64,000 nucleotides of DNA, taken from Pseudarthrobacter sulfonivorans (GTDB taxonomy: Bacteria; Actinomycetota; Actinomycetes; Actinomycetales; Micrococcaceae). The stretch spans positions 1,612,001 through 1,676,000 of the forward strand of contig NZ_CP013747.1 in the NCBI RefSeq assembly GCF_001484605.1, read 5' to 3'. The position numbers were made by a program, and so were the translations under genes. Below the pieces are notes generated by a model that did no database searches, was not told the DNA's origin, and saw only the letters and a list, made by a program, of their open reading frames with translations. Shown here piece by piece: positions 1-64,000 of the stretch; positions within the stretch are counted from its first letter, which is position 1, and each line of letters starts with the position of its first letter.

Positions 1-58
1 CCGTGCCGCCGGCCGGCTCAGGCCGTGCTGCTGCGCAAAAGTGCGGTACTTTGTGGCC

Positions 59-676
59 ATGGACTTTGGCAACGCCGACAGCTGGGGGGCGGCGATCTAC
101 TTCTGGATCATCCCCGTGGTCCTCGGCGATGCCATCTTCCCGCCCATCCCTTCAGAGATGGTGGTGATTACGGGCGGCGCCCTCTCGGCCGACGGCCGGG
201 CCAACGTCTTCCTTGTGGGGGCACTGTCCGCAGTGGCGTCCTGGGTCGGCGACATGGTGGTGTTCCAGCTCTTCAAACGCCGGCTGAGCCATGTCCTGGA
301 CCGCTGGCGCTGGGGCCGCAAGGTCCATACGGGCATCCATGCGGCCATCGCCAAGGCCGGCCGCTCCTCCACCTACGGAACCATCATCGGCGCCCGCTTC
401 ATCCCCGGCGGGCGGCTGGCGACGTCGGCGGCTTCGGGCATCGCCGACGTTTCGGCACGGGGTTTCAGCCTGTGCGCCGGCCTCGGCGCAGTCCTCTGGG
501 CCAGCTGGCTGGTGGGCCTGGGCTACTTCACGGGATCGGCAACCAACCTGCCGTTCTGGGCGAGTTCGCTGATCGGCGTGGTGCTGGGCCTGGTGATCGG
601 GGCCGCCGTCGGCGTCATTGTCACCCGCCGGCGCGGCACGCGCTCACCCGTGGACGAGCCCGCCCCCGGCGAGTGA
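59..676 (+). CDS. DedA/SNARE-associated (VTT) family membrane protein
   Basis: A 205-residue integral membrane protein of the DedA family, whose members act in membrane lipid or proton homeostasis. Hydrophobic helices are separated by the family's re-entrant motifs: PPIPSE at residues 28-33 and RFIPGGR at 113-119. The C-terminus ends in a basic tail after the last helix. ATG at 59 was chosen; an in-frame GTG at 41 would add six residues and neither has a strong ribosome binding site. The window edge is too close to judge upstream context. The substrate is not predictable from sequence. Confidence 0.85.
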   Translation: MDFGNADSWGAAIYFWIIPVVLGDAIFPPIPSEMVVITGGALSADGRANVFLVGALSAVASWVGDMVVFQLFKRRLSHVLDRWRWGRKVHTGIHAAIAKAGRSSTYGTIIGARFIPGGRLATSAASGIADVSARGFSLCAGLGAVLWASWLVGLGYFTGSATNLPFWASSLIGVVLGLVIGAAVGVIVTRRRGTRSPVDEPAPGE

Positions 677-691
677 GCTAGGACGACTGAG

Positions 692-997
692 CTAAACGGG
701 CGCCCAGCGGCCGCGGTTGCGGCGGAGCACCGTCAGTGAGCCGGTGAGCGCAACGCGTTCGACGGCGTCGCGCATCATCGCTGCCGATTCGCGCGCCTGC
801 TGGTTCTCACCGCTGTATTCGGTCGCCTCCACGAGGAAGCGGAGGTTCAGTTGGGGGACGCCCGCGGCAAGTTCGATCTGGTTTGATTCCACATGGTGAC
901 GGGTCTCCAACGCCTCGACCGCGGCGGCCATCACGGCTTCCGGCGGGTTGCCAGGCTTCAGTCCGGTGATTTTCAGGCGGGTCTGGAACGAAGGCAT
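692..997 (-). CDS. Small conserved hypothetical protein
   Basis: A 101-residue soluble protein beginning MPSFQTRLKITGL and ending in a basic GRWAPV tail. I do not recognise the family. No signal peptide or membrane segment is visible, and the alternating hydrophobic pattern suggests a small alpha/beta fold. It lies downstream of PEP carboxylase on the same strand, 53 bp past that stop codon, so it may be co-transcribed with it. It converges with the DedA gene. An upstream in-frame start at 1021 would add eight residues. Confidence 0.6.
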   Translation of the reverse strand: MPSFQTRLKITGLKPGNPPEAVMAAAVEALETRHHVESNQIELAAGVPQLNLRFLVEATEYSGENQQARESAAMMRDAVERVALTGSLTVLRRNRGRWAPV

Positions 998-1050
998 GCT
1001 TTCAACCCTACCGGCGAGCAAGTGCCCACCGCACGAGCCGGACCGCGGCT

Positions 1051-3873
1051 CTACCCGGTGTTGCGCAGGCCGGCCGCTACGCCGTTGACCGTTATCAGCA
1101 TGGCCCGCTGGAGCCGTTCGTCGATCTCGGCGCCGCTGATGCTCCCGCCTTCGGCGTTCTGGGCAGCCCGCACGCGGCGAAGCAACTCCACCTGCAGGTA
1201 GCTAATGGGGTCCAGGTACTGGTCCCGGATCTCCAGCGACCGCTTGAGCGTCGGCTGGGCGTCCAGGAGCACGTTCTCGCCCGTCAGGTTCTGGATCTCG
1301 GTGACCGTGAGTTCGTACTCTTCACGGATGGCCCGGAAAATGTGGTGCAAATCCTCGGGAACCAGGGTGGCCACGTAGTACCCGGCGATGTCCATGTCCG
1401 TCTTGGCCAGCGTCATCTCCACGTTGGAGACAACCGACCGGAAGAAGTGCCAGTTCTCCATCATCTCCACCAGCTGCGCGGAGTTTCCGGCCTCGCGGGC
1501 AGCCTTCAGGCCCGAGCCCACACCGAACCAGCCCGGGACGATCTGCCGGGACTGGGTCCAGCCGAACACCCAGGGGATGGCACGCAGGCCGCCAAGCCCC
1601 GCCCCGGAATCCGGGCGTTTGGACGGGCGGGAGCCGATGTTCAGCGAGCCCAGCTGCTCCACCGGAGTGGAGGCCAGGAAGTACGCGGGCAGGTCAGGAT
1701 GGTCGATCAGGTTCCGGTACCGGTCGAAGGCGCCGTCGGAGATGATTTCCATAACGTGCCCGTACCGTTCGCGCTGGTCGTCCGACGTGCGCGGATCCCG
1801 GTGCAGGGCCGAGCCCTGGAGCACCGCAGCGAGGGACAGTTCCAGGTTTTCCCGGGCCAGCTCCGGCAGCGAGTACTTGTCCGAGATGACCTCGCCCTGT
1901 TCAGTGAACTTGATCTCGCCTTCCAGCACGCCGTTGGGCTGGGCCATGATGGCGTCGTAGGTGGGTCCGCCGCCGCGGCCCACGGAACCGCCGCGGCCGT
2001 GGAACAACCGGACACGGACGCCATGCTTGGCCGCAACGTCGCGCAGGTTGCGCTGTGTTTTGTGGATCTCCCACTGGCTGGTCATGACACCGGATTCCTT
2101 GTTGGAGTCCGAGTAGCCCAGCATGATTTCCTGGACGTCGCCGCGCAACCGGACCAGGTCGCGGTAGGACGGAACGGACAGCAGCTGGTCCACGATCTCC
2201 GCCGAGGCACGCAGTTCCTCCACGGTCTCCAGCAGCGGCGCGAACCCGATCTTGGCGTAGGGGGCTTCGCCGAACAGGTTGATCAGGCCTGCCTCGCGGG
2301 CCAGGACGGCCGCGGCCAGGACGTCGTCCGCTCCCCGGGTCATCGAAATGATGTAGGTCTCGATGACGTCCGGACCGTACGTGCGCAGGGCGCGGCGGAT
2401 CTCACGGAAGACGTCGTACGTGCCGTCAGCGACGCCGTCGAGCTTAATCGGGTGGCCGGACAACGGCCGGCGTGAGGCGAGCTCCAAGCCCAGCACCTCG
2501 AAGCGTTCCTCACGGCTCAGTTCCGCGTAGCGGATGCCGGGGCCGCCCAGCCGGTCCATCAGCTGGCCAACGGCGTCATGATGGTGGTCGGCGTGCTCGC
2601 GGATGTCCAGCGTGGCCAGGTGCAGGCCGAAGGATGCTACGGCGCGGCGGACGCGGGCCAGCGCGCCATCGGCAGCGAGCGACGCCGAGTGGTTGCGGAG
2701 GGACAGCTCCAGCAGTTCGATGTCGTTGAGGAGTTCCTCGGTGGAGCGGTAGTCACGGCCGTGCTCATGGGTGGAGTCCGCGGCAACCCGCTTGCCCGTG
2801 TTGATGAGCTTGGCCTTGATGCACGTGAGCTTCAGGCGGTACGGCTCCTGGGCGTTGAGCTCCAGGACACGCCGGTCCAGGCCCGGCAGCTTCTTCAGGT
2901 CCGCGTCGATGGAGTCCAGCAGGGTCTGGTCCGCGCCGGACAAGGCGGTGGAGTTGGACAGGATGGAGATCAGCTCATCCATCATCGCGATGCTGATGCG
3001 GACGGCGTGCTGGTTCTGGATCTGCAGGATTTCCCGGGTGACCGCAGCCGTGACGTTGGGATTGCCGTCCCGGTCGCCGCCGATCCAGGAACCAAACCGG
3101 ATGGGTGCGTCCTGGGAGGAGAGGCTGACGCCGTGTTCACCGAGCAGTTCCGAGAAATCCGAGAGCATCTCAGGCATGGCGTCCGTCAGGATGCCGCCGA
3201 GGTAGTAGATCGCGTTGCGGGCCTCGTCCACCGGGGTGGGGCGGACCTGGCGCAGTTCGTCGGTCTGCCACATCTGGTCGATGACCTCCGAAAGCTGGCG
3301 GTCCTGGCGGCGGCGCGCGGTGGTGCCTTCTTTCGTGGGCTCGGCCAGGACATCAGAGAGCTTGCGGATCTTGTCAAGCACGGAACGGCGCGAGGCTTCG
3401 GTGGGGTGGGCGGTGAAGATGGGGCGGACGTCCAGCCCGTTGACCACTTCCTGGAGCACGCCCGGACCAGCCTGAGCGACGATTTCGGTGACGGCCTTGG
3501 CCAGCCACCCGTCCTTCTCCTGCCGGGTCCGCAGGCCGCGGACCCGATGGACCTGCTCGGCCGCGTTGGCAAGGTGGAAGTAGAACGCGAACGCACGCAC
3601 CAAGTCGGTGGCCTGCTCGATCGGCAGGGAGCCGAGCAGTTCGCGGACCTGCTCGACGACGTCGTGCGCGCTCCATGGGCCGGTGGCATCGGCACCGCCG
3701 CGGGCGGCTTCCTTGGACTCCTTGGTAAGGAGGCGGACCTGCTCCACCAGAGCAAGGAGTTCGGGGCCGTGCTGCCGGACCAGGGACTCACCCAGCAGCG
3801 TGGAGACGCGCCGGACGTCGGCCCTCAGTTCAGAGGCAAGGTCGGTTGAGGAATTCATTGCAGTGTTAGCCAT
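1051..3873 (-). CDS. ppc: Phosphoenolpyruvate carboxylase
   Basis: A full-length (940 aa) PEP carboxylase. It makes oxaloacetate from PEP and bicarbonate, replenishing the TCA cycle. Catalytic signatures are all present: AHPTEASRR with the active His near residue 156, [21 protein letters not shown], the glycine-rich [14 protein letters not shown] loop, and a C-terminal NTG like the family's usual end. Start: ATG at 3873, with GAAAG upstream; a longer frame begins at 3912 but its extra 13 residues look non-native. Long open frames on the opposite strand are by-products of GC-rich codons. Presence beside glyoxylate-shunt genes elsewhere in the window fits a flexible anaplerotic metabolism. Confidence 0.97.
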
Positions 3874-4025
3874 GGAAACTGTCTTTCGAGGGTTCGGACT
3901 TGGCTCGTACACTGCGCTGGATACTGTGAGCCACGTTACTAGCTATCGATGCTACCTGCACGGGATGGCGAAGGCGGAATCCGTCTCAGATATTGCGCCG
4001 GTCCCCGCCCCTGCCGCGCCGGACG

Positions 4026-4706
4026 TCAGCGGACGATCTTGAAATTGAAATCCGCAGTCCCCAACGCCGACCACAGGCGCAGCCACAGCGGGAGCATCAT
4101 CTCCGCTCCCCGGGCGGTGGTGATGTCTCCGAGGTCAATAATATCGCGGTGGCCCAGCTCCCGGAGAAGCGCCGTCACGGTGTTCTTGGCACCGGCGTCA
4201 TCGCCGGAGACAAACACCGAGTGGTCCCCGCCGCCCAGCCGTCCGGGGTCAACCATCAGCCCTGCGTTCATGGTGTTCAGGGTTTTGACCACCCGCGCCT
4301 CCGGAAACGCGTGCTGGATCCGTTCGGCGTTACTGTCGGTGTTGACCGGGTTCAGCACCGGCGGCATGCCCTGGGAGAAGTCGAGCGGGTTGGAAACGTC
4401 CACCACCACCTTCCCCGACAGGTTGGCCGAACGCGCGGCACTGAGGGCACTCAGTGCGCCCGCTCCGTTCGTTGCATTGACTATCAGTTCCGCCGCGGCT
4501 GCGGCCTCCGCGAACGTTTCCACGGCTATGTGCTGGTTCGCTGCGTGCCATTCGCTGAAGGGCGGCGTGCCCATGGCGTCCGGGGCGCTGCGGGCGAGAG
4601 TCTCTCCCGGGTCGCGGGTGCCCACCACCACGTCGTGTCCCAGCGCGGACAGCGCGCCCGCGAGGGTCCGGCCTGCGAAACCCGTGCCCAGGACCGCGAT
4701 TTTCAT
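4026..4706 (-). CDS. NADPH-dependent F420 reductase-like oxidoreductase
   Basis: A 226-residue Rossmann protein beginning MKIAVLGTGFAGRTLAGAL, the GxGxxG dinucleotide fold at its extreme N-terminus. A KVVVDVSNP strand and a VKTLNTMNAG segment follow, as in the NADP-binding F420:NADPH oxidoreductase family (NADP_oxidoreductase_coq/F420). Many proteins with this domain are annotated this way without proof of F420 use, so the substrate is open. Start: ATG at 4706 directly follows an AAGGAGG-like ribosome binding site; the frame runs further upstream without support. It is divergent from the DUF1684 gene. Confidence 0.75.
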   Translation of the reverse strand: MKIAVLGTGFAGRTLAGALSALGHDVVVGTRDPGETLARSAPDAMGTPPFSEWHAANQHIAVETFAEAAAAAELIVNATNGAGALSALSAARSANLSGKVVVDVSNPLDFSQGMPPVLNPVNTDSNAERIQHAFPEARVVKTLNTMNAGLMVDPGRLGGGDHSVFVSGDDAGAKNTVTALLRELGHRDIIDLGDITTARGAEMMLPLWLRLWSALGTADFNFKIVR

Positions 4707-4832
4707 GGTTCCTCCAAGGTCAGCCGTGGGAGTCCGGAACGATGCTCCGCCGCTTTCGACGTTACTCTCCGCCGCCGGCAAGACAAGGGCTGCGGCAGCA
4801 ACACGGCGCGAGGTCCGTGGTGGAATGGAACC

Positions 4833-5669
4833 ATGGACACCACCGCAACCGCGCAGGTGGAACGCTGGCAGCGTTTCCGCACGAACCGGAGCAAGGCCCT
4901 CGCCACCCGCCACGGCTGGCTGACGCTCACCTCCTTCCAGTGGCTGGAATCCCGGCCCGCCGGCGTCGAACTCGCCCCCGGCCTCTGGTCAACGGACGGC
5001 ACGACGGCGACACTCACCGCTGCGGCGCAGGACGGCCTGACGCTCGTGGAAACCGGCGAGCCCGTGGACGGGACCATTACTGCCTCCCTCGCCAACGAGG
5101 AATCCCTGATGTGGGTGCAGTTCGGCGGCGCGGACGGGCAGCAGGTAGTGGTGGAACTCGCCATGCGCGCGGACCGGTACGCCATCCGGACCCGCGATTC
5201 CGGCTCGCCGGTGCTGACGGAGTTCGACGGCGTTCCCACGTTCGACTACAACGCGGACCTCGTGATTGAGGCGGCCTACGAGGCGTACCCCGAACCGGTG
5301 GCCATCCCGATCGGAACGGCCAATCCGCTGGTGGACGGCGTGCATTATTCAGTGGGCGAAGTCGTTTTCCGGCTGCCGGGGATCGACCATGAGTACCGGC
5401 TGCACGCCGAGGAGGAAAAACTGGGCGCGCTGACCATCACGTTCCATGACGAAACCAACGGCGAATCAACAGATGAGTGGCGGAAGGTCTCCACCCCCAG
5501 GCCGCGGGTTGATGCGGCCGGGAAGGCTTCGGTGGTCCTGGACTTCAACCGGGCCATCAACTATCCCAGCGCCTTCACCCCGTACGGCACCTGCCCCATG
5601 CCCGTGAAAGGCAACAGCCTCGACGCGAAAATCGAAGCCGGCGAAAAGCAACCTCTCCTCGCTGATTGA
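4833..5669 (+). CDS. DUF1684 domain protein
   Basis: A 278-residue cytoplasmic protein. After WQRFRTNRSKALATRHGWLT it shows a beta-rich body and ends in the characteristic DUF1684 C-terminus: LDFNRAINYPSAFTPYGTCP followed by a basic NSLDAKIEAGEK tail. The family's biochemical role is unknown. Start: ATG at 4833 follows GGTGGAATGGAACC. Its stop codon merges into an inverted repeat that may terminate transcription from both sides, because the next gene converges on it. Confidence 0.85.
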   Translation: MDTTATAQVERWQRFRTNRSKALATRHGWLTLTSFQWLESRPAGVELAPGLWSTDGTTATLTAAAQDGLTLVETGEPVDGTITASLANEESLMWVQFGGADGQQVVVELAMRADRYAIRTRDSGSPVLTEFDGVPTFDYNADLVIEAAYEAYPEPVAIPIGTANPLVDGVHYSVGEVVFRLPGIDHEYRLHAEEEKLGALTITFHDETNGESTDEWRKVSTPRPRVDAAGKASVVLDFNRAINYPSAFTPYGTCPMPVKGNSLDAKIEAGEKQPLLAD

Positions 5670-5724
5670 GCGCGAAAGGACACTTAAGCCCAGCGGACCG
5701 GGGCCTCAAATGTCCTTTCGCGCT
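5669..5724. repeat. GCGCGAA-type inverted repeat, copy 1
   Basis: Two near-complementary arms, 5669-5691 and 5701-5724, start AGCGCGAAAGGACA and end GTCCTTTCGCGCT. They form a stem of about 22 bp with a short loop. The element fills the gap between two convergent genes and overlaps the last base of the DUF1684 stop codon. Related copies lie at 34445-34537, 63082-63137 and 63939-63961. Confidence 0.85.
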
Positions 5725-5736
5725 AAGTCGTGGGGG

Positions 5737-6987
5737 TCAGACGATCGCTGAGACGCCGGTGACCGCCCGGCCCACAATGAGCGTGTTGATTTCGAACGAG
5801 CCCTCGTAGGTGTAGATGGCCTCGGCGTCGGCGAAGATTTTGGCCATCCGGTAGTCGGTCACGATGCCGTTGCCGCCCAGGAGGGACCGGCCCAGCGCCA
5901 CTGTCTCGCGCATCCGGGCGCTGGTGTAGGACTTGGCGAGGGCCACCTGCGGCATGTCCGCCACGCCGTCGTCCTGCAGCTGGGCAATACGCGCCATCAT
6001 GGCCATGCTGGCTACGGCGTTGCCCAGCATGGTGACGAGCTGCTGCTGGATGAGCTGGAATTTCGCCAGCGGCCGGCCGAACTGGTGGCGTTCGACGGCG
6101 TACTGCCGGGCGACGTCGAACGCCGCCAGCTGCTGCCCCACCGCCTGCCACCCCACCATGATCCGCGAGCCGCGCAGGAGCTGGTTGGTGTCCTCGAAAC
6201 TGCTGATGCCGGCGAATCGGTCGGCCTCGGCGACCTGGACATCCTTAAGCACAATGTCCGCGTTCTGCACGGTCCGGAGCGCAATCTTGTTCTCGATCCT
6301 GCTCCGGCTCACGCCCGGCAAGGAAGCATCAACGATGAACCCTCGGACCGCGCCCTGCCCGTTGGCAGCCACGGCCTCGTCCTTGGCCCACACGAGCATG
6401 TAGTCGCAGAACGTCCCGTTCCCGATCCAGCGCTTGGCGCCGTTGAGCACCCACGCGTCGCCGTCGTCGTCGGGCTCTCCCGTTGCGCTGGAGATGCGCC
6501 GGGCACTCGTTTCCATCCCGCCGGCAACGTCGGAACCGTGGCCGGGTTCGGTGAGCGCGAATGCGCCCGTGATGCGCAGGCTTGAGGCGTCCGCAAGCAG
6601 CCGCTCTTTCTGGCCGGCCGAACCGAAACCGTAGAGCGACTCCACAAAAAGGTCGTGGTGGACCAGGAAAAATGTTGCGATCGAAGTATCCACACGCGTC
6701 ATCTCTGCGATGACCAGTCCGGCGAAAAGGTTGCTGTAGCCGCGCTGCGCCGGCGTGCTCAGCTCCAGCGCGGCGAGCTTGGGCAGGATGTGCGCCGGGA
6801 ACTCCGCCTTGTTCCACCAGTCCGACGCGTAGGGGGCGATCTCCGTGGCCAGAAACTCCCGCAGCTCGGCCAGTTTGGCCCGCTCCTTCGAGCTGAGGAG
6901 GGACTCGAACGCGAAAAAATCGGCGGTGGGCAACTCGTCGATCGCCGGTTCAGAGCTGGGCGGTCCGGACGTGCCCGGCAGGCTCAT
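5737..6987 (-). CDS. Acyl-CoA dehydrogenase (glutaryl-CoA dehydrogenase-like)
   Basis: A 416-residue FAD-dependent acyl-CoA dehydrogenase. Family marks include [17 protein letters not shown] in the FAD/substrate region, [13 protein letters not shown], and [20 protein letters not shown] near the C-terminus, where the Glu after Tyr matches the catalytic base of the glutaryl-CoA dehydrogenase group. Its ATG overlaps the stop of the upstream SDR gene by 4 bp, so the two are translationally coupled. The pair would carry out the dehydrogenation and 3-hydroxyacyl oxidation steps of a branched-chain or short-chain acyl-CoA pathway. The acyl chain cannot be fixed from sequence. Confidence 0.88.
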
Positions 6988-7793
6988 TTCGGCCCCATTC
7001 GGATGGCGCCGTCGAGCCGGATGGTTTCGCCGTTGATCATCGCATTCTCCACAATATGGGCCACCAGATTGGCGTATTCGGCGGGCCTGCCCAGGCGGGA
7101 CGGGTGCGGGACCTGCTGGCCCAGGGAAGCCTGGGCTTCGTCGGACAGCGTTGCCATCATGGGTGTTTCGAAGATGCCCGGGGCGATGGTCACCACCCGC
7201 ACCAGGGAGCGGGCCAGCTCCCGGGCCAGCGGCAGTGTCATGGCGGCGACGGCACCCTTGGAAGCGGCGTAGGCCGGCTGGCCGATTTGCCCGTCGAAGG
7301 CAGCCACGGATGCGGTGTTGATCATGACGCCTCGCTCGGCCCCGCCCAGGTCAGTACTGACCGGTTCCGTTGAAACCATGGATGCGGCCGCAAGGCGCAG
7401 CACGTTGAAAGTCCCGACGAGGTTGACCTGGACGACGCGGTTGAACGTGTCCAGCGGGAGGACGCCATCCCGGCCCAGCATCTTGCCCGGGGTGGCGACG
7501 CCGGCGCAGTTCACAACAATCCGGAGCGGCCCCAGGGCTACAGCAGTGTCGACGGCAGCCTGCACCTCAGCCTCGTTGGTGACGTCCGCGGGGGCAAAGA
7601 CAGCTCGTGCCCCCGAACCGCCGGCGGCGTTCAGCGCTGAGGCGTTGAGCTCGGCGGCGTAGGCCGGCCCGGCAGAGGACGGCAGGTCGATCAGCACCAC
7701 CGAGGCGCCGGCGTCGAACAGGCGCTTCGCTGTGGCAGCCCCCAGCCCGGAGGCCCCACCGGTAATCAGCGCGACAGTACCCAAGACGTCCAT
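6984..7793 (-). CDS. SDR family 3-hydroxyacyl-CoA dehydrogenase (HSD17B10-like)
   Basis: A 269-residue classical short-chain dehydrogenase. It has [15 protein letters not shown] for NAD binding, an NCAG motif, and the catalytic Ser followed by YAASK. Overall spacing and the MGPK end resemble type-2 3-hydroxyacyl-CoA dehydrogenase (human HSD10). Start: ATG at 7793 sits behind AAGGAGGATGT, a strong ribosome binding site; a longer reading from 7841 lacks one. It is the first gene of a two-gene operon with the acyl-CoA dehydrogenase, which it overlaps by 4 bp. Confidence 0.88.
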
Positions 7794-7842
7794 ACATCCT
7801 CCTTGATGCGGCCCCAACACCATGAGACCGGCGCGGAACATT

Positions 7843-7860
7843 AGTTAGTGAATGTTAACT
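7843..7860. promoter_or_regulatory. Possible operator between SDR operon and GH76 gene
   Basis: An 18-bp stretch with AGTTA and TAACT arms and an 8-bp spacer lies in the divergent promoter region, 50 bp upstream of the SDR start. TetR-type regulators of acyl-CoA operons use sites of this kind. No regulator is adjacent, so this is only suggestive. Confidence 0.3.
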
Positions 7861-7896
7861 GAAATTCCTACGGACCGCACCCACTAGGCTAAATAC

Positions 7897-9066
7897 ATGA
7901 CCATGCCGGATGCCGAACCCGTCGACTGGCAGGCCAGGGCCAACGCAGCGGCCCGCTCCGTCACCGAACTCTTCGGCCAGCGCCTGCTGTTCCTGCCCGG
8001 AACCCACCTCGCCGCCGTGCAATGGCCGTCGAAACACCTCAAGAATCTGTTCCGCCCGTGGCACTACTGGTGGCAGGCGCACTATGTGGACTGTCTGGTG
8101 GATGCAGGGCGCCGCGAACTGGGCAACGGAGCCACCCCTGCGGCCAGGTTCAACGGCCCACGCCACCCAAGCGCCGGCAAGCTCGCGTCCAGGCTGGTCA
8201 CGGGCATCCGGCTGCGCAACGCCAACACCCTCGTCAACAACTACTACGACGACATGGCCTGGCTGGCACTGGCAACGCACCGCCTGCAGCGCCTTGCTGA
8301 GGAGACGCGTAAACCCGGACGCCGCCGCAACGCCAGGGTCCACAAGACCCTGACTCTGCAGTTCGATTCCGCCTCCACCGACGACCTGGGCGGCGGGACC
8401 TTCTGGAGCAAAAAGCGCGATTTCAAGAACACCCCGGCCACGGCCCCTGTGGCGCTCTACTATGCCCGGACAGGCCAGCAGGCCAAGGCGCAGCGGCTGG
8501 TGGACTGGCTCAATGCCGTGCTGTTTGACGAGGCCCGGGGGCTCTACATTGACGGGGCACGGCTCAACGCGGCCGGCGAAGTGGTGGTGGAGAACGCCAT
8601 CTACACCTACAACCAAGGCCCCGTACTGGGAGCCTTGCTGGAGCTCGGCGGCGACGCCAACCTCGCCAGGGCCGCGGCACTGGTGGACGCGGTCGCCAAC
8701 CAGCTCACCGTACCGGGGCAGCGCATCCTCCGCTGCGATGGAACGGGCGACGGCGGACTCTTCACCGGGATTCTCTGCCGGTACCTGGCACTCGCGGCCG
8801 TCGATGCCCGGCTCCCGGAGTCCGCCCGGAACGCCGCGAAGGAGCTCGTGACAGCTACCGCCGAAGCCTTCTGGGCGGGCCGCCGGCCGACCGGCCGCGG
8901 GGCGACATCAGCGGCCGCAGGGTACGTCTTGTTCTCCATCCACGCGGCGCAACCGGCGGACACCACCTACCCGCCAGGTGCCGCCGTCGAACTTTCCACC
9001 CAGCTGCAGGCCTGGATGGTGCTGGAAGCCGCCGCGGCCATCCAGCAAAAACCGCAGACCAATTAG
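7897..9066 (+). CDS. Glycoside hydrolase family 76 (alpha-1,6-mannanase-like)
   Basis: A 389-residue GH76-type (alpha/alpha)6 barrel. The signature NNYYDDMAWLA places the catalytic Asp pair at residues 118-119; IYTYNQGPVLGALLELG and GDGGLFTGILCRYLALAA match later conserved helices. GH76 enzymes cleave alpha-1,6-mannans, such as fungal or mycobacterial-type mannan backbones. No signal peptide is visible, so this one appears cytoplasmic, unlike most fungal-mannan degraders. It stands alone, divergent from the SDR operon. The catalytic pair is intact; the physiological substrate is unknown. Confidence 0.85.
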   Translation: MTMPDAEPVDWQARANAAARSVTELFGQRLLFLPGTHLAAVQWPSKHLKNLFRPWHYWWQAHYVDCLVDAGRRELGNGATPAARFNGPRHPSAGKLASRLVTGIRLRNANTLVNNYYDDMAWLALATHRLQRLAEETRKPGRRRNARVHKTLTLQFDSASTDDLGGGTFWSKKRDFKNTPATAPVALYYARTGQQAKAQRLVDWLNAVLFDEARGLYIDGARLNAAGEVVVENAIYTYNQGPVLGALLELGGDANLARAAALVDAVANQLTVPGQRILRCDGTGDGGLFTGILCRYLALAAVDARLPESARNAAKELVTATAEAFWAGRRPTGRGATSAAAGYVLFSIHAAQPADTTYPPGAAVELSTQLQAWMVLEAAAAIQQKPQTN

Positions 9067-9129
9067 GGCACGCAACAGTTACGTAATGCATGTGATCCTA
9101 ATCACTTCTGGGCCGTGCCGCTTGGTGTC

Positions 9130-9148
9130 TTAGGTATGGCTAACCTAC
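9130..9148. promoter_or_regulatory. DtxR/IdeR-type iron box upstream of fbpA
   Basis: TTAGGTATGGCTAACCTAC matches the 19-bp DtxR/IdeR consensus (TTAGGTTAGSCTAACCTAA) at 16 positions, counting the degenerate S. It lies 83 bp before the iron-binding protein start. The known role is Fe2+-dependent repression of iron-uptake genes, which fits the downstream operon. Confidence 0.8.
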
Positions 9149-9231
9149 AGTTTCACGAGTGAGCCAACCCTAACTCCAGGCTCGCCAGGACCGACGGTCC
9201 GCCAGACTTTTTCCCCAGAAAGTAGCACTCA

Positions 9232-10287
9232 ATGAAGATCCGCAACAGCGCTCTGGCCGGCATCGCACTCGCCGCCACCGCAGCCCTCGGACTGACCGCC
9301 TGCGGCGGCAGCACCACCCCGGCAGCCACCGTCTCCCCGTCCGCGGACGCTAAGGTTTCCGGCGAGATCACGGTCTACAACGCCCAGCACGAATCCATGA
9401 CCAAAGCCTGGGTTGAAGAGTTCAGCAAGGAGACCGGCGTCAAGGTGACCCTGCGCCAGGGGAAGGACACCGAGATGTCCAACCAGATCATCCAGGAGGG
9501 CGACAAGTCCCCGGCTGACGTCTTCATCACCGAAAACTCCCCCGCTATGACCCAGGTGGAAAACGCTGGCCTGTTCGCTGATCTCACTGACGAGGTCAAG
9601 AACAACGTCCCGGCCGAGTACCGCCCGTCCACCAACAAGTGGACCGGCGTCGCAGCCCGCTCCACCGTGTTTGTGTACAACAAGGAAAAGCTCACCGAAG
9701 ACAAACTGCCCAAGTCCCTCTCTGACCTGGCCGGTCCCGAGTGGAAGAGCCGCTGGGGCGCATCGCCGTCCGGCGCCGACTTCCAGGCGATCGTTTCCGC
9801 CTACCTTGAACTCAAGGGCGAGGCCGAAACCGAGAAGTGGCTCACGGCCATGAAGGAAAACGCTAAGGGCTACCAGGGCAACGGTGCGGTCCTGAAGGCC
9901 GTCAACGCCGGTGAAATCGAAGGTGGCGTAATTTACCACTACTACTACTTCGGTGACCAGGCCAAGACCGGCGAGAACTCCAACAACGTGGCCAGCCACT
10001 ACTTCAAGAACCAGGATCCGGGCGCGTTTGTCTCCGTATCCGGCGGTGGCGTGCTGAAGTCCTCCAAGAACAAGGCCGCTGCCGACGCGTTCCTCGCCTT
10101 CATCACGGGCAAGAAGGGCCAGGAGCAGCTGCAGACGGGCAAGGACTTCGAGTACACCGTCGGCGCCGGCGTAGCATCCAACGACAAGTTGGTTCCGCTG
10201 GCCGAACTGCAGGCACCGACAGTTGACTCCTCCAAGCTGAACTCCAAGAAGGTCACGGAGCTGATGACCAAGGCCGGTCTGCTCTAA
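9232..10287 (+). CDS. fbpA: Iron(III) ABC transporter substrate-binding lipoprotein
   Basis: A 351-residue lipoprotein that captures ferric iron for the permease encoded next. The signal peptide ends in a lipobox LTAC with Cys24. The mature part has the FbpA/FutA pattern ITVYNAQHESMTKAWVEEF and GVIYHYYYFGDQ, whose tyrosines match the iron ligands of this class. An ASPSGADFQAIVSAYLELKG helix and a C-terminal KKVTELMTKAGLL complete it. It is the first gene of a three-gene fbp operon; the DtxR box upstream indicates iron repression. Confidence 0.92.
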   Translation: MKIRNSALAGIALAATAALGLTACGGSTTPAATVSPSADAKVSGEITVYNAQHESMTKAWVEEFSKETGVKVTLRQGKDTEMSNQIIQEGDKSPADVFITENSPAMTQVENAGLFADLTDEVKNNVPAEYRPSTNKWTGVAARSTVFVYNKEKLTEDKLPKSLSDLAGPEWKSRWGASPSGADFQAIVSAYLELKGEAETEKWLTAMKENAKGYQGNGAVLKAVNAGEIEGGVIYHYYYFGDQAKTGENSNNVASHYFKNQDPGAFVSVSGGGVLKSSKNKAAADAFLAFITGKKGQEQLQTGKDFEYTVGAGVASNDKLVPLAELQAPTVDSSKLNSKKVTELMTKAGLL

Positions 10288-10290
10288 CCT

Positions 10291-11871
10291 TTGGTTTCAA
10301 ACCCAGAATTAACCGCCAAGGTGGCTACAACGATGGCGGGCAAGGGCAATAGCCCTCGCCCGCCATTGGTGGTTGCGCTCCTGGCCACGCTGCTGGCTCT
10401 GTTCGCCCTCATCCCACTGGGCTATGTCATCTACATGACGGCGGTCACTGGCTGGGATGCCAGCATTGAGCTGATCTTCCGCCCCCGGGTGGGCGAGTTG
10501 CTGGTCAACACCCTCCTGCTGATGCTCATCGTCGTGCCCGCAACCCTGGTGGTGGGCGTGGGCGGCGCGTGGCTGGTGGAACGCACCAAGCTGCGGGGCC
10601 ACAAGTGGTGGGCCGTGCTCCTGGCGGCGCCGCTGGCCATTCCCGCGTTTGTGAACAGCTACGCCTGGGTGTCCGCCATTCCCTCCCTGGAAGGCGTCTG
10701 GTCCGGCGCGCTGATCGCCACGCTGTCCTACTTCCCGCTGGTCTACATTCCGACCGCGGCCACGCTTAGCCGGCTGGATCCGGCGATCGAGCAGTCGGCT
10801 GCGTCCCTGGGTCTGGGCCCGTGGCACGTCTTCTTCCGCGTGGTGCTGCCCCAGTTGCGCATCGCCGTCACCGGCGGCGGCCTGCTGGTGGGCCTGCACC
10901 TGTTGGCCGAGTACGGCGCCTTCGCGATGATCCGGTTTGAGACGTTTACGACGGCGATCATGCAGCAGTACGCTTCCACGTTCAACGGCACGGCCGGAAA
11001 CATGCTGGCGAGCGTCCTCGTGCTCTTCTGCCTGATCCTCCTGGTACTGGAGGTCCGGAGCCGCGGCACGGCCCGCTATGCACGGATCGGCTCCGGCGCC
11101 CAGTCCAAGCCCCTGCGGCTACCCCTGCACCGCTACCAGATTCCTGCCCAGCTGGGACTGCTGGCGCTCACTGGTCTGGCGTTCGGCTTGCCCCTGTGGT
11201 TTGTGATCCGCTGGATCGTGGCCGGCGGCGCCGAGATCTGGGACGTGGAGGAGTTTGTCCCCGCGCTGCTGCAGACGCTGGGACTGGGCCTTGCCGGCGC
11301 AGTGGCCGCGACCGTCGTCGCCTTCCCCATGGCTTACCTGGCCGTCCGGCATCCGGGGTGGTTCAGCAAGTCCCTGGAGCTCTCCAACTACATCACCAGT
11401 TCCATGCCCGGCATTGTGGTGGGTCTGGCTTTCGTCACCGTGGCCATCAACGTTGCCCCGGACATCTACCAGACCACCGGGCTGCTGGTGGCCGCGTACG
11501 TGCTGCTGTTCATTCCGCGCGCGTTGGTGAACATCCGCGCCGGGCTGGCACAGGCCCCCAAGGAGCTGGACGAAGCGGCCCGCGCCCTGGGCCGGTCTCC
11601 GTTCAATGCCTTCCTGAAGATCACGTTGCGCCTCACGGCTCCCGCCGCCGCCGGCGGCGCAGCGCTGGTGTTCCTCGCAGTCGTAACCGAACTGACCGCT
11701 ACGCTGCTGCTCTCCCCCAACGGGACAAGAACCCTGGCCAGCGCGTTCTGGAGCAAGAGCAGCGAGATCGATTACGCCGGCGCCGCCCCGTATGCCCTGC
11801 TGATGATCCTGCTCTCGGCGCCCATGACCTACCTTCTCTTCCAGCAGTCCAAGAAAGTGGCCGGACAGTGA
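10291..11871 (+). CDS. fbpB: Iron(III) ABC transporter permease
   Basis: A 526-residue permease with two fused binding-protein-dependent transport domains, about 12 membrane helices in all. Each half carries an EAA-type coupling motif (AASLGLGPWHVFFRVVLPQL and AARALGRSPFNAFLKITLRL). This two-domain form is normal for FbpB/SfuB-type ferric transporters. The start is uncertain: TTG at 10291 is three bases after the fbpA stop, GTG at 10321 and ATG at 10333 are alternatives. It overlaps the ATPase gene by 4 bp. Confidence 0.9.
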   Translation: MVSNPELTAKVATTMAGKGNSPRPPLVVALLATLLALFALIPLGYVIYMTAVTGWDASIELIFRPRVGELLVNTLLLMLIVVPATLVVGVGGAWLVERTKLRGHKWWAVLLAAPLAIPAFVNSYAWVSAIPSLEGVWSGALIATLSYFPLVYIPTAATLSRLDPAIEQSAASLGLGPWHVFFRVVLPQLRIAVTGGGLLVGLHLLAEYGAFAMIRFETFTTAIMQQYASTFNGTAGNMLASVLVLFCLILLVLEVRSRGTARYARIGSGAQSKPLRLPLHRYQIPAQLGLLALTGLAFGLPLWFVIRWIVAGGAEIWDVEEFVPALLQTLGLGLAGAVAATVVAFPMAYLAVRHPGWFSKSLELSNYITSSMPGIVVGLAFVTVAINVAPDIYQTTGLLVAAYVLLFIPRALVNIRAGLAQAPKELDEAARALGRSPFNAFLKITLRLTAPAAAGGAALVFLAVVTELTATLLLSPNGTRTLASAFWSKSSEIDYAGAAPYALLMILLSAPMTYLLFQQSKKVAGQ

Positions 11872-13034
11872 CCGAACAATCCCCCTCCAGGCTTCCGGAA
11901 CCGCGGATCGCGCCGTCCGTGGCGCCCTCCACCAACAGCCACCTGCAGATCACCGACATCACGAAGAATTTTGCGTCCCAGGCTGTCCTCAAAGGCGTCA
12001 ACCTGTCCGTGGCCAAGGGCGGCACCACCGCCATCGTGGGGCCCTCCGGCTCAGGCAAGACCACTCTCCTGCGGCTGATCGCCGGCTTTGAACACCCCGC
12101 CACCGGCAGCATCTCGCTCAACGGCACCAAGGTGGCGGGCGACGGCGTGTGGCTGCCCGCGCACAAACGCCACGTGGGGTACGTGGCCCAGGACGGGGCG
12201 CTTTTCCCGCACCTGACGGTGGGCCAGAACATCGCGTTCGGCCTCGACACGGCCATGCTCACGGGCGGCCGCCGGGCGGTAGCGGGCCGGATCAGCGAGC
12301 TGCTGGACATGGTCTCCCTGGATGCCTCCATGGCCAAGCGGCGGCCGCACCAGCTCTCCGGTGGGCAGCAGCAGCGTGTGGCCCTGGCCCGCGCCCTGGC
12401 CCGCGAACCCGAACTGATGTTGCTGGACGAGCCCTTTTCGGCCCTCGACGCCGGCCTGCGCGTGGCAACCCGGCGGGCCGTGGCCAAGGTCCTCAACAAG
12501 GCCGGCGTCACCACCATCCTGGTCACCCACGACCAGGCCGAGGCGCTGTCCTTCGCGGACCAGGTGGCCGTGATGCGGGGCGGCAAGCTGGCCCAGATCG
12601 GCAACCCGTTTGTGGTTTACACCCGCCCCGCCGACCGCGCCACCGCGGAATTCCTGGGCGACGCCGTCATCCTGGACGCCTGGATGGAAGGCTCGCTGGC
12701 CACGTGCTCGCTGGGCGGAATTCCTGTTCGCCGCCCGCCAGCCCAGGGCCGGGTGCAGCTGATGCTGCGTCCTGAGCAGATCCGCATTGCCGAGGATGGA
12801 CCCATCCGCGGCGTGGTGGTGGACACCGACTACTTCGGCCCGGAAACCACCGTGCGCCTCAAACTCTCTGTGCCACCCGAACTGGCCGACCGCACCGACC
12901 ACCGCTACCCCGGCGGCGGCGAAGTCATCACCATCCGGCACTGGAACGCCTCCATTGCCCGGCCGGGAATGGAACTCTGCCTGCGCGTAGTGGGCGAAGC
13001 CGTCGCCTTCCCCCTGGACTCCGCCTGTGATTGA
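11868..13034 (+). CDS. fbpC: Iron(III) ABC transporter ATP-binding protein
   Basis: A 388-residue ATPase that powers the iron transporter. Visible motifs are Walker A GPSGSGKTT, Q-loop VAQDGALFPHL, signature LSGGQQQRVALARAL, Walker B LMLLDEPFSALD and the switch His in VTHDQAEAL. The C-terminal third is a TOBE-type regulatory region. Start: GTG at 11868 overlaps the permease stop (GTGA), a typical translational coupling. The stop codon is embedded in the first unit of a short direct repeat at 13027. Confidence 0.93.
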   Translation: MTEQSPSRLPEPRIAPSVAPSTNSHLQITDITKNFASQAVLKGVNLSVAKGGTTAIVGPSGSGKTTLLRLIAGFEHPATGSISLNGTKVAGDGVWLPAHKRHVGYVAQDGALFPHLTVGQNIAFGLDTAMLTGGRRAVAGRISELLDMVSLDASMAKRRPHQLSGGQQQRVALARALAREPELMLLDEPFSALDAGLRVATRRAVAKVLNKAGVTTILVTHDQAEALSFADQVAVMRGGKLAQIGNPFVVYTRPADRATAEFLGDAVILDAWMEGSLATCSLGGIPVRRPPAQGRVQLMLRPEQIRIAEDGPIRGVVVDTDYFGPETTVRLKLSVPPELADRTDHRYPGGGEVITIRHWNASIARPGMELCLRVVGEAVAFPLDSACD

Positions 13035-13080
13035 GCCTGTCGAAATCCGGTGTCACCGGTGATTGAGCCCGTCGAAATCC
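13027..13080. repeat. Two direct copies of a GATTGAGCC-CGAAATCC unit
   Basis: Two 22-bp units, 13027-13048 and 13059-13080, differ at one base in the middle (GTGATTGAGCCTGTCGAAAT against GTGATTGAGCCCGTCGAAAT) and repeat at a 32-bp period. The first contains the fbpC stop codon. They fill the gap between two convergent genes; a spread intergenic element is likely. Confidence 0.75.
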
Positions 13081-13087
13081 GCCGCTA

Positions 13088-13687
13088 CTAATCTCCGGCG
13101 GGCTTCTTCTTCTGCGGATACGGGGCCTCGCCCCGGGCGAGCATCTCCACAAAGCCGGCGATTTTCCGTTCCCGCGTGGACGCCTGTTTCACGGAATTCG
13201 TCCGGTAAATCAGGGCATACCGGTTCACGGAGGTGAGGACGTCGAACATGGCCTGGGCCGCGGGGACGGCAGCGATGGCGGCGGCCAGATCCGGCGGAAC
13301 TTCCGCCGTCGCCTGCCCCACATAGGCTGCTTCCCAGCGCCCGTCAGCTTTGGCGGCGTCGACCGCCGCGCGGCCGGCCGCAGTCATCCGGCCGGCAGCC
13401 TCGAGCTTCCCGATGCGGTCGACATTCCGCGCGGACCAGACGCTCTTCGGGCCGCGGCGGGTCATCCGCTGGAAGGAGCTGTCGTCGTCGCGCCTTTTGC
13501 CCTGACCGTCGATCCACCCAAAGCACAGCGCCTCCTGCAACGCCGCTTCGTAGTCCAGTTCAGTGGTGTTGCCGCCCTTCTTGTGCAGCACCAGCCACAC
13601 GCCAGGGCTGGTGGCATGGTGCTGTTCCAGCCACAGCCGCCACTCCGCCGCGTCCGCTACCAGCAGTTCCTCGAGTTCAATGGCCAT
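13088..13687 (-). CDS. YdeI/OmpD-associated family protein
   Basis: A 199-residue cytoplasmic protein of the YdeI/OmpD-associated family. It has the typical LWLEQHHATSPGVWLVLHKK opening, YEAALQEALCFGWIDGQGK in the middle, and a Lys/Arg-rich tail with NSVKQASTRERKI. Some members are linked to bacteriocin or stress resistance but no reaction is established. Start: ATG at 13687; an upstream ATG at 13723 would add an unlikely segment overlapping the next gene's promoter. Divergent from the VOC gene. Confidence 0.8.
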   Translation of the reverse strand: MAIELEELLVADAAEWRLWLEQHHATSPGVWLVLHKKGGNTTELDYEAALQEALCFGWIDGQGKRRDDDSSFQRMTRRGPKSVWSARNVDRIGKLEAAGRMTAAGRAAVDAAKADGRWEAAYVGQATAEVPPDLAAAIAAVPAAQAMFDVLTSVNRYALIYRTNSVKQASTRERKIAGFVEMLARGEAPYPQKKKPAGD

Positions 13688-13764
13688 GGCCCTATTCTGC
13701 CCGCCTTCTGCAGGAAGTGGCATGATGGCGGTAGCCGACCTGTCCTGGTTTCGAGGAGGAACCC

Positions 13765-14532
13765 ATGCTGCGTGTCAGACCCGTCCATTTCACCTCCCAG
13801 CCAGACAGTTGGGAACAGCTCCTGGCTGCCCTGGGCCTGGCCAAGACCGTTGATGACGGCCCGTGGCGGGAGTTCGACGCCGGTTCCGGCCGGCTGGCCC
13901 TGCATGTGGCCGACGCCGGCGCCACGGACGACGGCACCACTGCCTTGGGCGTGGAGGTGGGCGATCTGGCGGAATTCGCCCGGCGCACCGCCCTGGCCGC
14001 GGAGGAATCGGGGAACACCGTCGCCGAGCTCATCGCCGCCGACCACGGCGAGTCCTGCCGCATCACCGGCCGGGACGGCTTCAGCTTCCTGGCGGACAAA
14101 GGCGCACGGGAGGCGAACGCGGCTGACGCTGATCCGGCCCTGGCCGTCGTCGGGGTCTGGTTTACGGAGGATCCCGGCGCCGCCGCCGTGACCCTGCAGG
14201 ACATCGGCGCCAGGTTCCGCCCCGTCCCGGACGCCGACGAAACCGCCGACTTTACCGCCAAGAACGGCGGGGTCCTGATGGTGCGGCCGGCATCCGGGCC
14301 GCCGCGGTCCGGCCTGGGATTTGAGTACGCCGGCGATCTGGGCGCCTTGCGGGACCGGCTCACCGCCGCCGGGCTGGACGTCAGCGAAACCGAGGAAGCC
14401 TTCGGCCGGACCCTGCACGTGGCCAACCCCGACGCCGCAGACAGCGCAGGCATCGCCGACACAGCCGCAGCCACAACGGCCCCGCATGTCCCGCCCACTC
14501 TCTGGATCTCGCAGCGCCTCGCCGCAGAGTGA
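13765..14532 (+). CDS. VOC (glyoxalase-like) family protein
   Basis: A 255-residue protein with two glyoxalase-type beta-alpha-beta-beta-beta modules, about residues 1-110 and 118-250, matching the vicinal oxygen chelate superfamily. The first module starts RVRPVHFTSQPDSWEQLLAALGL and the second includes VGVWFTEDPGAAAVTLQDIG. Few His/Glu metal ligands are evident, so it may bind rather than transform its ligand. A GAGGAGGAA ribosome binding site precedes the ATG. The substrate is unknown. Confidence 0.75.
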   Translation: MLRVRPVHFTSQPDSWEQLLAALGLAKTVDDGPWREFDAGSGRLALHVADAGATDDGTTALGVEVGDLAEFARRTALAAEESGNTVAELIAADHGESCRITGRDGFSFLADKGAREANAADADPALAVVGVWFTEDPGAAAVTLQDIGARFRPVPDADETADFTAKNGGVLMVRPASGPPRSGLGFEYAGDLGALRDRLTAAGLDVSETEEAFGRTLHVANPDAADSAGIADTAAATTAPHVPPTLWISQRLAAE

Positions 14533-14680
14533 TCCGCTCCTGGGGTGAGCCCTGTTCGGCCATGGACTGAACCGGGGTTCGGCCGGCCGGCGGGTGAGAT
14601 TCCGGCGCTTTGGGCGACGCTTTACGCTGATAGCTCACCCCTCAGCGGTCCGCGGCCGTCCGATGGGGTAGAACTTAACC

Positions 14681-15220
14681 ATGAACGTTCGCACTCCTGA
14701 CCCCAATCCCGGCTGGCTCTCCGAAGAAGACCTCTTTGAGGCCCGCGGGAGGCTCCCCATGATCTATGTGGAGGCCGTGCCGGTAAGGCTGGATCCGCTG
14801 GGTTTTGTGAACGAGGTTGGCACGCTGCTCCAGGCCGACGAGGACGGGAACATGATCCGGTCGCTGGTATCGGGCCGCGTGATCTACCGCGAGACCATCC
14901 GCGCCGCACTCCTGCGCCATATGGAAAAGGACCTGGGGCCGCTCGCGTTTCCGCAGCTCCCCATCAGCCCGGTCCCCTTCACGGTGGCCGAATACTTCCC
15001 GGCCCCGTCCCAGACCGGCTTCACCGACGACCGCCAACACGCCGTCTCCTTGGCGTATGTCATCCCCGTGACCGGCGAATGCGAACCCCGCCAGGACGCC
15101 CTGGAACTGACCTGGATGACCCCGGCGGAAGTGCTCAGCGCCGACGTCCAGCTCGAATTCAGCGGCGGCCGCGGCGCCCTGGTCCGCCAGGCGCTGGCCT
15201 TCGCGGGCGTGGGTCACTGA
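14681..15220 (+). CDS. NUDIX-like DUF4916 family protein
   Basis: A 179-residue protein starting MNVRTPDPNPGWLSEEDL. It resembles the actinobacterial NUDIX-like DUF4916 family: an internal REIPMI-like PMIYVEAVPVRLDPLGFVNEVG strand pair, a receptor-like FTVAEYFPAP segment and a late LELTWMTPAEVL helix. A canonical GX5EX7REUXEEXGU Nudix box is not visible, so catalytic activity on nucleoside diphosphates is doubtful. It is a single gene preceded by about 150 bp without other features. Confidence 0.7.
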   Translation: MNVRTPDPNPGWLSEEDLFEARGRLPMIYVEAVPVRLDPLGFVNEVGTLLQADEDGNMIRSLVSGRVIYRETIRAALLRHMEKDLGPLAFPQLPISPVPFTVAEYFPAPSQTGFTDDRQHAVSLAYVIPVTGECEPRQDALELTWMTPAEVLSADVQLEFSGGRGALVRQALAFAGVGH

Positions 15221-15306
15221 CGCCCGCGGGTTCCCCGGCGTCCCCGACTTCCGGCGCCCCGCTTTGTAGACTGTAGGGCGGACCGCAAGAGAACTTAAGG
15301 ACTCCC

Positions 15307-16359
15307 ATGACCGAAAACCCAGCCGCCAGGCACTACAGCGAACAGCAGGCTGGATCTCTGACCACCGGCGATCAGCTCCTCCTCCCCGACGGTGAACGCA
15401 CCGCCGAAATCCAGCACGTGGAGTTTGAACCGGATGATTTCGGGACCCCTGCGGTAGTCCTGGCAAACCTCACCGGCGGCGGCACCCTCCGCATCGCAGC
15501 CGGCTCCACCGTAAAGATCCTGGACACAACAGCCCGGGTCATCACGGTTCCGGACACCACAGTTCAGGACATCCCCGTTCAGGACACAACGCCCGACGCC
15601 GTCACGCAGCTTACGGTCGCGGCGCAACTCCCTGCCGAACAACCCCAGCACACCGGCGAAGCGGAGATAGCCCCGGCGGCTCCCGCCGTCGTCGTACCTC
15701 CCCTGCCGGCCATCCCGCCCGCGATGAGCGGCCCGTCCGCGGAAGAACTGGCACGGATTCCGGCGCCGCAGGGCACGCCCGAAGCGGTGGTGGAGGCTGC
15801 CGCGGAAGCCCACCCGGACGCCGTTGGGGTGCTGCTGCTGGCGGACAAGCTGGCCAAGGGCATCAACTTCAAGTCCGGCAGCTGCCTCAAGGACCTCAGC
15901 GACCTGGCCCACGAACTGTTCATCACGCTCAAGGATCCGGACGGGGCGCTCACCGTGGCGGACCTGCTCAACGTCCTCCCGTTCGACGGCAACCCGGGCC
16001 GCTGGGCGTCCGTGGAGGCGTCGCTGGCGGTGTCCAGCTTCATCTGCCGCCAGGACCGGCAGGAGGAGCGCGCCGAAGTCTATGAAAAGCTGCTGCGTTT
16101 GCCGGAAAACCAGGAAACGGACCCCTTTAAGGCGCGGATGAACGCCAAAGTGCGCCAGCGTTCGCTGAACGAACCCAACCTGTACGACAAAGAGATCTTC
16201 CGCTCGATCGACAACTCCAACCACGAGGCCGAGCGGGAGTGGCGGCTGCTTCGCCTCGAATCCCTGCTGTTCCTGCGCGCACACGGCGGGTCCGAGACGA
16301 TCGGCGTCGGCGAACTCCAGCGCCGGATCAGCAACGAACTCGAGGCCGTCCGGGCCTAA
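15307..16359 (+). CDS. Hypothetical protein with C-terminal helical repeat region
   Basis: A 350-residue soluble protein that I do not recognise with certainty. The N-terminal 80 residues look like a small beta domain (TTGDQLLLPDGERTAEIQHV). Residues 80-150 are a low-complexity Pro/Ala/Val linker. The C-terminal 200 residues are helical, including LADKLAKGINFKSGSCLKDL and RQDRQEERAEVYEKLLRLPE, and look TPR-like. No signal peptide is present. A TTAAGGACTCCC leader precedes the ATG. Confidence 0.65.
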   Translation: MTENPAARHYSEQQAGSLTTGDQLLLPDGERTAEIQHVEFEPDDFGTPAVVLANLTGGGTLRIAAGSTVKILDTTARVITVPDTTVQDIPVQDTTPDAVTQLTVAAQLPAEQPQHTGEAEIAPAAPAVVVPPLPAIPPAMSGPSAEELARIPAPQGTPEAVVEAAAEAHPDAVGVLLLADKLAKGINFKSGSCLKDLSDLAHELFITLKDPDGALTVADLLNVLPFDGNPGRWASVEASLAVSSFICRQDRQEERAEVYEKLLRLPENQETDPFKARMNAKVRQRSLNEPNLYDKEIFRSIDNSNHEAEREWRLLRLESLLFLRAHGGSETIGVGELQRRISNELEAVRA

Positions 16360-16420
16360 GCCGTCGGGGTGGGGGAATTGCCCCCTACCCGGGGCTGCGC
16401 CCGCGTTGTAGATTCGGGCT

Positions 16421-17146
16421 ATGACGAACAATCTGAGCGTGGTGATAAATGCTGATGCGCCGCAGGTCTGGACCATGCTGCGTGAACCGGCCAAAGTTGC
16501 ACAGTGGCACGGCTGGGAGGCCGATGAACTGGCAGGTGAGATTGACGGGATCTACTTCAGCAGCAGCGTGGTTGAAGCCCCGGACCACACCAGCCTAACC
16601 ACCAATGGCGGCGACGTTTTCGACCTGAAACCGGTGTCCGCCGGGACGCTGGTCAGTGTCACGCGGGCAGCCCTGGACCACAACTCTGAGTGGGCGGCCT
16701 GGGATGAGGACATCACGCAAGGCTGGCTGACGTTCCTGCAGCAACTCCGCTTCGCGCTGGAACACCACCCGCACGGCAAGCGGCATACGATGTTCTTCGA
16801 ATTTCCCGGCGAGCCGGCTTCCGCCATCGAAAAGCTGGGCTTGTCGGACGTGCCTGTGCCGGGCGAGACATACGGGCTGAAGCTGTCCACAGGGGAGGAG
16901 ATCACCGGGAAGGTCTGGTTCCGCAGCAACCACCAGGTGGGGCTTACCGTCCACAGCTATGCAGAGCACGGCGACGGCCTGCTGATCGTGGCGGACCAGC
17001 CCGTCATTGAAGGTGTGAGGCCCCACGGCGGCGCCATGGTGATCGCCTCGACGTTCGATCTGGGTGCCCACAAAATGGAGTCCATCCATTCGCTCTGGGA
17101 CAGCTGGCGGGCTGAGAACTACCCCACATCGGAAGCGGCCCACTGA
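16421..17146 (+). CDS. SRPBCC (START-like) domain protein
   Basis: A 241-residue protein. The first 120 residues follow the polyketide-cyclase/START-like pattern: VVINADAPQVWTMLREPAKV, a central beta sheet, then a long helix EDITQGWLTFLQQLRFALEH. A second beta-rich module follows (residues 125-235). This fold binds hydrophobic ligands; no catalytic residues can be assigned. It lies 33 bp upstream of tgt on the same strand and may share its transcript. Confidence 0.75.
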   Translation: MTNNLSVVINADAPQVWTMLREPAKVAQWHGWEADELAGEIDGIYFSSSVVEAPDHTSLTTNGGDVFDLKPVSAGTLVSVTRAALDHNSEWAAWDEDITQGWLTFLQQLRFALEHHPHGKRHTMFFEFPGEPASAIEKLGLSDVPVPGETYGLKLSTGEEITGKVWFRSNHQVGLTVHSYAEHGDGLLIVADQPVIEGVRPHGGAMVIASTFDLGAHKMESIHSLWDSWRAENYPTSEAAH

Positions 17147-18526
<1,380 letters not shown>

Positions 18527-18548
18527 GCGCCGGCCCGGGGGAGGCCGC

Positions 18549-19277
18549 CTAGACCCCGTAGCTTGTTTCGCGCTTCTTGATCCAGCCGATCACCAGGGAC
18601 GTCACCGGCACAAACAGGAACTCCACGAGTGTCTTGTAAACAAAGCCCACCACCACGTAGTTCAGGAACATGCCGAAGTCCGTGATGCCGATGACAGAGG
18701 CGGCGATGCTGCAGAAAATCAGGGTGTCCACGAACTCGCCCGCGCCTGAGGAACCCATCAGCCGCGCCCAGAGTGACTTCTCCCCGGAGCGGGCCTTCAT
18801 CTTCACCAGGATCCACGAGTTGATGGTCTGGCCGGCCAGGAATGCCAACAGCGAGGCCAGCACAATCTGCGGCACCGGACCAAGGGCCCCCTCAAGGGCG
18901 GCCTGCTTTGACGTGCCGAACTCGTCATCAAAGCCGGGCAGGGCGATGATCACCCAGTAGCAAACAGAGGCGAAGACGGACAAGGCGAAGGTGGTGACAA
19001 TGGCTTTGCGCGCCACCTTGAAACCGTAGACCTCGCTGATCACATCGCCCAGGATGTAGGCGAGCGGGAAGAGGAAAAAGCCGCCGTCGGTGATGATCGG
19101 TCCGATCGCGACGCCCTTGGACGCCCCGATGTTGGACAGGATCAGCACCACGGCCATAAACGCCAGCATGATGCCGAAGTACGGCGAGCCGATTGATGCG
19201 AATTTCGGCGCCGTCCGGGCGGAATTGGCGACGGGCAGGGCGTCAGGGCCTGAGGGGGAAGGCATGGGAGATTCCAT
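18549..19277 (-). CDS. YhhQ/VUT family queuosine-precursor transporter
   Basis: A 242-residue membrane protein of the VUT (DUF165, YhhQ) family, with about six helices. Family marks are ILSNIGASKGVAIGP, DGGFFLFPLAYILGDVISEV and INSWILVKMKARSGEKSLWARL. E. coli YhhQ imports preQ0/preQ1, and relatives are inferred to import queuine. It converges with tgt, 22 bp between stops, supporting a shared role. ATG at 19277 or 19265 could be the start. It is divergent from the PdxK gene. Confidence 0.88.
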   Translation of the reverse strand: MESPMPSPSGPDALPVANSARTAPKFASIGSPYFGIMLAFMAVVLILSNIGASKGVAIGPIITDGGFFLFPLAYILGDVISEVYGFKVARKAIVTTFALSVFASVCYWVIIALPGFDDEFGTSKQAALEGALGPVPQIVLASLLAFLAGQTINSWILVKMKARSGEKSLWARLMGSSGAGEFVDTLIFCSIAASVIGITDFGMFLNYVVVGFVYKTLVEFLFVPVTSLVIGWIKKRETSYGV

Positions 19278-19403
19278 TCGTAGTGGTTCGCTCGGCGTAC
19301 CGATCCCGCAATCAAAGTTGCGCTGGACGCCGGCTGTATTAGCACTGTCACGACATTCTCCCACTGAACAATAGGGCCCGACGCCGGATGGCAGGATAGT
19401 GCC

Positions 19404-20303
19404 ATGACTTTAGCTTCAGCTGCCCTCCAGTCCCCCGTGTCCGCTCCCGCCGTCGTCCTGACCATCGCGGGATCCGAAGCCACAGGTGGCGCCGGGGCCC
19501 AGGCCGACCTGAAGACCTTCCAGGAACTGGGCGTGTTTGGCATTGCCAACCTGACCTGCATCGTGTCCTTCGATCCGAGCGACAACTGGAAGCACCGCTT
19601 TGTGCCCGTGGACCAGCAGGTCATTGCGGACCAGTTGGAAGCCACGACGGCGGCCTACGGTCCGGCGTCAGGGGTCACCGCCTCCGAGAGTGCTTCGGGC
19701 GAGCCTTCGGCTCCAGGCCGGCCGGTCCTGGACACCGTGAAAATCGGCATGCTGGGCAGCCCGGCCACCATCAGCACGGTCGCCGCGGCGCTGGAAACGG
19801 GCCGGTTCCGCAACGTCGTGCTGGATCCGGTGCTGATCTGCAAGGGCCAGGAGCCGGGCCACGCACTGGACACGGACCAGGCCCTGAAGGCGCAGATCCT
19901 GCCGCTGGCCACATTCGTCACGCCCAACCACTTCGAGGCGGAGTCGCTGTCCGGCCTGGCGATCACCGACGTCGAATCCCTGAAAGCCGCAGCAGTCCGC
20001 ATCCACGAGCTCAGCGGCGCCGCGGTGCTGGCCAAGGGCGGCGTGCGGCTGGCAGGCCCGGACGCCATCGACGTTTACTACGACGGCGAGACCCTCGAAG
20101 TCCTCAGCTCTCCCAAGGTGGGCGAGGTGGCCGTGTCCGGTGCCGGCTGCTCCCTCGCCGCGGCGGTGACGGCCGAGCTGGCCAAGGGCGCCACGCCACT
20201 GGAGGCTGCCCGGGCCGCCAAGGACTTTGTCACCGCGGGCATCCGCAACCGCGTGGCCTCCGGCGCGCCGTTCGACGCCCTCTGGCAGGGTGGCCCGCGC
20301 TAG
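19404..20303 (+). CDS. PdxK/ThiD-type kinase (pyridoxine or hydroxymethylpyrimidine kinase)
   Basis: A 299-residue ribokinase-fold enzyme. It carries LTIAGSEATGGAGAQADLKT at the N-terminus, as ThiD does, but the following LTCIVSFDPSDNWKHRFVPV resembles the Gram-positive pyridoxine-kinase branch. VSGAGCSLAAAVTAELAKG provides the catalytic GAGC motif with its anion hole, where Gram-positive PdxK also has Cys. It therefore phosphorylates pyridoxine/pyridoxal, HMP or both. Its 3' end overlaps the convergent tetR gene by 4 bp. Confidence 0.82.
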   Translation: MTLASAALQSPVSAPAVVLTIAGSEATGGAGAQADLKTFQELGVFGIANLTCIVSFDPSDNWKHRFVPVDQQVIADQLEATTAAYGPASGVTASESASGEPSAPGRPVLDTVKIGMLGSPATISTVAAALETGRFRNVVLDPVLICKGQEPGHALDTDQALKAQILPLATFVTPNHFEAESLSGLAITDVESLKAAAVRIHELSGAAVLAKGGVRLAGPDAIDVYYDGETLEVLSSPKVGEVAVSGAGCSLAAAVTAELAKGATPLEAARAAKDFVTAGIRNRVASGAPFDALWQGGPR

Positions 20304-20923
20304 CTTCTTGAGTCTTCCAGCGGCGCCTTTTCCAGCCGGGCCTCTGCAAGCAAGTCGTCGGCTACCAGAGTCGCCGTCCGCACAATGAAGGCCCGACGGC
20401 GGTCGGCGCGGTCCGGAGCGGAGCCCGCCAAAAGTGCGTCGATCTGGGGCAGCACCGTCCAGCCGTCGCACAGGGTCACGATGGTGAGGACCAGGTCGGC
20501 GGCATCCGTGCGGTCGATTCCGGGCAGAACCTTCTGGATCTGGTCCACTTTTGCAGCGCAGTGGTCAGCACGTGTTGCCCGGTCCACGGTGTTTCTCCCG
20601 CGCTCCAGGCCTTCCCAGAACAGCAGCCGGGCCAGGGCACCGCCTTTTGTGTGACGGTCAAAAAGCCTGCCGGCGTACTCTCCGATGGACGCCGCGCCAT
20701 GCCCCTCGATGGGGACCTCGGACATCACACGCACCAGTTCAGCGGCCAGGACGGCGTCGAACAGATCATCCTTCTTGCCGAAGTACTGGTAGATGCGTTC
20801 CTTGTTCACACCCGCTGCGGCCGCAATGCGGTCCACCCGGGCCCCCGCAAGGCCCTTCTCACTGAACTCCTCGGTGGCGGCAGTCAGCAGCAGTGCTTTC
20901 GTGCGCTCAGTATTCCAGGCCAT
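20300..20923 (-). CDS. TetR family transcriptional regulator
   Basis: A 207-residue repressor with an N-terminal TetR helix-turn-helix (residues 8-55: LLTAATEEFSEKGLAGARVD and GVNKERIYQYFGKKDDLFDA) and a helical ligand-binding domain. It is divergent from a small membrane-protein gene; the 98-bp region between them contains two copies of the palindrome CAACTA-NN-TAGTTG. That arrangement indicates autoregulation plus repression of the membrane protein. The inducer is unknown. Confidence 0.92.
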   Translation of the reverse strand: MAWNTERTKALLLTAATEEFSEKGLAGARVDRIAAAAGVNKERIYQYFGKKDDLFDAVLAAELVRVMSEVPIEGHGAASIGEYAGRLFDRHTKGGALARLLFWEGLERGRNTVDRATRADHCAAKVDQIQKVLPGIDRTDAADLVLTIVTLCDGWTVLPQIDALLAGSAPDRADRRRAFIVRTATLVADDLLAEARLEKAPLEDSRS

Positions 20924-20943
20924 GTCGCCATTCTACCCGTTTC

Positions 20944-20957
20944 CAACTAGGTAGTTG
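20944..20957. promoter_or_regulatory. TetR operator 1
   Basis: CAACTAGGTAGTTG is a perfect inverted repeat around a 2-bp centre, 21 bp upstream of the tetR start codon. It matches the second site at 20999, 55 bp away centre to centre. Confidence 0.7.
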
Positions 20958-20998
20958 CACTTTTGTGGACCCCGTACTAGTCTCGCTTTTATCAAAAG

Positions 20999-21012
20999 CA
21001 ACTAACTAGTTG
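20999..21012. promoter_or_regulatory. TetR operator 2, abutting the RBS of the small membrane gene
   Basis: CAACTAACTAGTTG has the same 6-bp arms and 2-bp spacer as operator 1. Its right end merges with the TTGGAG ribosome binding site of the gene starting at 21022, so bound repressor would block at or just after the transcription start. Confidence 0.7.
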
Positions 21013-21021
21013 GAGTTAGCC

Positions 21022-21339
21022 ATGAATAGCACCCTCAGCCCCACAACAACTGCTTCCGTGCCAGCCGCCCCTACTCAGGCTCCGGTCACTTCTCACGGAC
21101 CGGTGCCGCCCGTGCCGTCCATCCACGTCCGCGCCGTCATCACGTGGCTGGCCATCTTTCCGCTGGTGACCGTGGGCATGATGGTGGTGGCACCCCTGAC
21201 CGAGGGCTGGCACCTGGTGCTCCGTGCCCTGGTCCTGACACTCGTGGTGGTTCCGGTTGCCGTCTACGTCGTCCTGCCGCGGCTTTTTGCCGGCTACGGC
21301 GCCCTGCTGCGCCGCCGCAATTCCCGCAAGACCCGGTAG
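21022..21339 (+). CDS. Small two-helix membrane protein under TetR control
   Basis: A 105-residue protein with a Pro/Thr/Ser-rich N-terminus of about 35 residues, two membrane helices (around AVITWLAIFPLVTVGMMVVA and VLRALVLTLVVVPVAVYVVL) and a basic RRRNSRKTR tail. I do not recognise a named family. Similar short proteins are found behind TetR repressors and may assist efflux or envelope stress responses. TTGGAG lies 6 bp before the ATG and overlaps operator 2. Confidence 0.75.
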   Translation: MNSTLSPTTTASVPAAPTQAPVTSHGPVPPVPSIHVRAVITWLAIFPLVTVGMMVVAPLTEGWHLVLRALVLTLVVVPVAVYVVLPRLFAGYGALLRRRNSRKTR

Positions 21340-21365
21340 TTAGTCTCAGTCCGGGGAACCCACGG

Positions 21366-22676
21366 TCACGAGCGCGGGTCGGCGACCTTCCCCATAAACA
21401 GCGGCAGGCCCGTTTCCACATGCACGATCTGGTAGTGGAACGGCCGGTCGAAGCTAATGACCCGCTCGGGCGGCGGCGGAGCGCTGGTGACAGCTCCGTT
21501 GATCTGGGTCACCGCGGCGGCAATCGTGCCCTTTTCGGCCACCGTGATGTTGGCGGCCTGTGCGGCCTGGGTGATCATCATCCCGGACTGGATGTTGTTG
21601 AAGTCCTCGGTGGTGTCGAGCGTCTTCTGGAGCCCCAATGACGCAAACACCTTCCGCAGGTCGAAACTGGACTTGTGGTCCCAGCGGGGCAGCTGGATCT
21701 GCACCGTCTCCAGCGTTGCAGCATCAAAGGCGTCCGCGACTTCCCTGAGCTTTTTCGCACCGAAGGCCGCGGAGGCGGGACGGGACCCGGCGGCGGCGTC
21801 CGCGTCGGCTCCGGCCGCCGGCAGGACCAACCGCATAACAAAACCGTCGGCGTAGGGCAGGTCCACGCCCTGCCAACCTGCGCCTTCCGCGTACTTCATC
21901 TTGAGCTCGTTGTGCATGGCAGGCGCGTCGATTTCCTCACCGGCGGCTGTGGTGAACGGCAGGTCCGAGGTGGCATTCGGGTCAAACGGCGCGCTCCAGG
22001 CGGAGGCAAAATACAGGGAATTGAGGAGGCTGAAGGTGTTCCTGGGATCGTACTCTGCCGGGGCTTCCTTGATCCGGCCACCCGTGTTCCTGTTGACCCA
22101 GGCATCGATGGCGGGCTTCGTTGCACCCTCATCGCTAAAGTCCACGGGATACACACCGGTTCCGTAGTGCCGGGCCAGAGTGTCCAGGAAGGACTCGCCG
22201 GTGGGCACACCCTTGTCCACGAACAACCCGTTGGCGGCGTGCATGACCGGTTTCCGCGGCGGGTTGTCCTCATCCACTGCGCCTGGGTCGCCGTCGAACT
22301 TCTCCAGCGAACTGAGGACCGCGTTCATTGCCTCGTCGCGATTCTCTGCGGGGAGTCCCAGGACGCTGTCCATCTCCGCCGCGGTCTCGCCCGACGCGCC
22401 GGAGCGAAGCATCGCGAGGGCAATCAGCAGGCTCCCGGGCGAGGACACGACGTTCCCGTTGGCGCCGTCGCCGCCGTCCGCCAGCAGAGCCTCGCCGAGG
22501 CCCAGGGCGGAAGCCCGGAAGGAGCGCAGTTCAGCGGAATAAGCCGCGCGGTCCACCGAAACCCGCTCCACGCCGTCGGCCTTGACCAACTCCGGCGGTG
22601 CGGGGGCCGGGGCCGCACATGCCGCCAGTCCCAGCACCGCACCCAAGGCCACCGCCCGCTGAAAACGAAACACCAC
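21366..22676 (-). CDS. Lipoprotein serpin (serine-protease inhibitor)
   Basis: A 436-residue serpin, a fold that traps proteases by reactive-loop insertion. A lipobox LAAC follows the signal segment, so it is probably membrane-anchored outside the cell. Serpin marks: NVVSSPGSLLIALAMLRSGA, NTFSLLNSLYFASAWSAPFD, and a C-terminus FDRPFHYQIVHVETGLPLFM. The hinge EKGTIAAAVTQ keeps the small residues typical of inhibitory serpins; P1-P1' is probably Thr-Ser in GAVTSAPP. Start: GTG at 22676, 5 bp after GGGGGAGG; a longer ATG reading at 22694 lacks a site. Bacterial serpins are sporadic. Confidence 0.9.
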   Translation of the reverse strand: MVFRFQRAVALGAVLGLAACAAPAPAPPELVKADGVERVSVDRAAYSAELRSFRASALGLGEALLADGGDGANGNVVSSPGSLLIALAMLRSGASGETAAEMDSVLGLPAENRDEAMNAVLSSLEKFDGDPGAVDEDNPPRKPVMHAANGLFVDKGVPTGESFLDTLARHYGTGVYPVDFSDEGATKPAIDAWVNRNTGGRIKEAPAEYDPRNTFSLLNSLYFASAWSAPFDPNATSDLPFTTAAGEEIDAPAMHNELKMKYAEGAGWQGVDLPYADGFVMRLVLPAAGADADAAAGSRPASAAFGAKKLREVADAFDAATLETVQIQLPRWDHKSSFDLRKVFASLGLQKTLDTTEDFNNIQSGMMITQAAQAANITVAEKGTIAAAVTQINGAVTSAPPPPERVISFDRPFHYQIVHVETGLPLFMGKVADPRS

Positions 22677-22790
22677 TGTCGCCTCCCCCGGCACACAAGG
22701 GCGGGAATCCGCCTGCTCCCAGTGAACCAGCGACGGCGGCGCGAGACGATGCCTGAACGGTCACGCTTTGCACTCATTTTGGTCTCATCC

Positions 22791-22899
22791 AAACGCTCTC
22801 TCACTTAACGCAAGAAAACCCGGGACGCTCTCTCACCTTCCTCAAGAAAGTGAGAGAGCGCCCCGGGATTTGCCGCATTATCTGAGAGAGCGTCCGGGG
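22791..22899. repeat. Nested palindromic repeat, intact copy A
   Basis: Four 11-bp modules: CGCTCTCTCAC at 22794 and 22826, then its complement GTGAGAGAGCG at 22850 and CTGAGAGAGCG at 22882. The inner pair forms a hairpin and the outer pair with its flanks (CCCGGG) forms a second stem around it, about 105 bp in all. It lies between the serpin promoter and the 3' end of the permease gene. Copy B at 27823 has the same layout and is interrupted by an IS element. Confidence 0.85.
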
Positions 22900-22979
22900 T
22901 GCGGGGGCGATGCGGGTGGTGGGCGTACGACGGCGGGTGGCCACCCGCCGTCGTCCGCTCACTGGAGCTGCCCACAGCG

Positions 22980-24374
22980 CTAGGCGTTGATGAGGTCCTT
23001 GTCCTTGTCGTCGTCCTTGGCCGGGCGGTTCCAGGCATCGCCCTGTTCGCGGTCCAGGTGGGTGGCCTTCTTGTTCTTCAGGGCGAAGATGTAGACCACC
23101 AGCGAGATGGCAATGGCCACGGTGACGTAGGTGAAGAACAGGTCCACGCGCTCGGCCTTCTGGAAGGCCGCACCAAGCAGCGGGACCGTGCCGCCGAAGA
23201 GCGAGTTGGCGATCGCGTAACCAAGGCCCACACCGAGGGCACGGATGGAGGCGGGGAACAGTTCGGCCTTCACGAGGGCGTTGATGGAGGTGTAGCCGCC
23301 GACAATGAGCAGGCCGCCCAGCATCAGCAGGAACGCGGTGAACGGATCCTTGGTGCCGGCCAGGGTGGACAGCAGCGGCCAGGTGAACAACACACCCGTG
23401 ATGCCGAACCAGAGCAGTAGCGGCCTGCGCCCGACCTTGTCCGAGATGATCCCGTAGACCGGCTGGAGAAGCATGAAGATGAACAGCGCCCAGAAGTTGA
23501 TCACGGAGGTGTCGGTCTTGGCGATCCCGGAGGTATCGTTCATGAACTTCAGGATGAAGTTGGTGTAGGTGTAGAACGCCACGGTGCCGCCGAGGGTGAC
23601 GCCGATGCAGATCAGCAGCGGCTTCCAGTGCTGGGTGAACAGCAGCTTCATGGTGCCGGGCTGCGCAACGCCGGCCACGGCCGGAACCTTGGCGGCCTCG
23701 ACCTGCTCGGCGGACACGGTTTCTTCCATCGAGCGCCGCAGCCACAGGACCACGAGCGCGGCCACGCCACCGATCGCGAACGGGATACGCCAGCCCCACT
23801 CGGTCAGGGCGCCCTTGTCCATGGTGTTCTGCAGGATGACGAGAACCAGCAGGGCCAGCATCTGGCCCCCGATCAGGGTGACGTACTGGAAGCTGGAGAA
23901 GAACCCGCGTCGTTTGGACGTGGCGGCCTCGGACATGTACGTGGCGCTGGTGCCGTATTCGCCGCCCACGGAGAAGCCCTGGACCAGCCGCACAAGGATC
24001 AGCAGAATCAGCGCCCAGACACCGATCTGCTGCGTCGTCGGCAGGATGGCGATGGCGAAGGAACCGGCGGACATGATCGTCACGCTGAGCGTCAGCGCGG
24101 CCTTGCGCCCCTTGCGGTCCGCATAGCGGCCGAAGAACCAGGCGCCGACCGGGCGCATCAGGAACGACGTCGAGAAGACGGCCATCGCCTCGAGTCCGGC
24201 CTGCAGGTCGTCCTGGGAATTGAAGAAGTGCGACTGGAAATAGGCCGCGAAAACTGTGTAAACGTAGAGGTCGTACCACTCCACGAGGTTGCCGGCAGAG
24301 CCTTTGAGAATGTTGCTCACGGCCCGGCGGGTCTGTGCTGCTTCGCTCTGGACTTCGGCCTGCTGGGTGCTCAT
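22980..24374 (-). CDS. MFS permease, KgtP-like (metabolite:H+ symporter family)
   Basis: A 464-residue, 12-helix transporter of the MHS family. It resembles E. coli KgtP (2-oxoglutarate:H+ symporter) closely by eye: NLVEWYDLYVYTVFAAYF, GRYADRKGRKAALTLSV, and SVGGEYGTSATYMSEAA followed by RRGFFSSFQYVTLIGGQ. A likely substrate is 2-oxoglutarate or another dicarboxylate. The C-terminal tail is charged (KDDDKDKDLINA). It is divergent from a two-component system with a TAXI binding protein, which may control it. Confidence 0.88.
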   Translation of the reverse strand: MSTQQAEVQSEAAQTRRAVSNILKGSAGNLVEWYDLYVYTVFAAYFQSHFFNSQDDLQAGLEAMAVFSTSFLMRPVGAWFFGRYADRKGRKAALTLSVTIMSAGSFAIAILPTTQQIGVWALILLILVRLVQGFSVGGEYGTSATYMSEAATSKRRGFFSSFQYVTLIGGQMLALLVLVILQNTMDKGALTEWGWRIPFAIGGVAALVVLWLRRSMEETVSAEQVEAAKVPAVAGVAQPGTMKLLFTQHWKPLLICIGVTLGGTVAFYTYTNFILKFMNDTSGIAKTDTSVINFWALFIFMLLQPVYGIISDKVGRRPLLLWFGITGVLFTWPLLSTLAGTKDPFTAFLLMLGGLLIVGGYTSINALVKAELFPASIRALGVGLGYAIANSLFGGTVPLLGAAFQKAERVDLFFTYVTVAIAISLVVYIFALKNKKATHLDREQGDAWNRPAKDDDKDKDLINA

Positions 24375-24634
24375 CGCTGAACCTTCCTTGGCTGCGGCGC
24401 CAGAAATTCATGGCGTTGTTTCGTGCTGTCCATGGCTACGTTGCCCATGGTTCCTCCTCGACGTTGACGGTCCCCCTCAAACGCCGAGGGCCTCATCCAA
24501 GTTATGCGTGATGCAAGGCACATCCAACGTGGGAGGGCATTTCCTAACACTTCCTTAGGTTTCGCCGGGAGAAGGGGTAATCTCCAAAGCGGGCAGATTG
24601 ACCTTGCCCGCTCAGCGAATAAGGGAACCAGGCC

Positions 24635-25303
24635 ATGGAGTTGCTCATCGTCGAGGACGACGACGCCATGGCGTCCGCCCTCGCCGCCGCCGTCGCGACC
24701 GCGGGGCACAACCCCACCCGGGTTGCCCGCGGAGCCGACGCCCTGCTGGTCCACCGGAAGTTCGAAGTGATCCTGCTGGACCTCGGCCTTCCCGATATGG
24801 ACGGCCTGGAGGTGCTGCGGAATCTGCGCCAGGTCACGCCGGTGCCCATCCTGATTCTGACCGCGCGCGACGACGAACGCAGCGTGGTGCTCGGCCTGCG
24901 GTCCGGAGCGGACGACTACCTCGTCAAGCCAGTGAAGCTCGTGGAACTTCTTGCCCGCATCGAAGCCGTCACCCGGCGTGCCGGGCGCTATCGCGGCACG
25001 CGGCAGCAGAGTGTGGTGCTGGGTGATCTTGAGATCGACCTCGAGCGGCGCGTGGCGGCCCTCCGTTCCGAGGTGCTCCCGCTGACGGCCACCGAATTTG
25101 ACCTGCTGGCACTGTTGGCCAGCCACGCCGGTTCGGTGGTCACCCGTGAACAGATCCTGGACGCGCTGTGGGGCGACGCCTTCGTGGCCTCGTCCCGGTC
25201 CCTTGACGTGCACCTGACGGGGCTGCGGGCCAAGCTCCAGTTGCCGGGCTTCATCATCAACGTCCGCGGCGTCGGCTACCGGGTGGAGGCGGACCCGGCG
25301 TGA
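24635..25303 (+). CDS. OmpR/PhoB-type response regulator
   Basis: A 222-residue response regulator. The receiver domain has the acidic triad near EDDD, phosphoacceptor Asp49 in ILLDLGLPDMDG, Thr76 and Lys98 in DYLVKPV. The C-terminal winged helix shows LTATEFDLLALLASHAGSVV and VDVHLTGLRAKL-like and GVGYRV signatures. Its stop overlaps the kinase start by 4 bp. With the divergent KgtP-like permease 260 bp away, the permease promoter is a likely target. Confidence 0.94.
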   Translation: MELLIVEDDDAMASALAAAVATAGHNPTRVARGADALLVHRKFEVILLDLGLPDMDGLEVLRNLRQVTPVPILILTARDDERSVVLGLRSGADDYLVKPVKLVELLARIEAVTRRAGRYRGTRQQSVVLGDLEIDLERRVAALRSEVLPLTATEFDLLALLASHAGSVVTREQILDALWGDAFVASSRSLDVHLTGLRAKLQLPGFIINVRGVGYRVEADPA

Positions 25304-26784
25304 AACTGCGCGTCTTGGGCATCCTGAGTGTCCTGGCGGTACTTATCGTCATCATCACGTCCAACGCCATCCTGACCTCGGCCAGCCGCGAACTAACCCA
25401 GGAACTCCAGATCAACCGTGCCGCGTCGCTCAACCGCCTGGCACAGGTGGCGTTCGACGCAGCTTCCGTCGGCGAGACCGCTCAATTGCAGACGGAGATG
25501 GACCGGTATTCCGAGCTCTACGGCGAAGGAGTCCTGATCCGCCTCCAGCAGGGCACCCTGCGATCCGGCGGCCTGAGCGAGGACCGGCCCGACGTCCGGG
25601 ACGCCGTGGCCAGGGCGAACCTGAACCTCAGCGACACCACGCTCAGCCCGCTGCAGCCGTTCGGGCCTTCCTCTGAGGTGATCTCCCGCTCCTTCGGCAG
25701 CGCGAGCCAGGTCCTGGGTGAGGCCGTCCTCGAGGTCAACCTGGACGCCGCCCGGCAGAAACTGCGGGGGCGGTGGCTCATCGTCGCATTGGCGGGGGCG
25801 GCGCTGGCTGCGGTGCTTCTGCTGGGTGCGGCCCGCGTGACCGAGTGGGTGCTGCGCCCCGTACATCGGCTGAACGCCGCCGTCACGGAGCTTGAGGCAA
25901 CAGGCCGGACCGGTCAGCTTCCCGAGGCCGGGCCCCCGGAACTTCGGGAACTGAGCCGTTCATTCACCACCATGGCGCAGACCGTTAGCCACAGCCTCGA
26001 CTCCCAGCGGCAACTGATAGCTGACACGTCGCACGAACTGCGCAATCCCGTGGGCGCCCTGCGGCTCAGGATCGATCTGCTGCAGCTGGAACTGAAGACC
26101 GCCCGGGAACACGACGCCGCGGCAGGGGTGCTGGCCGAGCTCGAACGTGTCGAGGAGATCCTCGACGGGGTGCTTCGGCTGGCGGCCGCCGAGCACCGGG
26201 CGTCCGAGGACTCCGCCCGGGGCCCGCTGAGAACCCCGTCGCGTGACGTTCAAGCTCCGCTTGATCCCTACCCGGTCCTGCAGGAAGAAACCGAACGGGC
26301 GGGCCCCGCCGCCCAGCGCGGCGGAGCATCGATCCTGCTGGCAGATCCGCCGGCCCCCGCCGTGCACATCGCGTGCAGCGCCGCAGAGCTGGCCCAGATG
26401 GTCGGCGAACTTCTGAACAACGCCATCAAATACGCTCCCGACGCCCACATCTCGGTTGCCGCCCGCGAGCGCCAAGGAACGGTTTCCATCGAAGTGTCCG
26501 ACGACGGCCCCGGGCTTTCCGCCGACGAACGGACAGCGGCCACCAGCCGCTTCTGGCGGTCCCCGGCGCACCGGAAGATCCCCGGCACCGGGCTGGGCAT
26601 GACCATCGTGGACAAGCTGGCAGCCGCCAACGGTGGCCAGCTCGTGCTTGCAGAGGCCTCGCCGCATGGCCTGATCGCGCGCATCGAGTTTCCTCGCGCC
26701 GCGGATGTGCCTGGGCTTTTTGCCGGGCCGGAGCAGGCCGGGCCGGAGCAGGCCGGGCCGGAGCAGGCGGCACCGCGTGGGTGA
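25300..26784 (+). CDS. Sensor histidine kinase
   Basis: A 494-residue membrane kinase. Helices lie at about residues 5-26 and 159-178, leaving an extracytoplasmic domain of about 130 residues, followed by HAMP. The H box is ADTSHELRNP with His245; the N box is NNAIKYAP; G boxes are DDGPGLS and GTGLGM. The extreme C-terminus has three GPEQA repeats from a 15-bp tandem repeat. It overlaps the regulator upstream by 4 bp and the binding-protein gene downstream by 8 bp, so all three are one transcription unit. Confidence 0.93.
   Translation: MKLRVLGILSVLAVLIVIITSNAILTSASRELTQELQINRAASLNRLAQVAFDAASVGETAQLQTEMDRYSELYGEGVLIRLQQGTLRSGGLSEDRPDVRDAVARANLNLSDTTLSPLQPFGPSSEVISRSFGSASQVLGEAVLEVNLDAARQKLRGRWLIVALAGAALAAVLLLGAARVTEWVLRPVHRLNAAVTELEATGRTGQLPEAGPPELRELSRSFTTMAQTVSHSLDSQRQLIADTSHELRNPVGALRLRIDLLQLELKTAREHDAAAGVLAELERVEEILDGVLRLAAAEHRASEDSARGPLRTPSRDVQAPLDPYPVLQEETERAGPAAQRGGASILLADPPAPAVHIACSAAELAQMVGELLNNAIKYAPDAHISVAARERQGTVSIEVSDDGPGLSADERTAATSRFWRSPAHRKIPGTGLGMTIVDKLAAANGGQLVLAEASPHGLIARIEFPRAADVPGLFAGPEQAGPEQAGPEQAAPRG
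26722..26766 (+). repeat. Three tandem 15-bp units inside the kinase C-terminus
   Basis: GCCGGGCCGGAGCAG occurs three times in perfect tandem, encoding AGPEQ repeats at the kinase tail. The unit length keeps the frame, so slippage would change the tail length without disrupting the downstream start at 26777. Confidence 0.9.
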
Positions 26785-27820
26785 CCTGACCGGGGGGCGC
26801 CTGACCGGAGCGCGGGCCCTGCCCCCGCGGCCTGAGGTGCTCCCTTGTCCCCCGCGGCGGACCGTCCTCAAGGCCGGCGTCGCGGCCGGGTTGTCCGGAC
26901 TGCTCCTGCCGGCCCTCAGCGCGTGCACGCCCACTGACCGCCCGGGCACCGTCACTGTGGCCGGCGGCGAGCCCGGAGGCTTCTACCTCGAGTTCGCCGA
27001 GCTGCTGGCGGCGTCCCTCCAGCGTCACGGCGTTGCCGGCCAAGCCACGGCCCTGACTACCGGCGGCAGCCTGGACAACCTCGAACATCTGCTGACCGGC
27101 AAAGCCACGTTCGCCGTCGCGCTCGCGGATTCGGCTGCCCAAAGCACAGCGGCGGGTGAGCCGCCCGCCGTCGGACTCTCCGCCGTCGGAAAGGTGTACG
27201 AGAACTACGTCCACTGCGTCATCCGGCACAACAGCGAAATCCGGGACATTAGCGGGCTTGCCGGCCGCACCGTGGCTGTCGGCGAGCCCGGCTCGGGGAC
27301 GTCGCTGACCACTCCGCGGCTGCTTGAGGCTGCCGGACTGAGCAGCACTGCGGGCACCGCCGGCGGCGTCACGGTGCTGAGCCTCGGCCTCAACGAGGGC
27401 CTCGCGGCACTGCGGGACGGAACGGTGGACGCGCTGTTTTGGTCAGGTGGCGTGCCTACCGCCGCCATTGCCGCCGCGAACGACGACGTCGGGCTGGGTT
27501 TCCTGGATCTGTCGCCGCTGCTGCCGGCACTGCGGGCCAAATACGGCGTCTTCTACGACCGGGTGCTGATCCCGGCGGGCGCCTACGCGGGCATTCCGTC
27601 CGTGTGGACCGTGGGAGTGGCGAACCTGCTGCTGTGCCGGAGCGATCTTGATGACCGAACGGTTAAGCGGACCGTCGAACTGCTGGTGGGCCACGCCGAG
27701 GAACTGATTCCGCGTTCCAGCCTGGGGGTCCAGTTCCTGAGCCCCGAATCCTTGATCAACACCGCCGGTTTGCCCCTGCACCCCGGCGCCGCTGCCGCGT
27801 ACCGGGAACTCCACGGGTAA
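26777..27820 (+). CDS. TAXI-family solute-binding lipoprotein
   Basis: A 347-residue TAXI-type (TRAP-associated, immunogenic-protein-like) binding protein. The N-terminus has a twin-arginine motif PRRTVLKAG and a lipobox LSAC with Cys50. The body includes VTVAGGEPGGFYLEFAELLA, FAVALADSAA and VAVGEPGSGTSLTTPRLLEA, the usual two-lobe pattern. GTG at 26777 overlaps the kinase stop by 8 bp. No TRAP permease (DctM/DctQ) is present in the window. Co-operonic placement with the kinase suggests a sensory binding protein rather than a transporter subunit. Confidence 0.85.
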   Translation: MGDLTGGRLTGARALPPRPEVLPCPPRRTVLKAGVAAGLSGLLLPALSACTPTDRPGTVTVAGGEPGGFYLEFAELLAASLQRHGVAGQATALTTGGSLDNLEHLLTGKATFAVALADSAAQSTAAGEPPAVGLSAVGKVYENYVHCVIRHNSEIRDISGLAGRTVAVGEPGSGTSLTTPRLLEAAGLSSTAGTAGGVTVLSLGLNEGLAALRDGTVDALFWSGGVPTAAIAAANDDVGLGFLDLSPLLPALRAKYGVFYDRVLIPAGAYAGIPSVWTVGVANLLLCRSDLDDRTVKRTVELLVGHAEELIPRSSLGVQFLSPESLINTAGLPLHPGAAAAYRELHG

Positions 27821-27822
27821 GG

Positions 27823-27914
27823 AAACGCTCTTTCACTTGCTGCAGAAAATACGGGAACGCTCTCTCACTTTCTCCAAGAAAGTGAGCGAACGTCAGGGAA
27901 AAACCCGCATTAAG
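27823..27914. repeat. Nested palindromic repeat, copy B, left part (interrupted by IS110 element)
   Basis: Modules CGCTCTTTCAC (27826), CGCTCTCTCAC (27858) and GTGAGCGAACG (27882) align one by one with copy A at 22794, 22826 and 22850. The sequence ends CGCATTAAG at the IS junction. Copy A continues CGCATTATC and then the fourth module, which for copy B is found at 29531 on the far side of the element. Confidence 0.85.
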
Positions 27915-27949
27915 CCTGTATGCCCCTTGCGGGGCGCCCGTTCCGGGCT

Positions 27950-28159
27950 GAAAATGTGCCTGTGGTCGCCTGCCGACGCCGTAGTCACTATGGTTCTTTC
28001 AGTCCGTCATTAAGCCGGGCGCCGGGGATCACGCCGTGGGCCCTTCACTGTTTCCTTTTACCGAGAACGAGGACTAGATTCCGATTTTTCCCGGTGATCC
28101 CCGCGGGCGGCCGCTTCGATAATCAGAAGTTCCGCTCTGTGAGGAGATGAGCAGTAGCC
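27950..28159 (+). ncRNA. Candidate bridge RNA of the IS110 element
   Basis: The non-coding left end repeats both junction heptamers: CATTAAG at 28008-28014 equals the left target flank plus core (27908-27914), and GGACTAG at 28071-28077 equals the IS right end plus core (29524-29530). TCACT at 28045-28049 is complementary to core plus right target (AGTGA). This is the layout of target- and donor-binding loops in the IS621-type bridge RNA, target loop first. RNA ends are not known. Confidence 0.5.
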
Positions 28160-29428
28160 ATGCTGGCTGAAACCCAGGATGAGGATCAGATCATTGCCAG
28201 AGTCGCCGCGATCGACATTGGCAAGGCCGAACTCGTGTGTTGTGTCCGGGTCCCCGCGGAAGGGGACCGGAGGAAACGGTTGCAGGAGGTGTCCACGCAC
28301 TCCACGATGACGCGGTCGTTGATGGAGCTGGCCAACCATCTCGTGGACCTCCGGATCGAGCGGGTCGTGATGGAGGCGACTTCGGACTATTGGAAGCCGG
28401 TGTTTTACCTCCTGGAGGCGCACGGGCTCGAGCCGTGGCTGGTCAACGCCCGCGACGTGAAGCATCTGCCGGGCCGGCCGAAGACGGACGTGCTCGATTC
28501 CGTGTGGCTGTGCAAGGTCGCCGAGCGGCAGATGCTGCGGCCCAGTTTCGTCCCGCCTGCCCCGATCCGCCGGCTGCGGGACCTGACCCGGTACCGCGCT
28601 GATCTGGTCGGAACCCGGACCGCGGAGAAGAACCGGGTCGAAAAACTCCTCGAGGACGCGTGCATCAAGCTCTCCGTCGTCGCTTCGGATATTTTCGGGG
28701 TGTCCGGGCGGGAAATGATGGCGGCGCTCATCGCCGGCGAACGGAACCCGAGTAGGCTCGCGCAGCTGGCCCGGACCCGGATGCGGGGGAAGATCAGCGA
28801 ACTTGAGGAGGCCTTCACCGGCCAATTTGATGACCACCACGCCTTCCTGCTGGCCCGGATGCTGGCAAGGATCGACGGCATCGATGCCGATATCGCCGCG
28901 GTCGATGAACAGATCGAGGGGCAGTTGGCCCCTTTCGCGGCGGCAGCGGAACGCCTGGATGAGATCCCGGGCATCGGCCCCGTCGCTGCTGCCGCTATTA
29001 TCGCCGAAATCGGGGTAGACATGACCCGGTTCCCGACCGCGGGGCACCTGTGTTCCTGGGCGAAGTTCTCCCCGGGCATCAACTCCTCCGCGGGGAAGAC
29101 CAAGGGAAACGGCTCGACCGGACACGGCAACCGCTATCTCGCCCGGGTCCTGGGCGAGGCCGCCGTCGGGGCCAGCAAAACTCACACCTTTCTGGGCGAA
29201 CGCCACCAGAGGATCGCGCGGCGGCGGGGCAAGAAACGCGCTATCGTCGCCACCGGACGTTCCATCCTCGTGATCATCTGGCACCTGCTCCAAGACCCGG
29301 ACGCCCGGTTCAACGACCTCGGCCCCGACTACTTCAGCCGCCGCACCGACCCCGAGAGCAGAAAACGAGGCCACATCCGCCAGCTCGAAGCCCTCGGCTA
29401 CACCGTCACCCTCGCACCCGCAGCCTGA
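28160..29428 (+). CDS. IS110-family DEDD transposase (recombinase)
   Basis: A 422-residue transposase with an N-terminal RuvC-like DEDD domain (Asp in AAIDIGK, Glu in VVMEATSDYW, two Asp in KTDVLDSVWL), a helical middle, and a C-terminal Tnp_20 domain: LDEIPGIGPVAAAAIIAEIG, then the SSAGKTKGNGSTGHGN segment that carries the catalytic serine in this family. Length and motifs match active members. GTGAGGAGATG lies upstream of the ATG. It does not resemble its neighbours in function and is the only gene in the element. Confidence 0.95.
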   Translation: MLAETQDEDQIIARVAAIDIGKAELVCCVRVPAEGDRRKRLQEVSTHSTMTRSLMELANHLVDLRIERVVMEATSDYWKPVFYLLEAHGLEPWLVNARDVKHLPGRPKTDVLDSVWLCKVAERQMLRPSFVPPAPIRRLRDLTRYRADLVGTRTAEKNRVEKLLEDACIKLSVVASDIFGVSGREMMAALIAGERNPSRLAQLARTRMRGKISELEEAFTGQFDDHHAFLLARMLARIDGIDADIAAVDEQIEGQLAPFAAAAERLDEIPGIGPVAAAAIIAEIGVDMTRFPTAGHLCSWAKFSPGINSSAGKTKGNGSTGHGNRYLARVLGEAAVGASKTHTFLGERHQRIARRRGKKRAIVATGRSILVIIWHLLQDPDARFNDLGPDYFSRRTDPESRKRGHIRQLEALGYTVTLAPAA

Positions 29429-29528
29429 CCCTACCCCGTCTTCATACCAACACCAACACCCGCCAGACCACGACGGAGTGCACCACAGTGCGCACCGACC
29501 GCGGTCACGTCCCCTCCATTTTCGGACT

Positions 29529-29548
29529 AGTGAGAGAGCGTCCTGGGG
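29529..29548. repeat. Nested palindromic repeat, copy B, right part
   Basis: AG then TGAGAGAGCGTCCTGGGG is the fourth module and flank of copy B, matching 22883-22899 of copy A. It ends directly at the ramB stop codon, so the IS and repeat form the whole 3' boundary of ramB. Confidence 0.85.
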
Positions 29549-31036
29549 TCAGCTCCCCGAGTGCGCCGCCAGGAACGAGTAGACCTCGGTCTCGTCCACG
29601 CCGGGGAACGCGCCGGGCGGCATCGCGGCCAGCAGGTGCGTGTTGGCGCGAGCCGCCGGCCAGGCGTTTCCGGCCCACTCGGAGGCCAGTGCTGCCGGGG
29701 GCCGCTTGCAGCAGTTCGGGTCGGGACACGTGGACTTTTCGCGCGCCGTGGTTTCCCGGCCGCGGAACCATTTCACGTGCTGGTACGGCACCCCGATGCT
29801 CAGGGAGAACTCGCCGCTGGCCGATCGCTCCGTCCGGGCCGTGCACCAATACGTGCCGGACGGAGTATCCGTGTACTGGCTGTACGCGCTGAACTTGTCC
29901 GGCACATCAAACACCGCCCGCGAGGTCCAGGCCTTGCACGACGGCTGGCCCTCAATGGCGCCGGTGTGGTCCATCGGGAAGGTCACGCCGTCGTTCTCGT
30001 AGGCCTTGTAGATGATGCCGCTCTTGTGGGTCTTCTGGAAGTGGGTGGTGATGCCCAGGTGCTTCGTGGCCAGGTTGGTGAAGCGGTGCGCGGCGGTCTC
30101 GTAGGAGACGGCAAAGGCGTCACGGATGTCCTCAACCGCGATTTCCTTGGCAGCCTTGGCCTTCTGCAGGAAATCCACGGTGGCCTGCTCGGGCAGCAGG
30201 AGCGCGGCCGCGAAGTAGTTGGTGGCCACCCGCTGGCCGAGGAAGTCGCCGTAGTTTTTCGGCGTCTCGTGCCCCAGGACATAGTGCCCCAGCGCCTGCA
30301 ACAGCACCGAGCGGGGATCGTGGTCCTGCCGCTGGCTCTGCGTCAGGTAAATTCTGTGATTCTTCAAATCCGTCACTGAACGGGTGGAATGCGGCAGGTC
30401 GCTCACGTGATGGAGGGTGAATCCGAGCTTCTCGGCGATGTCGGCGATGACGTGCTGGCTCAGCGGCCCGGCCGTGTAACCCACCAGTCCCAGGACCTTC
30501 TGGGCCTCGGCCTCATACTCCGGGAAGTAGTTGCCGCGCTCACGCATCATGGCACGCAGCTCACCGTTCGCGCGGCGGGCTTCCTCCGGAGTCGCCACCT
30601 GCTCGTTAAGCTTGCGTTCGAGCTCGTGCAGCAGCCCCACCTGCGCCTCCAGCACATCGACCGGAAGCCGCGAGCTGATGCGGATTTTGGGCAGATTAAG
30701 GGACTCGTACAGGGGCCCGCGCTGGTAGCGTTCCAGCTCAATTTCCAGGGCCGCACGGCGGCTCGGCGGCTCGGAGCCAAGCAACTGGTCGATGCTCACG
30801 TTCAGGGCCGCGGCCAGCCCCTGCAGCAGGGAAAGCTTGGGCTCCCGCTTGCCGTTTTCGATCAGGCTCAACTGGCTGGGGGCGGTCCCGACGGCGGCGC
30901 CCAGGTCATCGAGTGTGTACCCGGCCTGCTTGCGCAGATGCCGCACGCGGCGGCCCAGGCTGATGACGTCCAGTTCCGCGGAGGCGGCGGACGACGGCGG
31001 TAGGGCGACTTCGCGGTTCCAGCTTCCAGGCGTCAT
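29549..31036 (-). CDS. ramB: RamB-type short-chain fatty acyl regulator
   Basis: A 495-residue regulator of acetate/propionate metabolism. It has an XRE helix-turn-helix at about residues 20-75 (LGRRVRHLRKQAGYTLDDLG, SQLSLIENGKREPKLS), an IrrE-like middle with the ALGHYVLGHE motif, and a C-terminal DUF2083-type region rich in Cys (CPDPNCC). This architecture is the ScfR/RamB family, which controls aceA and aceB in Corynebacterium. Here it is divergent from aceA. ATG at 31036 is used; ATG at 31063 is an alternative. Confidence 0.88.
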   Translation of the reverse strand: MTPGSWNREVALPPSSAASAELDVISLGRRVRHLRKQAGYTLDDLGAAVGTAPSQLSLIENGKREPKLSLLQGLAAALNVSIDQLLGSEPPSRRAALEIELERYQRGPLYESLNLPKIRISSRLPVDVLEAQVGLLHELERKLNEQVATPEEARRANGELRAMMRERGNYFPEYEAEAQKVLGLVGYTAGPLSQHVIADIAEKLGFTLHHVSDLPHSTRSVTDLKNHRIYLTQSQRQDHDPRSVLLQALGHYVLGHETPKNYGDFLGQRVATNYFAAALLLPEQATVDFLQKAKAAKEIAVEDIRDAFAVSYETAAHRFTNLATKHLGITTHFQKTHKSGIIYKAYENDGVTFPMDHTGAIEGQPSCKAWTSRAVFDVPDKFSAYSQYTDTPSGTYWCTARTERSASGEFSLSIGVPYQHVKWFRGRETTAREKSTCPDPNCCKRPPAALASEWAGNAWPAARANTHLLAAMPPGAFPGVDETEVYSFLAAHSGS

Positions 31037-31217
31037 TTCTTGAGGATACGCGAAGAAGTGCATTTCTTTCCACAGTTTTCCCCTAGAGAAGTGTTGTGAA
31101 GTGCTGAAAAGTAGTAATCACGGAAAGAAACACCGCACCGGGGTAGCCGGCCGGAGTTGCAAGGAAGCAGCTCCGGCCGGCGGATTAAGCACCCGGAGCT
31201 CAATCAAGGAGACAACG
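31037..31217. promoter_or_regulatory. ramB-aceA divergent promoter region
   Basis: This 181-bp region must hold both promoters. GAAGTG occurs three times on the + strand (31051, 31087 and 31097, approximately), with an A/T-rich core, a plausible RamB target. The Corynebacterium consensus (AAAGTTTGCAAA-like) is not clearly present. GGAGACAACG forms the aceA ribosome binding site. Confidence 0.4.
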
Positions 31218-32534
31218 ATGACTGCAGCATTTGAGCCCACCCAGCAGACGCCCGAAGAGCAGGCCGCCGCCCTGGAGCTTGAGTGGGCCGCCAATCCCCG
31301 CTGGGAAGGTGTGACCCGTGACTACAAGGCCTCGGACGTCGTCAAGCTCCGCGGCCGTGTCTCCGAAGAGCACACGCTGGCCCGCCGCGGATCCGAGAAG
31401 CTCTGGAAGCAGCTCACCGAAGAGCACAAGACCGGCGGGTACACCAATGCCCTGGGCGCCCTGACCGGCAACCAGGCCGTGCAGCAGGTCAAGGCCGGCC
31501 TCCGTGCCATCTACCTCTCGGGCTGGCAGGTTGCCGCGGACGCCAACAACTCCGGCCACACCTACCCGGACCAGTCCCTGTACCCCGCCAACTCGGTTCC
31601 GACGGTTGTCCGCCGCATCAACAACGCCCTCCTCCGCGCAGACCAGATCGAATTCTCCGAAGGCATCCAGACAGTTGAGGACTGGATGGTCCCGATCGTT
31701 GCCGACGCCGAGGCCGGCTTCGGTGGCCCGCTGAACGCCTACGAGCTCATGAAATCCATGATCCAGGCCGGCGCGTCAGGCGTGCACTGGGAAGACCAGC
31801 TCGCCTCGGAAAAGAAGTGCGGCCACCTCGGCGGCAAGGTGCTCATCCCCACCCAGCAGCACGTCCGCACGCTGAACGCCGCACGCCTGGCCGCCGACGT
31901 CGCCGGCACCCCCTCTGTGGTCATCGCCCGCACCGACGCCGAGGCAGCCACCCTGATCACCTCCGACGTCGATCCCCGCGACCAGGAATTCGTCACCGGC
32001 GAACGCACCCCGGAAGGCTTCTACAAGGTCCGCAACGGCATCGAACCCTGCATCGCCCGCGCCAAGGCCTACGCCCCGTACTCTGACCTCATCTGGATGG
32101 AGACGGGCACCCCGGACCTGGAGCTGGCCCGCAAGTTCGCCGAGGCCGTCAAGGCCGACTTCCCGGACCAGATGCTCTCCTACAACTGCTCGCCGTCGTT
32201 CAACTGGCGCAAGCACCTGGACGACGCCACCATTGCGAAGTTCCAGCGTGAACTCGGCGCCATGGGCTTCACGTTCCAGTTCATCACCCTGGCCGGCTTC
32301 CACGCCCTGAACTACTCGATGTTCGATCTCGCCCACGGTTACGCCCGTGAAGGCATGAGCGCCTACGTCGAGCTGCAGGAAAAGGAATTCGCCTCCGAGT
32401 CCCGCGGCTACACCGCGACCAAGCACCAGCGCGAAGTCGGCACCGGCTACTTCGACGACATTGCAACTGCGCTCAACCCGAACGCATCAACCCTGGCACT
32501 GGTGGGATCCACCGAAGAAGGCCAGTTCCACTAA
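31218..32534 (+). CDS. aceA: Isocitrate lyase
   Basis: A 438-residue isocitrate lyase, first step of the glyoxylate shunt (isocitrate to glyoxylate plus succinate). The catalytic [14 protein letters not shown] motif is intact. Other conserved segments are [34 protein letters not shown] and [16 protein letters not shown]. Start: ATG at 31218 after AAGGAGACAACG; an upstream reading from 31101 is not supported. Divergent from its likely regulator ramB and followed by aceB, with a long hairpin between the two. Confidence 0.97.
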
Positions 32535-32603
32535 TCCCCAGCCGCCCCCTCCACTCGCAAGCTCGCGAGGGAACCCGGCGGCCGTGGCCCCCTCCCCAAG
32601 TAA

Positions 32604-32651
32604 GTAGCAGTAAGTGTCGTTTTGGAGGCTCAAAACGACACTTACTGCTAC
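32604..32651. repeat. Perfect 21-bp inverted repeat between aceA and aceB
   Basis: Arms 32604-32624 and 32631-32651 are exactly complementary with a 6-base loop. The left arm begins GTAGCAGTAAGTGTCG. It ends 30 bp before the aceB start. It could terminate aceA transcription or be a small dispersed repeat; there is no T tract, so it is not a classical intrinsic terminator. Confidence 0.85.
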
Positions 32652-32681
32652 CCAGTTTGGGCACAGCACCAGGAGACCGAA

Positions 32682-34334
32682 ATGAACACCTTCACTGACA
32701 GCTTCACCATCAACGGGATCACTTTGACCGCGCAGCCCATCTGCCGGCAGAACGAGGTTCTCACTCCGGATGCACTGGAGTTTGTCGCCAAGCTGCACCG
32801 GGCCACGGCCGAGCGCCGGCAGGAACTGCTGCAGGCACGCCGGACCCGCCGGGCGGACATCGCCGGCGGCCAGGACCCCAGGTTCCTCCGCGAAACAGAG
32901 GACATCCGCAACGACCCGTCGTGGCGCGTCGCTCCCCCGGCTCCGGGCCTGGAGGACCGCCGGGTGGAGATCACCGGACCGGTGGACAAGAAAATGACCA
33001 TCAACGCGCTGAACTCCGGCGCGAAGGTGTGGCTGGCTGACATGGAGGACTCCTCCACCCCCACGTGGCGGAACGTCATCAAGGGCCAGCTGAACCTCAC
33101 CGACGCGCTGGAACGCCGGATCGACTTCACCTCCCCCGAGGGCAAGGAATACAAGCTCCGCCCGGCCGGCGAGCTGCCCACCATCGTGGTCCGCCCCCGC
33201 GGCTGGCACCTGCCCGAGAAGCACATGATCATCGACGGCGCTCCCGTGGCCGGCGGCATCGTGGACTTCGGCCTGTTCTTCTTCCACAACGCCCGGCGCC
33301 TCCTGGCCCAGGGCAAGGGACCGTACTTCTACCTGCCCAAGATCGAGAACCACCTCGAGGCACGCCTGTGGAATGACATCTTCATCCTCGCCCAGGACCT
33401 GCTGGGCATCCCGCAGGGCACCATCCGCGCCACCGTGCTGATCGAGACCATCACCGCGGCGTTCGAAATGGAGGAGATCCTCTACGAACTGCGTGATCAC
33501 GCCTCAGGCCTGAACGCCGGCCGCTGGGACTATATCTTCTCCCTGATCAAGAACTTCCGCACCCGCGGCCCCCGGTTCGTCCTGCCGGACCGCGCCCAGG
33601 TGACCATGACCCAGCCGTTCATGCGCGCCTACACCGAACAGCTGGTCCGTGCCTGCCACAAGCGCGGCGCCATGGCCATCGGCGGTATGGCCGCCGCCGT
33701 CCCCAACCGCAAGGACGAGGCTGCCAACACCAACGCGTTCGAGAAGGTCCGTGCCGACAAGACCCGCGAGGCCAGCGACGGCTTCGATGGCTCCTGGGTG
33801 GCCCACCCGGACCTGGTTCCGGTCTGCCGCGAAGTGTTCGACGCCACCCTCGGCGAGCGTCCCAACCAGCTGGACCGCACCCGTGAGGACGTCATCCCCG
33901 ATGACCGCGCCCTCATCAACGTGGCCGCCACGGCAGGCACCATCACCGAGCAGGGCATCCGGAACAACATCGAGGTAGGCATCCGCTACATCGAGTCCTG
34001 GCTCCGCGGGAACGGCGCCGTCGCCATCCACAACCTCATGGAAGACGCCGCCACCGCGGAAATCTCCCGCTCCCAGATTTGGCAGTGGATGTTCGCGTCC
34101 GCCATCACCGACCGCGGCGAAATCATCACCCACCAGTGGATCGAGGAACTGCTCGACGAAGAGTTCGCGCGCCTGGAACGCTTCGACGGCGACCGCTTCG
34201 AAGACTCCCGCGACATCTTCGAGGAAGTCACGCTCAGCCAGGACTTCCCGTCCTTCCTGACCCTCCCCGCCTACGCCCGCTACCTCACCGAGGCCCGCGA
34301 AAAGGCAACCAAAGAGGAGCTCGCCGCGGCCTAG
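32682..34334 (+). CDS. aceB: Malate synthase A
   Basis: A 550-residue malate synthase joining glyoxylate and acetyl-CoA to malate, completing the shunt begun by aceA. Conserved regions include [32 protein letters not shown], the catalytic-base region [13 protein letters not shown] and [10 protein letters not shown]. Length fits the A-type (about 540 aa) rather than the larger G-type. Start: ATG at 32682 after AGGAGACCGAA. Gene order ramB-aceA-aceB indicates RamB control of both. Confidence 0.97.
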
Positions 34335-34444
34335 GCTGCAGCAGGCTCACTGAATAGATTTCCGTCCGCCGGGCAGGCACGCCCTTCGCAACAGGCACCC
34401 CCGAGATCCGGGGCGCCGGCCCGGCGACGGAACACCTTCACACA

Positions 34445-34537
34445 GCGCGAACGGACACTTGAGGCCCTGGAATCTTCGGATTTGGGCCTCAAGTGTCCGT
34501 TCGCGCGGTCGTGGAGGCGTAAGTGTCCGTTCGCGCT
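34445..34537. repeat. GCGCGAA-type inverted repeat, copy 2 with extra half-unit
   Basis: Arms 34445-34467 and 34484-34506 are perfectly complementary over 23 bp (GCGCGAACGGACACTTGAGG at the start). A third half-unit AAGTGTCCGTTCGCGCT follows at 34521-34537. The element sits in the 276-bp gap between convergent aceB and the MFS gene and probably ends both transcripts. Confidence 0.85.
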
Positions 34538-34610
34538 GCTATTGGGAGTGGGGTAGGTGCCTGGCGCGCGGGCGCGAAGGACGGAAGAGAACGTACGACG
34601 GCGGGACGCG

Positions 34611-35807
34611 TCAGCGTCCTTTCGGCACCAGCCGCACGGCCAGGGTTGTGCAGACGAAGAACATCAGCACCGAGCCCAGGATCACCAGCAGCGCCGGGGT
34701 CCACGAACCCGAGGCGTCGTGCACGAAGCCCACCAGCGGCGGTGCCACCGCCCCGAAGCAGTAACCGAGCCCCTGGACCGTGGCGGACATCCGGCCCGCG
34801 GACACCTGGTCCCGGGCCAGCTTGATGATGGCGATGAAGATCAGCGTGATCCCGCCGCCCTGCGCGATGCCGCCGAACGTGGACCACAGCCACCACAGTT
34901 CCGGCGCCAGCAGCAGCCCGCCCGGGACGGCCGTCCACAACAACCCCACGGTGACTGCCGTCGTCGTCGTACTGAAATATTTGGCCGCGAACGGCACTCC
35001 CAAGCCGCCAACGATGGCGAAGATCTGGAACAGCGATGAGCCTGCCCCGGCTGCCGAGGCGGACATGCCAAGTTCGTCGTTGAGGTAGCTCGGCAGCCAC
35101 GCCGTCACCGCGTAGTAGGAAAACGCCTGCCCGGCGAAGCCTGCGGTGAGCCCGGCGGTAATCCAGCCGGAACCCTTGACGGCCGGATGTCCCTGCCCGC
35201 CGGCCACCACGGTGCGGGAGGGCACAAACGCGGTGCGGGCGCCCACGGCGAGGGTCCAGAAAACGATGGCAATCACAGCCAGAATGCCCACGGCGGCCAG
35301 GGCCACCCGCCAACCGGCCAGCTCGGCCAGCGGCGCCGTGACCATCGATGTCAGGAATGATCCGATGTTCAGAGCCGCCGTGTACACACCCATGGCGGTC
35401 CCTTGGCGCATTGGGGAGAAGTCGCGGCGGATAATCAACGGCACTGCGATATTGCCCACCGTGATGGCCAGGCCGATCATCACCGTGCCCACCACCACCG
35501 GTCCCGGGCCGCCGGCCGAGCGCACAATCACGCCTGCCAGGACGCCAAGGATGGTGAGGGAAACAGCGAACTCCGCGCCGAGTTTCCTCGTGGTCAGTGA
35601 CGCCAGGGCCGCGGCGAGCGCGAAGCACAGCACCGGGATGCTCGTCAGCAGGCCCAACAGCACGGGGGTAAATCCGAGGTCGGCCTGCATCAGGTCAACC
35701 ACCGGGGCAACGGCAACGAAGGGCCCACGCAGGTTCAGCGCCAGCAGTCCGATACAGGCCAGGAGGATCCAGCCCTTGGGAACTTTGGCCAGGAACTGTC
35801 CGCTCAT
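34611..35807 (-). CDS. MFS transporter, CynX/NimT-like
   Basis: A 398-residue, 12-helix major facilitator protein of the CynX/NimT subfamily (cyanate or 2-nitroimidazole transporter relatives). It opens with LLALNLRGPFVAVAPVVDLM, then TSIPVLCFALAAALASLTTR and PLIIRRDFSPMRQGTAMGVY, all typical of the group. The first Met of the transporter (35807) was chosen; the frame extends further upstream into the divergent gene. The substrate is unknown. Confidence 0.85.
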   Translation of the reverse strand: MSGQFLAKVPKGWILLACIGLLALNLRGPFVAVAPVVDLMQADLGFTPVLLGLLTSIPVLCFALAAALASLTTRKLGAEFAVSLTILGVLAGVIVRSAGGPGPVVVGTVMIGLAITVGNIAVPLIIRRDFSPMRQGTAMGVYTAALNIGSFLTSMVTAPLAELAGWRVALAAVGILAVIAIVFWTLAVGARTAFVPSRTVVAGGQGHPAVKGSGWITAGLTAGFAGQAFSYYAVTAWLPSYLNDELGMSASAAGAGSSLFQIFAIVGGLGVPFAAKYFSTTTTAVTVGLLWTAVPGGLLLAPELWWLWSTFGGIAQGGGITLIFIAIIKLARDQVSAGRMSATVQGLGYCFGAVAPPLVGFVHDASGSWTPALLVILGSVLMFFVCTTLAVRLVPKGR

Positions 35808-35976
35808 GAGGATTCGGCGGTGACTAAATAGGATTTCATCACTTCCATTGCTATCACGGCGTATTGCCCCGGACGCCACAGGCAACGTCATGGCGCCCTG
35901 GCATACGATGAAGCTCACACCGGCGGGCCCCAACGTGCGGGTACAAAAGCCGCTCACCTCGGACGAAGGAACAGAC

Positions 35977-36939
35977 ATGCAACAACGGCTTGCCATCCTC
36001 GACGACTACCAGGACGTGGCGCACGGTTTCGCCGACTGGGCCGCCCTGGAACAGGCCGGCGTTACAGCGTCCGTCTTCCGCGAGCCCTTCCAGTCCGAGG
36101 ACGCCCTGGCAGCAGCCCTCGCCAACTACCAGATCGTCATAGCGATGCGTGAGCGGACCCCGTTCCCCCGCACCGTGCTGGAACGTCTCCCTGGGCTGAA
36201 GCTGCTGGTGACCACCGGCATGGCCAACGCCGCCATCGATGTGGCCGCGGCAACGGAACTCGGCATCACCGTGTGCGGCACGCCCGGGTCCCCCACGGCC
36301 GCGCCCGAGCTGACCTGGGCGTTGCTGCTCGCGATCGCCCGCAACCTTCCGTCCGAGGAGAACTCGCTGCGTGCCGGCACGTGGCAGACCTCAGTGGGGA
36401 TGGAGCTTTCCGGCAAGACCCTGGGCGTCGTGGGCCTGGGCAAGATCGGGCGGCGGATCGCGGCGTACGGGCAGGCTTTCGGCATGGAAGTGCTCGCCTG
36501 GAGCCAGAATCTCACCGATGAGGCCGCCGCCGAGGCAGGCGTTCAGAAGGTCAGCAAGGAGGACCTTTTCGAGAATTCCGACGTCGTGTCCCTCCACCTG
36601 CGGCTGTCTCCCCGTTCCGAGGACATCGTGGGTGAGCAGGAACTGCGGCTCCTGGGGCCGGAAGGCATCCTGGTGAACACCTCGCGGGGTCCGCTGGTGA
36701 ACCAGGATGCCCTGGTGCGGGCCTTGAACGAGGGCTGGATCCGGGGCGCGGCCCTGGACGTTTTTGACCAGGAACCACTTCCCGCGGGCCACCCGCTGCT
36801 CAGCGCCCCCAACACTGTGCTGTCCCCGCACCTCGGCTACGTGACGGCCGAGAGCTACCGGCAGTTCTACGGTGGCGCGTTCGAGGACGTCAAGGCCTGG
36901 CTGGAGGGAACGCCGGTCCGCGTGATCACGGCAGAGTGA
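35977..36939 (+). CDS. D-2-hydroxyacid dehydrogenase
   Basis: A 320-residue NAD(P)-dependent 2-hydroxyacid dehydrogenase. The nucleotide fold is GVVGLGKIGRRIA; the substrate Arg is in LVNTSRGPLV; DVFDQEPLPAGHPL contains the catalytic Glu; the proton donor His is in LSPHLGYVT. Close relatives include phosphoglycerate- or glyoxylate-type reductases, so a role in glyoxylate or hydroxypyruvate reduction next to aceA/aceB is possible but unproven. A single gene, ending before a hairpin at 37011. Confidence 0.88.
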   Translation: MQQRLAILDDYQDVAHGFADWAALEQAGVTASVFREPFQSEDALAAALANYQIVIAMRERTPFPRTVLERLPGLKLLVTTGMANAAIDVAAATELGITVCGTPGSPTAAPELTWALLLAIARNLPSEENSLRAGTWQTSVGMELSGKTLGVVGLGKIGRRIAAYGQAFGMEVLAWSQNLTDEAAAEAGVQKVSKEDLFENSDVVSLHLRLSPRSEDIVGEQELRLLGPEGILVNTSRGPLVNQDALVRALNEGWIRGAALDVFDQEPLPAGHPLLSAPNTVLSPHLGYVTAESYRQFYGGAFEDVKAWLEGTPVRVITAE

Positions 36940-37010
36940 TCGCGGCCTGGCAGCTAGCCGGCCGCTGGATGGTGGACTCGATTGCCGCACGACAACACGC
37001 GTGGATGGTG

Positions 37011-37051
37011 AAAGCCGGGCCTCCCCGATTGCTGGCAGGCCCGGCTTTCGC
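37011..37051. terminator. Hairpin between convergent genes
   Basis: AAAGCCGGGCCT at 37011-37022 pairs with AGGCCCGGCTTT at 37037-37048 around a 14-base loop. It lies between convergent genes ending at 36939 and 37073 and can serve both directions. Confidence 0.7.
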
Positions 37052-37072
37052 TTCGAATATGAGCGGGGCCTG

Positions 37073-38011
37073 CTAGAAGCGGAGCGTCCGCAGGTAGTTG
37101 TAGCCCACCTCGGCCGTCTGCAGCGGCGTGACGTCCGGCTGGTCGTTCTCGACGATGTATTCCTTCGGGGTGTGTGCCCGGAAGATGCGTGCGAAGTTGA
37201 TTGTTCCGGTTCCGAGGTCAGCAAAATCCCCCGCCACGGCCCGGTCCTTCACGTGGTACTGCAGAACCTTCTGCGGAGCCTGGAGGATGGTGTCGATAGC
37301 GAACCCGACGGGATCCGCCGCACCCACGCCAATGCCTCCGGCCACCGCCCAGTAGAGGTCTACCTCGAGGTGGACCAGTTTCGGATCGAGGCGGCTGGTG
37401 AAGATTTCCCAGGGTGTCAGGCCGCCGCCGAGGTCGGTGGTGAACTCGTGCGCGTGGTTGTGGTAGCCGTACTTCAGGCCGGACTCGCGGGCAACTGATG
37501 CCTCTGCGTTCATCTGGTCAGCCCAGCGCTCCCAGTCACTTTTGGAGCTCGAAACCAGGTAAGGAACATTGATGTGGGTCTGGCCGAGAGTCACCGCGTT
37601 GGCGATCTTGGTCTCCAGCGCGGCCGGAGTGGCGCTGATTCCGTCATGGCTCGAAGAGGGTTTGATGCCCAGTGAATCAAGGGTGGAGCGCATCGCCTCG
37701 GCGGTGCGGCCGTAAAGACCGGCGAGCTCAACCTTGGTGAAGCCGTAGTTGGCGAGGCTCGCAAGCGTGGCGTCCACACCGTCGCCCCGCATGATCGAAC
37801 GGAGCGTGTACAGCTGGATGCTGATGAGTCCGGGGGGAACCGGCCGGCCCGCCTGGGTGGCCGGAGCGGCCACTGCAGCGGCCCCGCCCATACCGGCGAG
37901 GCCCACACCCACGCCTGCTGCCACTGCTCCCCTCAGGAAGCCGCGCCGATCGACGCCCTTCTCTTCCAATGAACGACGAAGGGCGCCTGGGGCATTAAAT
38001 CCGAAGCACAT
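37073..38011 (-). CDS. Tat-exported sugar phosphate isomerase/epimerase-like TIM barrel
   Basis: A 312-residue xylose-isomerase-like TIM-barrel protein. Its N-terminus is a twin-arginine signal (DRRGFLRGAVAAG, cleavage near AVAAPA), so it should be exported folded. The barrel begins LISIQLYTLRSIMRGDG and includes the metal-site segments YGYHNHAHEF and LEVDLYWAVAGG, close to the cytoplasmic protein at 58432. The substrate is unknown; a keto-sugar or cyclitol is likely from the family. The promoter region 420 bp upstream carries a 22-bp motif shared with 58338. Confidence 0.85.
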   Translation of the reverse strand: MCFGFNAPGALRRSLEEKGVDRRGFLRGAVAAGVGVGLAGMGGAAAVAAPATQAGRPVPPGLISIQLYTLRSIMRGDGVDATLASLANYGFTKVELAGLYGRTAEAMRSTLDSLGIKPSSSHDGISATPAALETKIANAVTLGQTHINVPYLVSSSKSDWERWADQMNAEASVARESGLKYGYHNHAHEFTTDLGGGLTPWEIFTSRLDPKLVHLEVDLYWAVAGGIGVGAADPVGFAIDTILQAPQKVLQYHVKDRAVAGDFADLGTGTINFARIFRAHTPKEYIVENDQPDVTPLQTAEVGYNYLRTLRF

Positions 38012-38469
38012 ATGTTTGCCTTTCCTGGCAGTGAATGCGTTCCTTCACCGGCCTTGGTGAGGGGAAGCATGCGAAGCTGCAACGCAGCAGGTTGATTACG
38101 GGGCTCGCGGCAGGGACTGACCACGGCCAAGCGGCAGCGCCGCCCACGGTTGGTTGCTTCACCCACAGCGTCCTCGCCGTACGCTTCGCGCTCCACCGTT
38201 GCCGTCGTAAGGATCAGACGCGATGGGGACAGGAACTCATAGCTAGAGATGTGATGACCGCTGTCGCCGAGGTGAGTTCCCTGATTTCACGCGCTTTTAG
38301 TCACGCCTGAAACCCAGCCAGAAAGTGTTGTTGGCTTTCAGTCTGGCCGGTCATCGGCGCCTCGAACTCGAAGTAGAGTCGCCGCGACCGGGCTTTGGCA
38401 TTGACACTAATCCGGGGTTTTGTTGTCTGTCAAGCAAAAGTCGTCGGATCTTGGGATAACTTCGTCGAC
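38012..38469. other. 458-bp intergenic region
   Basis: No convincing gene is seen; short frames here have no supporting ribosome binding site or family likeness. It holds the 22-bp motif at 38419-38440 and, overlapping it, a possible minus-strand -35 (TTGACA). It therefore probably forms a long leader for the exported TIM-barrel gene. Confidence 0.5.
38419..38440 (-). promoter_or_regulatory. Shared 22-bp operator/promoter motif, copy 1
   Basis: On the minus strand it reads TTTTGCTTGAC, five variable bases, ACAAAA. The TTTTG/CAAAA arms are inverted with a 12-bp spacer. It contains TTGACA, a plausible -35. The same motif in the same orientation relative to its downstream gene occurs at 58338. 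Confidence 0.7.
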
Positions 38470-39678
38470 CTACCCGGCCGCGGCTCCGGACAAGCCCAAA
38501 ACCATGGCATCGATTCGCTGAGGTGACATGGCATGGTGAATGGCCAGCATGCTGGCGCCCAGCACACCCGCGTCGAGCCCCGAACTGGACTGGACGATCT
38601 GCAGGTGTTGGGTCGCCAAGGGAATTGTGCGTGAGTAGACCACCTCGCGGATGCCCGCAATGAAATGCTCACCCGTCAGGGCCATGGATCCGCCAATAAT
38701 GATGACCGACGGGTTGATCAGACTGACACAGGCCGAGAGAACCTCGCCTACGTCCCTGCCCGCCTGACGCACCGCATGCACGGCTTCCGTACTGCCAGCG
38801 CCGACCAGCCGCACGACGTCTTCACTGGTGCTGGCCTCCATGCCGAGCGCACGCAACTTCGACGCGACGGCTGGCCCCGATGCGACAGCTTCGAGGCAAT
38901 CCTTATTCCCGCAGTGGCAGGGAACACCCGTGCCGTCGTGCACCCTGATATGCCCAATATCCCCGGCGACCCCGTCCGCACCCCGCTGCAGCATGCCGCT
39001 GGAGACAATGCCGGCGCCAATACCGGTGGCCACTTTGACGAAGATGAGATTGTCTACGTTCGGCCATGCAACATTGCGTTCCCCCAGCGCCATGATATTC
39101 ACATCGTTGTCGACGAGGACCGGTACGTGGAAGTGGGCCTGCAAGTGGCCCGGAACGTCGAAGCCATTCCAGCCAGGCATGATCGGAGGATTGATGGGCC
39201 TGCCCGTCCTGTGCTCCACAGGACCGGGCAGGCCAATGCCGATGGCCAGGAGGTCCCTGATCGCCCGTCCGGAGTCGTGGAGCAGTTCGCTGCCCAGTTC
39301 AACGACGGCCTCGAGAACCACGTCAGGACCCTGGGATACTTCGATGGTGCGTGCAGTCTCGCGCAAGCGGTGACCGGTGAGATCCGTTACGGCCACACGC
39401 AGGTGGGATGCTCCGATGTCCACACCAAGGACAACTTTACTACCGGCCTTCAACGCGATGCGCGAGGAGGGGCGGCCCCCGGTCGAGACGGCATCGTCCA
39501 CGAAGCCGACCAGCCCAAGTTCCATGAGCGCCTCGATACGCAGCGTGATGGTGGAACGCGCCAGCCCCATCTGCTCCGCCAGCTCAGTGCGGGTACGCGG
39601 TCGTCCGTCCCGCAGGATCTGGAACAGCTCGCTCGCACCGGACGTACCTAGGCCATTAAAGCTACTTATGTCACTCAT
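38470..39678 (-). CDS. ROK family transcriptional regulator
   Basis: A 402-residue ROK repressor. The winged helix covers residues 15-70 (LRDGRPRTRTELAEQMGLAR, then STITLRIEALMELGLVG). The sugar-kinase-like domain has VLGVDIGASHLRVAVTDL, GIGLPGPVEHRTG and the zinc motif CHCGNKDCLE. Such regulators respond to sugars. A TCGACAAAAC half-site at 39700, resembling part of the shared motif, lies in its own promoter, so autoregulation is likely. It is divergent from the Ebo-type operon and upstream of the exported TIM barrel on the same strand. Confidence 0.92.
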   Translation of the reverse strand: MSDISSFNGLGTSGASELFQILRDGRPRTRTELAEQMGLARSTITLRIEALMELGLVGFVDDAVSTGGRPSSRIALKAGSKVVLGVDIGASHLRVAVTDLTGHRLRETARTIEVSQGPDVVLEAVVELGSELLHDSGRAIRDLLAIGIGLPGPVEHRTGRPINPPIMPGWNGFDVPGHLQAHFHVPVLVDNDVNIMALGERNVAWPNVDNLIFVKVATGIGAGIVSSGMLQRGADGVAGDIGHIRVHDGTGVPCHCGNKDCLEAVASGPAVASKLRALGMEASTSEDVVRLVGAGSTEAVHAVRQAGRDVGEVLSACVSLINPSVIIIGGSMALTGEHFIAGIREVVYSRTIPLATQHLQIVQSSSGLDAGVLGASMLAIHHAMSPQRIDAMVLGLSGAAAG

Positions 39679-39844
39679 CGACTAATTACAGCACACCTTT
39701 CGACAAAACAAATGGCTGAAATTGAACCTCTCTGCTTTAAGGGCGGACTCTAATCCTGGGGAATCGGACTACCGACAGGGAGGAGCTATGAGGGGGCGGG
39801 GAGGGCACGTAATACGCGTAACTACGCTCATATTCGATCTAAAT

Positions 39845-39890
39845 ACGAATGTTAGGAGCGTGAATATATCGACCCACACTGGACATTCGT
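39845..39890. promoter_or_regulatory. 8-bp inverted repeat upstream of the Ebo-type operon
   Basis: ACGAATGT (39845-39852) and ACATTCGT (39883-39890) are exact complements 30 bp apart in an A/T-rich stretch, the most promoter-like part of the 590-bp gap between the ROK gene and the operon. It may bind a regulator; none is proven. Confidence 0.4.
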
Positions 39891-40011
39891 TGTTTGTCGC
39901 CATTAGTCGTGTTACGTTCTTTGTGATCGACGTCTCCAGCTCACCTACACGTGACGGTACGTGAACGACCGGCTCGGCCAGATGCAGCATCACTTCAAGG
40001 AGGAAGCTTTG

Positions 40012-40256
40012 ATGGGGGACATCCCTCGCAGTGGTCCGCGCACACAGCGGCGGGCGCTGCGCAAGATGGCAGCAGCTACCTAGCTGGCCATTGCAGCAAC
40101 CGCAGCACTGACCAGCCCGGCTGCCGCGGCCACTGCCTCCACTAACGCCAACTCCGCAGCTTGCGCACAGCTTCACCATCCTCACCTGCTACTCCTACTG
40201 ACGCTGAGCTCGCCGACGGGCTACGCCCGTTGAGGGCTTGCACCACCGCACTCTGA
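40012..40256 (+). pseudogene. Decayed gene for a secreted protein
   Basis: A strong AAGGAGGAAGC ribosome binding site precedes ATG at 40012. The frame reads as a signal peptide, with RTQRRALRKMAAAT, then a TAG at 40081, then LAIAATAALTSPAAAATAS, a clear hydrophobic core and cleavage region. Near 40165 the sensible reading shifts by two bases into a Ser/Pro/Thr linker, ATPTDAELADGLRPLRAC, ending at a stop near 40254. One nonsense codon plus a frameshift indicates a dead gene, of which only the export signal and linker remain. Its original product is unknown. Confidence 0.55.
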
Positions 40257-40268
40257 AAGGACATCACA

Positions 40269-41507
40269 TTGGGTACATCAGCTGAAGGGACTCCGGGCGT
40301 GACCACGAGCCCACATGCCTATGGCAAGACGGGCATCTGGCTCATCGGCGCGCGAGGGTCAGTGGCAACCACAGCCACGGTGGGCCTGGCCGCCATCTCC
40401 GCCGGCCTTGCCGAGGCCACCGGGTGCGTCACAGAGCAGGAACACTTCGGCGGGGTCGCGCTTCCCAACTTCGCAGACTTTGTGGTGGGCGGCCATGACA
40501 TCAGCGACGTTTGCATGGCCAAGCGTGCCGAGGCACTCGTTGAATCGGGGATGCTGCCGCTTCACCTGGTCGAATCCGTCCGACCCCAACTCGTGGAAGC
40601 CGACCAGCGTGTACGGCCCGGCTACAATCCTGCGCAGAAATCAGAGTCACAGGCCGAGGTGGCGCGCAGGCTTGCGAAGGACATCTTGGATTTCAAGGAC
40701 TCCAACCGCCTGGAACGCGTCATTGTTCTTGACGTCGCCTCGACCGAAGCCCCAGTTCAACCGATCGCTGAATTCACTGACGCGCACCTGCTGCTGACTG
40801 CGCTGGAGGACCCCGCACGGTCAGTGCTGCCGCCCAGTTCCGTCAGCGCCTACGCCGCCGCCCTGGCTGGTTCCCCGTACGTATGCTTCACCCCCTCCAC
40901 CGCCTTCAACGTGCCCGCGCTGCGTGAACTGGCTGCCCGGCACCACGTTCCAACGGCTGGCCAGGACGGTAAGACGGGCCAAACCTGGCTCCGGTCCGTG
41001 CTGGCACCGGCATTTGCCGCCCGCGGGCTGCGTGTCCTGTCATGGGCCGGAACCAACCTGCTCGGCGGGGGTGACGGCGCGACGCTCGCTGACCCGCAGG
41101 CCGTTTCGGGGAAACTGCAGTCCAAGAATCGCGGGCTTCAGGAACTGACCGGAGGTGCTGTTACGCCGCTTCACATTGACAACGTTCAGGATCTCGGCGA
41201 GACGAAGGTCGCCTGGGACCACGTCAACGTTGAAGGTTTCCTCGGTTCCCGGCTGACGCTGCAGACCACTTGGAGCGCTTACGACTCCATGCTGGCTGCA
41301 CCCATGGTGCTTGACCTCTCGCGCCTGATGGCTCTGGCCCACGCTGCCGGCGAAGAAGGCCACGTCGGAGCACTTGGATTCTTCTTCAAGGATCCGTGGG
41401 GCAGCGATGAGCACTCGTTCGCCAACCAGACACACAACCTCCTGGAGTGGGCCAAGAACGCGAGCGCTACGCTGGGTACCGGCACCGGGAGCCTCGATCA
41501 GCAGTGA
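40269..41507 (+). CDS. Inositol-1-phosphate synthase-like protein (Ebo cluster)
   Basis: A 412-residue member of the myo-inositol-1-phosphate synthase family, NAD-dependent cyclases that make inositol phosphate from glucose 6-phosphate. It has a Rossmann start GIWLIGARGSVATTATVGLA, the central GQDGKTGQTWLRSVLAPAF and a lysine-containing GKLQSKNRGLQEL region. It resembles the Streptomyces SCO3243 type more than mycobacterial Ino1. It overlaps the prenyltransferase gene by 4 bp. In many Ebo operons a dehydroquinate-synthase-like EboD, also an NAD-dependent cyclase, is found instead. The TTG start at 40269 follows AAAGGACATCACA. Confidence 0.85.
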   Translation: MGTSAEGTPGVTTSPHAYGKTGIWLIGARGSVATTATVGLAAISAGLAEATGCVTEQEHFGGVALPNFADFVVGGHDISDVCMAKRAEALVESGMLPLHLVESVRPQLVEADQRVRPGYNPAQKSESQAEVARRLAKDILDFKDSNRLERVIVLDVASTEAPVQPIAEFTDAHLLLTALEDPARSVLPPSSVSAYAAALAGSPYVCFTPSTAFNVPALRELAARHHVPTAGQDGKTGQTWLRSVLAPAFAARGLRVLSWAGTNLLGGGDGATLADPQAVSGKLQSKNRGLQELTGGAVTPLHIDNVQDLGETKVAWDHVNVEGFLGSRLTLQTTWSAYDSMLAAPMVLDLSRLMALAHAAGEEGHVGALGFFFKDPWGSDEHSFANQTHNLLEWAKNASATLGTGTGSLDQQ

Positions 41508-42385
41508 ACCGCGTTAACGACTACCTCGAATTGGTCCGTGCGCCGGCCGTCCTTACCGTCCTCGGCGATACGCTCGCAGGTGGGTCCGCCGCAGGGCACG
41601 CACTCAGCGGCCGCCGGATCGTTCTCCCCCTCGCCAGCGCCTGCCTCTACGCAGGCGGCATGGCACTGAATGACTACGCCGACCGCGGGACCGATGCACG
41701 CGAACGGCCGGAACGGCCCATTCCCTCCGGGAGAATCAGTGCCCGCAACGCCCTCACTGCCGCAACGGTCCTCACGCTGGCGGGGCTAGGCCTCAGCGCC
41801 GCAGGTGGTGGCAGGCGGGCGTTCGCAGTTGGACTTCCGCTCGCCACCGCAATCTGGACCTACGACCTGCTGGCCAAGAACCACGCGGTATCAGGTGCCC
41901 TCGCCATGGGTTCCTGCCGCGCCCTCGACGTTCTCATGGGCGCCGGCTCCGGGCACCTTCGGGCCGCGCTTCCCGCTGCGGGCATCATGGGCGGACACAC
42001 GGTGGCTGTCACCCTCCTATCGCGCGGTGAAGTGGAGGGAACGACGACGGCGACCGCTTCGGGAGTCGCCGCCGGCACCGGCCTGCTTGCCGCTGCCGTG
42101 GTAGCCGGCTCTGCCGGGCCCCGCAACCAGGTCCTTGCTGTGTTTGCCGCCAGTGCTGCGTATGCTGCCCGATGCGCTCCGGCCCAGGTGCGGGCTGCCC
42201 GCAACCCGGTGGCGAAAAGCGCACTTGAAGCCACCAAGGCAGGCATCCGGGCGATGATCCCCCTGCAGGCAGCACTCACGCTTCGCCACGGAAACCTGGC
42301 CGCCGCCGGAGTGCTTGCGTCGGTGGATCTGCTAGGCATGATCCTGCGTTCCCGTCCCCGGAGTTCGAGGATCAGCGAGTCATGA
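41504..42385 (+). CDS. eboC: EboC-like UbiA prenyltransferase (SCO3242 family)
   Basis: A 293-residue membrane enzyme of the UbiA superfamily with 7-9 helices. The first Asp-rich motif is NDYADRGTDARERPERPIPS, almost the EboC consensus; the second is near WTYDLLAKNHAVSG. It would transfer a prenyl chain from a polyprenyl diphosphate to an unknown acceptor. GTG at 41504 overlaps the preceding stop (GTGA), and its own stop overlaps the next start (ATGA), so it is tightly coupled. A polyprenyl synthase and an IPP isomerase lie 9-16 kb downstream. Confidence 0.88.
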   Translation: MNRVNDYLELVRAPAVLTVLGDTLAGGSAAGHALSGRRIVLPLASACLYAGGMALNDYADRGTDARERPERPIPSGRISARNALTAATVLTLAGLGLSAAGGGRRAFAVGLPLATAIWTYDLLAKNHAVSGALAMGSCRALDVLMGAGSGHLRAALPAAGIMGGHTVAVTLLSRGEVEGTTTATASGVAAGTGLLAAAVVAGSAGPRNQVLAVFAASAAYAARCAPAQVRAARNPVAKSALEATKAGIRAMIPLQAALTLRHGNLAAAGVLASVDLLGMILRSRPRSSRISES

Positions 42386-43890
42386 CAGGAACCACATTCG
42401 CATCAGAATCCACGATGCCCTTCAGCCTGGGATACGGGACCAACGGTTTCGCCGACCACCCCCTTCCCATAGCGCTCGAACTCCTCGCTGAGCAGGGCTA
42501 CGACGCTGTAGCACTGACGTTGGGCCACCCGCACCTGGACCCGTTTGCTGATGACCTGGACGCGCAACTGCAGTCACTGCGAAGCCGGCTCGACGAGCTG
42601 GGGCTCCGCGTAGTCATTGAAACTGGCACCCGCTTCCTGCTGGACCCGCGACGCAAGCACCGGCCCGCCCTGGTGGATGAAGATGCCGCAGTCCGGCTCG
42701 CCTTCCTGCGCCGGGCTGTCGACATCGCCGCGGCTTTGGAGGCAGAATGCGTCTCCTTCTTCTCGGGCGTACTTCCAGAAGACACCACCCCGGAAACGGG
42801 ATGGCAGCGGCTCATCGCCCGGGTCGCCGACATCGTTGAGTATGCTCGCGGCAAGGGCGTGCTTCTCGCCGTCGAACCTGAACCGGGAATGCTGGTCGAG
42901 ACGGTTTCCGACGTGCTGCGCCTTCGGGCAGAACTGGGCGATCCGGACAATCTGCGGGTGACCGTGGATATCGGCCACTGTGTAGTGGTCGAGCCGGCCG
43001 GTGTGCGGGGGGCCCTCCTGGAAGCCGGTCCGCTGCTGGCCAACGTCCAACTGGACGACATGCGCCCGCATGCCCACGAGCACCTGCCGTTTGGCGAAGG
43101 CACCGTCGATCTCCCGCTCGCACTCGCGACCCTGGCCGAACTGGGCTACCACGGTGTTGCCGCCGTCGAGCTGCCGCGACACTCCCATGACGCTCCGGGA
43201 CTGGCGGTGCGCAGCATGGATGCCCTCCGCGCCGGCTGGCACGAAGCAGGAACCATAAGGGAATCCGAACGCTGGCTGCAGGAGAGCACAACGGCGATCG
43301 CCGCCAACCCTGGCACCCTTAACAACATCTTCGCCAGGGCCGGTCGCCGCCTGGGCCGCAGCCCTCTTCATCCGGACGCCGATCCCACCGGTGTTCTGTT
43401 CGGCACCACAAGCGACCATGCGCGGGGCCAGCTGATGGGCCGGCTTGGGGAGTTCCTTTCGCCCGATGAACTGGCCGAAGCCTTGCTGGCTCTCTACGAC
43501 GGCGGCGATTCGGCAGAACGCCGGGGCTTGCTCAGGGGATTGGGAGCGTTGGCCACAGGCTTACCCAAGCTGCCGGACGTCGTCGTCACCGCGGGACTGC
43601 GCCTGACGGCGGACGCCCTGCGGACCAGCGAAAGCGGCATTGTCGCGGCCGCTGCCGGTCCGTTCGCGGCAGCCTACCTGGACCAACACAGCTGGCGTCA
43701 TGCCGTACTGAAGCTGGTGTTCATGGGCATCAGCCTCAGCGCCGTCACTGATCTCCAGAAGCGGGCTGATGACGAGCTCGCCCGGATGGCACGCGACTTC
43801 GCCGCGGAACGCACCGCCGCAGGGCGTCCGATCCCGGAGGACGTCCATCTGCTCATGCAGTCCTCATCCAGCTTTTCCACCTCTTCTTAA
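42382..43890 (+). CDS. eboA: TIM-barrel isomerase::EboA fusion protein
   Basis: A 502-residue two-domain protein. Residues 13-290 are a xylose-isomerase-like TIM barrel with metal-site candidates Glu165 (VEPEPG), Asp196/His199 (VDIGHC) and Glu263. Residues 300-500 match EboA: the HSWRHAVLKLVFMGISLSAV helix and the DFAAERTAAGRPIPEDVH end correspond to the conserved EboA C-terminus. EboA alone is usually about 240 aa. It overlaps eboC by 4 bp. The function of EboA is unknown; the fusion suggests it acts on the TIM barrel's sugar substrate. Confidence 0.82.
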   Translation: MTGTTFASESTMPFSLGYGTNGFADHPLPIALELLAEQGYDAVALTLGHPHLDPFADDLDAQLQSLRSRLDELGLRVVIETGTRFLLDPRRKHRPALVDEDAAVRLAFLRRAVDIAAALEAECVSFFSGVLPEDTTPETGWQRLIARVADIVEYARGKGVLLAVEPEPGMLVETVSDVLRLRAELGDPDNLRVTVDIGHCVVVEPAGVRGALLEAGPLLANVQLDDMRPHAHEHLPFGEGTVDLPLALATLAELGYHGVAAVELPRHSHDAPGLAVRSMDALRAGWHEAGTIRESERWLQESTTAIAANPGTLNNIFARAGRRLGRSPLHPDADPTGVLFGTTSDHARGQLMGRLGEFLSPDELAEALLALYDGGDSAERRGLLRGLGALATGLPKLPDVVVTAGLRLTADALRTSESGIVAAAAGPFAAAYLDQHSWRHAVLKLVFMGISLSAVTDLQKRADDELARMARDFAAERTAAGRPIPEDVHLLMQSSSSFSTSS

Positions 43891-43902
43891 GGAAAGCCAG
43901 CT

Positions 43903-44781
43903 ATGCGCATTTTCGATCCGCACATTCACATGACAAGCCGGACCACCAATGATTACGAGGCCCTTTACGCCAACGGAGTGCGCGCCCTCGTGGAACCCGC
44001 GTTCTGGATGGGCCAGCCCCGCACCAACGTCGGCTCCTTCATCGACTACTTCGACTCCCTGCTGGGCTGGGAGCGGTTCCGCGCCGCCCAATTCGGCATC
44101 CGGCATCACGCCACGATCGCCCTCAACCCCAAGGAGGCGAACGATCCCCGGTGCGTTCCCGTCCTGGATGAGATCCCCCGCTACCTGGTGAAGGAGGGCG
44201 TGGTGGCCATCGGCGAGATCGGCTACGACTCGATGACGCCCGCCGAGGACGAGGCATTCAGCCGCCAGTTGCAGCTCGCACGTGAGTATTCACTGCCGGT
44301 GATGGTGCACACCCCGCACAGGGAGAAGCTTGCCGGCACACAGAGGACGCTGGACGTCGTCCGCGAGTCAGGCGTTACACCCGGCATGGTGGTTGTTGAT
44401 CACCTTAATGAGACAAACGTGGAGATGGTGAAGGACGCCGGAGCATGGATGGGGTTCTCGATCTACCCGGACACCAAAATGGATGAGCGGCGCATGGTCG
44501 CGATCCTCGGCAGGTACGGAACTGAAAGGGTGCTGGTCAACTCCGCGGCTGACTGGGGCCGGTCGGACCCACTTAAAACCGTCAGCACGGCCAACGCAAT
44601 GCTCGCGGCGGGCTTCACGGCCGACGACGTCGACAAGGTGCTCTGGCGCAATCCTGTCGAGTTCTACGGCCAGAGTGGCCAGCTGATTCTTGATCCGATC
44701 CCCGGCTTCGACGCGGCTGAACTGCCGGATGCAGCAGCGGGTTTCGAAGGTAACTCAGTCCTGCGGGGGGCCCGGGTCTGA
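43903..44781 (+). CDS. eboB: EboB-like TatD family hydrolase
   Basis: A 292-residue metal-dependent hydrolase of the TatD/amidohydrolase type. Metal residues visible are HIH (7-9) in FDPHIHM, Glu in AIGEIGYDSM, His in VMVHTPHR, His in VVDHLNETN and the late Asp in NSAADWGRSD. This distinctive spacing is that of EboB rather than of DNase TatD. Its stop overlaps the eboE start by one base (TGATG). The substrate is unknown. Confidence 0.85.
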   Translation: MRIFDPHIHMTSRTTNDYEALYANGVRALVEPAFWMGQPRTNVGSFIDYFDSLLGWERFRAAQFGIRHHATIALNPKEANDPRCVPVLDEIPRYLVKEGVVAIGEIGYDSMTPAEDEAFSRQLQLAREYSLPVMVHTPHREKLAGTQRTLDVVRESGVTPGMVVVDHLNETNVEMVKDAGAWMGFSIYPDTKMDERRMVAILGRYGTERVLVNSAADWGRSDPLKTVSTANAMLAAGFTADDVDKVLWRNPVEFYGQSGQLILDPIPGFDAAELPDAAAGFEGNSVLRGARV

Positions 44782-45905
44782 TGCTCCTTTCATACTGCAC
44801 CAACGTCCACCCGGCTGAAGATCTCGACGGCGTGATCCGGCAGCTCCGCGAGTACGCCGGTCCGATCCGCCGCACCGTGGGCCTGGCGATCCTCGGCGTG
44901 GGACTGTGGCTGCCCGCCGGGCTGGCCCGTCAACTGGCTCACAGTGAGGAGGACCGCGCCGCCCTCCGCGACGTCCTCGACGCTGAAGGGCTGCAGCTGC
45001 ACACCATCAATGCCTTCCCTTATGGCGGCTTCCACAATGAAGTCGTTAAGCTCGACGTCTACAAGCCGACGTGGGCCGACCGTGAGCGGCTGGAGTACAC
45101 GCTGAACTGTGCGGAGGTGCTGGCAGCACTTCTGCCCGAGGACACAGCCGGCTCAATTTCGACCCTGCCCCTTGCCTGGCGCGAGTCATGGACACAGAAC
45201 GACGACGACGCCGCCACTACCGCGTTCGCCGAACTGAGCTCCCGCTTGAGTGACCTGCGGGAGCGTACGGGCAAGACCGTCCGCGTGGCCGTCGAACCCG
45301 AGCCGGGCTGCGTGCTCGATACCGTCACCGACGTCGTCGGCTGGCTGGGAACACGAATCGAACGCGGCGTCGATCCCGAATTCGTCGGCCTGTGCGTGGA
45401 CACCTGCCACCTGGCCGTTTCATTTGCGGACCCGGCCGGCGCAGTCAACGAAATTGATGCAGCAGGCCTGCGGATAGTAAAGGTACAGGCGTCGGCAGCC
45501 CTGCACGTAACGGATCCGACCGACCCGGCAGCCCGGGCGGCCCTGGCGGCGTTCGTTGAACCGCGATATCTCCACCAGGTAAGGGAGGCGCAGCCGGGCG
45601 GGATTATTGCTGCCGACGATCTCGCCGAAGCCCTCGCTGAGCTGCCGGGGGAAAGCGCGTGGCGGGTTCACTTCCACATCCCACTTCATCATGTGCCCTC
45701 AGCCCCTTTGGAGACCACCGTGGACGTGCTGCGGCGGACCGTCGCCGAAGTTGGTCAGTTGCCCTATGCGCCTGAGGTCCACCTTGACATCGAGACCTAT
45801 ACCTGGAGCGTGCTGCCTGGCGCGTCGGTGGGCATCACCGAGGGGATTGCGGCAGAGATCGCGTGGGCGCAGTCGAACCTGTTCGCTGCCGCACCCACGC
45901 CCTGA
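44781..45905 (+). CDS. eboE: Metabolite traffic protein EboE
   Basis: A 374-residue xylose-isomerase-like TIM barrel that fits EboE well: YCTNVHPAEDLDGVIRQLRE opening, TINAFPYGGFHNEVVKLDVY, then RLEYTLNCAEVLAALLPED and GSISTLPLAW. Metal-site segments are VEPEPG and VDTCHLAV. In the cyanobacterial scytonemin system the ebo genes are needed for moving the monomer to the periplasm, hence the family name; the biochemical step is not known. It is start-coupled to eboB and followed by eboF. Confidence 0.9.
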   Translation: MLLSYCTNVHPAEDLDGVIRQLREYAGPIRRTVGLAILGVGLWLPAGLARQLAHSEEDRAALRDVLDAEGLQLHTINAFPYGGFHNEVVKLDVYKPTWADRERLEYTLNCAEVLAALLPEDTAGSISTLPLAWRESWTQNDDDAATTAFAELSSRLSDLRERTGKTVRVAVEPEPGCVLDTVTDVVGWLGTRIERGVDPEFVGLCVDTCHLAVSFADPAGAVNEIDAAGLRIVKVQASAALHVTDPTDPAARAALAAFVEPRYLHQVREAQPGGIIAADDLAEALAELPGESAWRVHFHIPLHHVPSAPLETTVDVLRRTVAEVGQLPYAPEVHLDIETYTWSVLPGASVGITEGIAAEIAWAQSNLFAAAPTP

Positions 45906-45952
45906 GAACGCGTATTTCGCACGTCACTCACAACCCGAAGCAAGGAAGATCC

Positions 45953-47353
45953 GTGAAACCCGTACTGCTGCTAAACGTCGTTGGTCTGACCGCCAAGGCC
46001 CTGAGCCAGATGCCTCGCTTGTCGCGGCTTGCGGCACAGGGGTGGTCCTCGGAACTGGCTACAGTGCTGCCCGCGGTGACGTGCACAGTGCAGTCCACTA
46101 TGCTGACGGGCTTGGCGCCAGCACAACACGGGATCGTGGGGAATGGCTGGTACTTCCGGGAGCTCGGCGATGTTTTCCTGTGGCGCCAGCACAACAAGCT
46201 TGTCAGCGGCGAGAATATCTGGGAGGCAGCCCGCCGTCAGCATCCCGGGTACAGCGCAGGCAATGTCTGCTGGTGGTACGCCATGGGGATGTCCACGGAC
46301 CTCACAGTGACACCCCGGCCGGTTTATCATGCAGACGGTCGCAAATCACCCGATGCGTACGTACGACCGGCGGAACTGCACGATGAACTTGTCTCCAACT
46401 TCGGGGACTTCCCGCTCTTCCAGTACTGGGGCCCGACGGCAACGATCCGATCGAGCGAGTGGATCGTCAATTCCACCAGGCACATCATGCGGAACCAGTC
46501 ACCGAACCTGCTGATGGCCTATCTGCCGCACCTGGACTATGACCTCCAGCGGTTTGGACCCGACTCGCCGCAGGCTGCCCGCGCGGCTGCCGAGCTCGAC
46601 CGTACCCTTGCGCCGCTGCTGGATGAGGCCGAGGCACGCGGTTATGCCGTAATTGCAGTAGCCGAGTACGGGATCGAAGAAGCACGCACACCTGTCGACA
46701 TCAACCGCGTACTGCGCCGGGAAGGCCTGCTCGAGGTCTACGTGCAGGACGGCAGCGAGCAGCTCGATCCATGGACCTCCCGGGCGTTTGCCGTAGCTGA
46801 CCACCAGGTTGCACATGTGTACGTCTCAAACCCGTCGGACGTTGAGCGGGTGGCAGCACTTCTTCGCGGGACTGACGGAGTGGATGAGGTCCTCGACCGG
46901 GAAGCGCAGGGCCGCTACGGCCTCGATCACGAAAGGTCCGGGGAGCTCGTTGTCATAGCGGAGCCGGGTGCCTGGTTCACCTACTATTTCTGGCTCGACG
47001 ACGAGCGGGCACCCGAGTACGCCCGCGGCGTCGATATCCATCGGAAACCTGGCTACGACCCCGCCGAACTCTTCTTCAACCCAGCGGACAAGCTGGCGAA
47101 GGCCAAAGCAGGACTCAACCTGGTCAAAAAGAAGCTGGGCCTGCGGTACGCCATGAGCACCGTGCCCCTTGATCCGACGCATGTGCGGGGCACCCATGGA
47201 CGGCTTCCTGATTCTCCCGACGGCACGCCCCTGATTATTGGCTCGGAGGCCCGGATTCCCTCTTCGGTGGAGGGCTTCCTGAACAGTGGCCGGCAGGTCC
47301 CCGCCGCTGCGGTTAAGGAGCTCGTGCTTCAGACCCAAGGCATCCACAGCTAA
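45953..47353 (+). CDS. eboF: EboF-like alkaline phosphatase-superfamily protein
   Basis: A 466-residue protein of the nucleotide pyrophosphatase/phosphodiesterase fold. PAVTCTVQSTMLTGLAPAQH carries the nucleophile-position Thr43, and GIVGNGWYFRELGDVFLWRQ is typical of EboF. By eye several metal ligands of true NPPs are replaced: Asp by Val in NVVGLT, His by Gln in HLDYDLQRFGP, Asp-His by Glu-Tyr in AEYGI. It may therefore bind rather than cleave a phospho-substrate. GTG at 45953 follows AAGGAAGATCC. It is last in the Ebo-type operon, 47 bp after eboE. Confidence 0.85.
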   Translation: MKPVLLLNVVGLTAKALSQMPRLSRLAAQGWSSELATVLPAVTCTVQSTMLTGLAPAQHGIVGNGWYFRELGDVFLWRQHNKLVSGENIWEAARRQHPGYSAGNVCWWYAMGMSTDLTVTPRPVYHADGRKSPDAYVRPAELHDELVSNFGDFPLFQYWGPTATIRSSEWIVNSTRHIMRNQSPNLLMAYLPHLDYDLQRFGPDSPQAARAAAELDRTLAPLLDEAEARGYAVIAVAEYGIEEARTPVDINRVLRREGLLEVYVQDGSEQLDPWTSRAFAVADHQVAHVYVSNPSDVERVAALLRGTDGVDEVLDREAQGRYGLDHERSGELVVIAEPGAWFTYYFWLDDERAPEYARGVDIHRKPGYDPAELFFNPADKLAKAKAGLNLVKKKLGLRYAMSTVPLDPTHVRGTHGRLPDSPDGTPLIIGSEARIPSSVEGFLNSGRQVPAAAVKELVLQTQGIHS

Positions 47354-47557
47354 ATATTAGCGTTTTAAACAACAAAGGCAGTTCGGACAATTTGTCCGCA
47401 TGGCCTCGCATTGTTCTGCCCGCAGAACAGGCAAAGCTCAAGATTTGCTCAATTTTGTTTTCTGAAACCACTATGTATTTGGGTTCCCTTCAACTAGCGT
47501 TCTAAGTGACCTGAGTCCGGCTGGTCCGGGTCCTCAATGACGAGAAGAAAGTGAACG
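47354..47557. promoter_or_regulatory. Palindrome-rich leader of the PQQ dehydrogenase gene
   Basis: Three inverted repeats occur in 65 bp: CGGACAATTTGTCCG at 47384-47398, GTTCTG/CAGAAC at 47413-47428, and GCAAA/TTTGC at 47431-47448. The first is a perfect 15-bp palindrome with an A/T core, operator-like. The second may be the Ebo-operon end hairpin. No T tract follows. Confidence 0.45.
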
Positions 47558-49759
47558 ATGACTGTTAATCGACACGGGATAGCGGAAGCTCCCGGGCATC
47601 GTATCGATGCCACCGGTTTTACAAAGAAGCGCTCAGCTCGAGCGGGCGCGGTCCTGGCTATGGCTGCGCTGATCGCTACCTCCTTCGCCGTCGGCCCGGC
47701 GCAGGCCCAGCAGGACGGCACCGGTCCCGGGGTAGCTCCGCCCGACACCAGCTTTCAGAAGGTAACGCTCAACGACGGCCCGGGCGAGCCCGTGGACCTC
47801 GCGGTGCTGCCCAACAACGACGTCCTGCACACCACACGCGGCGGCGAAGTCTGGCTCAATGACGCAGACACCGGCCTCAACACCTTGGCCGCAACACTGG
47901 ATGTCTACCAGCATGACGAAGAGGGCCTGCAGAGCATCGCTCTTGACCCCAAGTTCGGGACCGGGGGCAACAACTGGATTTACCTGTACTACTCACCGCC
48001 GCAGAACACTCCTGTGGATGATCCCGCTACCACCGGCGTCAACGAGGGGGACGCGCCCTTCAGCGGCACGGCGGTGGACTTCGAGAAGTTCAAGGGCTCC
48101 CTTAAGCTTTCGCGTTTCCAGTTCAACGGTTCCTCCATCGACCTCGCCAGTGAGCAGGAGATCATCGAAGTCCCCGTTGACCGCGGCATCTGCTGCCACG
48201 TCGGCGGCGACATTGTCTTCGATGCCGAGGGCAACCTGTACCTCTCCACCGGTGACGACACTAACCCGTTCCAGTCAGGCGGCTTCACCCCCATCGACGA
48301 ACGCCCCACCAGCAACCCCGCGCTCGATGCGCAGCGGACCTCTGCGAACACCAATGACCTGCGCGGAAAGGTCCTGCGCATCACGCCCAAGGCGGGCGGC
48401 GGCTACACCATCCCGGCAGGCAACCTGTTCCAGCCTGGAACTCCCCAGACCCGGCCTGAGATCTACGTGATGGGCTTGCGGAACCCCTTCCGTATTGAAC
48501 TCAGCCGGACCACCGGTGATCTCTTCATCGCCGACTACTCGCCCGACGCCCGTACCGCCAACCCTCTCCGCGGCCCCTCGGGTACGGGCAAGTGGGCAAC
48601 CGTCACCGAGCCTTCCAACTACGGCTGGCCCTACTGCGCCACCGCTGAACTGCCGTACGTCGACTACGACTTCGCTACCGGCACCTCCGGTGAAACATTC
48701 AACTGTGCAGCTCCCGTGAACGATTCGCCGAACAATACCGGCCTCCGTGAGCTGCCCCCTGTTGCCCAGCCCGAGGTCTGGTACTCCTACGGCGCCTCTC
48801 CCGAATTCCCCGAGCTGGAAACCGGCGGAATCGGCCCCATGGCCGGCCCTGCCTACGACTTCAACGAGAAGGCAACCAAGGGCGATGCACCGGTTGCCTG
48901 GCCGTCCTACTTCGACGGCAAGTCCTTCTTCTACGAATGGACCCGCGACTACATCAAGGGCATGACTGTGGAGAACGGTGAACTCGCCTCAATCGAGAAC
49001 GTCGTCGACTCCCTCGTGGTCGATAACCCCATCGACATGGAATTCGGACCCAATGGTGCCCTCTACGTCCTTGAATACGGTGACGGCTACTTCGGCGAGA
49101 ACCCTGACGCGCAGCTTTCCCGGATCGACTTCATCGGCGCGGGCGGCAACCACAGCCCTGTTGCTGTAGCCTCCGGCACTCCGACTGCGGGAGCATCACC
49201 GCTGACCGTGCAGTTCTCGAGCGAAGGCACAGCCGACGCCGACGGCGACAAGATCCGCTACGAGTGGGACTTCAACTCCGACGGCGTCGTTGACTCCGGG
49301 GAAGCAAACCCCACCTGGACCTATGAGGAAATCGGAACCTACACCGCGAGCCTGAAGGTCACAGATCAGGGCGGCAAGCACCGTGGGCGCCACTCCTCTG
49401 CCGAGGTGGCAATCGAGGTAGGCAACCAGGCGCCGGTCATTGAGTTCATCAGCCCGGTTGCAGGCCAGGAATTCCACTTCGGTGACACCGTCAGCTATGA
49501 GGTTCGGGTCACCGATGACCAGCCTGTTGACTGCTCGCTGGTTCAGGTGACCTACATCCTCGGCCACCACACGCACGGTCACCCGCAGACCACCACCTCG
49601 GGCTGCACCGGCACCATCACCACCACCGTCCCGGAGGGCCATGACCCAGCCGTAGACGACCTCTCAGCCGTCTTCAGCGCGAGTTACACCGACGCCGGTG
49701 ACGCCGTGTCAGCTCCGCTGACCCGGACCGCTGAGGTGGTACTTGCGGTAGCCAACTGA
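47558..49759 (+). CDS. Secreted PQQ-type glucose/sorbosone dehydrogenase with PKD domain
   Basis: A 733-residue exported protein. A signal peptide ends at AQAQQ near residue 50. Residues 65-520 are a six-bladed soluble aldose-dehydrogenase-like propeller: DLAVLPNNDVLHTTRGGEVW, GGDIVFDAEGNLYLSTGDD, YVMGLRNPFRIELS and GPNGALYVLEYGDGYFG. A PKD domain (about 530-615, YEWDFNSDGVVDSGEANPTW) and a C-terminal beta domain follow. Such proteins oxidise sugars outside the cell or bind glycans. Its transcript ends in a strong terminator at 49816. It follows the Ebo-type operon with its own promoter region. Confidence 0.88.
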   Translation: MTVNRHGIAEAPGHRIDATGFTKKRSARAGAVLAMAALIATSFAVGPAQAQQDGTGPGVAPPDTSFQKVTLNDGPGEPVDLAVLPNNDVLHTTRGGEVWLNDADTGLNTLAATLDVYQHDEEGLQSIALDPKFGTGGNNWIYLYYSPPQNTPVDDPATTGVNEGDAPFSGTAVDFEKFKGSLKLSRFQFNGSSIDLASEQEIIEVPVDRGICCHVGGDIVFDAEGNLYLSTGDDTNPFQSGGFTPIDERPTSNPALDAQRTSANTNDLRGKVLRITPKAGGGYTIPAGNLFQPGTPQTRPEIYVMGLRNPFRIELSRTTGDLFIADYSPDARTANPLRGPSGTGKWATVTEPSNYGWPYCATAELPYVDYDFATGTSGETFNCAAPVNDSPNNTGLRELPPVAQPEVWYSYGASPEFPELETGGIGPMAGPAYDFNEKATKGDAPVAWPSYFDGKSFFYEWTRDYIKGMTVENGELASIENVVDSLVVDNPIDMEFGPNGALYVLEYGDGYFGENPDAQLSRIDFIGAGGNHSPVAVASGTPTAGASPLTVQFSSEGTADADGDKIRYEWDFNSDGVVDSGEANPTWTYEEIGTYTASLKVTDQGGKHRGRHSSAEVAIEVGNQAPVIEFISPVAGQEFHFGDTVSYEVRVTDDQPVDCSLVQVTYILGHHTHGHPQTTTSGCTGTITTTVPEGHDPAVDDLSAVFSASYTDAGDAVSAPLTRTAEVVLAVAN

Positions 49760-49815
49760 TGCTCCGCGGAGTAACAGTGTGACTGCACTGCAAGGGCCAC
49801 TGACCTGACAACGAA

Positions 49816-49858
49816 GCGGACCCTGTTCCAGCCAAAGGCTGGAACAGGGTCCGCTTTT
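49816..49858 (+). terminator. Strong intrinsic terminator
   Basis: Arms 49816-49833 and 49837-49854 (GCGGACCCTGTTCCAGCC and complement) form an 18-bp perfect stem with a 3-base loop followed by TTTT. It lies 57 bp after the PQQ dehydrogenase stop and just before the convergent ROK gene. Confidence 0.92.
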
Positions 49859-49883
49859 CGTCCCGAAGTAGCCGCAGACGAAG

Positions 49884-51143
49884 TTACATTGGCTGACTCG
49901 GCGCGCCGGCGTCGTCGTCCTGGGGACGCAGGAAACCGGCGGGATCCCGGATCAGGGGTTCGAATGCGAGCTCTGCTGCACCAACCAGAATGGGATCTTC
50001 ACCAAGGGGGGCCAGTTCAATCGCCACGTTCTCCCAGGGACCGCGTCTTCCGGGGGTGCGCAGCGCCTCGCTGAGGGTGCCAGGTGAGGCGCGAACGAGG
50101 ATGCGCAGGAAGCCGCCCAACACAATTAGGGAGGGATTCAGCAGATTGACGATGCTTTTCAGCCCGATGGCCAGCAACTGGATCTGCCGTTCGATGATTG
50201 CGCCCACCTCCTGGGACGCTGACTCGTCCTGCAGTTTCTCCAAGACGGCCTCTTCGAGATTTTCCGTTTCACCGGCCGGGAGTCCGATGGCCGCGATCAG
50301 TTCTTCACGAGTGACCTCGGCTTCGAGGCAGCCAGTGGACCCGCACGTGCATTGCGCGCCGCCCGAGCGCACGTGTGTGTGCCCCAACTGCCCGGCGAAA
50401 CCGGTGGCACCGCGAATGAGGCGGCCTCCGCTGACGACGCCTCCGCCGATGCCGCTCGCCCCTCCGTAGAGGTAAACGAGGTCCGAAACGTCGCGGCCCG
50501 CACCGAAGGTCGCCTGTGCACGCGCCCCCACGACGGCGTCATTTGCGGCGATGACCGGAAGTTTCAGGGCGTCGCTGAGGAGCGCTGCGAGCGGCTGGTC
50601 ACGCCAGCCAAGATGGGGCGCTTCGATGACGGTGCCATCCACGGGATCCACCAGCCCTGGTACGGCGAGCCCCACGCCCATAATCCGGTGCCGGGCAGGT
50701 AGCGACGTGCGCATGCCCGTGTAGATGGCTGTCACAATGTTCACGACTTCCGCTACCGACGGCGGCCGGACGGTGTGGAAGCGGACGGGGTTCACGATGT
50801 GACCGCCCAGAGACACAAGCGCAACGCTGACGACGTCGATATCCGGGTTAACCGACAGTGCCAGCGCGCCCGGACTCGGCTCAATCATGATGCTGGGGCG
50901 ACCATGCTGTTGGGCCTGGTCGAGGTCGCTCTCCAGGACAAGGCCCAGCTGGGCGAGTTCACCGACGAGAGCGGCGATCGTCGATCGGTTAAGTCCGGTG
51001 GCCCGGGTCAGTTGTGCGCGGGAGACGCCGTCCATGGAGTGCACCAAACCCAGCACGGTCGAAAGATTATGCTGCCGGGTGGAATCGCGGTTGTTTCCCA
51101 GGTTCGTACCGGCGACACTGCGCCGAATGCGTTCATCGTGCAA
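49884..51143 (-). CDS. ROK family transcriptional regulator
   Basis: A 419-residue ROK repressor. The helix-turn-helix (residues 25-75) includes SRAQLTRATGLNRSTIAALV; the sensor domain has GVGLAVPGLVDPVDGTV and the zinc motif CTCGSTGCLEAEV. The kinase-like ATP site is degenerate, as normal for regulators. It is downstream of the polyprenyl synthase on the same strand, separated by 107 bp, and is a candidate regulator of the ABC/prenyl operon. It is clearly a different subgroup from the ROK protein at 38470. Confidence 0.92.
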   Translation of the reverse strand: MHDERIRRSVAGTNLGNNRDSTRQHNLSTVLGLVHSMDGVSRAQLTRATGLNRSTIAALVGELAQLGLVLESDLDQAQQHGRPSIMIEPSPGALALSVNPDIDVVSVALVSLGGHIVNPVRFHTVRPPSVAEVVNIVTAIYTGMRTSLPARHRIMGVGLAVPGLVDPVDGTVIEAPHLGWRDQPLAALLSDALKLPVIAANDAVVGARAQATFGAGRDVSDLVYLYGGASGIGGGVVSGGRLIRGATGFAGQLGHTHVRSGGAQCTCGSTGCLEAEVTREELIAAIGLPAGETENLEEAVLEKLQDESASQEVGAIIERQIQLLAIGLKSIVNLLNPSLIVLGGFLRILVRASPGTLSEALRTPGRRGPWENVAIELAPLGEDPILVGAAELAFEPLIRDPAGFLRPQDDDAGAPSQPM

Positions 51144-51250
51144 CGGCGGTTTCAGGTCCTTCCTGGCAGATCGCCTCGGTGCCGGATTTGTTCTTTCATG
51201 ATAGCGGCAGAACGGGCAGTATCTACGAGCAGGGAATCGCCAAGGTGCGG

Positions 51251-52333
51251 TCAGCGTGAGCTGAGGTCGGAGATGACAGAGAACAGCATGCGTTCAAGGG
51301 TCCTGCGCAGGGCATCCGGCACTCCGTCTGACTCCAGGTGCATCACTGCGAGGAGGGCATTCTCTGTGGCCAGCGTAATGGCGTAGTTCTTTGCGCCGCA
51401 GGACACCAGCACGGATCGAACGTACTCGGCGTCCGCGGCAGTCATGTCCTGGGACCCGACGAGTGTAGCGATCCTGGTCCATTCCGGCCGCGTGGCTGCA
51501 TAGGAGAGCAGAGCCGTCCGTTTGCCTTCCCTGAGGTCCCCCCAGCTGGTCTTCCCGGTGCGGCTTTCATTCCCGAATACGCCCAGCACGTCATCGGCGA
51601 TCTGATATGCGATTCCGGCGTAACGTCCAAAGGCAGTCAGCGCGGTCACCACCGGTTCCGGCGCCGCGGCCAGTATGGCACCTGCCTGAAGCGGCGCCTC
51701 GAACGAGTAGACAGACGTCTTCTGGTGGGCCGTCCTGGTGATGTCTTCGAGTGAGGGCATGTCCGGTGTCCGGCTGAACTCGATGTCAAGGACCTCCCCG
51801 CCGACGGAGGAAAAAATTGCGTCATCGAGGATATCGTTCAGCCGCTGGCGCACGGAGGCCGGCGCTTCAATGGACCTCAGCAGGCGGTAGGCGCTGGACA
51901 GGGCCAGATCCCCGGCGAGAACCCCGGCCGAGACCCCGGCATGGTCCGCGGCCGCCGGGGGCTCCCCCGCACGCAGGGCTCGGCTTCTGTAATGACCGGA
52001 GACGTTGGGGATGCCGCGACGCACAAAATCACGGTCAATGACGTCGTCGTGAATGAGGAGCGCGCTGTGCAGCAGTTCGTACGAGGCGGCAAGCTCCGCA
52101 GCGCTGGAGAAATCAGTGCCGCCCAACTGCCGGTAGGCCAGCATGACCAACCGCGGGCGGGAGCGTTTGCCGCCCGCGGTTGCTCTTTCAAGTGCTTCCC
52201 AGAGGCCAAGATAGGTCGCGTTCACGGCGACAGCGCGCAGCTTCGCGTCAGCGAAGAATCGCTGGAGCGAATCTTCAACCAACTCGAGGTCCGCGTTGCC
52301 GTTCAGCCGGCGATCCACATTCAGGAACTTCAC
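51251..52333 (-). CDS. Polyprenyl (geranylgeranyl-type) diphosphate synthase
   Basis: A 360-residue trans-isoprenyl diphosphate synthase. The first Asp-rich motif is LLIHDDVIDRDFVRRG and the second is YQIADDVLGVFGNESRTGKT, with the actinobacterial WGDLREGKRTALLSYA segment. GGKRSRPRLVMLAYRQLGG is the conserved IPP-binding part. It makes a C15-C25-type prenyl diphosphate, probably GGPP. GTG at 52333 is 53 bp from the permease stop, so it is the last gene of the ATPase-permease operon. It can supply the EboC prenyltransferase. Confidence 0.9.
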   Translation of the reverse strand: MKFLNVDRRLNGNADLELVEDSLQRFFADAKLRAVAVNATYLGLWEALERATAGGKRSRPRLVMLAYRQLGGTDFSSAAELAASYELLHSALLIHDDVIDRDFVRRGIPNVSGHYRSRALRAGEPPAAADHAGVSAGVLAGDLALSSAYRLLRSIEAPASVRQRLNDILDDAIFSSVGGEVLDIEFSRTPDMPSLEDITRTAHQKTSVYSFEAPLQAGAILAAAPEPVVTALTAFGRYAGIAYQIADDVLGVFGNESRTGKTSWGDLREGKRTALLSYAATRPEWTRIATLVGSQDMTAADAEYVRSVLVSCGAKNYAITLATENALLAVMHLESDGVPDALRRTLERMLFSVISDLSSR

Positions 52334-52385
52334 TGCGCCGCCCTTCGCTTCGTCGTCCTGGCTCCCCGGGTCTGCCCGGAGCCGT

Positions 52386-53459
52386 CTATACCGGGCTTCC
52401 GGCGGGCTTTGTTTTTCCCCTGCGCGGCCCGCGGGCCGCAAAGCGCTGCTGCAGAAGGACTGCGACGACGATGATCAGGCCCTTGGCGAGCGCCTGGACG
52501 GAGGTGTCCAGGTTGTTCTGGGTGAAGACGTTGGTCAGGGTGCTGAAGATCAACACGCCGAGAACTGTGCCCATGATGGTGCCGCGCCCACCGATGAGCA
52601 GCGTCCCGCCGACAACGACGGCGGCAATCGCGTCGAGTTCGTAGAGAAGCCCGTGCGTGGAGGTTCCCGCAGTGGTGCGGCCGAGCATCATGATGCCCGC
52701 GATGCCCGCTGCGAGCCCGGCCAGGACATAGAGGTAGACGAGGTGGCGCTTCACCTTGATGCCGGCCAGGCGGGATGCTTCGAGGTTTCCGCCGATTGCG
52801 ATGGTCCGGCGGCCGAAGGTGGTGCGGTTCAGGAGGAACCAACCCGCCACAGCCACGATGGCGAAGATCCAAATCAGAATGGGAATGCCCAGCACTTCGG
52901 CGCGCATGACCTTCAGGAAGTCCCGGTTGCTGACAATCTGGGTGCTGCGGCCGGAGATCAGCTCGGCAAGACCCCTGGCAGCTACCAGCATCGCCAGCGT
53001 GGCAATGAAGGCGACGACGTTGCCGTACGCGATCACCAGGCCGTTGATCAGGCCGGCACCGACACCAACCGCCAGCGCCACGAGGACAATGAGGACCCAC
53101 GACGACTGGGTGGCCGCCAGTTGGACGCTGGCCAGGCTGGCAACCACGGTGGTCAGCCCCATGACCGAACCGACAGAGAGGTCGATGCCGCCCGCGGTGA
53201 TCACGAAAGTGACGCCAATGCTGATCACACCGATAATTGAGGCGTACCGGAAGATGGTGAGCAGGTTCTCGAAGTTGAGGAACCGGTCCCCACTGGTTAC
53301 CCCGCCCACCACGAAGAGCAGCGCGAGAGCAATGACCAGCCCGAGGCTGCGGCCCGCTGATCCCTTCAGAAAGTTCTGTAGAGGGTTTGCCTGGGGGTGG
53401 CTGTGGTCGGCCGGCGCGTCGTTACGCGGTTCGGCCACCTTGGTCTTCTGCTCGCTCAC
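52386..53459 (-). CDS. Sugar ABC transporter permease (RbsC family)
   Basis: A 357-residue permease with about 9-10 helices, of the ribose/xylose/inositol class. The segments FVITAGGIDLSVGSVMGLTT and GVVVGGTLLIGGRGTIMGT-like AAVVVGGTLLIGGRGTIMG are diagnostic. GTG at 53459 overlaps the ATPase stop (GTGA). It forms an importer with the ATPase encoded just upstream and the divergent binding lipoprotein at 55130. The transported sugar is unknown. Confidence 0.93.
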   Translation of the reverse strand: MSEQKTKVAEPRNDAPADHSHPQANPLQNFLKGSAGRSLGLVIALALLFVVGGVTSGDRFLNFENLLTIFRYASIIGVISIGVTFVITAGGIDLSVGSVMGLTTVVASLASVQLAATQSSWVLIVLVALAVGVGAGLINGLVIAYGNVVAFIATLAMLVAARGLAELISGRSTQIVSNRDFLKVMRAEVLGIPILIWIFAIVAVAGWFLLNRTTFGRRTIAIGGNLEASRLAGIKVKRHLVYLYVLAGLAAGIAGIMMLGRTTAGTSTHGLLYELDAIAAVVVGGTLLIGGRGTIMGTVLGVLIFSTLTNVFTQNNLDTSVQALAKGLIIVVAVLLQQRFAARGPRRGKTKPAGSPV

Positions 53460-54976
53460 GCGGCACTTCCCTTCATAACGAGGTCGAGCACACCGTGCTC
53501 GTCTATATCGCTTGCTTTGGTTTGGGTGAGGACCTTGCCGTCGTCGATAACAAGTACGTTGTCGGCGAGGCCCAGAACTTCCTCGATTTCGCTCGAAACG
53601 ACGATGATGGCCGTCCCGGCTTCCGCGAGTTTGCGGATCAGATCGTAAATCTCGGAGCGCGCACCGACGTCGACGCCGCGTGTGGGCTCGTCCAGCAGCA
53701 GCACAGACGTACCGTGCACAAGCCAACGGGCGAGGAGAATCTTTTGCTGATTTCCACCGGAAAGCGTCCGGGCGGGCCGGTCCGGATCGGCCGGACGCAA
53801 CTCCAGCGCGGCGATCTGCTCACGTGCTGCGTTCCGCTCAGCCGCTTCGTTCAAGTACCCCATGCGGGCGAAACGCTCGAATGTTGAGAGCGTGACATTC
53901 TTGAACAGCGGTTCGTCCAGGATGAGCCCCTGGCTCTTGCGTTCCTCCGGTGAGAGACCAATTCCGGCGTTGACGGCCGAGGTGACCGATCCCGGCCGTA
54001 GGGCCTTGCCGTTCACGGAGACCCGGCCCGACGAAGCCTTGCGTGCGCCGTAAATGGTCTCGAGGATCTCAGAGCGTTTCGATCCCACCAATCCGGCGAA
54101 ACCCAGAATCTCCCCGGCCCGCACAGTGAGGCTTACCTTCTCGAAGTGTCCGTAAAGCTCCAGGTTGTCCACGTCCAGCACCACGGGAGCATCAGCCGGG
54201 ACGGGCTTCCTCTCCGGGAACACATTAGCGACGTCCCTGCCCGTCATCAGGCGAATCAGCTCTGACTTTTGCGTGTCAGTAACGCTGAGGCCGTTTGCCG
54301 TGCTGCGCCCGTCCTTGATCACCGAGATGCGATCACCGATCTGCCGGATCTCTTCGAGACGGTGCGAGATGTACACGACGGCAATGCCCTGGGCGGTGAG
54401 TTCACGAACCACCCGGAACAGGTTGGAAACCTCACCGGAGTCGAGGATGGCACTGGGCTCATCCATGATGATCAGCTTGGTATCACGCGACAGGGCTCTC
54501 GCCATGCTGACGATCTGCTTGTTGGCGGCGGAAAGCGTACCCACCTCCGTTGACGGCGAAAGACTGCCGTGCCCGAGCCGCTTCAGGAGCGTACGCGCAA
54601 TCGCGTTGGTCTTCTTTACGTGGAGAACGCCTCCGGTGGAACGCTCGTGTCCGAGAAAGATGTTCTCGGCTACGGAAAGCCCATCGACGACGTCGAGCTC
54701 CTGGTACATGGTGGCGATGCCCAGATCGAGCGCCGCAGTGGGACGAGGGAGGGTAATCTGCTTGCCCTCCCAGCGGATTTCTCCGCCATCAGGCTGGTGA
54801 ACGCCCGAGAGTGTCTTGATGAGAGTGGATTTGCCCGCTCCGTTCTGACCCATGACGCAGTGGACTTCTCCCGGAAGTACCTGCAGATCGACGCCTTTCA
54901 ACGCCTGGACGCCAGCAAAACGCTTGGTAAGTCCCCGAACTTCGAGCAACGGCCGTGGCTGATCTTCTTCGAACAT
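53456..54976 (-). CDS. Sugar ABC transporter ATP-binding protein (RbsA/MglA family)
   Basis: A 506-residue protein with two fused ATPase domains. The first has Walker A GQNGAGKST, signature LSAANKQIVSMARAL and Walker B LIIMDEPSA; the second has LSGGNQQKILLARWL and VLLLDEPTRGVD, but a degenerate Walker A (GLVGSKRSE), as usual in this class. It is first in the operon with the permease and the polyprenyl synthase. Its promoter region is shared with the divergent binding-protein gene. Confidence 0.94.
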   Translation of the reverse strand: MFEEDQPRPLLEVRGLTKRFAGVQALKGVDLQVLPGEVHCVMGQNGAGKSTLIKTLSGVHQPDGGEIRWEGKQITLPRPTAALDLGIATMYQELDVVDGLSVAENIFLGHERSTGGVLHVKKTNAIARTLLKRLGHGSLSPSTEVGTLSAANKQIVSMARALSRDTKLIIMDEPSAILDSGEVSNLFRVVRELTAQGIAVVYISHRLEEIRQIGDRISVIKDGRSTANGLSVTDTQKSELIRLMTGRDVANVFPERKPVPADAPVVLDVDNLELYGHFEKVSLTVRAGEILGFAGLVGSKRSEILETIYGARKASSGRVSVNGKALRPGSVTSAVNAGIGLSPEERKSQGLILDEPLFKNVTLSTFERFARMGYLNEAAERNAAREQIAALELRPADPDRPARTLSGGNQQKILLARWLVHGTSVLLLDEPTRGVDVGARSEIYDLIRKLAEAGTAIIVVSSEIEEVLGLADNVLVIDDGKVLTQTKASDIDEHGVLDLVMKGSAA

Positions 54977-55129
54977 GCGACGAACCTAACACATTATGTC
55001 GGCAATCGGTACAAGGTCGTCGATTTCTTACATTCTTCTGTTATTGTGATTGCAGTCACGCAAAGTAGCGGGCATCAAAGAGCATGCTGCACCAGGCGAA
55101 GACGCACTTAACTCATTGAGGAGATACAC

Positions 55130-56173
55130 ATGCTTGCAGTTCGTACGGGCCGGAAGTTGCTCGTCACCACCGCTGCCTTCCTTGCTGTCGGCGCCCTTGT
55201 CACCGGGTGTACATCAGGCGGGGGCGCGACCAACACGCAGCCGACCAACGCATCGGTTGAAGGCAACCAGGCCCAGGGTGACAGAGTAGTCATCGGCTTC
55301 TCCGGCCCCGCGGCAGACCACGGCTGGCTCGGCGCTATCAACTCCGCAGCTCTTGCGGAGGCGAAGAAGTACGGGGACATCGACCTGCGGGTTGCCGAAG
55401 GAACTAACGACGCGAACCTGCAGATCAGCCAGGTTGAGCAGTTCATCAACGACCGCGTCGATGCCATCGTCCTCCTGCCTACCGACGGCGCCGCACTGAC
55501 TCCCGTTGCCACCCAGGCAATGGAAGCCGGCATCCCCGTCATCAACGTTGACCGTGAATTCTCGAGCTCCTTCGCAGCACGCGCCACCATCCTGGGCGAC
55601 AACTACGGCATGGGCGTCAGCGCCGGCACCTACATCTGCGAGCAGCTCAAGGATAAAAAAGACGCAGTCGTCGCCGAGATCGCAGGCATCGACTCGTTGC
55701 CCCTGACACAGGACCGCAGCAAGGGCTTCAAGGACTCGCTGGAGGCCTGCGGCCTCAACGTGGACAACCGCGTTGCAGCCGACTTCACCGTCCAGGGCGG
55801 CGAGGCTGCAACGTCACAGCTCCTGTCGGCAGCGCCCAAGATCGATGCCCTCTGGAACCACGACGACGATCAGGGCATCGGCGTCCTGGCAGCGATCGAC
55901 AACGCAGGCCGCAAGGACTTCTTCATGGTCGGCGGCGCCGGCTCGGCTAACGCCATGCGCGAGATCCAGTCCGGCGATAGCGTCCTCAAAGCTACCGTCA
56001 TCTACCCCGCGACCCAGGCCGCAGACGGGATCCGCCTCGCGCGCCTGATCTCCCAGAACAAGGCCATGAGTGACCTCGTGGAAGTTGAAGTCCCGAAGCG
56101 CATCGTTTTGAACGCACCGGTTGTCAACAGCGGAAACGTTGCGCAGTACCTGCCGACGGCCTTCGAATCGTAG
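55130..56173 (+). CDS. Sugar ABC transporter substrate-binding lipoprotein (RbsB type)
   Basis: A 347-residue type I periplasmic-binding-protein. The signal peptide ends in the lipobox VTGC. The mature part shows VVIGFSGPAADHGWLGAINS, then VDAIVLLPTDGAALTPVATQ and IPVINVDREF, typical of ribose/inositol-type binders. GAGGAGATACAC is a good ribosome binding site. It is divergent from the ATPase/permease operon and followed by a Gfo/Idh/MocA dehydrogenase after a terminator-like hairpin, suggesting the ligand is oxidised after import. Confidence 0.93.
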   Translation: MLAVRTGRKLLVTTAAFLAVGALVTGCTSGGGATNTQPTNASVEGNQAQGDRVVIGFSGPAADHGWLGAINSAALAEAKKYGDIDLRVAEGTNDANLQISQVEQFINDRVDAIVLLPTDGAALTPVATQAMEAGIPVINVDREFSSSFAARATILGDNYGMGVSAGTYICEQLKDKKDAVVAEIAGIDSLPLTQDRSKGFKDSLEACGLNVDNRVAADFTVQGGEAATSQLLSAAPKIDALWNHDDDQGIGVLAAIDNAGRKDFFMVGGAGSANAMREIQSGDSVLKATVIYPATQAADGIRLARLISQNKAMSDLVEVEVPKRIVLNAPVVNSGNVAQYLPTAFES

Positions 56174-56184
56174 GACCGAATGCT

Positions 56185-56218
56185 GGGGGCGTCCTGTCGC
56201 TGACAGGGCGCCCCCTTT
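56185..56218 (+). terminator. Hairpin after the binding-protein gene
   Basis: GGGGGCGTCCTGTC pairs with GACAGGGCGCCCCC (one G-T pair) around a 3-base loop, followed by TTT. It lies 12 bp after the stop and 40 bp before the dehydrogenase start, so it may limit read-through from the abundant binding-protein transcript. Confidence 0.8.
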
Positions 56219-56259
56219 CGATCCACCTGTTATACAACTGCCGCCGGACAAGAGGAAAC

Positions 56260-57432
56260 ATGCTGAACGACGTACCGCCCCTGAGGGTTGCCCTGATCGG
56301 ACACGGATTCATGGGGGCTGCCCATTCGCAGGGTTGGCGTGTTGCACCCCGGTTCCATGACCTGCCGGCCCGGCCGGAAATGACCCTGCTAGTGGGTCGC
56401 AACGCAAGCGGCGTGGAGGCGTCAGCGAGGAAATGGGGTTGGGAACAGACTGCTACCGACTGGCGGGCTGCCGTCGAGCGTGACGACATTGACGTGATAG
56501 ACATCGTTACTCCCGGTGATTCCCATGCCGAGATCGCAATTGCGGCGCTGCAAGCGGGTAAGCACGTGCTGTGCGAGAAGCCGCTCGCAAACACCCTTGA
56601 AGAAGCAGAAGCAATGGCCGCCGCCGCGGACCGCGCCGGCAAGGGCGTTTTCGCCATGGTCGGATTCACCTACCGCCGCGTGCCCGCCGCAGCCTTCGCA
56701 AGGGACCTGGTCCAGTCCGGTGCGATCGGCGAGGTTCGCCAGGTACGATCCGCGTATCTCCAGGACTGGCTGGTTGACGCTGAGGCCCCGCTGACGTGGC
56801 GTTTGCAGAAGGAGCACGCCGGATCCGGAGCACTCGGAGACCTCGGCGCACACGCGGTCGACCTCGCCCAGTTCATCACGGGCCAGAGGATCACCGGCGT
56901 CACCGGAATCCTGAACACTTTCGTTCACGAGCGCCCATTGCTGGACAGAGCATCAGGGCAGGCGGGCACCGTCGCAGTGGAGCGCGGCAACGTCACCGTT
57001 GATGACCTGGCCCTGTTCAGCGGCCGTTTCGACGGCGGGGCAGTCGGTTCGTTCGAAGCCACCCGGATGTCCACCGGCCGGAAAAACGCATTGCGCATCG
57101 AGGTGGCGGGGTCTACCGGCGCCATCTCATTCGACCTGGAGAACATGAATTCCCTTGGCTTTTATGATGCGACTTTGCCCGGGACCCGCCAGGGATTCAC
57201 CAACATCATGGTCACCGAACCCGCGCACCCCTATTTGTCCGCCTGGTGGCCTGCGGGCCACGCCCTTGGCTACGAGCACGGGTTCACTCATCAGGCAAAG
57301 GACTTCGTCGAGGCCATCGCCGAGGGCCGCCAGCCGGAACCGTCCTTCGCCGACGGCCTGCAGGTGCAGAAGGTCCTCCACGGTGTGGAGCGCAGTGCGG
57401 AAGCCGACAGCATCTGGACTCAAACGGTCTAG
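56260..57432 (+). CDS. Gfo/Idh/MocA family oxidoreductase
   Basis: A 390-residue NAD(P)-dependent sugar or cyclitol dehydrogenase. The nucleotide fold is RVALIGHGFMGAAHSQGW; the catalytic Lys is in VLCEKPLANTLEEA; GALGDLGAHAVDLAQF carries the later conserved Asp/His. It is a clear paralogue of the protein at 60311, sharing WRLxKExAGSGALGD and HPYLxAWWPxGH stretches. Oxidation at C3 of a sugar or of inositol is common in this family. Downstream of the binding lipoprotein, behind AAGAGGAAAC. Confidence 0.92.
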   Translation: MLNDVPPLRVALIGHGFMGAAHSQGWRVAPRFHDLPARPEMTLLVGRNASGVEASARKWGWEQTATDWRAAVERDDIDVIDIVTPGDSHAEIAIAALQAGKHVLCEKPLANTLEEAEAMAAAADRAGKGVFAMVGFTYRRVPAAAFARDLVQSGAIGEVRQVRSAYLQDWLVDAEAPLTWRLQKEHAGSGALGDLGAHAVDLAQFITGQRITGVTGILNTFVHERPLLDRASGQAGTVAVERGNVTVDDLALFSGRFDGGAVGSFEATRMSTGRKNALRIEVAGSTGAISFDLENMNSLGFYDATLPGTRQGFTNIMVTEPAHPYLSAWWPAGHALGYEHGFTHQAKDFVEAIAEGRQPEPSFADGLQVQKVLHGVERSAEADSIWTQTV

Positions 57433-57470
57433 TCCCGGCCGTTCCGGCCAGCGCCTGAGAAAGGATCAAG

Positions 57471-57674
57471 ATGCCCACCCCGCCCGGCCAGTGCAACGCG
57501 ATACAGTCAGGGAAGCCGTCAAGGCCGATTTGGAGTTGCTGGCCGGAGGGCGGGATTCCGCCGTCGCGCTCGGCCGAAGCGGCGGACCCTCAGCAGTGTG
57601 TCCAACTCCCGGAAGCCGACGCACACCAGGCGGCCGTGCTGCGCGAGTTCTATTGTGCTCTGTCGACCTATTAG
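57471..57674 (+). pseudogene. Possible gene remnant
   Basis: GAAAGGATCAAG forms a good ribosome binding site before ATG at 57471, giving 67 codons with no recognisable fold. One base shift early on gives VQRDTVREAVKADLELLAGG, which looks like a real helix, and then loses sense after about 40 codons. This suggests the damaged start of a gene once following the dehydrogenase. No family can be named. The rest of the gap up to idi shows nothing. Confidence 0.3.
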
Positions 57675-58285
57675 TCCGACGGGATGTCGCTAACGTCCGC
57701 CTCGCCTTTTTGCGCCGAGGTGGACGACGGCGGGTTCTCGAGACGCGGGGAATCGCCTATCGACCAGCCAGGGCCCAGCTCTTTAAGTTGCAGTACGAGC
57801 CACGGGCTGAAAGCCCATGGTGCCGACTCTGCTGCGGTGAACAGGCTTGGCAGGGAGACCCAGCGGTACTCGCACACTTCTGATTGCCTGGGTATTACGT
57901 CATCGATCGTTACAGCGGTAAAAACAGGGCATAACTCGTTTTCGACAATGCCATTCATATCTACAGCCCTGTACCTGAATTTGGGCAGGCACTTCTCCAG
58001 GCTGGAAACCTCGATTCCGAGTTCCCACTGACCTCTCCGTCGGATGGCATCCAACATGTCTTCACCCGGAGCGGGATGTCCGCAGAAGGAATTCGTCCAC
58101 GCTCCGGGCCAGGTGGCTTTGCTGAGAGCACGCCTGGTTACGAGCACTCGTCCCAATCGATCGAATACGTAGCAGGAAAAGGCCAGGTGCAGCGGAGTTT
58201 CATGATCATGAATTTCCAGCTTCGGCGCTGTCCCACAGGGCTGGCCGTCAGCGTCCAGGAGTACTACCAGCTCTTTATTCGTCAT
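57671..58285 (-). CDS. idi: Isopentenyl-diphosphate delta-isomerase, type 1
   Basis: A 204-residue Nudix-fold type 1 IPP isomerase, converting IPP to DMAPP for prenyl chain start. The catalytic Cys is in NSFCGHPAPGED; metal ligands are in the HDHETPLHLAFSCYVF strand and in the ENELCPVF segment; the Nudix-like helix is RRRGQWELGIE. The C-terminus has an extra 25 residues ending VSDIPSD. Base composition looks lower in GC than its neighbours. No carotenoid genes are nearby, so its likely partner is the polyprenyl synthase at 51251. Confidence 0.9.
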   Translation of the reverse strand: MTNKELVVLLDADGQPCGTAPKLEIHDHETPLHLAFSCYVFDRLGRVLVTRRALSKATWPGAWTNSFCGHPAPGEDMLDAIRRRGQWELGIEVSSLEKCLPKFRYRAVDMNGIVENELCPVFTAVTIDDVIPRQSEVCEYRWVSLPSLFTAAESAPWAFSPWLVLQLKELGPGWSIGDSPRLENPPSSTSAQKGEADVSDIPSD

Positions 58286-58337
58286 GAAAGCATCAAACCA
58301 CAGATCAAGCGCCCCTTCGTTACGTCCCGTTAGCAAC

Positions 58338-58359
58338 TTTTGCTTGACGATCGACAAAA
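58338..58359 (+). promoter_or_regulatory. Shared 22-bp operator/promoter motif, copy 2
   Basis: TTTTGCTTGAC, five variable bases, ACAAAA, matching copy 1 at 38419 in 17 of 17 fixed positions, with two more matching bases upstream (AC). TTGACG at 58344 could be the -35, with TAGGTT 17 bp on, serving the gene at 58432. It is also 53 bp upstream of idi on the other strand. Confidence 0.7.
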
Positions 58360-58431
58360 GTAGCTCTAGGTTTAGTGAAGGCCACCTTTGCAACCAGTCA
58401 CCGTGGATTCGTCTGCTCCTCAGGAGAACTA

Positions 58432-59184
58432 ATGAACTACTCGATCCAGCTCTACACACTCCGGGACCAGATCCAGGCGGACCTTCCCGGCACCATCCGC
58501 AAGGTCGCGGAGATCGGCTTCACGAAGGTTGAGCCGTACAACTTTGTCGCCACAGCCAAAGAGCTCGGGGCTGCACTGAGGGAGAACGGCCTGACGGCTC
58601 CGTCCGGGCACGCACCGCTGCTGAGCCAGGACCAGGACGAAATTTTCGCGGCCGCCAAGGAACTGGGGATCACCACGGTGATCGATCCGTTCATCGCCGC
58701 TGACCGCTGGCAGTCCGCCAAGGACATCCAGGCAACCGCCGCGAGCCTCAACGCCGCCGCCAGGAAGGGCGCCGAATACGGCATCCGCGTGGGCTACCAC
58801 AACCACCAGTGGGAGCTGGAGTCCACCATCGAAGGACGCACGGCGCTGGAGTACTTCGCGGACCTCCTCGATCCCGAAGTTGTCCTCGAAGTGGACACGT
58901 ACTGGGTTGCCGTGGGAGGCCAGGATCCCGTGGCGGTGCTGGAGCGGCTCGGCGACCAGGTCAAATTCATCCACATCAAGGACGGACCGCTGAACACCGA
59001 CACCAAGGAGCAGCTCCCCGCAGGCCAAGGCAAGGTCGCCGTGCTGGACGTCATCGCCGCCGCCAGGTCCCTCGAGGTGGGCGTGGTGGAATTCGATGAC
59101 TACGCCGGAGACATCTTCGTAGGCATCGCCGAGAGCCTCGGCTACCTCAACGCCGCACAGGGCACCGCCGGAGCACGCGCATGA
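58432..59184 (+). CDS. Sugar phosphate isomerase/epimerase-like TIM barrel
   Basis: A 250-residue cytoplasmic xylose-isomerase-like protein. It begins YSIQLYTLRDQIQADLPGTI and carries the metal segments GYHNHQWELE, LEVDTYWVAVGG and FIHIKDG. It resembles the exported protein at 37073 (shared IQLYTLR, YHNH, LEVDxYW). It overlaps the next dehydrogenase start by 4 bp, so isomerase and dehydrogenase act in one pathway. TCAGGAGAAC precedes the ATG. The promoter contains the shared 22-bp motif. Keto-sugar or inosose isomerisation is a fair guess. Confidence 0.9.
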   Translation: MNYSIQLYTLRDQIQADLPGTIRKVAEIGFTKVEPYNFVATAKELGAALRENGLTAPSGHAPLLSQDQDEIFAAAKELGITTVIDPFIAADRWQSAKDIQATAASLNAAARKGAEYGIRVGYHNHQWELESTIEGRTALEYFADLLDPEVVLEVDTYWVAVGGQDPVAVLERLGDQVKFIHIKDGPLNTDTKEQLPAGQGKVAVLDVIAAARSLEVGVVEFDDYAGDIFVGIAESLGYLNAAQGTAGARA

Positions 59185-60302
59185 GCCACGCAGCATCGAC
59201 CCGCCGCGGCCCCGTGGGAGTTGCCGTCATCGGCGCCGGCAACATTTCCAAGGAATACCTGGACAACCTCACCGTCTTCCCGGACCTGAAAGTCCTCGTC
59301 ATCGCCGACCTCTTTGAAGAGGCCGCCGAGGCTCGGGCCAAGGAATACGGCATCGCGGAGTGGGGCGGCGTGGATGCGGCGCTGAACCATCCCGACGTCG
59401 AAATCATCGTGAACCTGACCATCCCCGCGGCGCACGTTGAGGTGGCCACCGCCGCCGTCAATGCCGGCAAGCATGTCTGGACCGAGAAGCCCTTTTCCCT
59501 GGACCGCGCCTCCGGGCTCGGCCTGCTCAAAACCGCCGACGCCGCCGGCATCCGCCTCGGCTGCGCCCCCGACACCTTCCTCGGCGCCGGCCTGCAGACC
59601 GCACGCCGGCTGATCGAACGCGGCGACATCGGCACCCCGCTGACGGCCATGACCACCTTCCAGACCCCCGGCCCGGAATCCTGGCACCCCAACCCGGCGT
59701 TCCTGTTCCAGACCGGGGCCGGGCCGCTCTTCGACATGGGCCCGTATTACCTCACCCTGTTGGTCCAGACGTTCGGCTCCGTCCGCAAGGTCGCCGCCGT
59801 CGGATCCAGGTCCAGGGACCTCCGCGTCATCGGCTCCGGGCCCAAGGCCGGCGAGGAGTTCACCGTCGAGGTGCCCACGCACGTGAGCGCCATGGCCCAG
59901 TTCGAAAGCGGAGCATCCTCGCACAGCGTTTTCTCCTTTGAGTCCCCGCGCGTTCACATGGGATTCGTGGAAATCACCGGCACCGAGGCCACCCTCTCCC
60001 TGCCGGACCCCAATAATTTCGACGGCGACATCCGGCTCTGGCGCGCCGGGGACGAGGACTGGACCACGGTCCCGGCAACCGGCCCCGCCAGCGGCCGCGG
60101 CATGGGCGTCCTGGACATGGCACGCTCGCTGCGTGCAGGGGTTCCCCACCGCGCCACCGGCAACCTGGCGTACCACGTCCTGGACACCATGGTCTCCATC
60201 ACCGAATCCATGGAAACCGGTACGTTCGTTGACGTTGAAAGCTCCGCGCCAGTCTCGCCGGCCCTGCCGGAGGACTGGGCCCCGGAAACCGCAACGCTCT
60301 AG
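59181..60302 (+). CDS. Gfo/Idh/MocA family oxidoreductase
   Basis: A 373-residue dehydrogenase: nucleotide fold GVAVIGAGNISKEYLDNL, catalytic Lys in VWTEKPFSLDRASG, and later PLFDMGPYYLTLLVQTFGSV, typical of the family. It is more divergent from the other two dehydrogenases in the window, so it probably acts on a different position or product. Coupled by overlap to the isomerase at 58432 and followed after 8 bp by the next dehydrogenase, in one operon of four genes. Confidence 0.92.
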   Translation: MSHAASTRRGPVGVAVIGAGNISKEYLDNLTVFPDLKVLVIADLFEEAAEARAKEYGIAEWGGVDAALNHPDVEIIVNLTIPAAHVEVATAAVNAGKHVWTEKPFSLDRASGLGLLKTADAAGIRLGCAPDTFLGAGLQTARRLIERGDIGTPLTAMTTFQTPGPESWHPNPAFLFQTGAGPLFDMGPYYLTLLVQTFGSVRKVAAVGSRSRDLRVIGSGPKAGEEFTVEVPTHVSAMAQFESGASSHSVFSFESPRVHMGFVEITGTEATLSLPDPNNFDGDIRLWRAGDEDWTTVPATGPASGRGMGVLDMARSLRAGVPHRATGNLAYHVLDTMVSITESMETGTFVDVESSAPVSPALPEDWAPETATL

Positions 60303-60310
60303 GAACGACG

Positions 60311-61489
60311 ATGATGACCTCACCTGCATCAACCACGAAGCGTCCGCTCGGCGTCGCCATGATCGGCTACGCGTTTATGGGCAAGGCCCATTCCAACGCC
60401 TGGCGCAATGTGGCCAGCTTCTTCGATGTCCCGGCCTTTGAACAGACGGTCCTGGTGGGCCGGGACCCCGCCGGGGTGAAGGAAGCCGCCGCGAAATACG
60501 GCTGGGCCGAGACCGCGACGGACTGGCGGGCCGTCCTGGACCGCGACGACATCGACATCGTGGACATCTGCGCCCCGGGCTGGATGCACGCCGAGATCGC
60601 GATCGCCGCGCTCGCGGCAGGCAAACATGTCCTGGTGGAGAAGCCGCTCGCCAATACGCTTGCCGAGGCCGAGGCCATGACGGCGGCCGCGCAGGCAGCC
60701 CGGGCCAAGGGCGTGCAGTCGATGATCGGCTTCAATTACCGGCGCGTGCCGGCGTTGGCCCTGGCGAAGGAGCTCATCGCCGAGGGCCGGGTGGGCACTG
60801 TCCGGCAGGTCCGGGCCGCCTATTTGCAGGACTGGCTGGCGGACGAAACGGCGCCCATGAGCTGGCGGCTGAACAAGGAAACCGCCGGTTCCGGGGCACT
60901 CGGGGATATCGCCTCCCACGCCATCGACCAGGTCCTGTTCCTGCTCGGGGACCGGGTCACCGAGGTTTCCGGCCGCCTGCACACCTTCGTGGAGCGCCGC
61001 CCCGGCGTGGACGGCTTGGAGGACGTAACGGTCGACGACGCCGCCTGGGCCACGCTGTCCCTCGCCTCCGGAGCAGTCGCCTCAGTTGACGTTTCGCGGG
61101 TCGCTACCGGCCAGAAGAACTCGCTGAAGCTGGAGATCTATGGGGATAAGGGCGCCATCCGGTTCGACTTGGAAAACCTCAACGAACTTCACTTCCTCGA
61201 TGCCACCGCACCCGCCCGCGAGCAGGGGTTCCGCCGGATCCTGGTCGGCGAGCCCGGGCACCCGTATCTTAAAGCCTGGTGGCCGCAAGGGCACATCATC
61301 GGCTGGGAACACACCTTTACCCACGAAATCCGCGACCTCCTCACCGCCATCGGCACCGGAACCCCGCCGTCGCCGTCGTTCGAGGACGGCCTCGAGGTGC
61401 AGCGGATCCTGAACGCCATCGAAGAGTCCGCCGCAGCGAAAAGCTCCACCATCCCGCTGGCCCGCACCACCGCTTCTGAAGGAGCCTGA
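60311..61489 (+). CDS. Gfo/Idh/MocA family oxidoreductase
   Basis: A 392-residue dehydrogenase, closely paralogous to the protein at 56260. Fold: GVAMIGYAFMGKAHSNAW; catalytic Lys in VLVEKPLANTLAEA; GALGDIASHAIDQVLFLLGD; C-terminal HPYLKAWWPQGHIIGWEHTF. It starts at ATG 60311 or 60314 after AGGAACGACG. It is followed with a 1-bp gap by a large sugar isomerase, a pairing seen widely in actinobacterial sugar/cyclitol catabolism. Confidence 0.92.
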   Translation: MMTSPASTTKRPLGVAMIGYAFMGKAHSNAWRNVASFFDVPAFEQTVLVGRDPAGVKEAAAKYGWAETATDWRAVLDRDDIDIVDICAPGWMHAEIAIAALAAGKHVLVEKPLANTLAEAEAMTAAAQAARAKGVQSMIGFNYRRVPALALAKELIAEGRVGTVRQVRAAYLQDWLADETAPMSWRLNKETAGSGALGDIASHAIDQVLFLLGDRVTEVSGRLHTFVERRPGVDGLEDVTVDDAAWATLSLASGAVASVDVSRVATGQKNSLKLEIYGDKGAIRFDLENLNELHFLDATAPAREQGFRRILVGEPGHPYLKAWWPQGHIIGWEHTFTHEIRDLLTAIGTGTPPSPSFEDGLEVQRILNAIEESAAAKSSTIPLARTTASEGA

Positions 61490-61490
61490 C

Positions 61491-62492
61491 ATGCCCCGCC
61501 CCTATACCCTGTTCACCGGCCAGTGGGCCGACCTCCCGTTCGAGGAAGTCGCACGCCTGGCCTCCGGCTGGGGCTACGACGGCCTGGAAATCGCCGTCTC
61601 CGGCGACCATCTGGACGCCTGGCGCTGGGACGAACCCGGGTACGTCGAGTCCAAACTCGCCGTGCTGGAGAAGTACAACCTGAAGGTCTGGGCCATCTCC
61701 AACCACCTGAAGGGCCAGGCCGTGTGCGATGACCCCATCGACTTCCGCCACGAAGCGATCGTGGGCGCGAAGGTCTGGGGCGACGGGGATCCCGAAGGCG
61801 TCCGCCAACGCGCCGCAGAGGAAATGAAGCACACCGCCCGCCTGGCCAAAGCCCTCGGCGTGGACACCGTCGTCGGATTCACCGGCTCCTCCATCTGGCA
61901 GTACGTGGCCATGTTCCCGCCCGTCCCCGCCGCCGTGATCGAGGCCGGCTACCAGGACTTCGCGGACCGCTGGAACCCCATCCTGGACGTCTTCGACGAA
62001 TGCGGTGTCCGGTTCGCCCACGAGGTCCACCCCTCCGAGATCGCCTACGACTACTGGACCACCGTCCGCACCCTCGAAGCGATCGGCCACCGGAAAGCGT
62101 TCGGCCTGAACTGGGACCCCTCGCACTTTATGTGGCAGGGCATCGATCCCGTCTCGTTCATCTGGGACTTCAAGGACCGGATCTACCACGTGGACTGCAA
62201 GGACACGAAGCTCCGCCCCACCGGCCGGAACACTGTGATGGGTTCGCACCTGCCGTGGGGTGACCCGCGGCGGGGCTGGGACTTCGTCTCCGCCGGCCGC
62301 GGCGACGTCCCCTGGGAATCGTCCTTCCGCGCCCTTACAGCGATCGGCTACACCGGGCCCATCTCGGTCGAATGGGAAGACGCCGGCATGGACCGGCTCC
62401 ACGGCGCGCCCGAAGCCCTGGCAGCGCTGAAGAAGTTCGACTTCCCCGCCTCCCAGACCAGCTTCGACGCCGCTTTCAGCACGAAGCCCTAA
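61491..62492 (+). CDS. Sugar phosphate isomerase/epimerase-like TIM barrel
   Basis: A 333-residue xylose-isomerase-like enzyme, larger than the one at 58432. It opens YTLFTGQWADLPFEEVARLA and carries AISNHLKGQAVCD, FAHEVHPSEIAYDYW, NWDPSHFMWQGIDP and YHVDCKD as metal/substrate segments. GSHLPWGDPRRGWDFVSAG and ISVEWEDAGMDRLHGA are typical of the dehydrogenase-paired subgroup. It ends the operon begun at 58432. The substrate is not assignable. Confidence 0.92.
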   Translation: MPRPYTLFTGQWADLPFEEVARLASGWGYDGLEIAVSGDHLDAWRWDEPGYVESKLAVLEKYNLKVWAISNHLKGQAVCDDPIDFRHEAIVGAKVWGDGDPEGVRQRAAEEMKHTARLAKALGVDTVVGFTGSSIWQYVAMFPPVPAAVIEAGYQDFADRWNPILDVFDECGVRFAHEVHPSEIAYDYWTTVRTLEAIGHRKAFGLNWDPSHFMWQGIDPVSFIWDFKDRIYHVDCKDTKLRPTGRNTVMGSHLPWGDPRRGWDFVSAGRGDVPWESSFRALTAIGYTGPISVEWEDAGMDRLHGAPEALAALKKFDFPASQTSFDAAFSTKP

Positions 62493-62515
62493 GGAAGCGC
62501 ACGTAGAATCCCTGC

Positions 62516-63046
62516 ATGACCCACACGATTCGAAAGGCAACAACGGACGACGCCGGCCCGCTCGCCGAACTGGCGGCCGTCACCTTCCCGCTGGCGTGCC
62601 CGCCGTCGTCGTCACCGGAGGACATTGCCGCGCACGTGGCCAACACGCTCAGCGAACGGCACTTCCGGGAGTACCTGGCGGATCTTGATGTCACCATCCT
62701 GGTCATTGACGCGGACGGGGCCCTCCGCGGCTACAGCCTGCTCGTGAACCGGCCAGCAGAGGATCCGGATGTCGCGTCGGCGCTGAAAGTCCTGCCCTCC
62801 ATGGAGCTCAGCAAATGCTACGTCCACCCCGAACACCACGGCCTGGGCGCGGCCGGCGAACTGATGCACGCCAGCCTCCAGGCTGCCGCAGAAGCGGGCG
62901 CGGCCGGGTTGTGGCTTGGTGTCAACAGCCAGAACGCGCGGGCCCTCCGGTTCTACGAAAAGTCCGGTTTCCGCAAGGTGGGCAGCAAATCCTTCCGGCT
63001 GGGAACCACTGTGGAGCACGACTTCGTCCTCGAACGCGCCGTCTGA
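62516..63046 (+). CDS. GNAT family N-acetyltransferase
   Basis: A 176-residue acetyltransferase. It starts THTIRKATTDDAGPLAELAA, has the acetyl-CoA-binding region KCYVHPEHHGLGAAGELMHA with the R/Q-x-x-G-x-G/A pattern in relaxed form, and a final LGVNSQNARALRFYEKSGFR motif. The acceptor cannot be predicted. It sits 23 bp after the isomerase operon but its function looks unrelated. Confidence 0.88.
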   Translation: MTHTIRKATTDDAGPLAELAAVTFPLACPPSSSPEDIAAHVANTLSERHFREYLADLDVTILVIDADGALRGYSLLVNRPAEDPDVASALKVLPSMELSKCYVHPEHHGLGAAGELMHASLQAAAEAGAAGLWLGVNSQNARALRFYEKSGFRKVGSKSFRLGTTVEHDFVLERAV

Positions 63047-63081
63047 CCCCACCCAACGCGACACACCCACCGCCCACACCC

Positions 63082-63137
63082 AGCGCGAAGGGACACTTGG
63101 GCCCCGCGGCTTAGGGCCTCAAGTGACCGTTCGCGCT
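63082..63137. repeat. GCGCGAA-type inverted repeat, copy 3
   Basis: Arms 63082-63104 (AGCGCGAAGGGACACTTGGG at its start) and 63114-63137 (ending GACCGTTCGCGCT) pair imperfectly around a 9-base loop. It lies between the GNAT stop and the DsbA-family gene. Confidence 0.8.
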
Positions 63138-63201
63138 AAATGGTGACCAATCTGACACCCCGCCGCGGAATGGCCCCGGGGCAGTCGGGGTTGTGGCAAG
63201 C

Positions 63202-63900
63202 ATGAAGATTGAGATCTGGTCAGACGTCGCGTGTCCGTGGTGCTACATCGGCAAGCGCCGGTTCGAGGCTGCCCTGGCCGAGTTCCCACACCGCGACGCT
63301 GTGGAGGTGAAGTGGCGCAGCTACCAGCTGGACCCCACCCTTCCCGAGCACTATGACGGCACCGAGCTGGAGTATCTGAGCACGCGCAAGGGTATGGCCC
63401 CGGCACAGGTCTCGCAGATGTTTGACCACGTCACCGAGCAGGCCAAGGGCGAGGGCCTGGACTACCGGTTCGACCAGGTGGTGGTGGCCAACAGCTTCAC
63501 CGCCCACCGCCTGATCCATCTCGCGGCCCAGCACGGACAGCAGGATGCCGCGAAGGAACGCCTGCTGAGCGACCATTTCGAGCACGGCAAGGACATTGGC
63601 AGCGCCGAGTACCTCACAGCGCTGGGCCACGACTTGGGCCTCAACGCTGAAGAAGTCGCCGAGCTCTTCACCACGGACAAATACGCCGACGACGTCCGCT
63701 TCGATTTCGAGGAAGCCCGCGCCCTGGGCATCAGCGGCGTCCCGTTCTTCGTGATCGACCGGAAGTTCGGGCTCTCCGGTGCCCAGCCTGCCGAAACGTT
63801 CACGGCGGCGCTCAACCAGGCCTGGCAGGAGACCAACCCCCTGGTTCTGGTCAACACGGCCGACGGCGAGGCCTGCGGCCCCGACGGCTGTCCAGTCTGA
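63202..63900 (+). CDS. DsbA family (FrnE-like) oxidoreductase
   Basis: A 232-residue thioredoxin-fold protein with the DSBA insertion domain. The redox motif CPWC is in DVACPWCYIGKRRFE near the N-terminus; EARALGISGVPFFVID carries the cis-Pro; the tail has a second CGPDGCPV pair. No signal peptide, so it is a cytoplasmic FrnE/2-hydroxychromene-isomerase-type enzyme. ATG at 63202 is preferred over the GTG at 63193. Confidence 0.9.
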   Translation: MKIEIWSDVACPWCYIGKRRFEAALAEFPHRDAVEVKWRSYQLDPTLPEHYDGTELEYLSTRKGMAPAQVSQMFDHVTEQAKGEGLDYRFDQVVVANSFTAHRLIHLAAQHGQQDAAKERLLSDHFEHGKDIGSAEYLTALGHDLGLNAEEVAELFTTDKYADDVRFDFEEARALGISGVPFFVIDRKFGLSGAQPAETFTAALNQAWQETNPLVLVNTADGEACGPDGCPV

Positions 63901-63938
63901 CCCGACTGCGCGGTCTGACGCCGCCGGGGCTCTGCGGG

Positions 63939-63961
63939 GCCCTCAAGTGACCGTTCGCGCC
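63939..63961. repeat. GCGCGAA-type repeat, half unit
   Basis: GCCCTCAAGTGACCGTTCGC followed by GCC is one arm of the family seen at 63114-63137, differing by an extra base. No second arm is visible before the window ends. Confidence 0.7.
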
Positions 63962-64000
63962 GTGGCGGGGAACAACTTTACTGACACATCGCGGTAAAGT

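What the first reader, a model, noticed from the sequence alone, without database searches (positions are those of the whole stretch)
40269..47353. Actinobacterial Ebo-type operon with an inositol-1-phosphate-synthase-like enzyme where EboD is expected
Six genes on one strand (0-47 bp gaps, three 1-4 bp overlaps) encode a MIPS-like cyclase, EboC, TIM::EboA, EboB, EboE and EboF. From established knowledge, ebo operons in cyanobacteria, Bacteroidetes, Pseudomonas and eustigmatophyte plastids include EboD, a dehydroquinate-synthase-like NAD-dependent cyclase, and are tied to scytonemin precursor export and to repelling grazers. No EboD is seen here; another NAD-dependent sugar-phosphate cyclase stands first. 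Inference: a cyclitol phosphate, not a dehydroquinate-type ring, is the core that EboC prenylates. Streptomyces SCO3242/SCO3243 is a likely relative pair. The product is undescribed to my knowledge.
Basis: partly seen in the sequence, partly recalled or inferred. Interest (0 to 1): 0.9.

Follow-up and report, generated by a model that had tools for sequence, protein, structure and literature searches.

The report
Ebo operon with swapped sugar cyclase
A gene cluster that bacteria use to make an unknown protective or carrier compound comes in a second form in which the usual ring-forming enzyme is replaced by an inositol-making one plus a sugar isomerase, which narrows down what the mystery product could be.

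Summary
Window 40269-47353 is an ebo operon in an Arthrobacter-like genome, with an archaeal-type myo-inositol-phosphate synthase (MIPS) where EboD is expected. The genome has no EboD, and has a separate ordinary Ino1. Among 396 Actinomycetota genomes, this MIPS type occurs in 17, always inside the ebo operon. The same 17 carry the SCO3242-type prenyltransferase, and no EboD was found in them. The one other genome with EboE above cut-off has EboD and neither. Across 111 ebo loci MIPS and EboD never co-occur (71 against 10). The swap is a module: MIPS, a matching UbiA enzyme and a sugar-isomerase TIM barrel change together. MIPS active-site residues are invariant in 72 of 72. Gemmatirosa carries the module on EboD-lineage B/E/F genes. 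Three haloarchaeal plasmids carry MIPS, UbiA, TIM, EboB and EboF. About half of MIPS-type loci sit beside sugar-import, keto-glycoside or secreted-dehydrogenase-like genes. Most likely product: a prenylated inositol-derived cyclitol; this is inferred, not shown. Verdict: new variant of a known kind.

The parts
40269..41507 (+). ebo-type MIPS (archaeal-type inositol-phosphate synthase), in place of EboD
   Evidence: PF07994 177.9 bits, PF01658 95.3; best PDB A. fulgidus MIPS 1u1i 189 bits; active site invariant in 72 of 72
41504..42385 (+). UbiA prenyltransferase of the SCO3242 family (EboC position); ORF opens at 41447, GTG at 41504 preferred
   Evidence: NF045897 308.5 bits, cut-off 260; NF035940 EboC 164.3, cut-off 250; starts
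42382..43890 (+). fusion of xylose-isomerase-like TIM barrel with C-terminal EboA domain
   Evidence: PF01261 133.4; NF035938 134 bits at residues 345-491; metal-site-like residues conserved among 91 TIMs
43903..44781 (+). EboB, TatD-like metallo-hydrolase
   Evidence: PF01026 57.5 bits; same place in the 68 of 111 loci with the full order
44781..45905 (+). EboE, TIM barrel
   Evidence: NF035939 427.7 bits, cut-off 250
45953..47353 (+). EboF, type I phosphodiesterase/pyrophosphatase; ORF opens at 45863, GTG 45953 preferred
   Evidence: PF01663 219.2 bits; start reading
47558..49759 (+). secreted-looking (by eye) glucose/sorbosone dehydrogenase-like protein with PKD domain; recurrent neighbour
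   Evidence: PF07995 92.6, PKD; relatives near 38 of 99 ebo loci, 0 of 20 control stretches
37073..38011 (-). xylose-isomerase-like TIM barrel with signal-like N-terminus (by eye); recurrent neighbour
   Evidence: PF01261; near 30 of 99 ebo loci at 80 bits, 0 of 20 controls; PDB 8tcs/8tcd 76 bits
38470..39678 (-). ROK regulator; recurrent neighbour
   Evidence: PF00480 195.6; 13 of 99 at 150 bits, 0 of 20 controls
51251..52441 (-). polyprenyl diphosphate synthase, possible prenyl donor source
   Evidence: PF00348 166.1; 10 of 99 at 80 bits, 0 of 20 controls
52389..56170 (.). sugar ABC importer: permease (-), ATPase (-), binding protein (+)
   Evidence: ATPase 17 of 99 at 150 bits, 0 of 20 controls
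56260..61486 (+). three Gfo/Idh/MocA dehydrogenases and one TIM barrel
   Evidence: levoglucosan-dehydrogenase family 360.6 and 342 bits for two of them, below cut-off 650; PDB 6a3f, 5ya8 (for 60311-61486)
61491..62489 (+). TIM barrel related to 2-hydroxy-3-keto-glucal hydratase; recurrent neighbour
   Evidence: PDB 2zds 556.7, 8ro4 137.6 bits; 27 of 99 ebo loci, 0 of 20 controls

Best explanation
This is a MIPS-type variant of the ebo pathway. Shown by comparison: EboD is replaced by an archaeal-type MIPS, and MIPS, a sugar-isomerase TIM barrel and a SCO3242-type UbiA prenyltransferase change together as a module on the shared EboB/EboE/EboF core. Inferred: MIPS converts glucose 6-phosphate by NAD-dependent aldol cyclisation into an inositol phosphate; the TIM barrel epimerises or isomerises that cyclitol; the membrane UbiA enzyme attaches an isoprenoid from a prenyl diphosphate, perhaps made by the nearby polyprenyl synthase; EboF cleaves phosphate esters; EboB and EboE tailor the product; EboA, mostly helical in the predicted model, scaffolds. 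The product would be a prenylated inositol-derived cyclitol lipid, working as a membrane carrier or cofactor. In many genera it is coupled to a sugar importer, keto-glycoside enzymes and a secreted glucose-dehydrogenase-like protein. Likelihoods: variant identity 0.95; inositol-type ring 0.7; TIM acts on that ring 0.55; prenylation of that ring 0.5.
For: EboE above cut-off in 18 of 396 Actinomycetota genomes; SCO3242 family above cut-off in 17 of 396; ebo-type MIPS (497 bits or more, two as split pairs) in 17 of 396, next best match 350 bits (at most four candidates scored per genome; six of the 17 genomes supplied rows of the profile). The SCO3242 and MIPS sets are the same 17 genomes, and all 17 MIPS lie within the ebo loci fetched or the window. 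EboD profile: 634 bits in the one EboD-type genome (a row of the profile), at most 196 in the rest of 23 genomes or records, which include all 17. MIPS and EboD co-occur in 0 of 111 loci (71 MIPS, 10 EboD); a TIM above 250 bits is in 68 of the 71 MIPS loci and 0 of the 10 EboD loci. Catalytic residues, equivalent to A. fulgidus D225, N255, K274, K278, K306, D332 and K367, are invariant in 72 of 72 ebo MIPS. MIPS tree: a 100/100 branch sets ebo, Gemmatirosa and haloarchaeal MIPS apart from other archaeal-type MIPS. Gemmatirosa E and F fall with the EboD lineage (SH-aLRT 100), B with its eboA-less members (100), yet it carries MIPS, TIM and a SCO3242-like enzyme. A related TIM lies near MIPS in 6 of 6 group-II loci outside ebo (L136-L139, L172, L174) and in 0 of 5 plain MIPS loci (L140-L143, L173), so TIM follows some MIPS without ebo. 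Eleven of 12 genomes whose fetched ebo operon lacks a local MIPS hold one elsewhere.
Against: No chemistry is shown. One MIPS-less genome, G407, has neither ebo-type MIPS nor a second EboE, so MIPS may not be strictly needed. Of 71 MIPS loci, L078 and L086 lack a recognisable TIM and L086 and L105 lack the SCO3242-type hit. Two haloarchaeal MIPS of the ebo clade (L170, L175) stand without TIM or ebo genes, so clade and operon are not the same thing. In the only enzymology in print that I saw, EboC-like Ubi-297 farnesylates 8-hydroxyquinoline acids, not cyclitols (PMC9235831). MIPS relatives can make other rings: a five-membered-cyclitol-phosphate synthase, 6k96, is a weak match. Haloarchaeal loci have no EboA and no clear EboE, so the shared core is smaller there. 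Gene neighbours show association, not function, and 23 of 68 MIPS-type loci have none of the sugar-module families.
Confidence: 0.55

Rival explanations
1. The operon's MIPS makes a ring other than an inositol phosphate, for example a five-membered cyclitol phosphate or a ring from another sugar phosphate, which is then prenylated.
For: Weak sequence match to five-membered-cyclitol-phosphate synthase 6k96, 29.6 bits; the ebo MIPS lie in their own clade apart from other archaeal-type MIPS.
Against: The closest solved relatives are true MIPS (1u1i 189 bits, 7nwr 161 bits) and the MIPS catalytic residues are invariant in 72 of 72.
Confidence: 0.2
2. The prenyltransferase does not act on the cyclitol: it prenylates an aromatic or other acceptor, and the cyclitol phosphate serves another step such as a head group or cofactor.
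For: Ubi-297, an EboC-like enzyme, farnesylates quinoline acids (PMC9235831). Tyr, Asp-rich and Arg columns are conserved in both MIPS-type and EboD-type prenyltransferases.
Against: Prenyltransferase type tracks cyclase type in 17 of 17 genomes, and six columns are conserved (over 85%) as different residues in the two types. The UbiA enzyme's PDB matches are weak: chlorophyll synthase and digeranylgeranylglyceryl phosphate synthase.
Confidence: 0.2
3. The MIPS merely boosts general inositol or inositol-lipid supply and is in the operon for regulation only.
For: MIPS family membership; inositol is used in actinobacterial lipids (established knowledge).
Against: The genome has its own canonical Ino1. 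All 17 ebo-type MIPS found in 396 genomes sit in the ebo operon, and they are complementary to EboD.
Confidence: 0.08
4. The cluster is mainly catabolic: an imported glycoside is oxidised at C3, cleaved and turned over, and the ebo proteins take part in that breakdown.
For: 35 of 68 MIPS-type loci have two or more of six sugar-module families, against 0 of 10 EboD-type and 0 of 20 control stretches. In three genomes an ebo-type MIPS apart from the ebo operon lies inside that sugar module.
Against: MIPS and a membrane prenyltransferase are biosynthetic; 23 of 68 MIPS-type loci have none of the sugar-module families.
Confidence: 0.1

Closest known systems
ebo operon, ABCDEF type (eustigmatophyte plastids, Bacteroidetes, Cyanobacteria; PMC5133447)
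   Same: EboA domain, EboB, EboE, EboF and a UbiA-family prenyltransferase in one operon with a NAD-dependent sugar-phosphate cyclase.
   Different: Cyclase is MIPS, not EboD; prenyltransferase is SCO3242 family; an extra TIM barrel is present. That paper notes actinobacterial TIM-EboA hybrids (data not shown), and a search of its text for inositol gave 0.
Scytonemin-associated ebo cluster of Nostoc punctiforme (PMC6282210)
   Same: Same EboA/B/C/E/F set; each of those five single deletions left scytonemin monomer in the cytoplasm (passages).
   Different: EboD-type; no MIPS mentioned (0 hits for inositol); eboD itself was not analysed there.
SCO3242/SCO3243 pair of Streptomyces coelicolor
   Same: Listed as putative transferase and myo-inositol phosphate synthase with consecutive numbers (PMC3610822, passages); NCBI family named after SCO3242. 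The S. coelicolor inoA gene for MIPS is another one, SCO3899 (PMC6585502, passages).
   Different: That locus was not fetched here. A search for SCO3238-SCO3243 found two papers; in the one I looked into they appear only in transcriptome lists of the CDA cluster.
Archaeoglobus fulgidus MIPS 1u1i
   Same: Closest solved structure by sequence, catalytic residues conserved.
   Different: The ebo MIPS lie in a separate clade tied to the ebo operon (1u1i itself was not put in a tree).
3-keto-glycoside oxidation and elimination pathway (PMC10628242; PDB 8ro4)
   Same: Flanking dehydrogenases and TIM barrels resemble enzymes of this kind.
   Different: It is a neighbour module, not part of the ebo core.

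Membership tests
ebo operon | EboE present | tested here: met
   NF035939 427.7 bits, cut-off 250
ebo operon | EboA (or EboG) present | tested here: met
   EboA domain NF035938 134 bits, cut-off 50
ebo operon | EboB and EboF relatives in the operon | tested here: met
   Pfam TatD and PF01663; sequence matches to EboB/EboF of EboD-type loci. No Ebo-named curated model was hit by them
ebo operon | EboC equivalog prenyltransferase | tested here: not met
   164.3 bits against cut-off 250; SCO3242 family 308.5 against 260. Some EboD-type loci also fall short of the EboC cut-off (L029 and L126, 96 bits each)
ebo operon | EboD sugar phosphate cyclase | tested here: not met
   No EboD in the genome; hence filed as a variant, not as a standard ebo operon
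myo-inositol-1-phosphate synthase | both MIPS domains | tested here: met
   PF07994 and PF01658 above cut-off
myo-inositol-1-phosphate synthase | catalytic lysines and aspartates | tested here: met
   alignment to 1u1i and its mutant entries; invariant in 72 of 72
myo-inositol-1-phosphate synthase | forms inositol phosphate from glucose 6-phosphate | not testable with these tools
   needs an enzyme assay
SCO3242 family prenyltransferase | score above the curated cut-off | tested here: met
   308.5 against 260
UbiA superfamily | Asp-rich motif and Arg described for G2 enzymes | tested here: met
   N, D, D, D and R columns conserved (over 85%) in both groups, 84 sequences of the MIPS-type lineage and 10 EboD-type; motif description from PMC9235831; the columns were matched by eye, not by structure

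The most novel reading that the evidence does not exclude
The ebo pathway is an ancient lipid-cyclitol system shared by Bacteria and Archaea, with two interchangeable ring-making modules, EboD+EboC or MIPS+TIM+SCO3242-type UbiA, plugged into one EboB/EboF core (EboE and EboA in bacteria). In the MIPS form the product is a new class of prenylated inositol lipid that works at the membrane with secreted sugar-oxidising beta-propeller enzymes and a keto-glycoside module, much as Nostoc ebo works ahead of periplasmic scytonemin oxidation.
Probability: 0.3. Interest if true: 0.88.

Novelty: new variant of a known kind. Interest (0 to 1): 0.72.

Why it matters
The ebo operon was named in 2016 (PMC5133447) and I found no report of its product, although ebo genes are needed for scytonemin export in Nostoc and have been tied to repelling a nematode grazer (PMC6282210, passages). 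A form in which the ring maker is a well understood enzyme (MIPS) gives a concrete, assayable first step and a labelled precursor. It makes a long-standing open question directly testable in culturable Streptomyces and Arthrobacter. The swap of cyclase, isomerase and prenyltransferase as a unit says which enzymes probably share a substrate. The haloarchaeal operons suggest the pathway spans two domains of life.

Tried and rejected

Named and unnamed loci may include the same species twice. Of the 48 plasmid records I opened 12 (2 Streptomyces, 10 others). Of the 44 I opened 8 more. Many of the 30 loci without MIPS are cut off by contig ends, so they are a weak comparison. Sequences with stops or of 180 residues or fewer were left out. 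Trees are quick searches with SH-aLRT only; one search is the careful one.
Full report
OBSERVATION. Family scans give MIPS (PF07994+PF01658), UbiA, TIM barrel with EboA domain, TatD-like hydrolase, EboE and a PF01663 phosphodiesterase. One correction: the prenyltransferase scores 308.5 bits on NCBI's SCO3242 family (cut-off 260) and 164.3 on EboC (cut-off 250). It is the EboC counterpart, not an EboC equivalog. The named best relatives of the MIPS are Arthrobacter proteins (97% identity at best); the genome itself is unnamed.

NO EboD. The genome (5.06 Mb, completeness 100) has two MIPS-family genes, this one and a canonical 368-aa Ino1, and a single DHQ-synthase-family gene. An EboD profile of nine EboD-type sequences gives 634 bits in the EboD-type genome G381, which is itself a row of the profile, and at most 196 bits in the others of 23 genomes or records searched. 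Those comprise the 17 MIPS-type genomes (one, G318, a draft of 82% completeness), G279, three genomes with a MIPS-less operon, and the Gemmatirosa plasmid, where it found nothing.

SURVEY IN ONE PHYLUM. In 396 Actinomycetota genomes EboE is over its cut-off in 18, the SCO3242 family in 17, and ebo-type MIPS in 17 (15 whole, 2 as split pairs). The next best MIPS in those genomes scores 350 bits against 497 or more. Six of the 17 genomes supplied rows of the MIPS profile, so those match by construction; the NCBI models are independent of my choice. The 17 SCO3242 and 17 MIPS genomes are the same, and all 17 MIPS lie in the fetched ebo loci or the window. The 18th EboE genome, G381, is EboD-type and gave no MIPS match. 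G279 has a degraded operon, with EboE in two pieces below cut-off.

ANATOMY OF 111 LOCI. I scored 19 loci from this survey, 80 named loci and 12 plasmid loci with my own profiles. The order MIPS-SCO3242-TIM-A-B-E-F is found in 68 of 111; many others are cut by contig ends. MIPS (over 300 bits) is in 71 and EboD in 10, never together. A TIM over 250 bits is in 68 of 71 MIPS loci and 0 of 10 EboD loci; a SCO3242-type match over 110 bits is in 69 of 71. The TIM exceptions are L030, L078 and L086; L030 has a TIM at 206 bits by tblastn. TIM and EboA are one reading frame in 19 of 90 loci with both, and separate in the rest; in the window they are fused.

MIPS-LESS OPERONS. Thirteen loci with at least 5 kb of upstream sequence lack MIPS, besides the degraded L043. 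One, L026, lies in G128, which also has a complete operon. Of the other 12 genomes, 11 hold an ebo-type MIPS elsewhere; G407 does not, and has only one EboE. In G398, G399 and G397 (Lentzea flava) a MIPS apart from the ebo operon sits inside a sugar module. The fetched stretches hold, around MIPS, parts or all of a sugar ABC importer, levoglucosan-dehydrogenase-like and TIM genes, and a glucose-dehydrogenase-like PKD protein; a ROK gene is seen in two of the three. In L085 the MIPS-less operon lies beside an inositol-monophosphatase-family gene (its best NCBIfam match, below cut-off, is histidinol-phosphatase), a CrtI-like oxidoreductase and a P450. Similar starts of the phosphatase-like and oxidoreductase ORFs recur beside L026, L090 and L092.

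ACTIVE SITES. The closest solved relatives are A. fulgidus MIPS (189 bits) and 7nwr (161 bits). The residues changed in the A. fulgidus mutant entries (N255, K278, K367, read off the alignments) and D225, K274, K306 and D332 are present and invariant in all 72 ebo MIPS. Metal-site-like residues of the TIM barrel (E154, D185, H188, Q212, E252 of the slice) are conserved in 88 to 91 of 91 sequences. The two prenyltransferase groups share the UbiA motif columns but at six columns are each conserved (over 85%) as different residues (84 and 10 sequences).

EVOLUTION. A maximum-likelihood tree separates ebo MIPS, Gemmatirosa and haloarchaeal MIPS from the other archaeal-type MIPS sampled by a 100/100 branch. 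Two haloarchaeal copies outside ebo (L170, L175) fall inside the same clade. Gemmatirosa (L132) is telling. Its EboE and EboF fall in the EboD lineage with SH-aLRT support 100, and its EboB with the eboA-less part of it. Yet it has MIPS, TIM and a prenyltransferase nearer SCO3242 (172 bits) than EboC (136 bits), both below cut-off. So the ring-making module was moved onto, or kept on, an EboD-lineage core. Plasmids of Halobaculum, Natronococcus and Halocatena carry EboB, two TIMs, UbiA, MIPS and EboF without EboA or a clear EboE. Natronococcus also has a PQQ-type sugar dehydrogenase and ABC transporter genes next door.

MIPS AND TIM AS A PAIR. In six MIPS loci outside ebo (L136-L139 from Actinomycetota, L172 Roseomonas, L174 Methylobacterium) a TIM scoring 323-361 bits on the ebo TIM profile lies within 6 kb on the same strand. 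In five plain MIPS loci (L140-L143, L173) and in the two haloarchaeal non-ebo loci (L170, L175) none is seen in the stretch held. In the Roseomonas cluster the pair stands with a GT4 glycosyltransferase and a PIG-L deacetylase, names that recall mycothiol-type inositol chemistry (recalled, not tested). This is my main reason for thinking that the TIM acts on the MIPS product.

NEIGHBOUR MODULE. Around the window operon lie a sugar ABC importer, levoglucosan-dehydrogenase-like enzymes, TIM barrels, two ROK regulators, a polyprenyl synthase and a secreted-looking GSDH-PKD protein. The TIM at 61491 matches 2zds (557 bits) and 2-hydroxy-3-keto-glucal hydratase 8ro4 (138 bits). Glycoside cleavage by C3 oxidation and elimination to 2-hydroxy-3-keto-glucal is described in PMC10628242 (start of abstract and passages). 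Two or more of six module families occur in 35 of 68 MIPS-type loci, 3 of 30 loci without MIPS (many of them short), 0 of 10 EboD-type loci and 0 of 20 control stretches, which I took at round coordinates from eight MIPS-type genomes. Related Streptomyces loci are not independent of one another.

LITERATURE. A search of the held library for ebo terms and inositol listed six papers with two or more of the terms; in all six the word inositol occurs 0 times. I saw PMC5133447 (outline, section 12 in full, passages), PMC6282210 (passages) and PMC9235831 (first of four parts, section 5, passages). PMC9235831 shows Saccharomonospora ebo genes and names EboD as the cyclase of the cluster; the two Saccharomonospora loci here, L068 and L081, are MIPS-type. 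Further searches (listings only, the best 20 where more matched) showed no paper that joins MIPS to ebo. The library lacks most subscription journals, so the novelty claim is limited to it.

VERDICT. An ebo operon in every tested respect except its cyclase and the type of its prenyltransferase, hence a new variant. That the product is a prenylated inositol-derived cyclitol is the most economical inference and is open to direct test.

Noticed in passing
L168:4136-10686, L169:3939-10612, L171:4238-10539: Haloarchaeal plasmids (Halobaculum, Natronococcus, Halocatena) carry EboB, two TIM barrels, UbiA, MIPS and EboF as a compact cluster.
   Followed up: partly
L172:7977-17152 and L174:7557-14818: Roseomonas and Methylobacterium plasmids pair MIPS with the same TIM family; in Roseomonas with YcaO, methyltransferase, GT4 and PIG-L genes, outside ebo: possibly an undescribed inositol natural product.
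   Followed up: partly
L085:1981-13723; similar ORFs in L026, L090, L092: Second, MIPS-less ebo operon of Streptomyces beside an inositol-monophosphatase-family gene and a CrtI-like oxidoreductase; in L085 also a P450.
   Followed up: partly
G407 (locus L106, Streptomyces alanosinicus): Single ebo operon without any ebo-type MIPS found in the genome: the one exception among 12.
   Followed up: no
L043 (G279): Apparently decaying ebo operon: EboE in two pieces, prenyltransferase match with an internal TGA, and a MIPS-TIM pair on another contig (L137).
   Followed up: no
L170 and L175: Halomarina plasmids have an ebo-clade MIPS without ebo genes; in L170 (annotated) it stands among glycosyltransferases.
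   Followed up: no
window 51251-52441: Polyprenyl synthase whose best NCBIfam hit is family 2 encapsulin cargo polyprenyl transferase (185 bits, cut-off 450).
   Followed up: no
L129:3984-5066 and L131:2832-4100: A ferritin-like protein stands just upstream of EboD-type ebo genes in both Mycetohabitans and Aureibacter.
   Followed up: no
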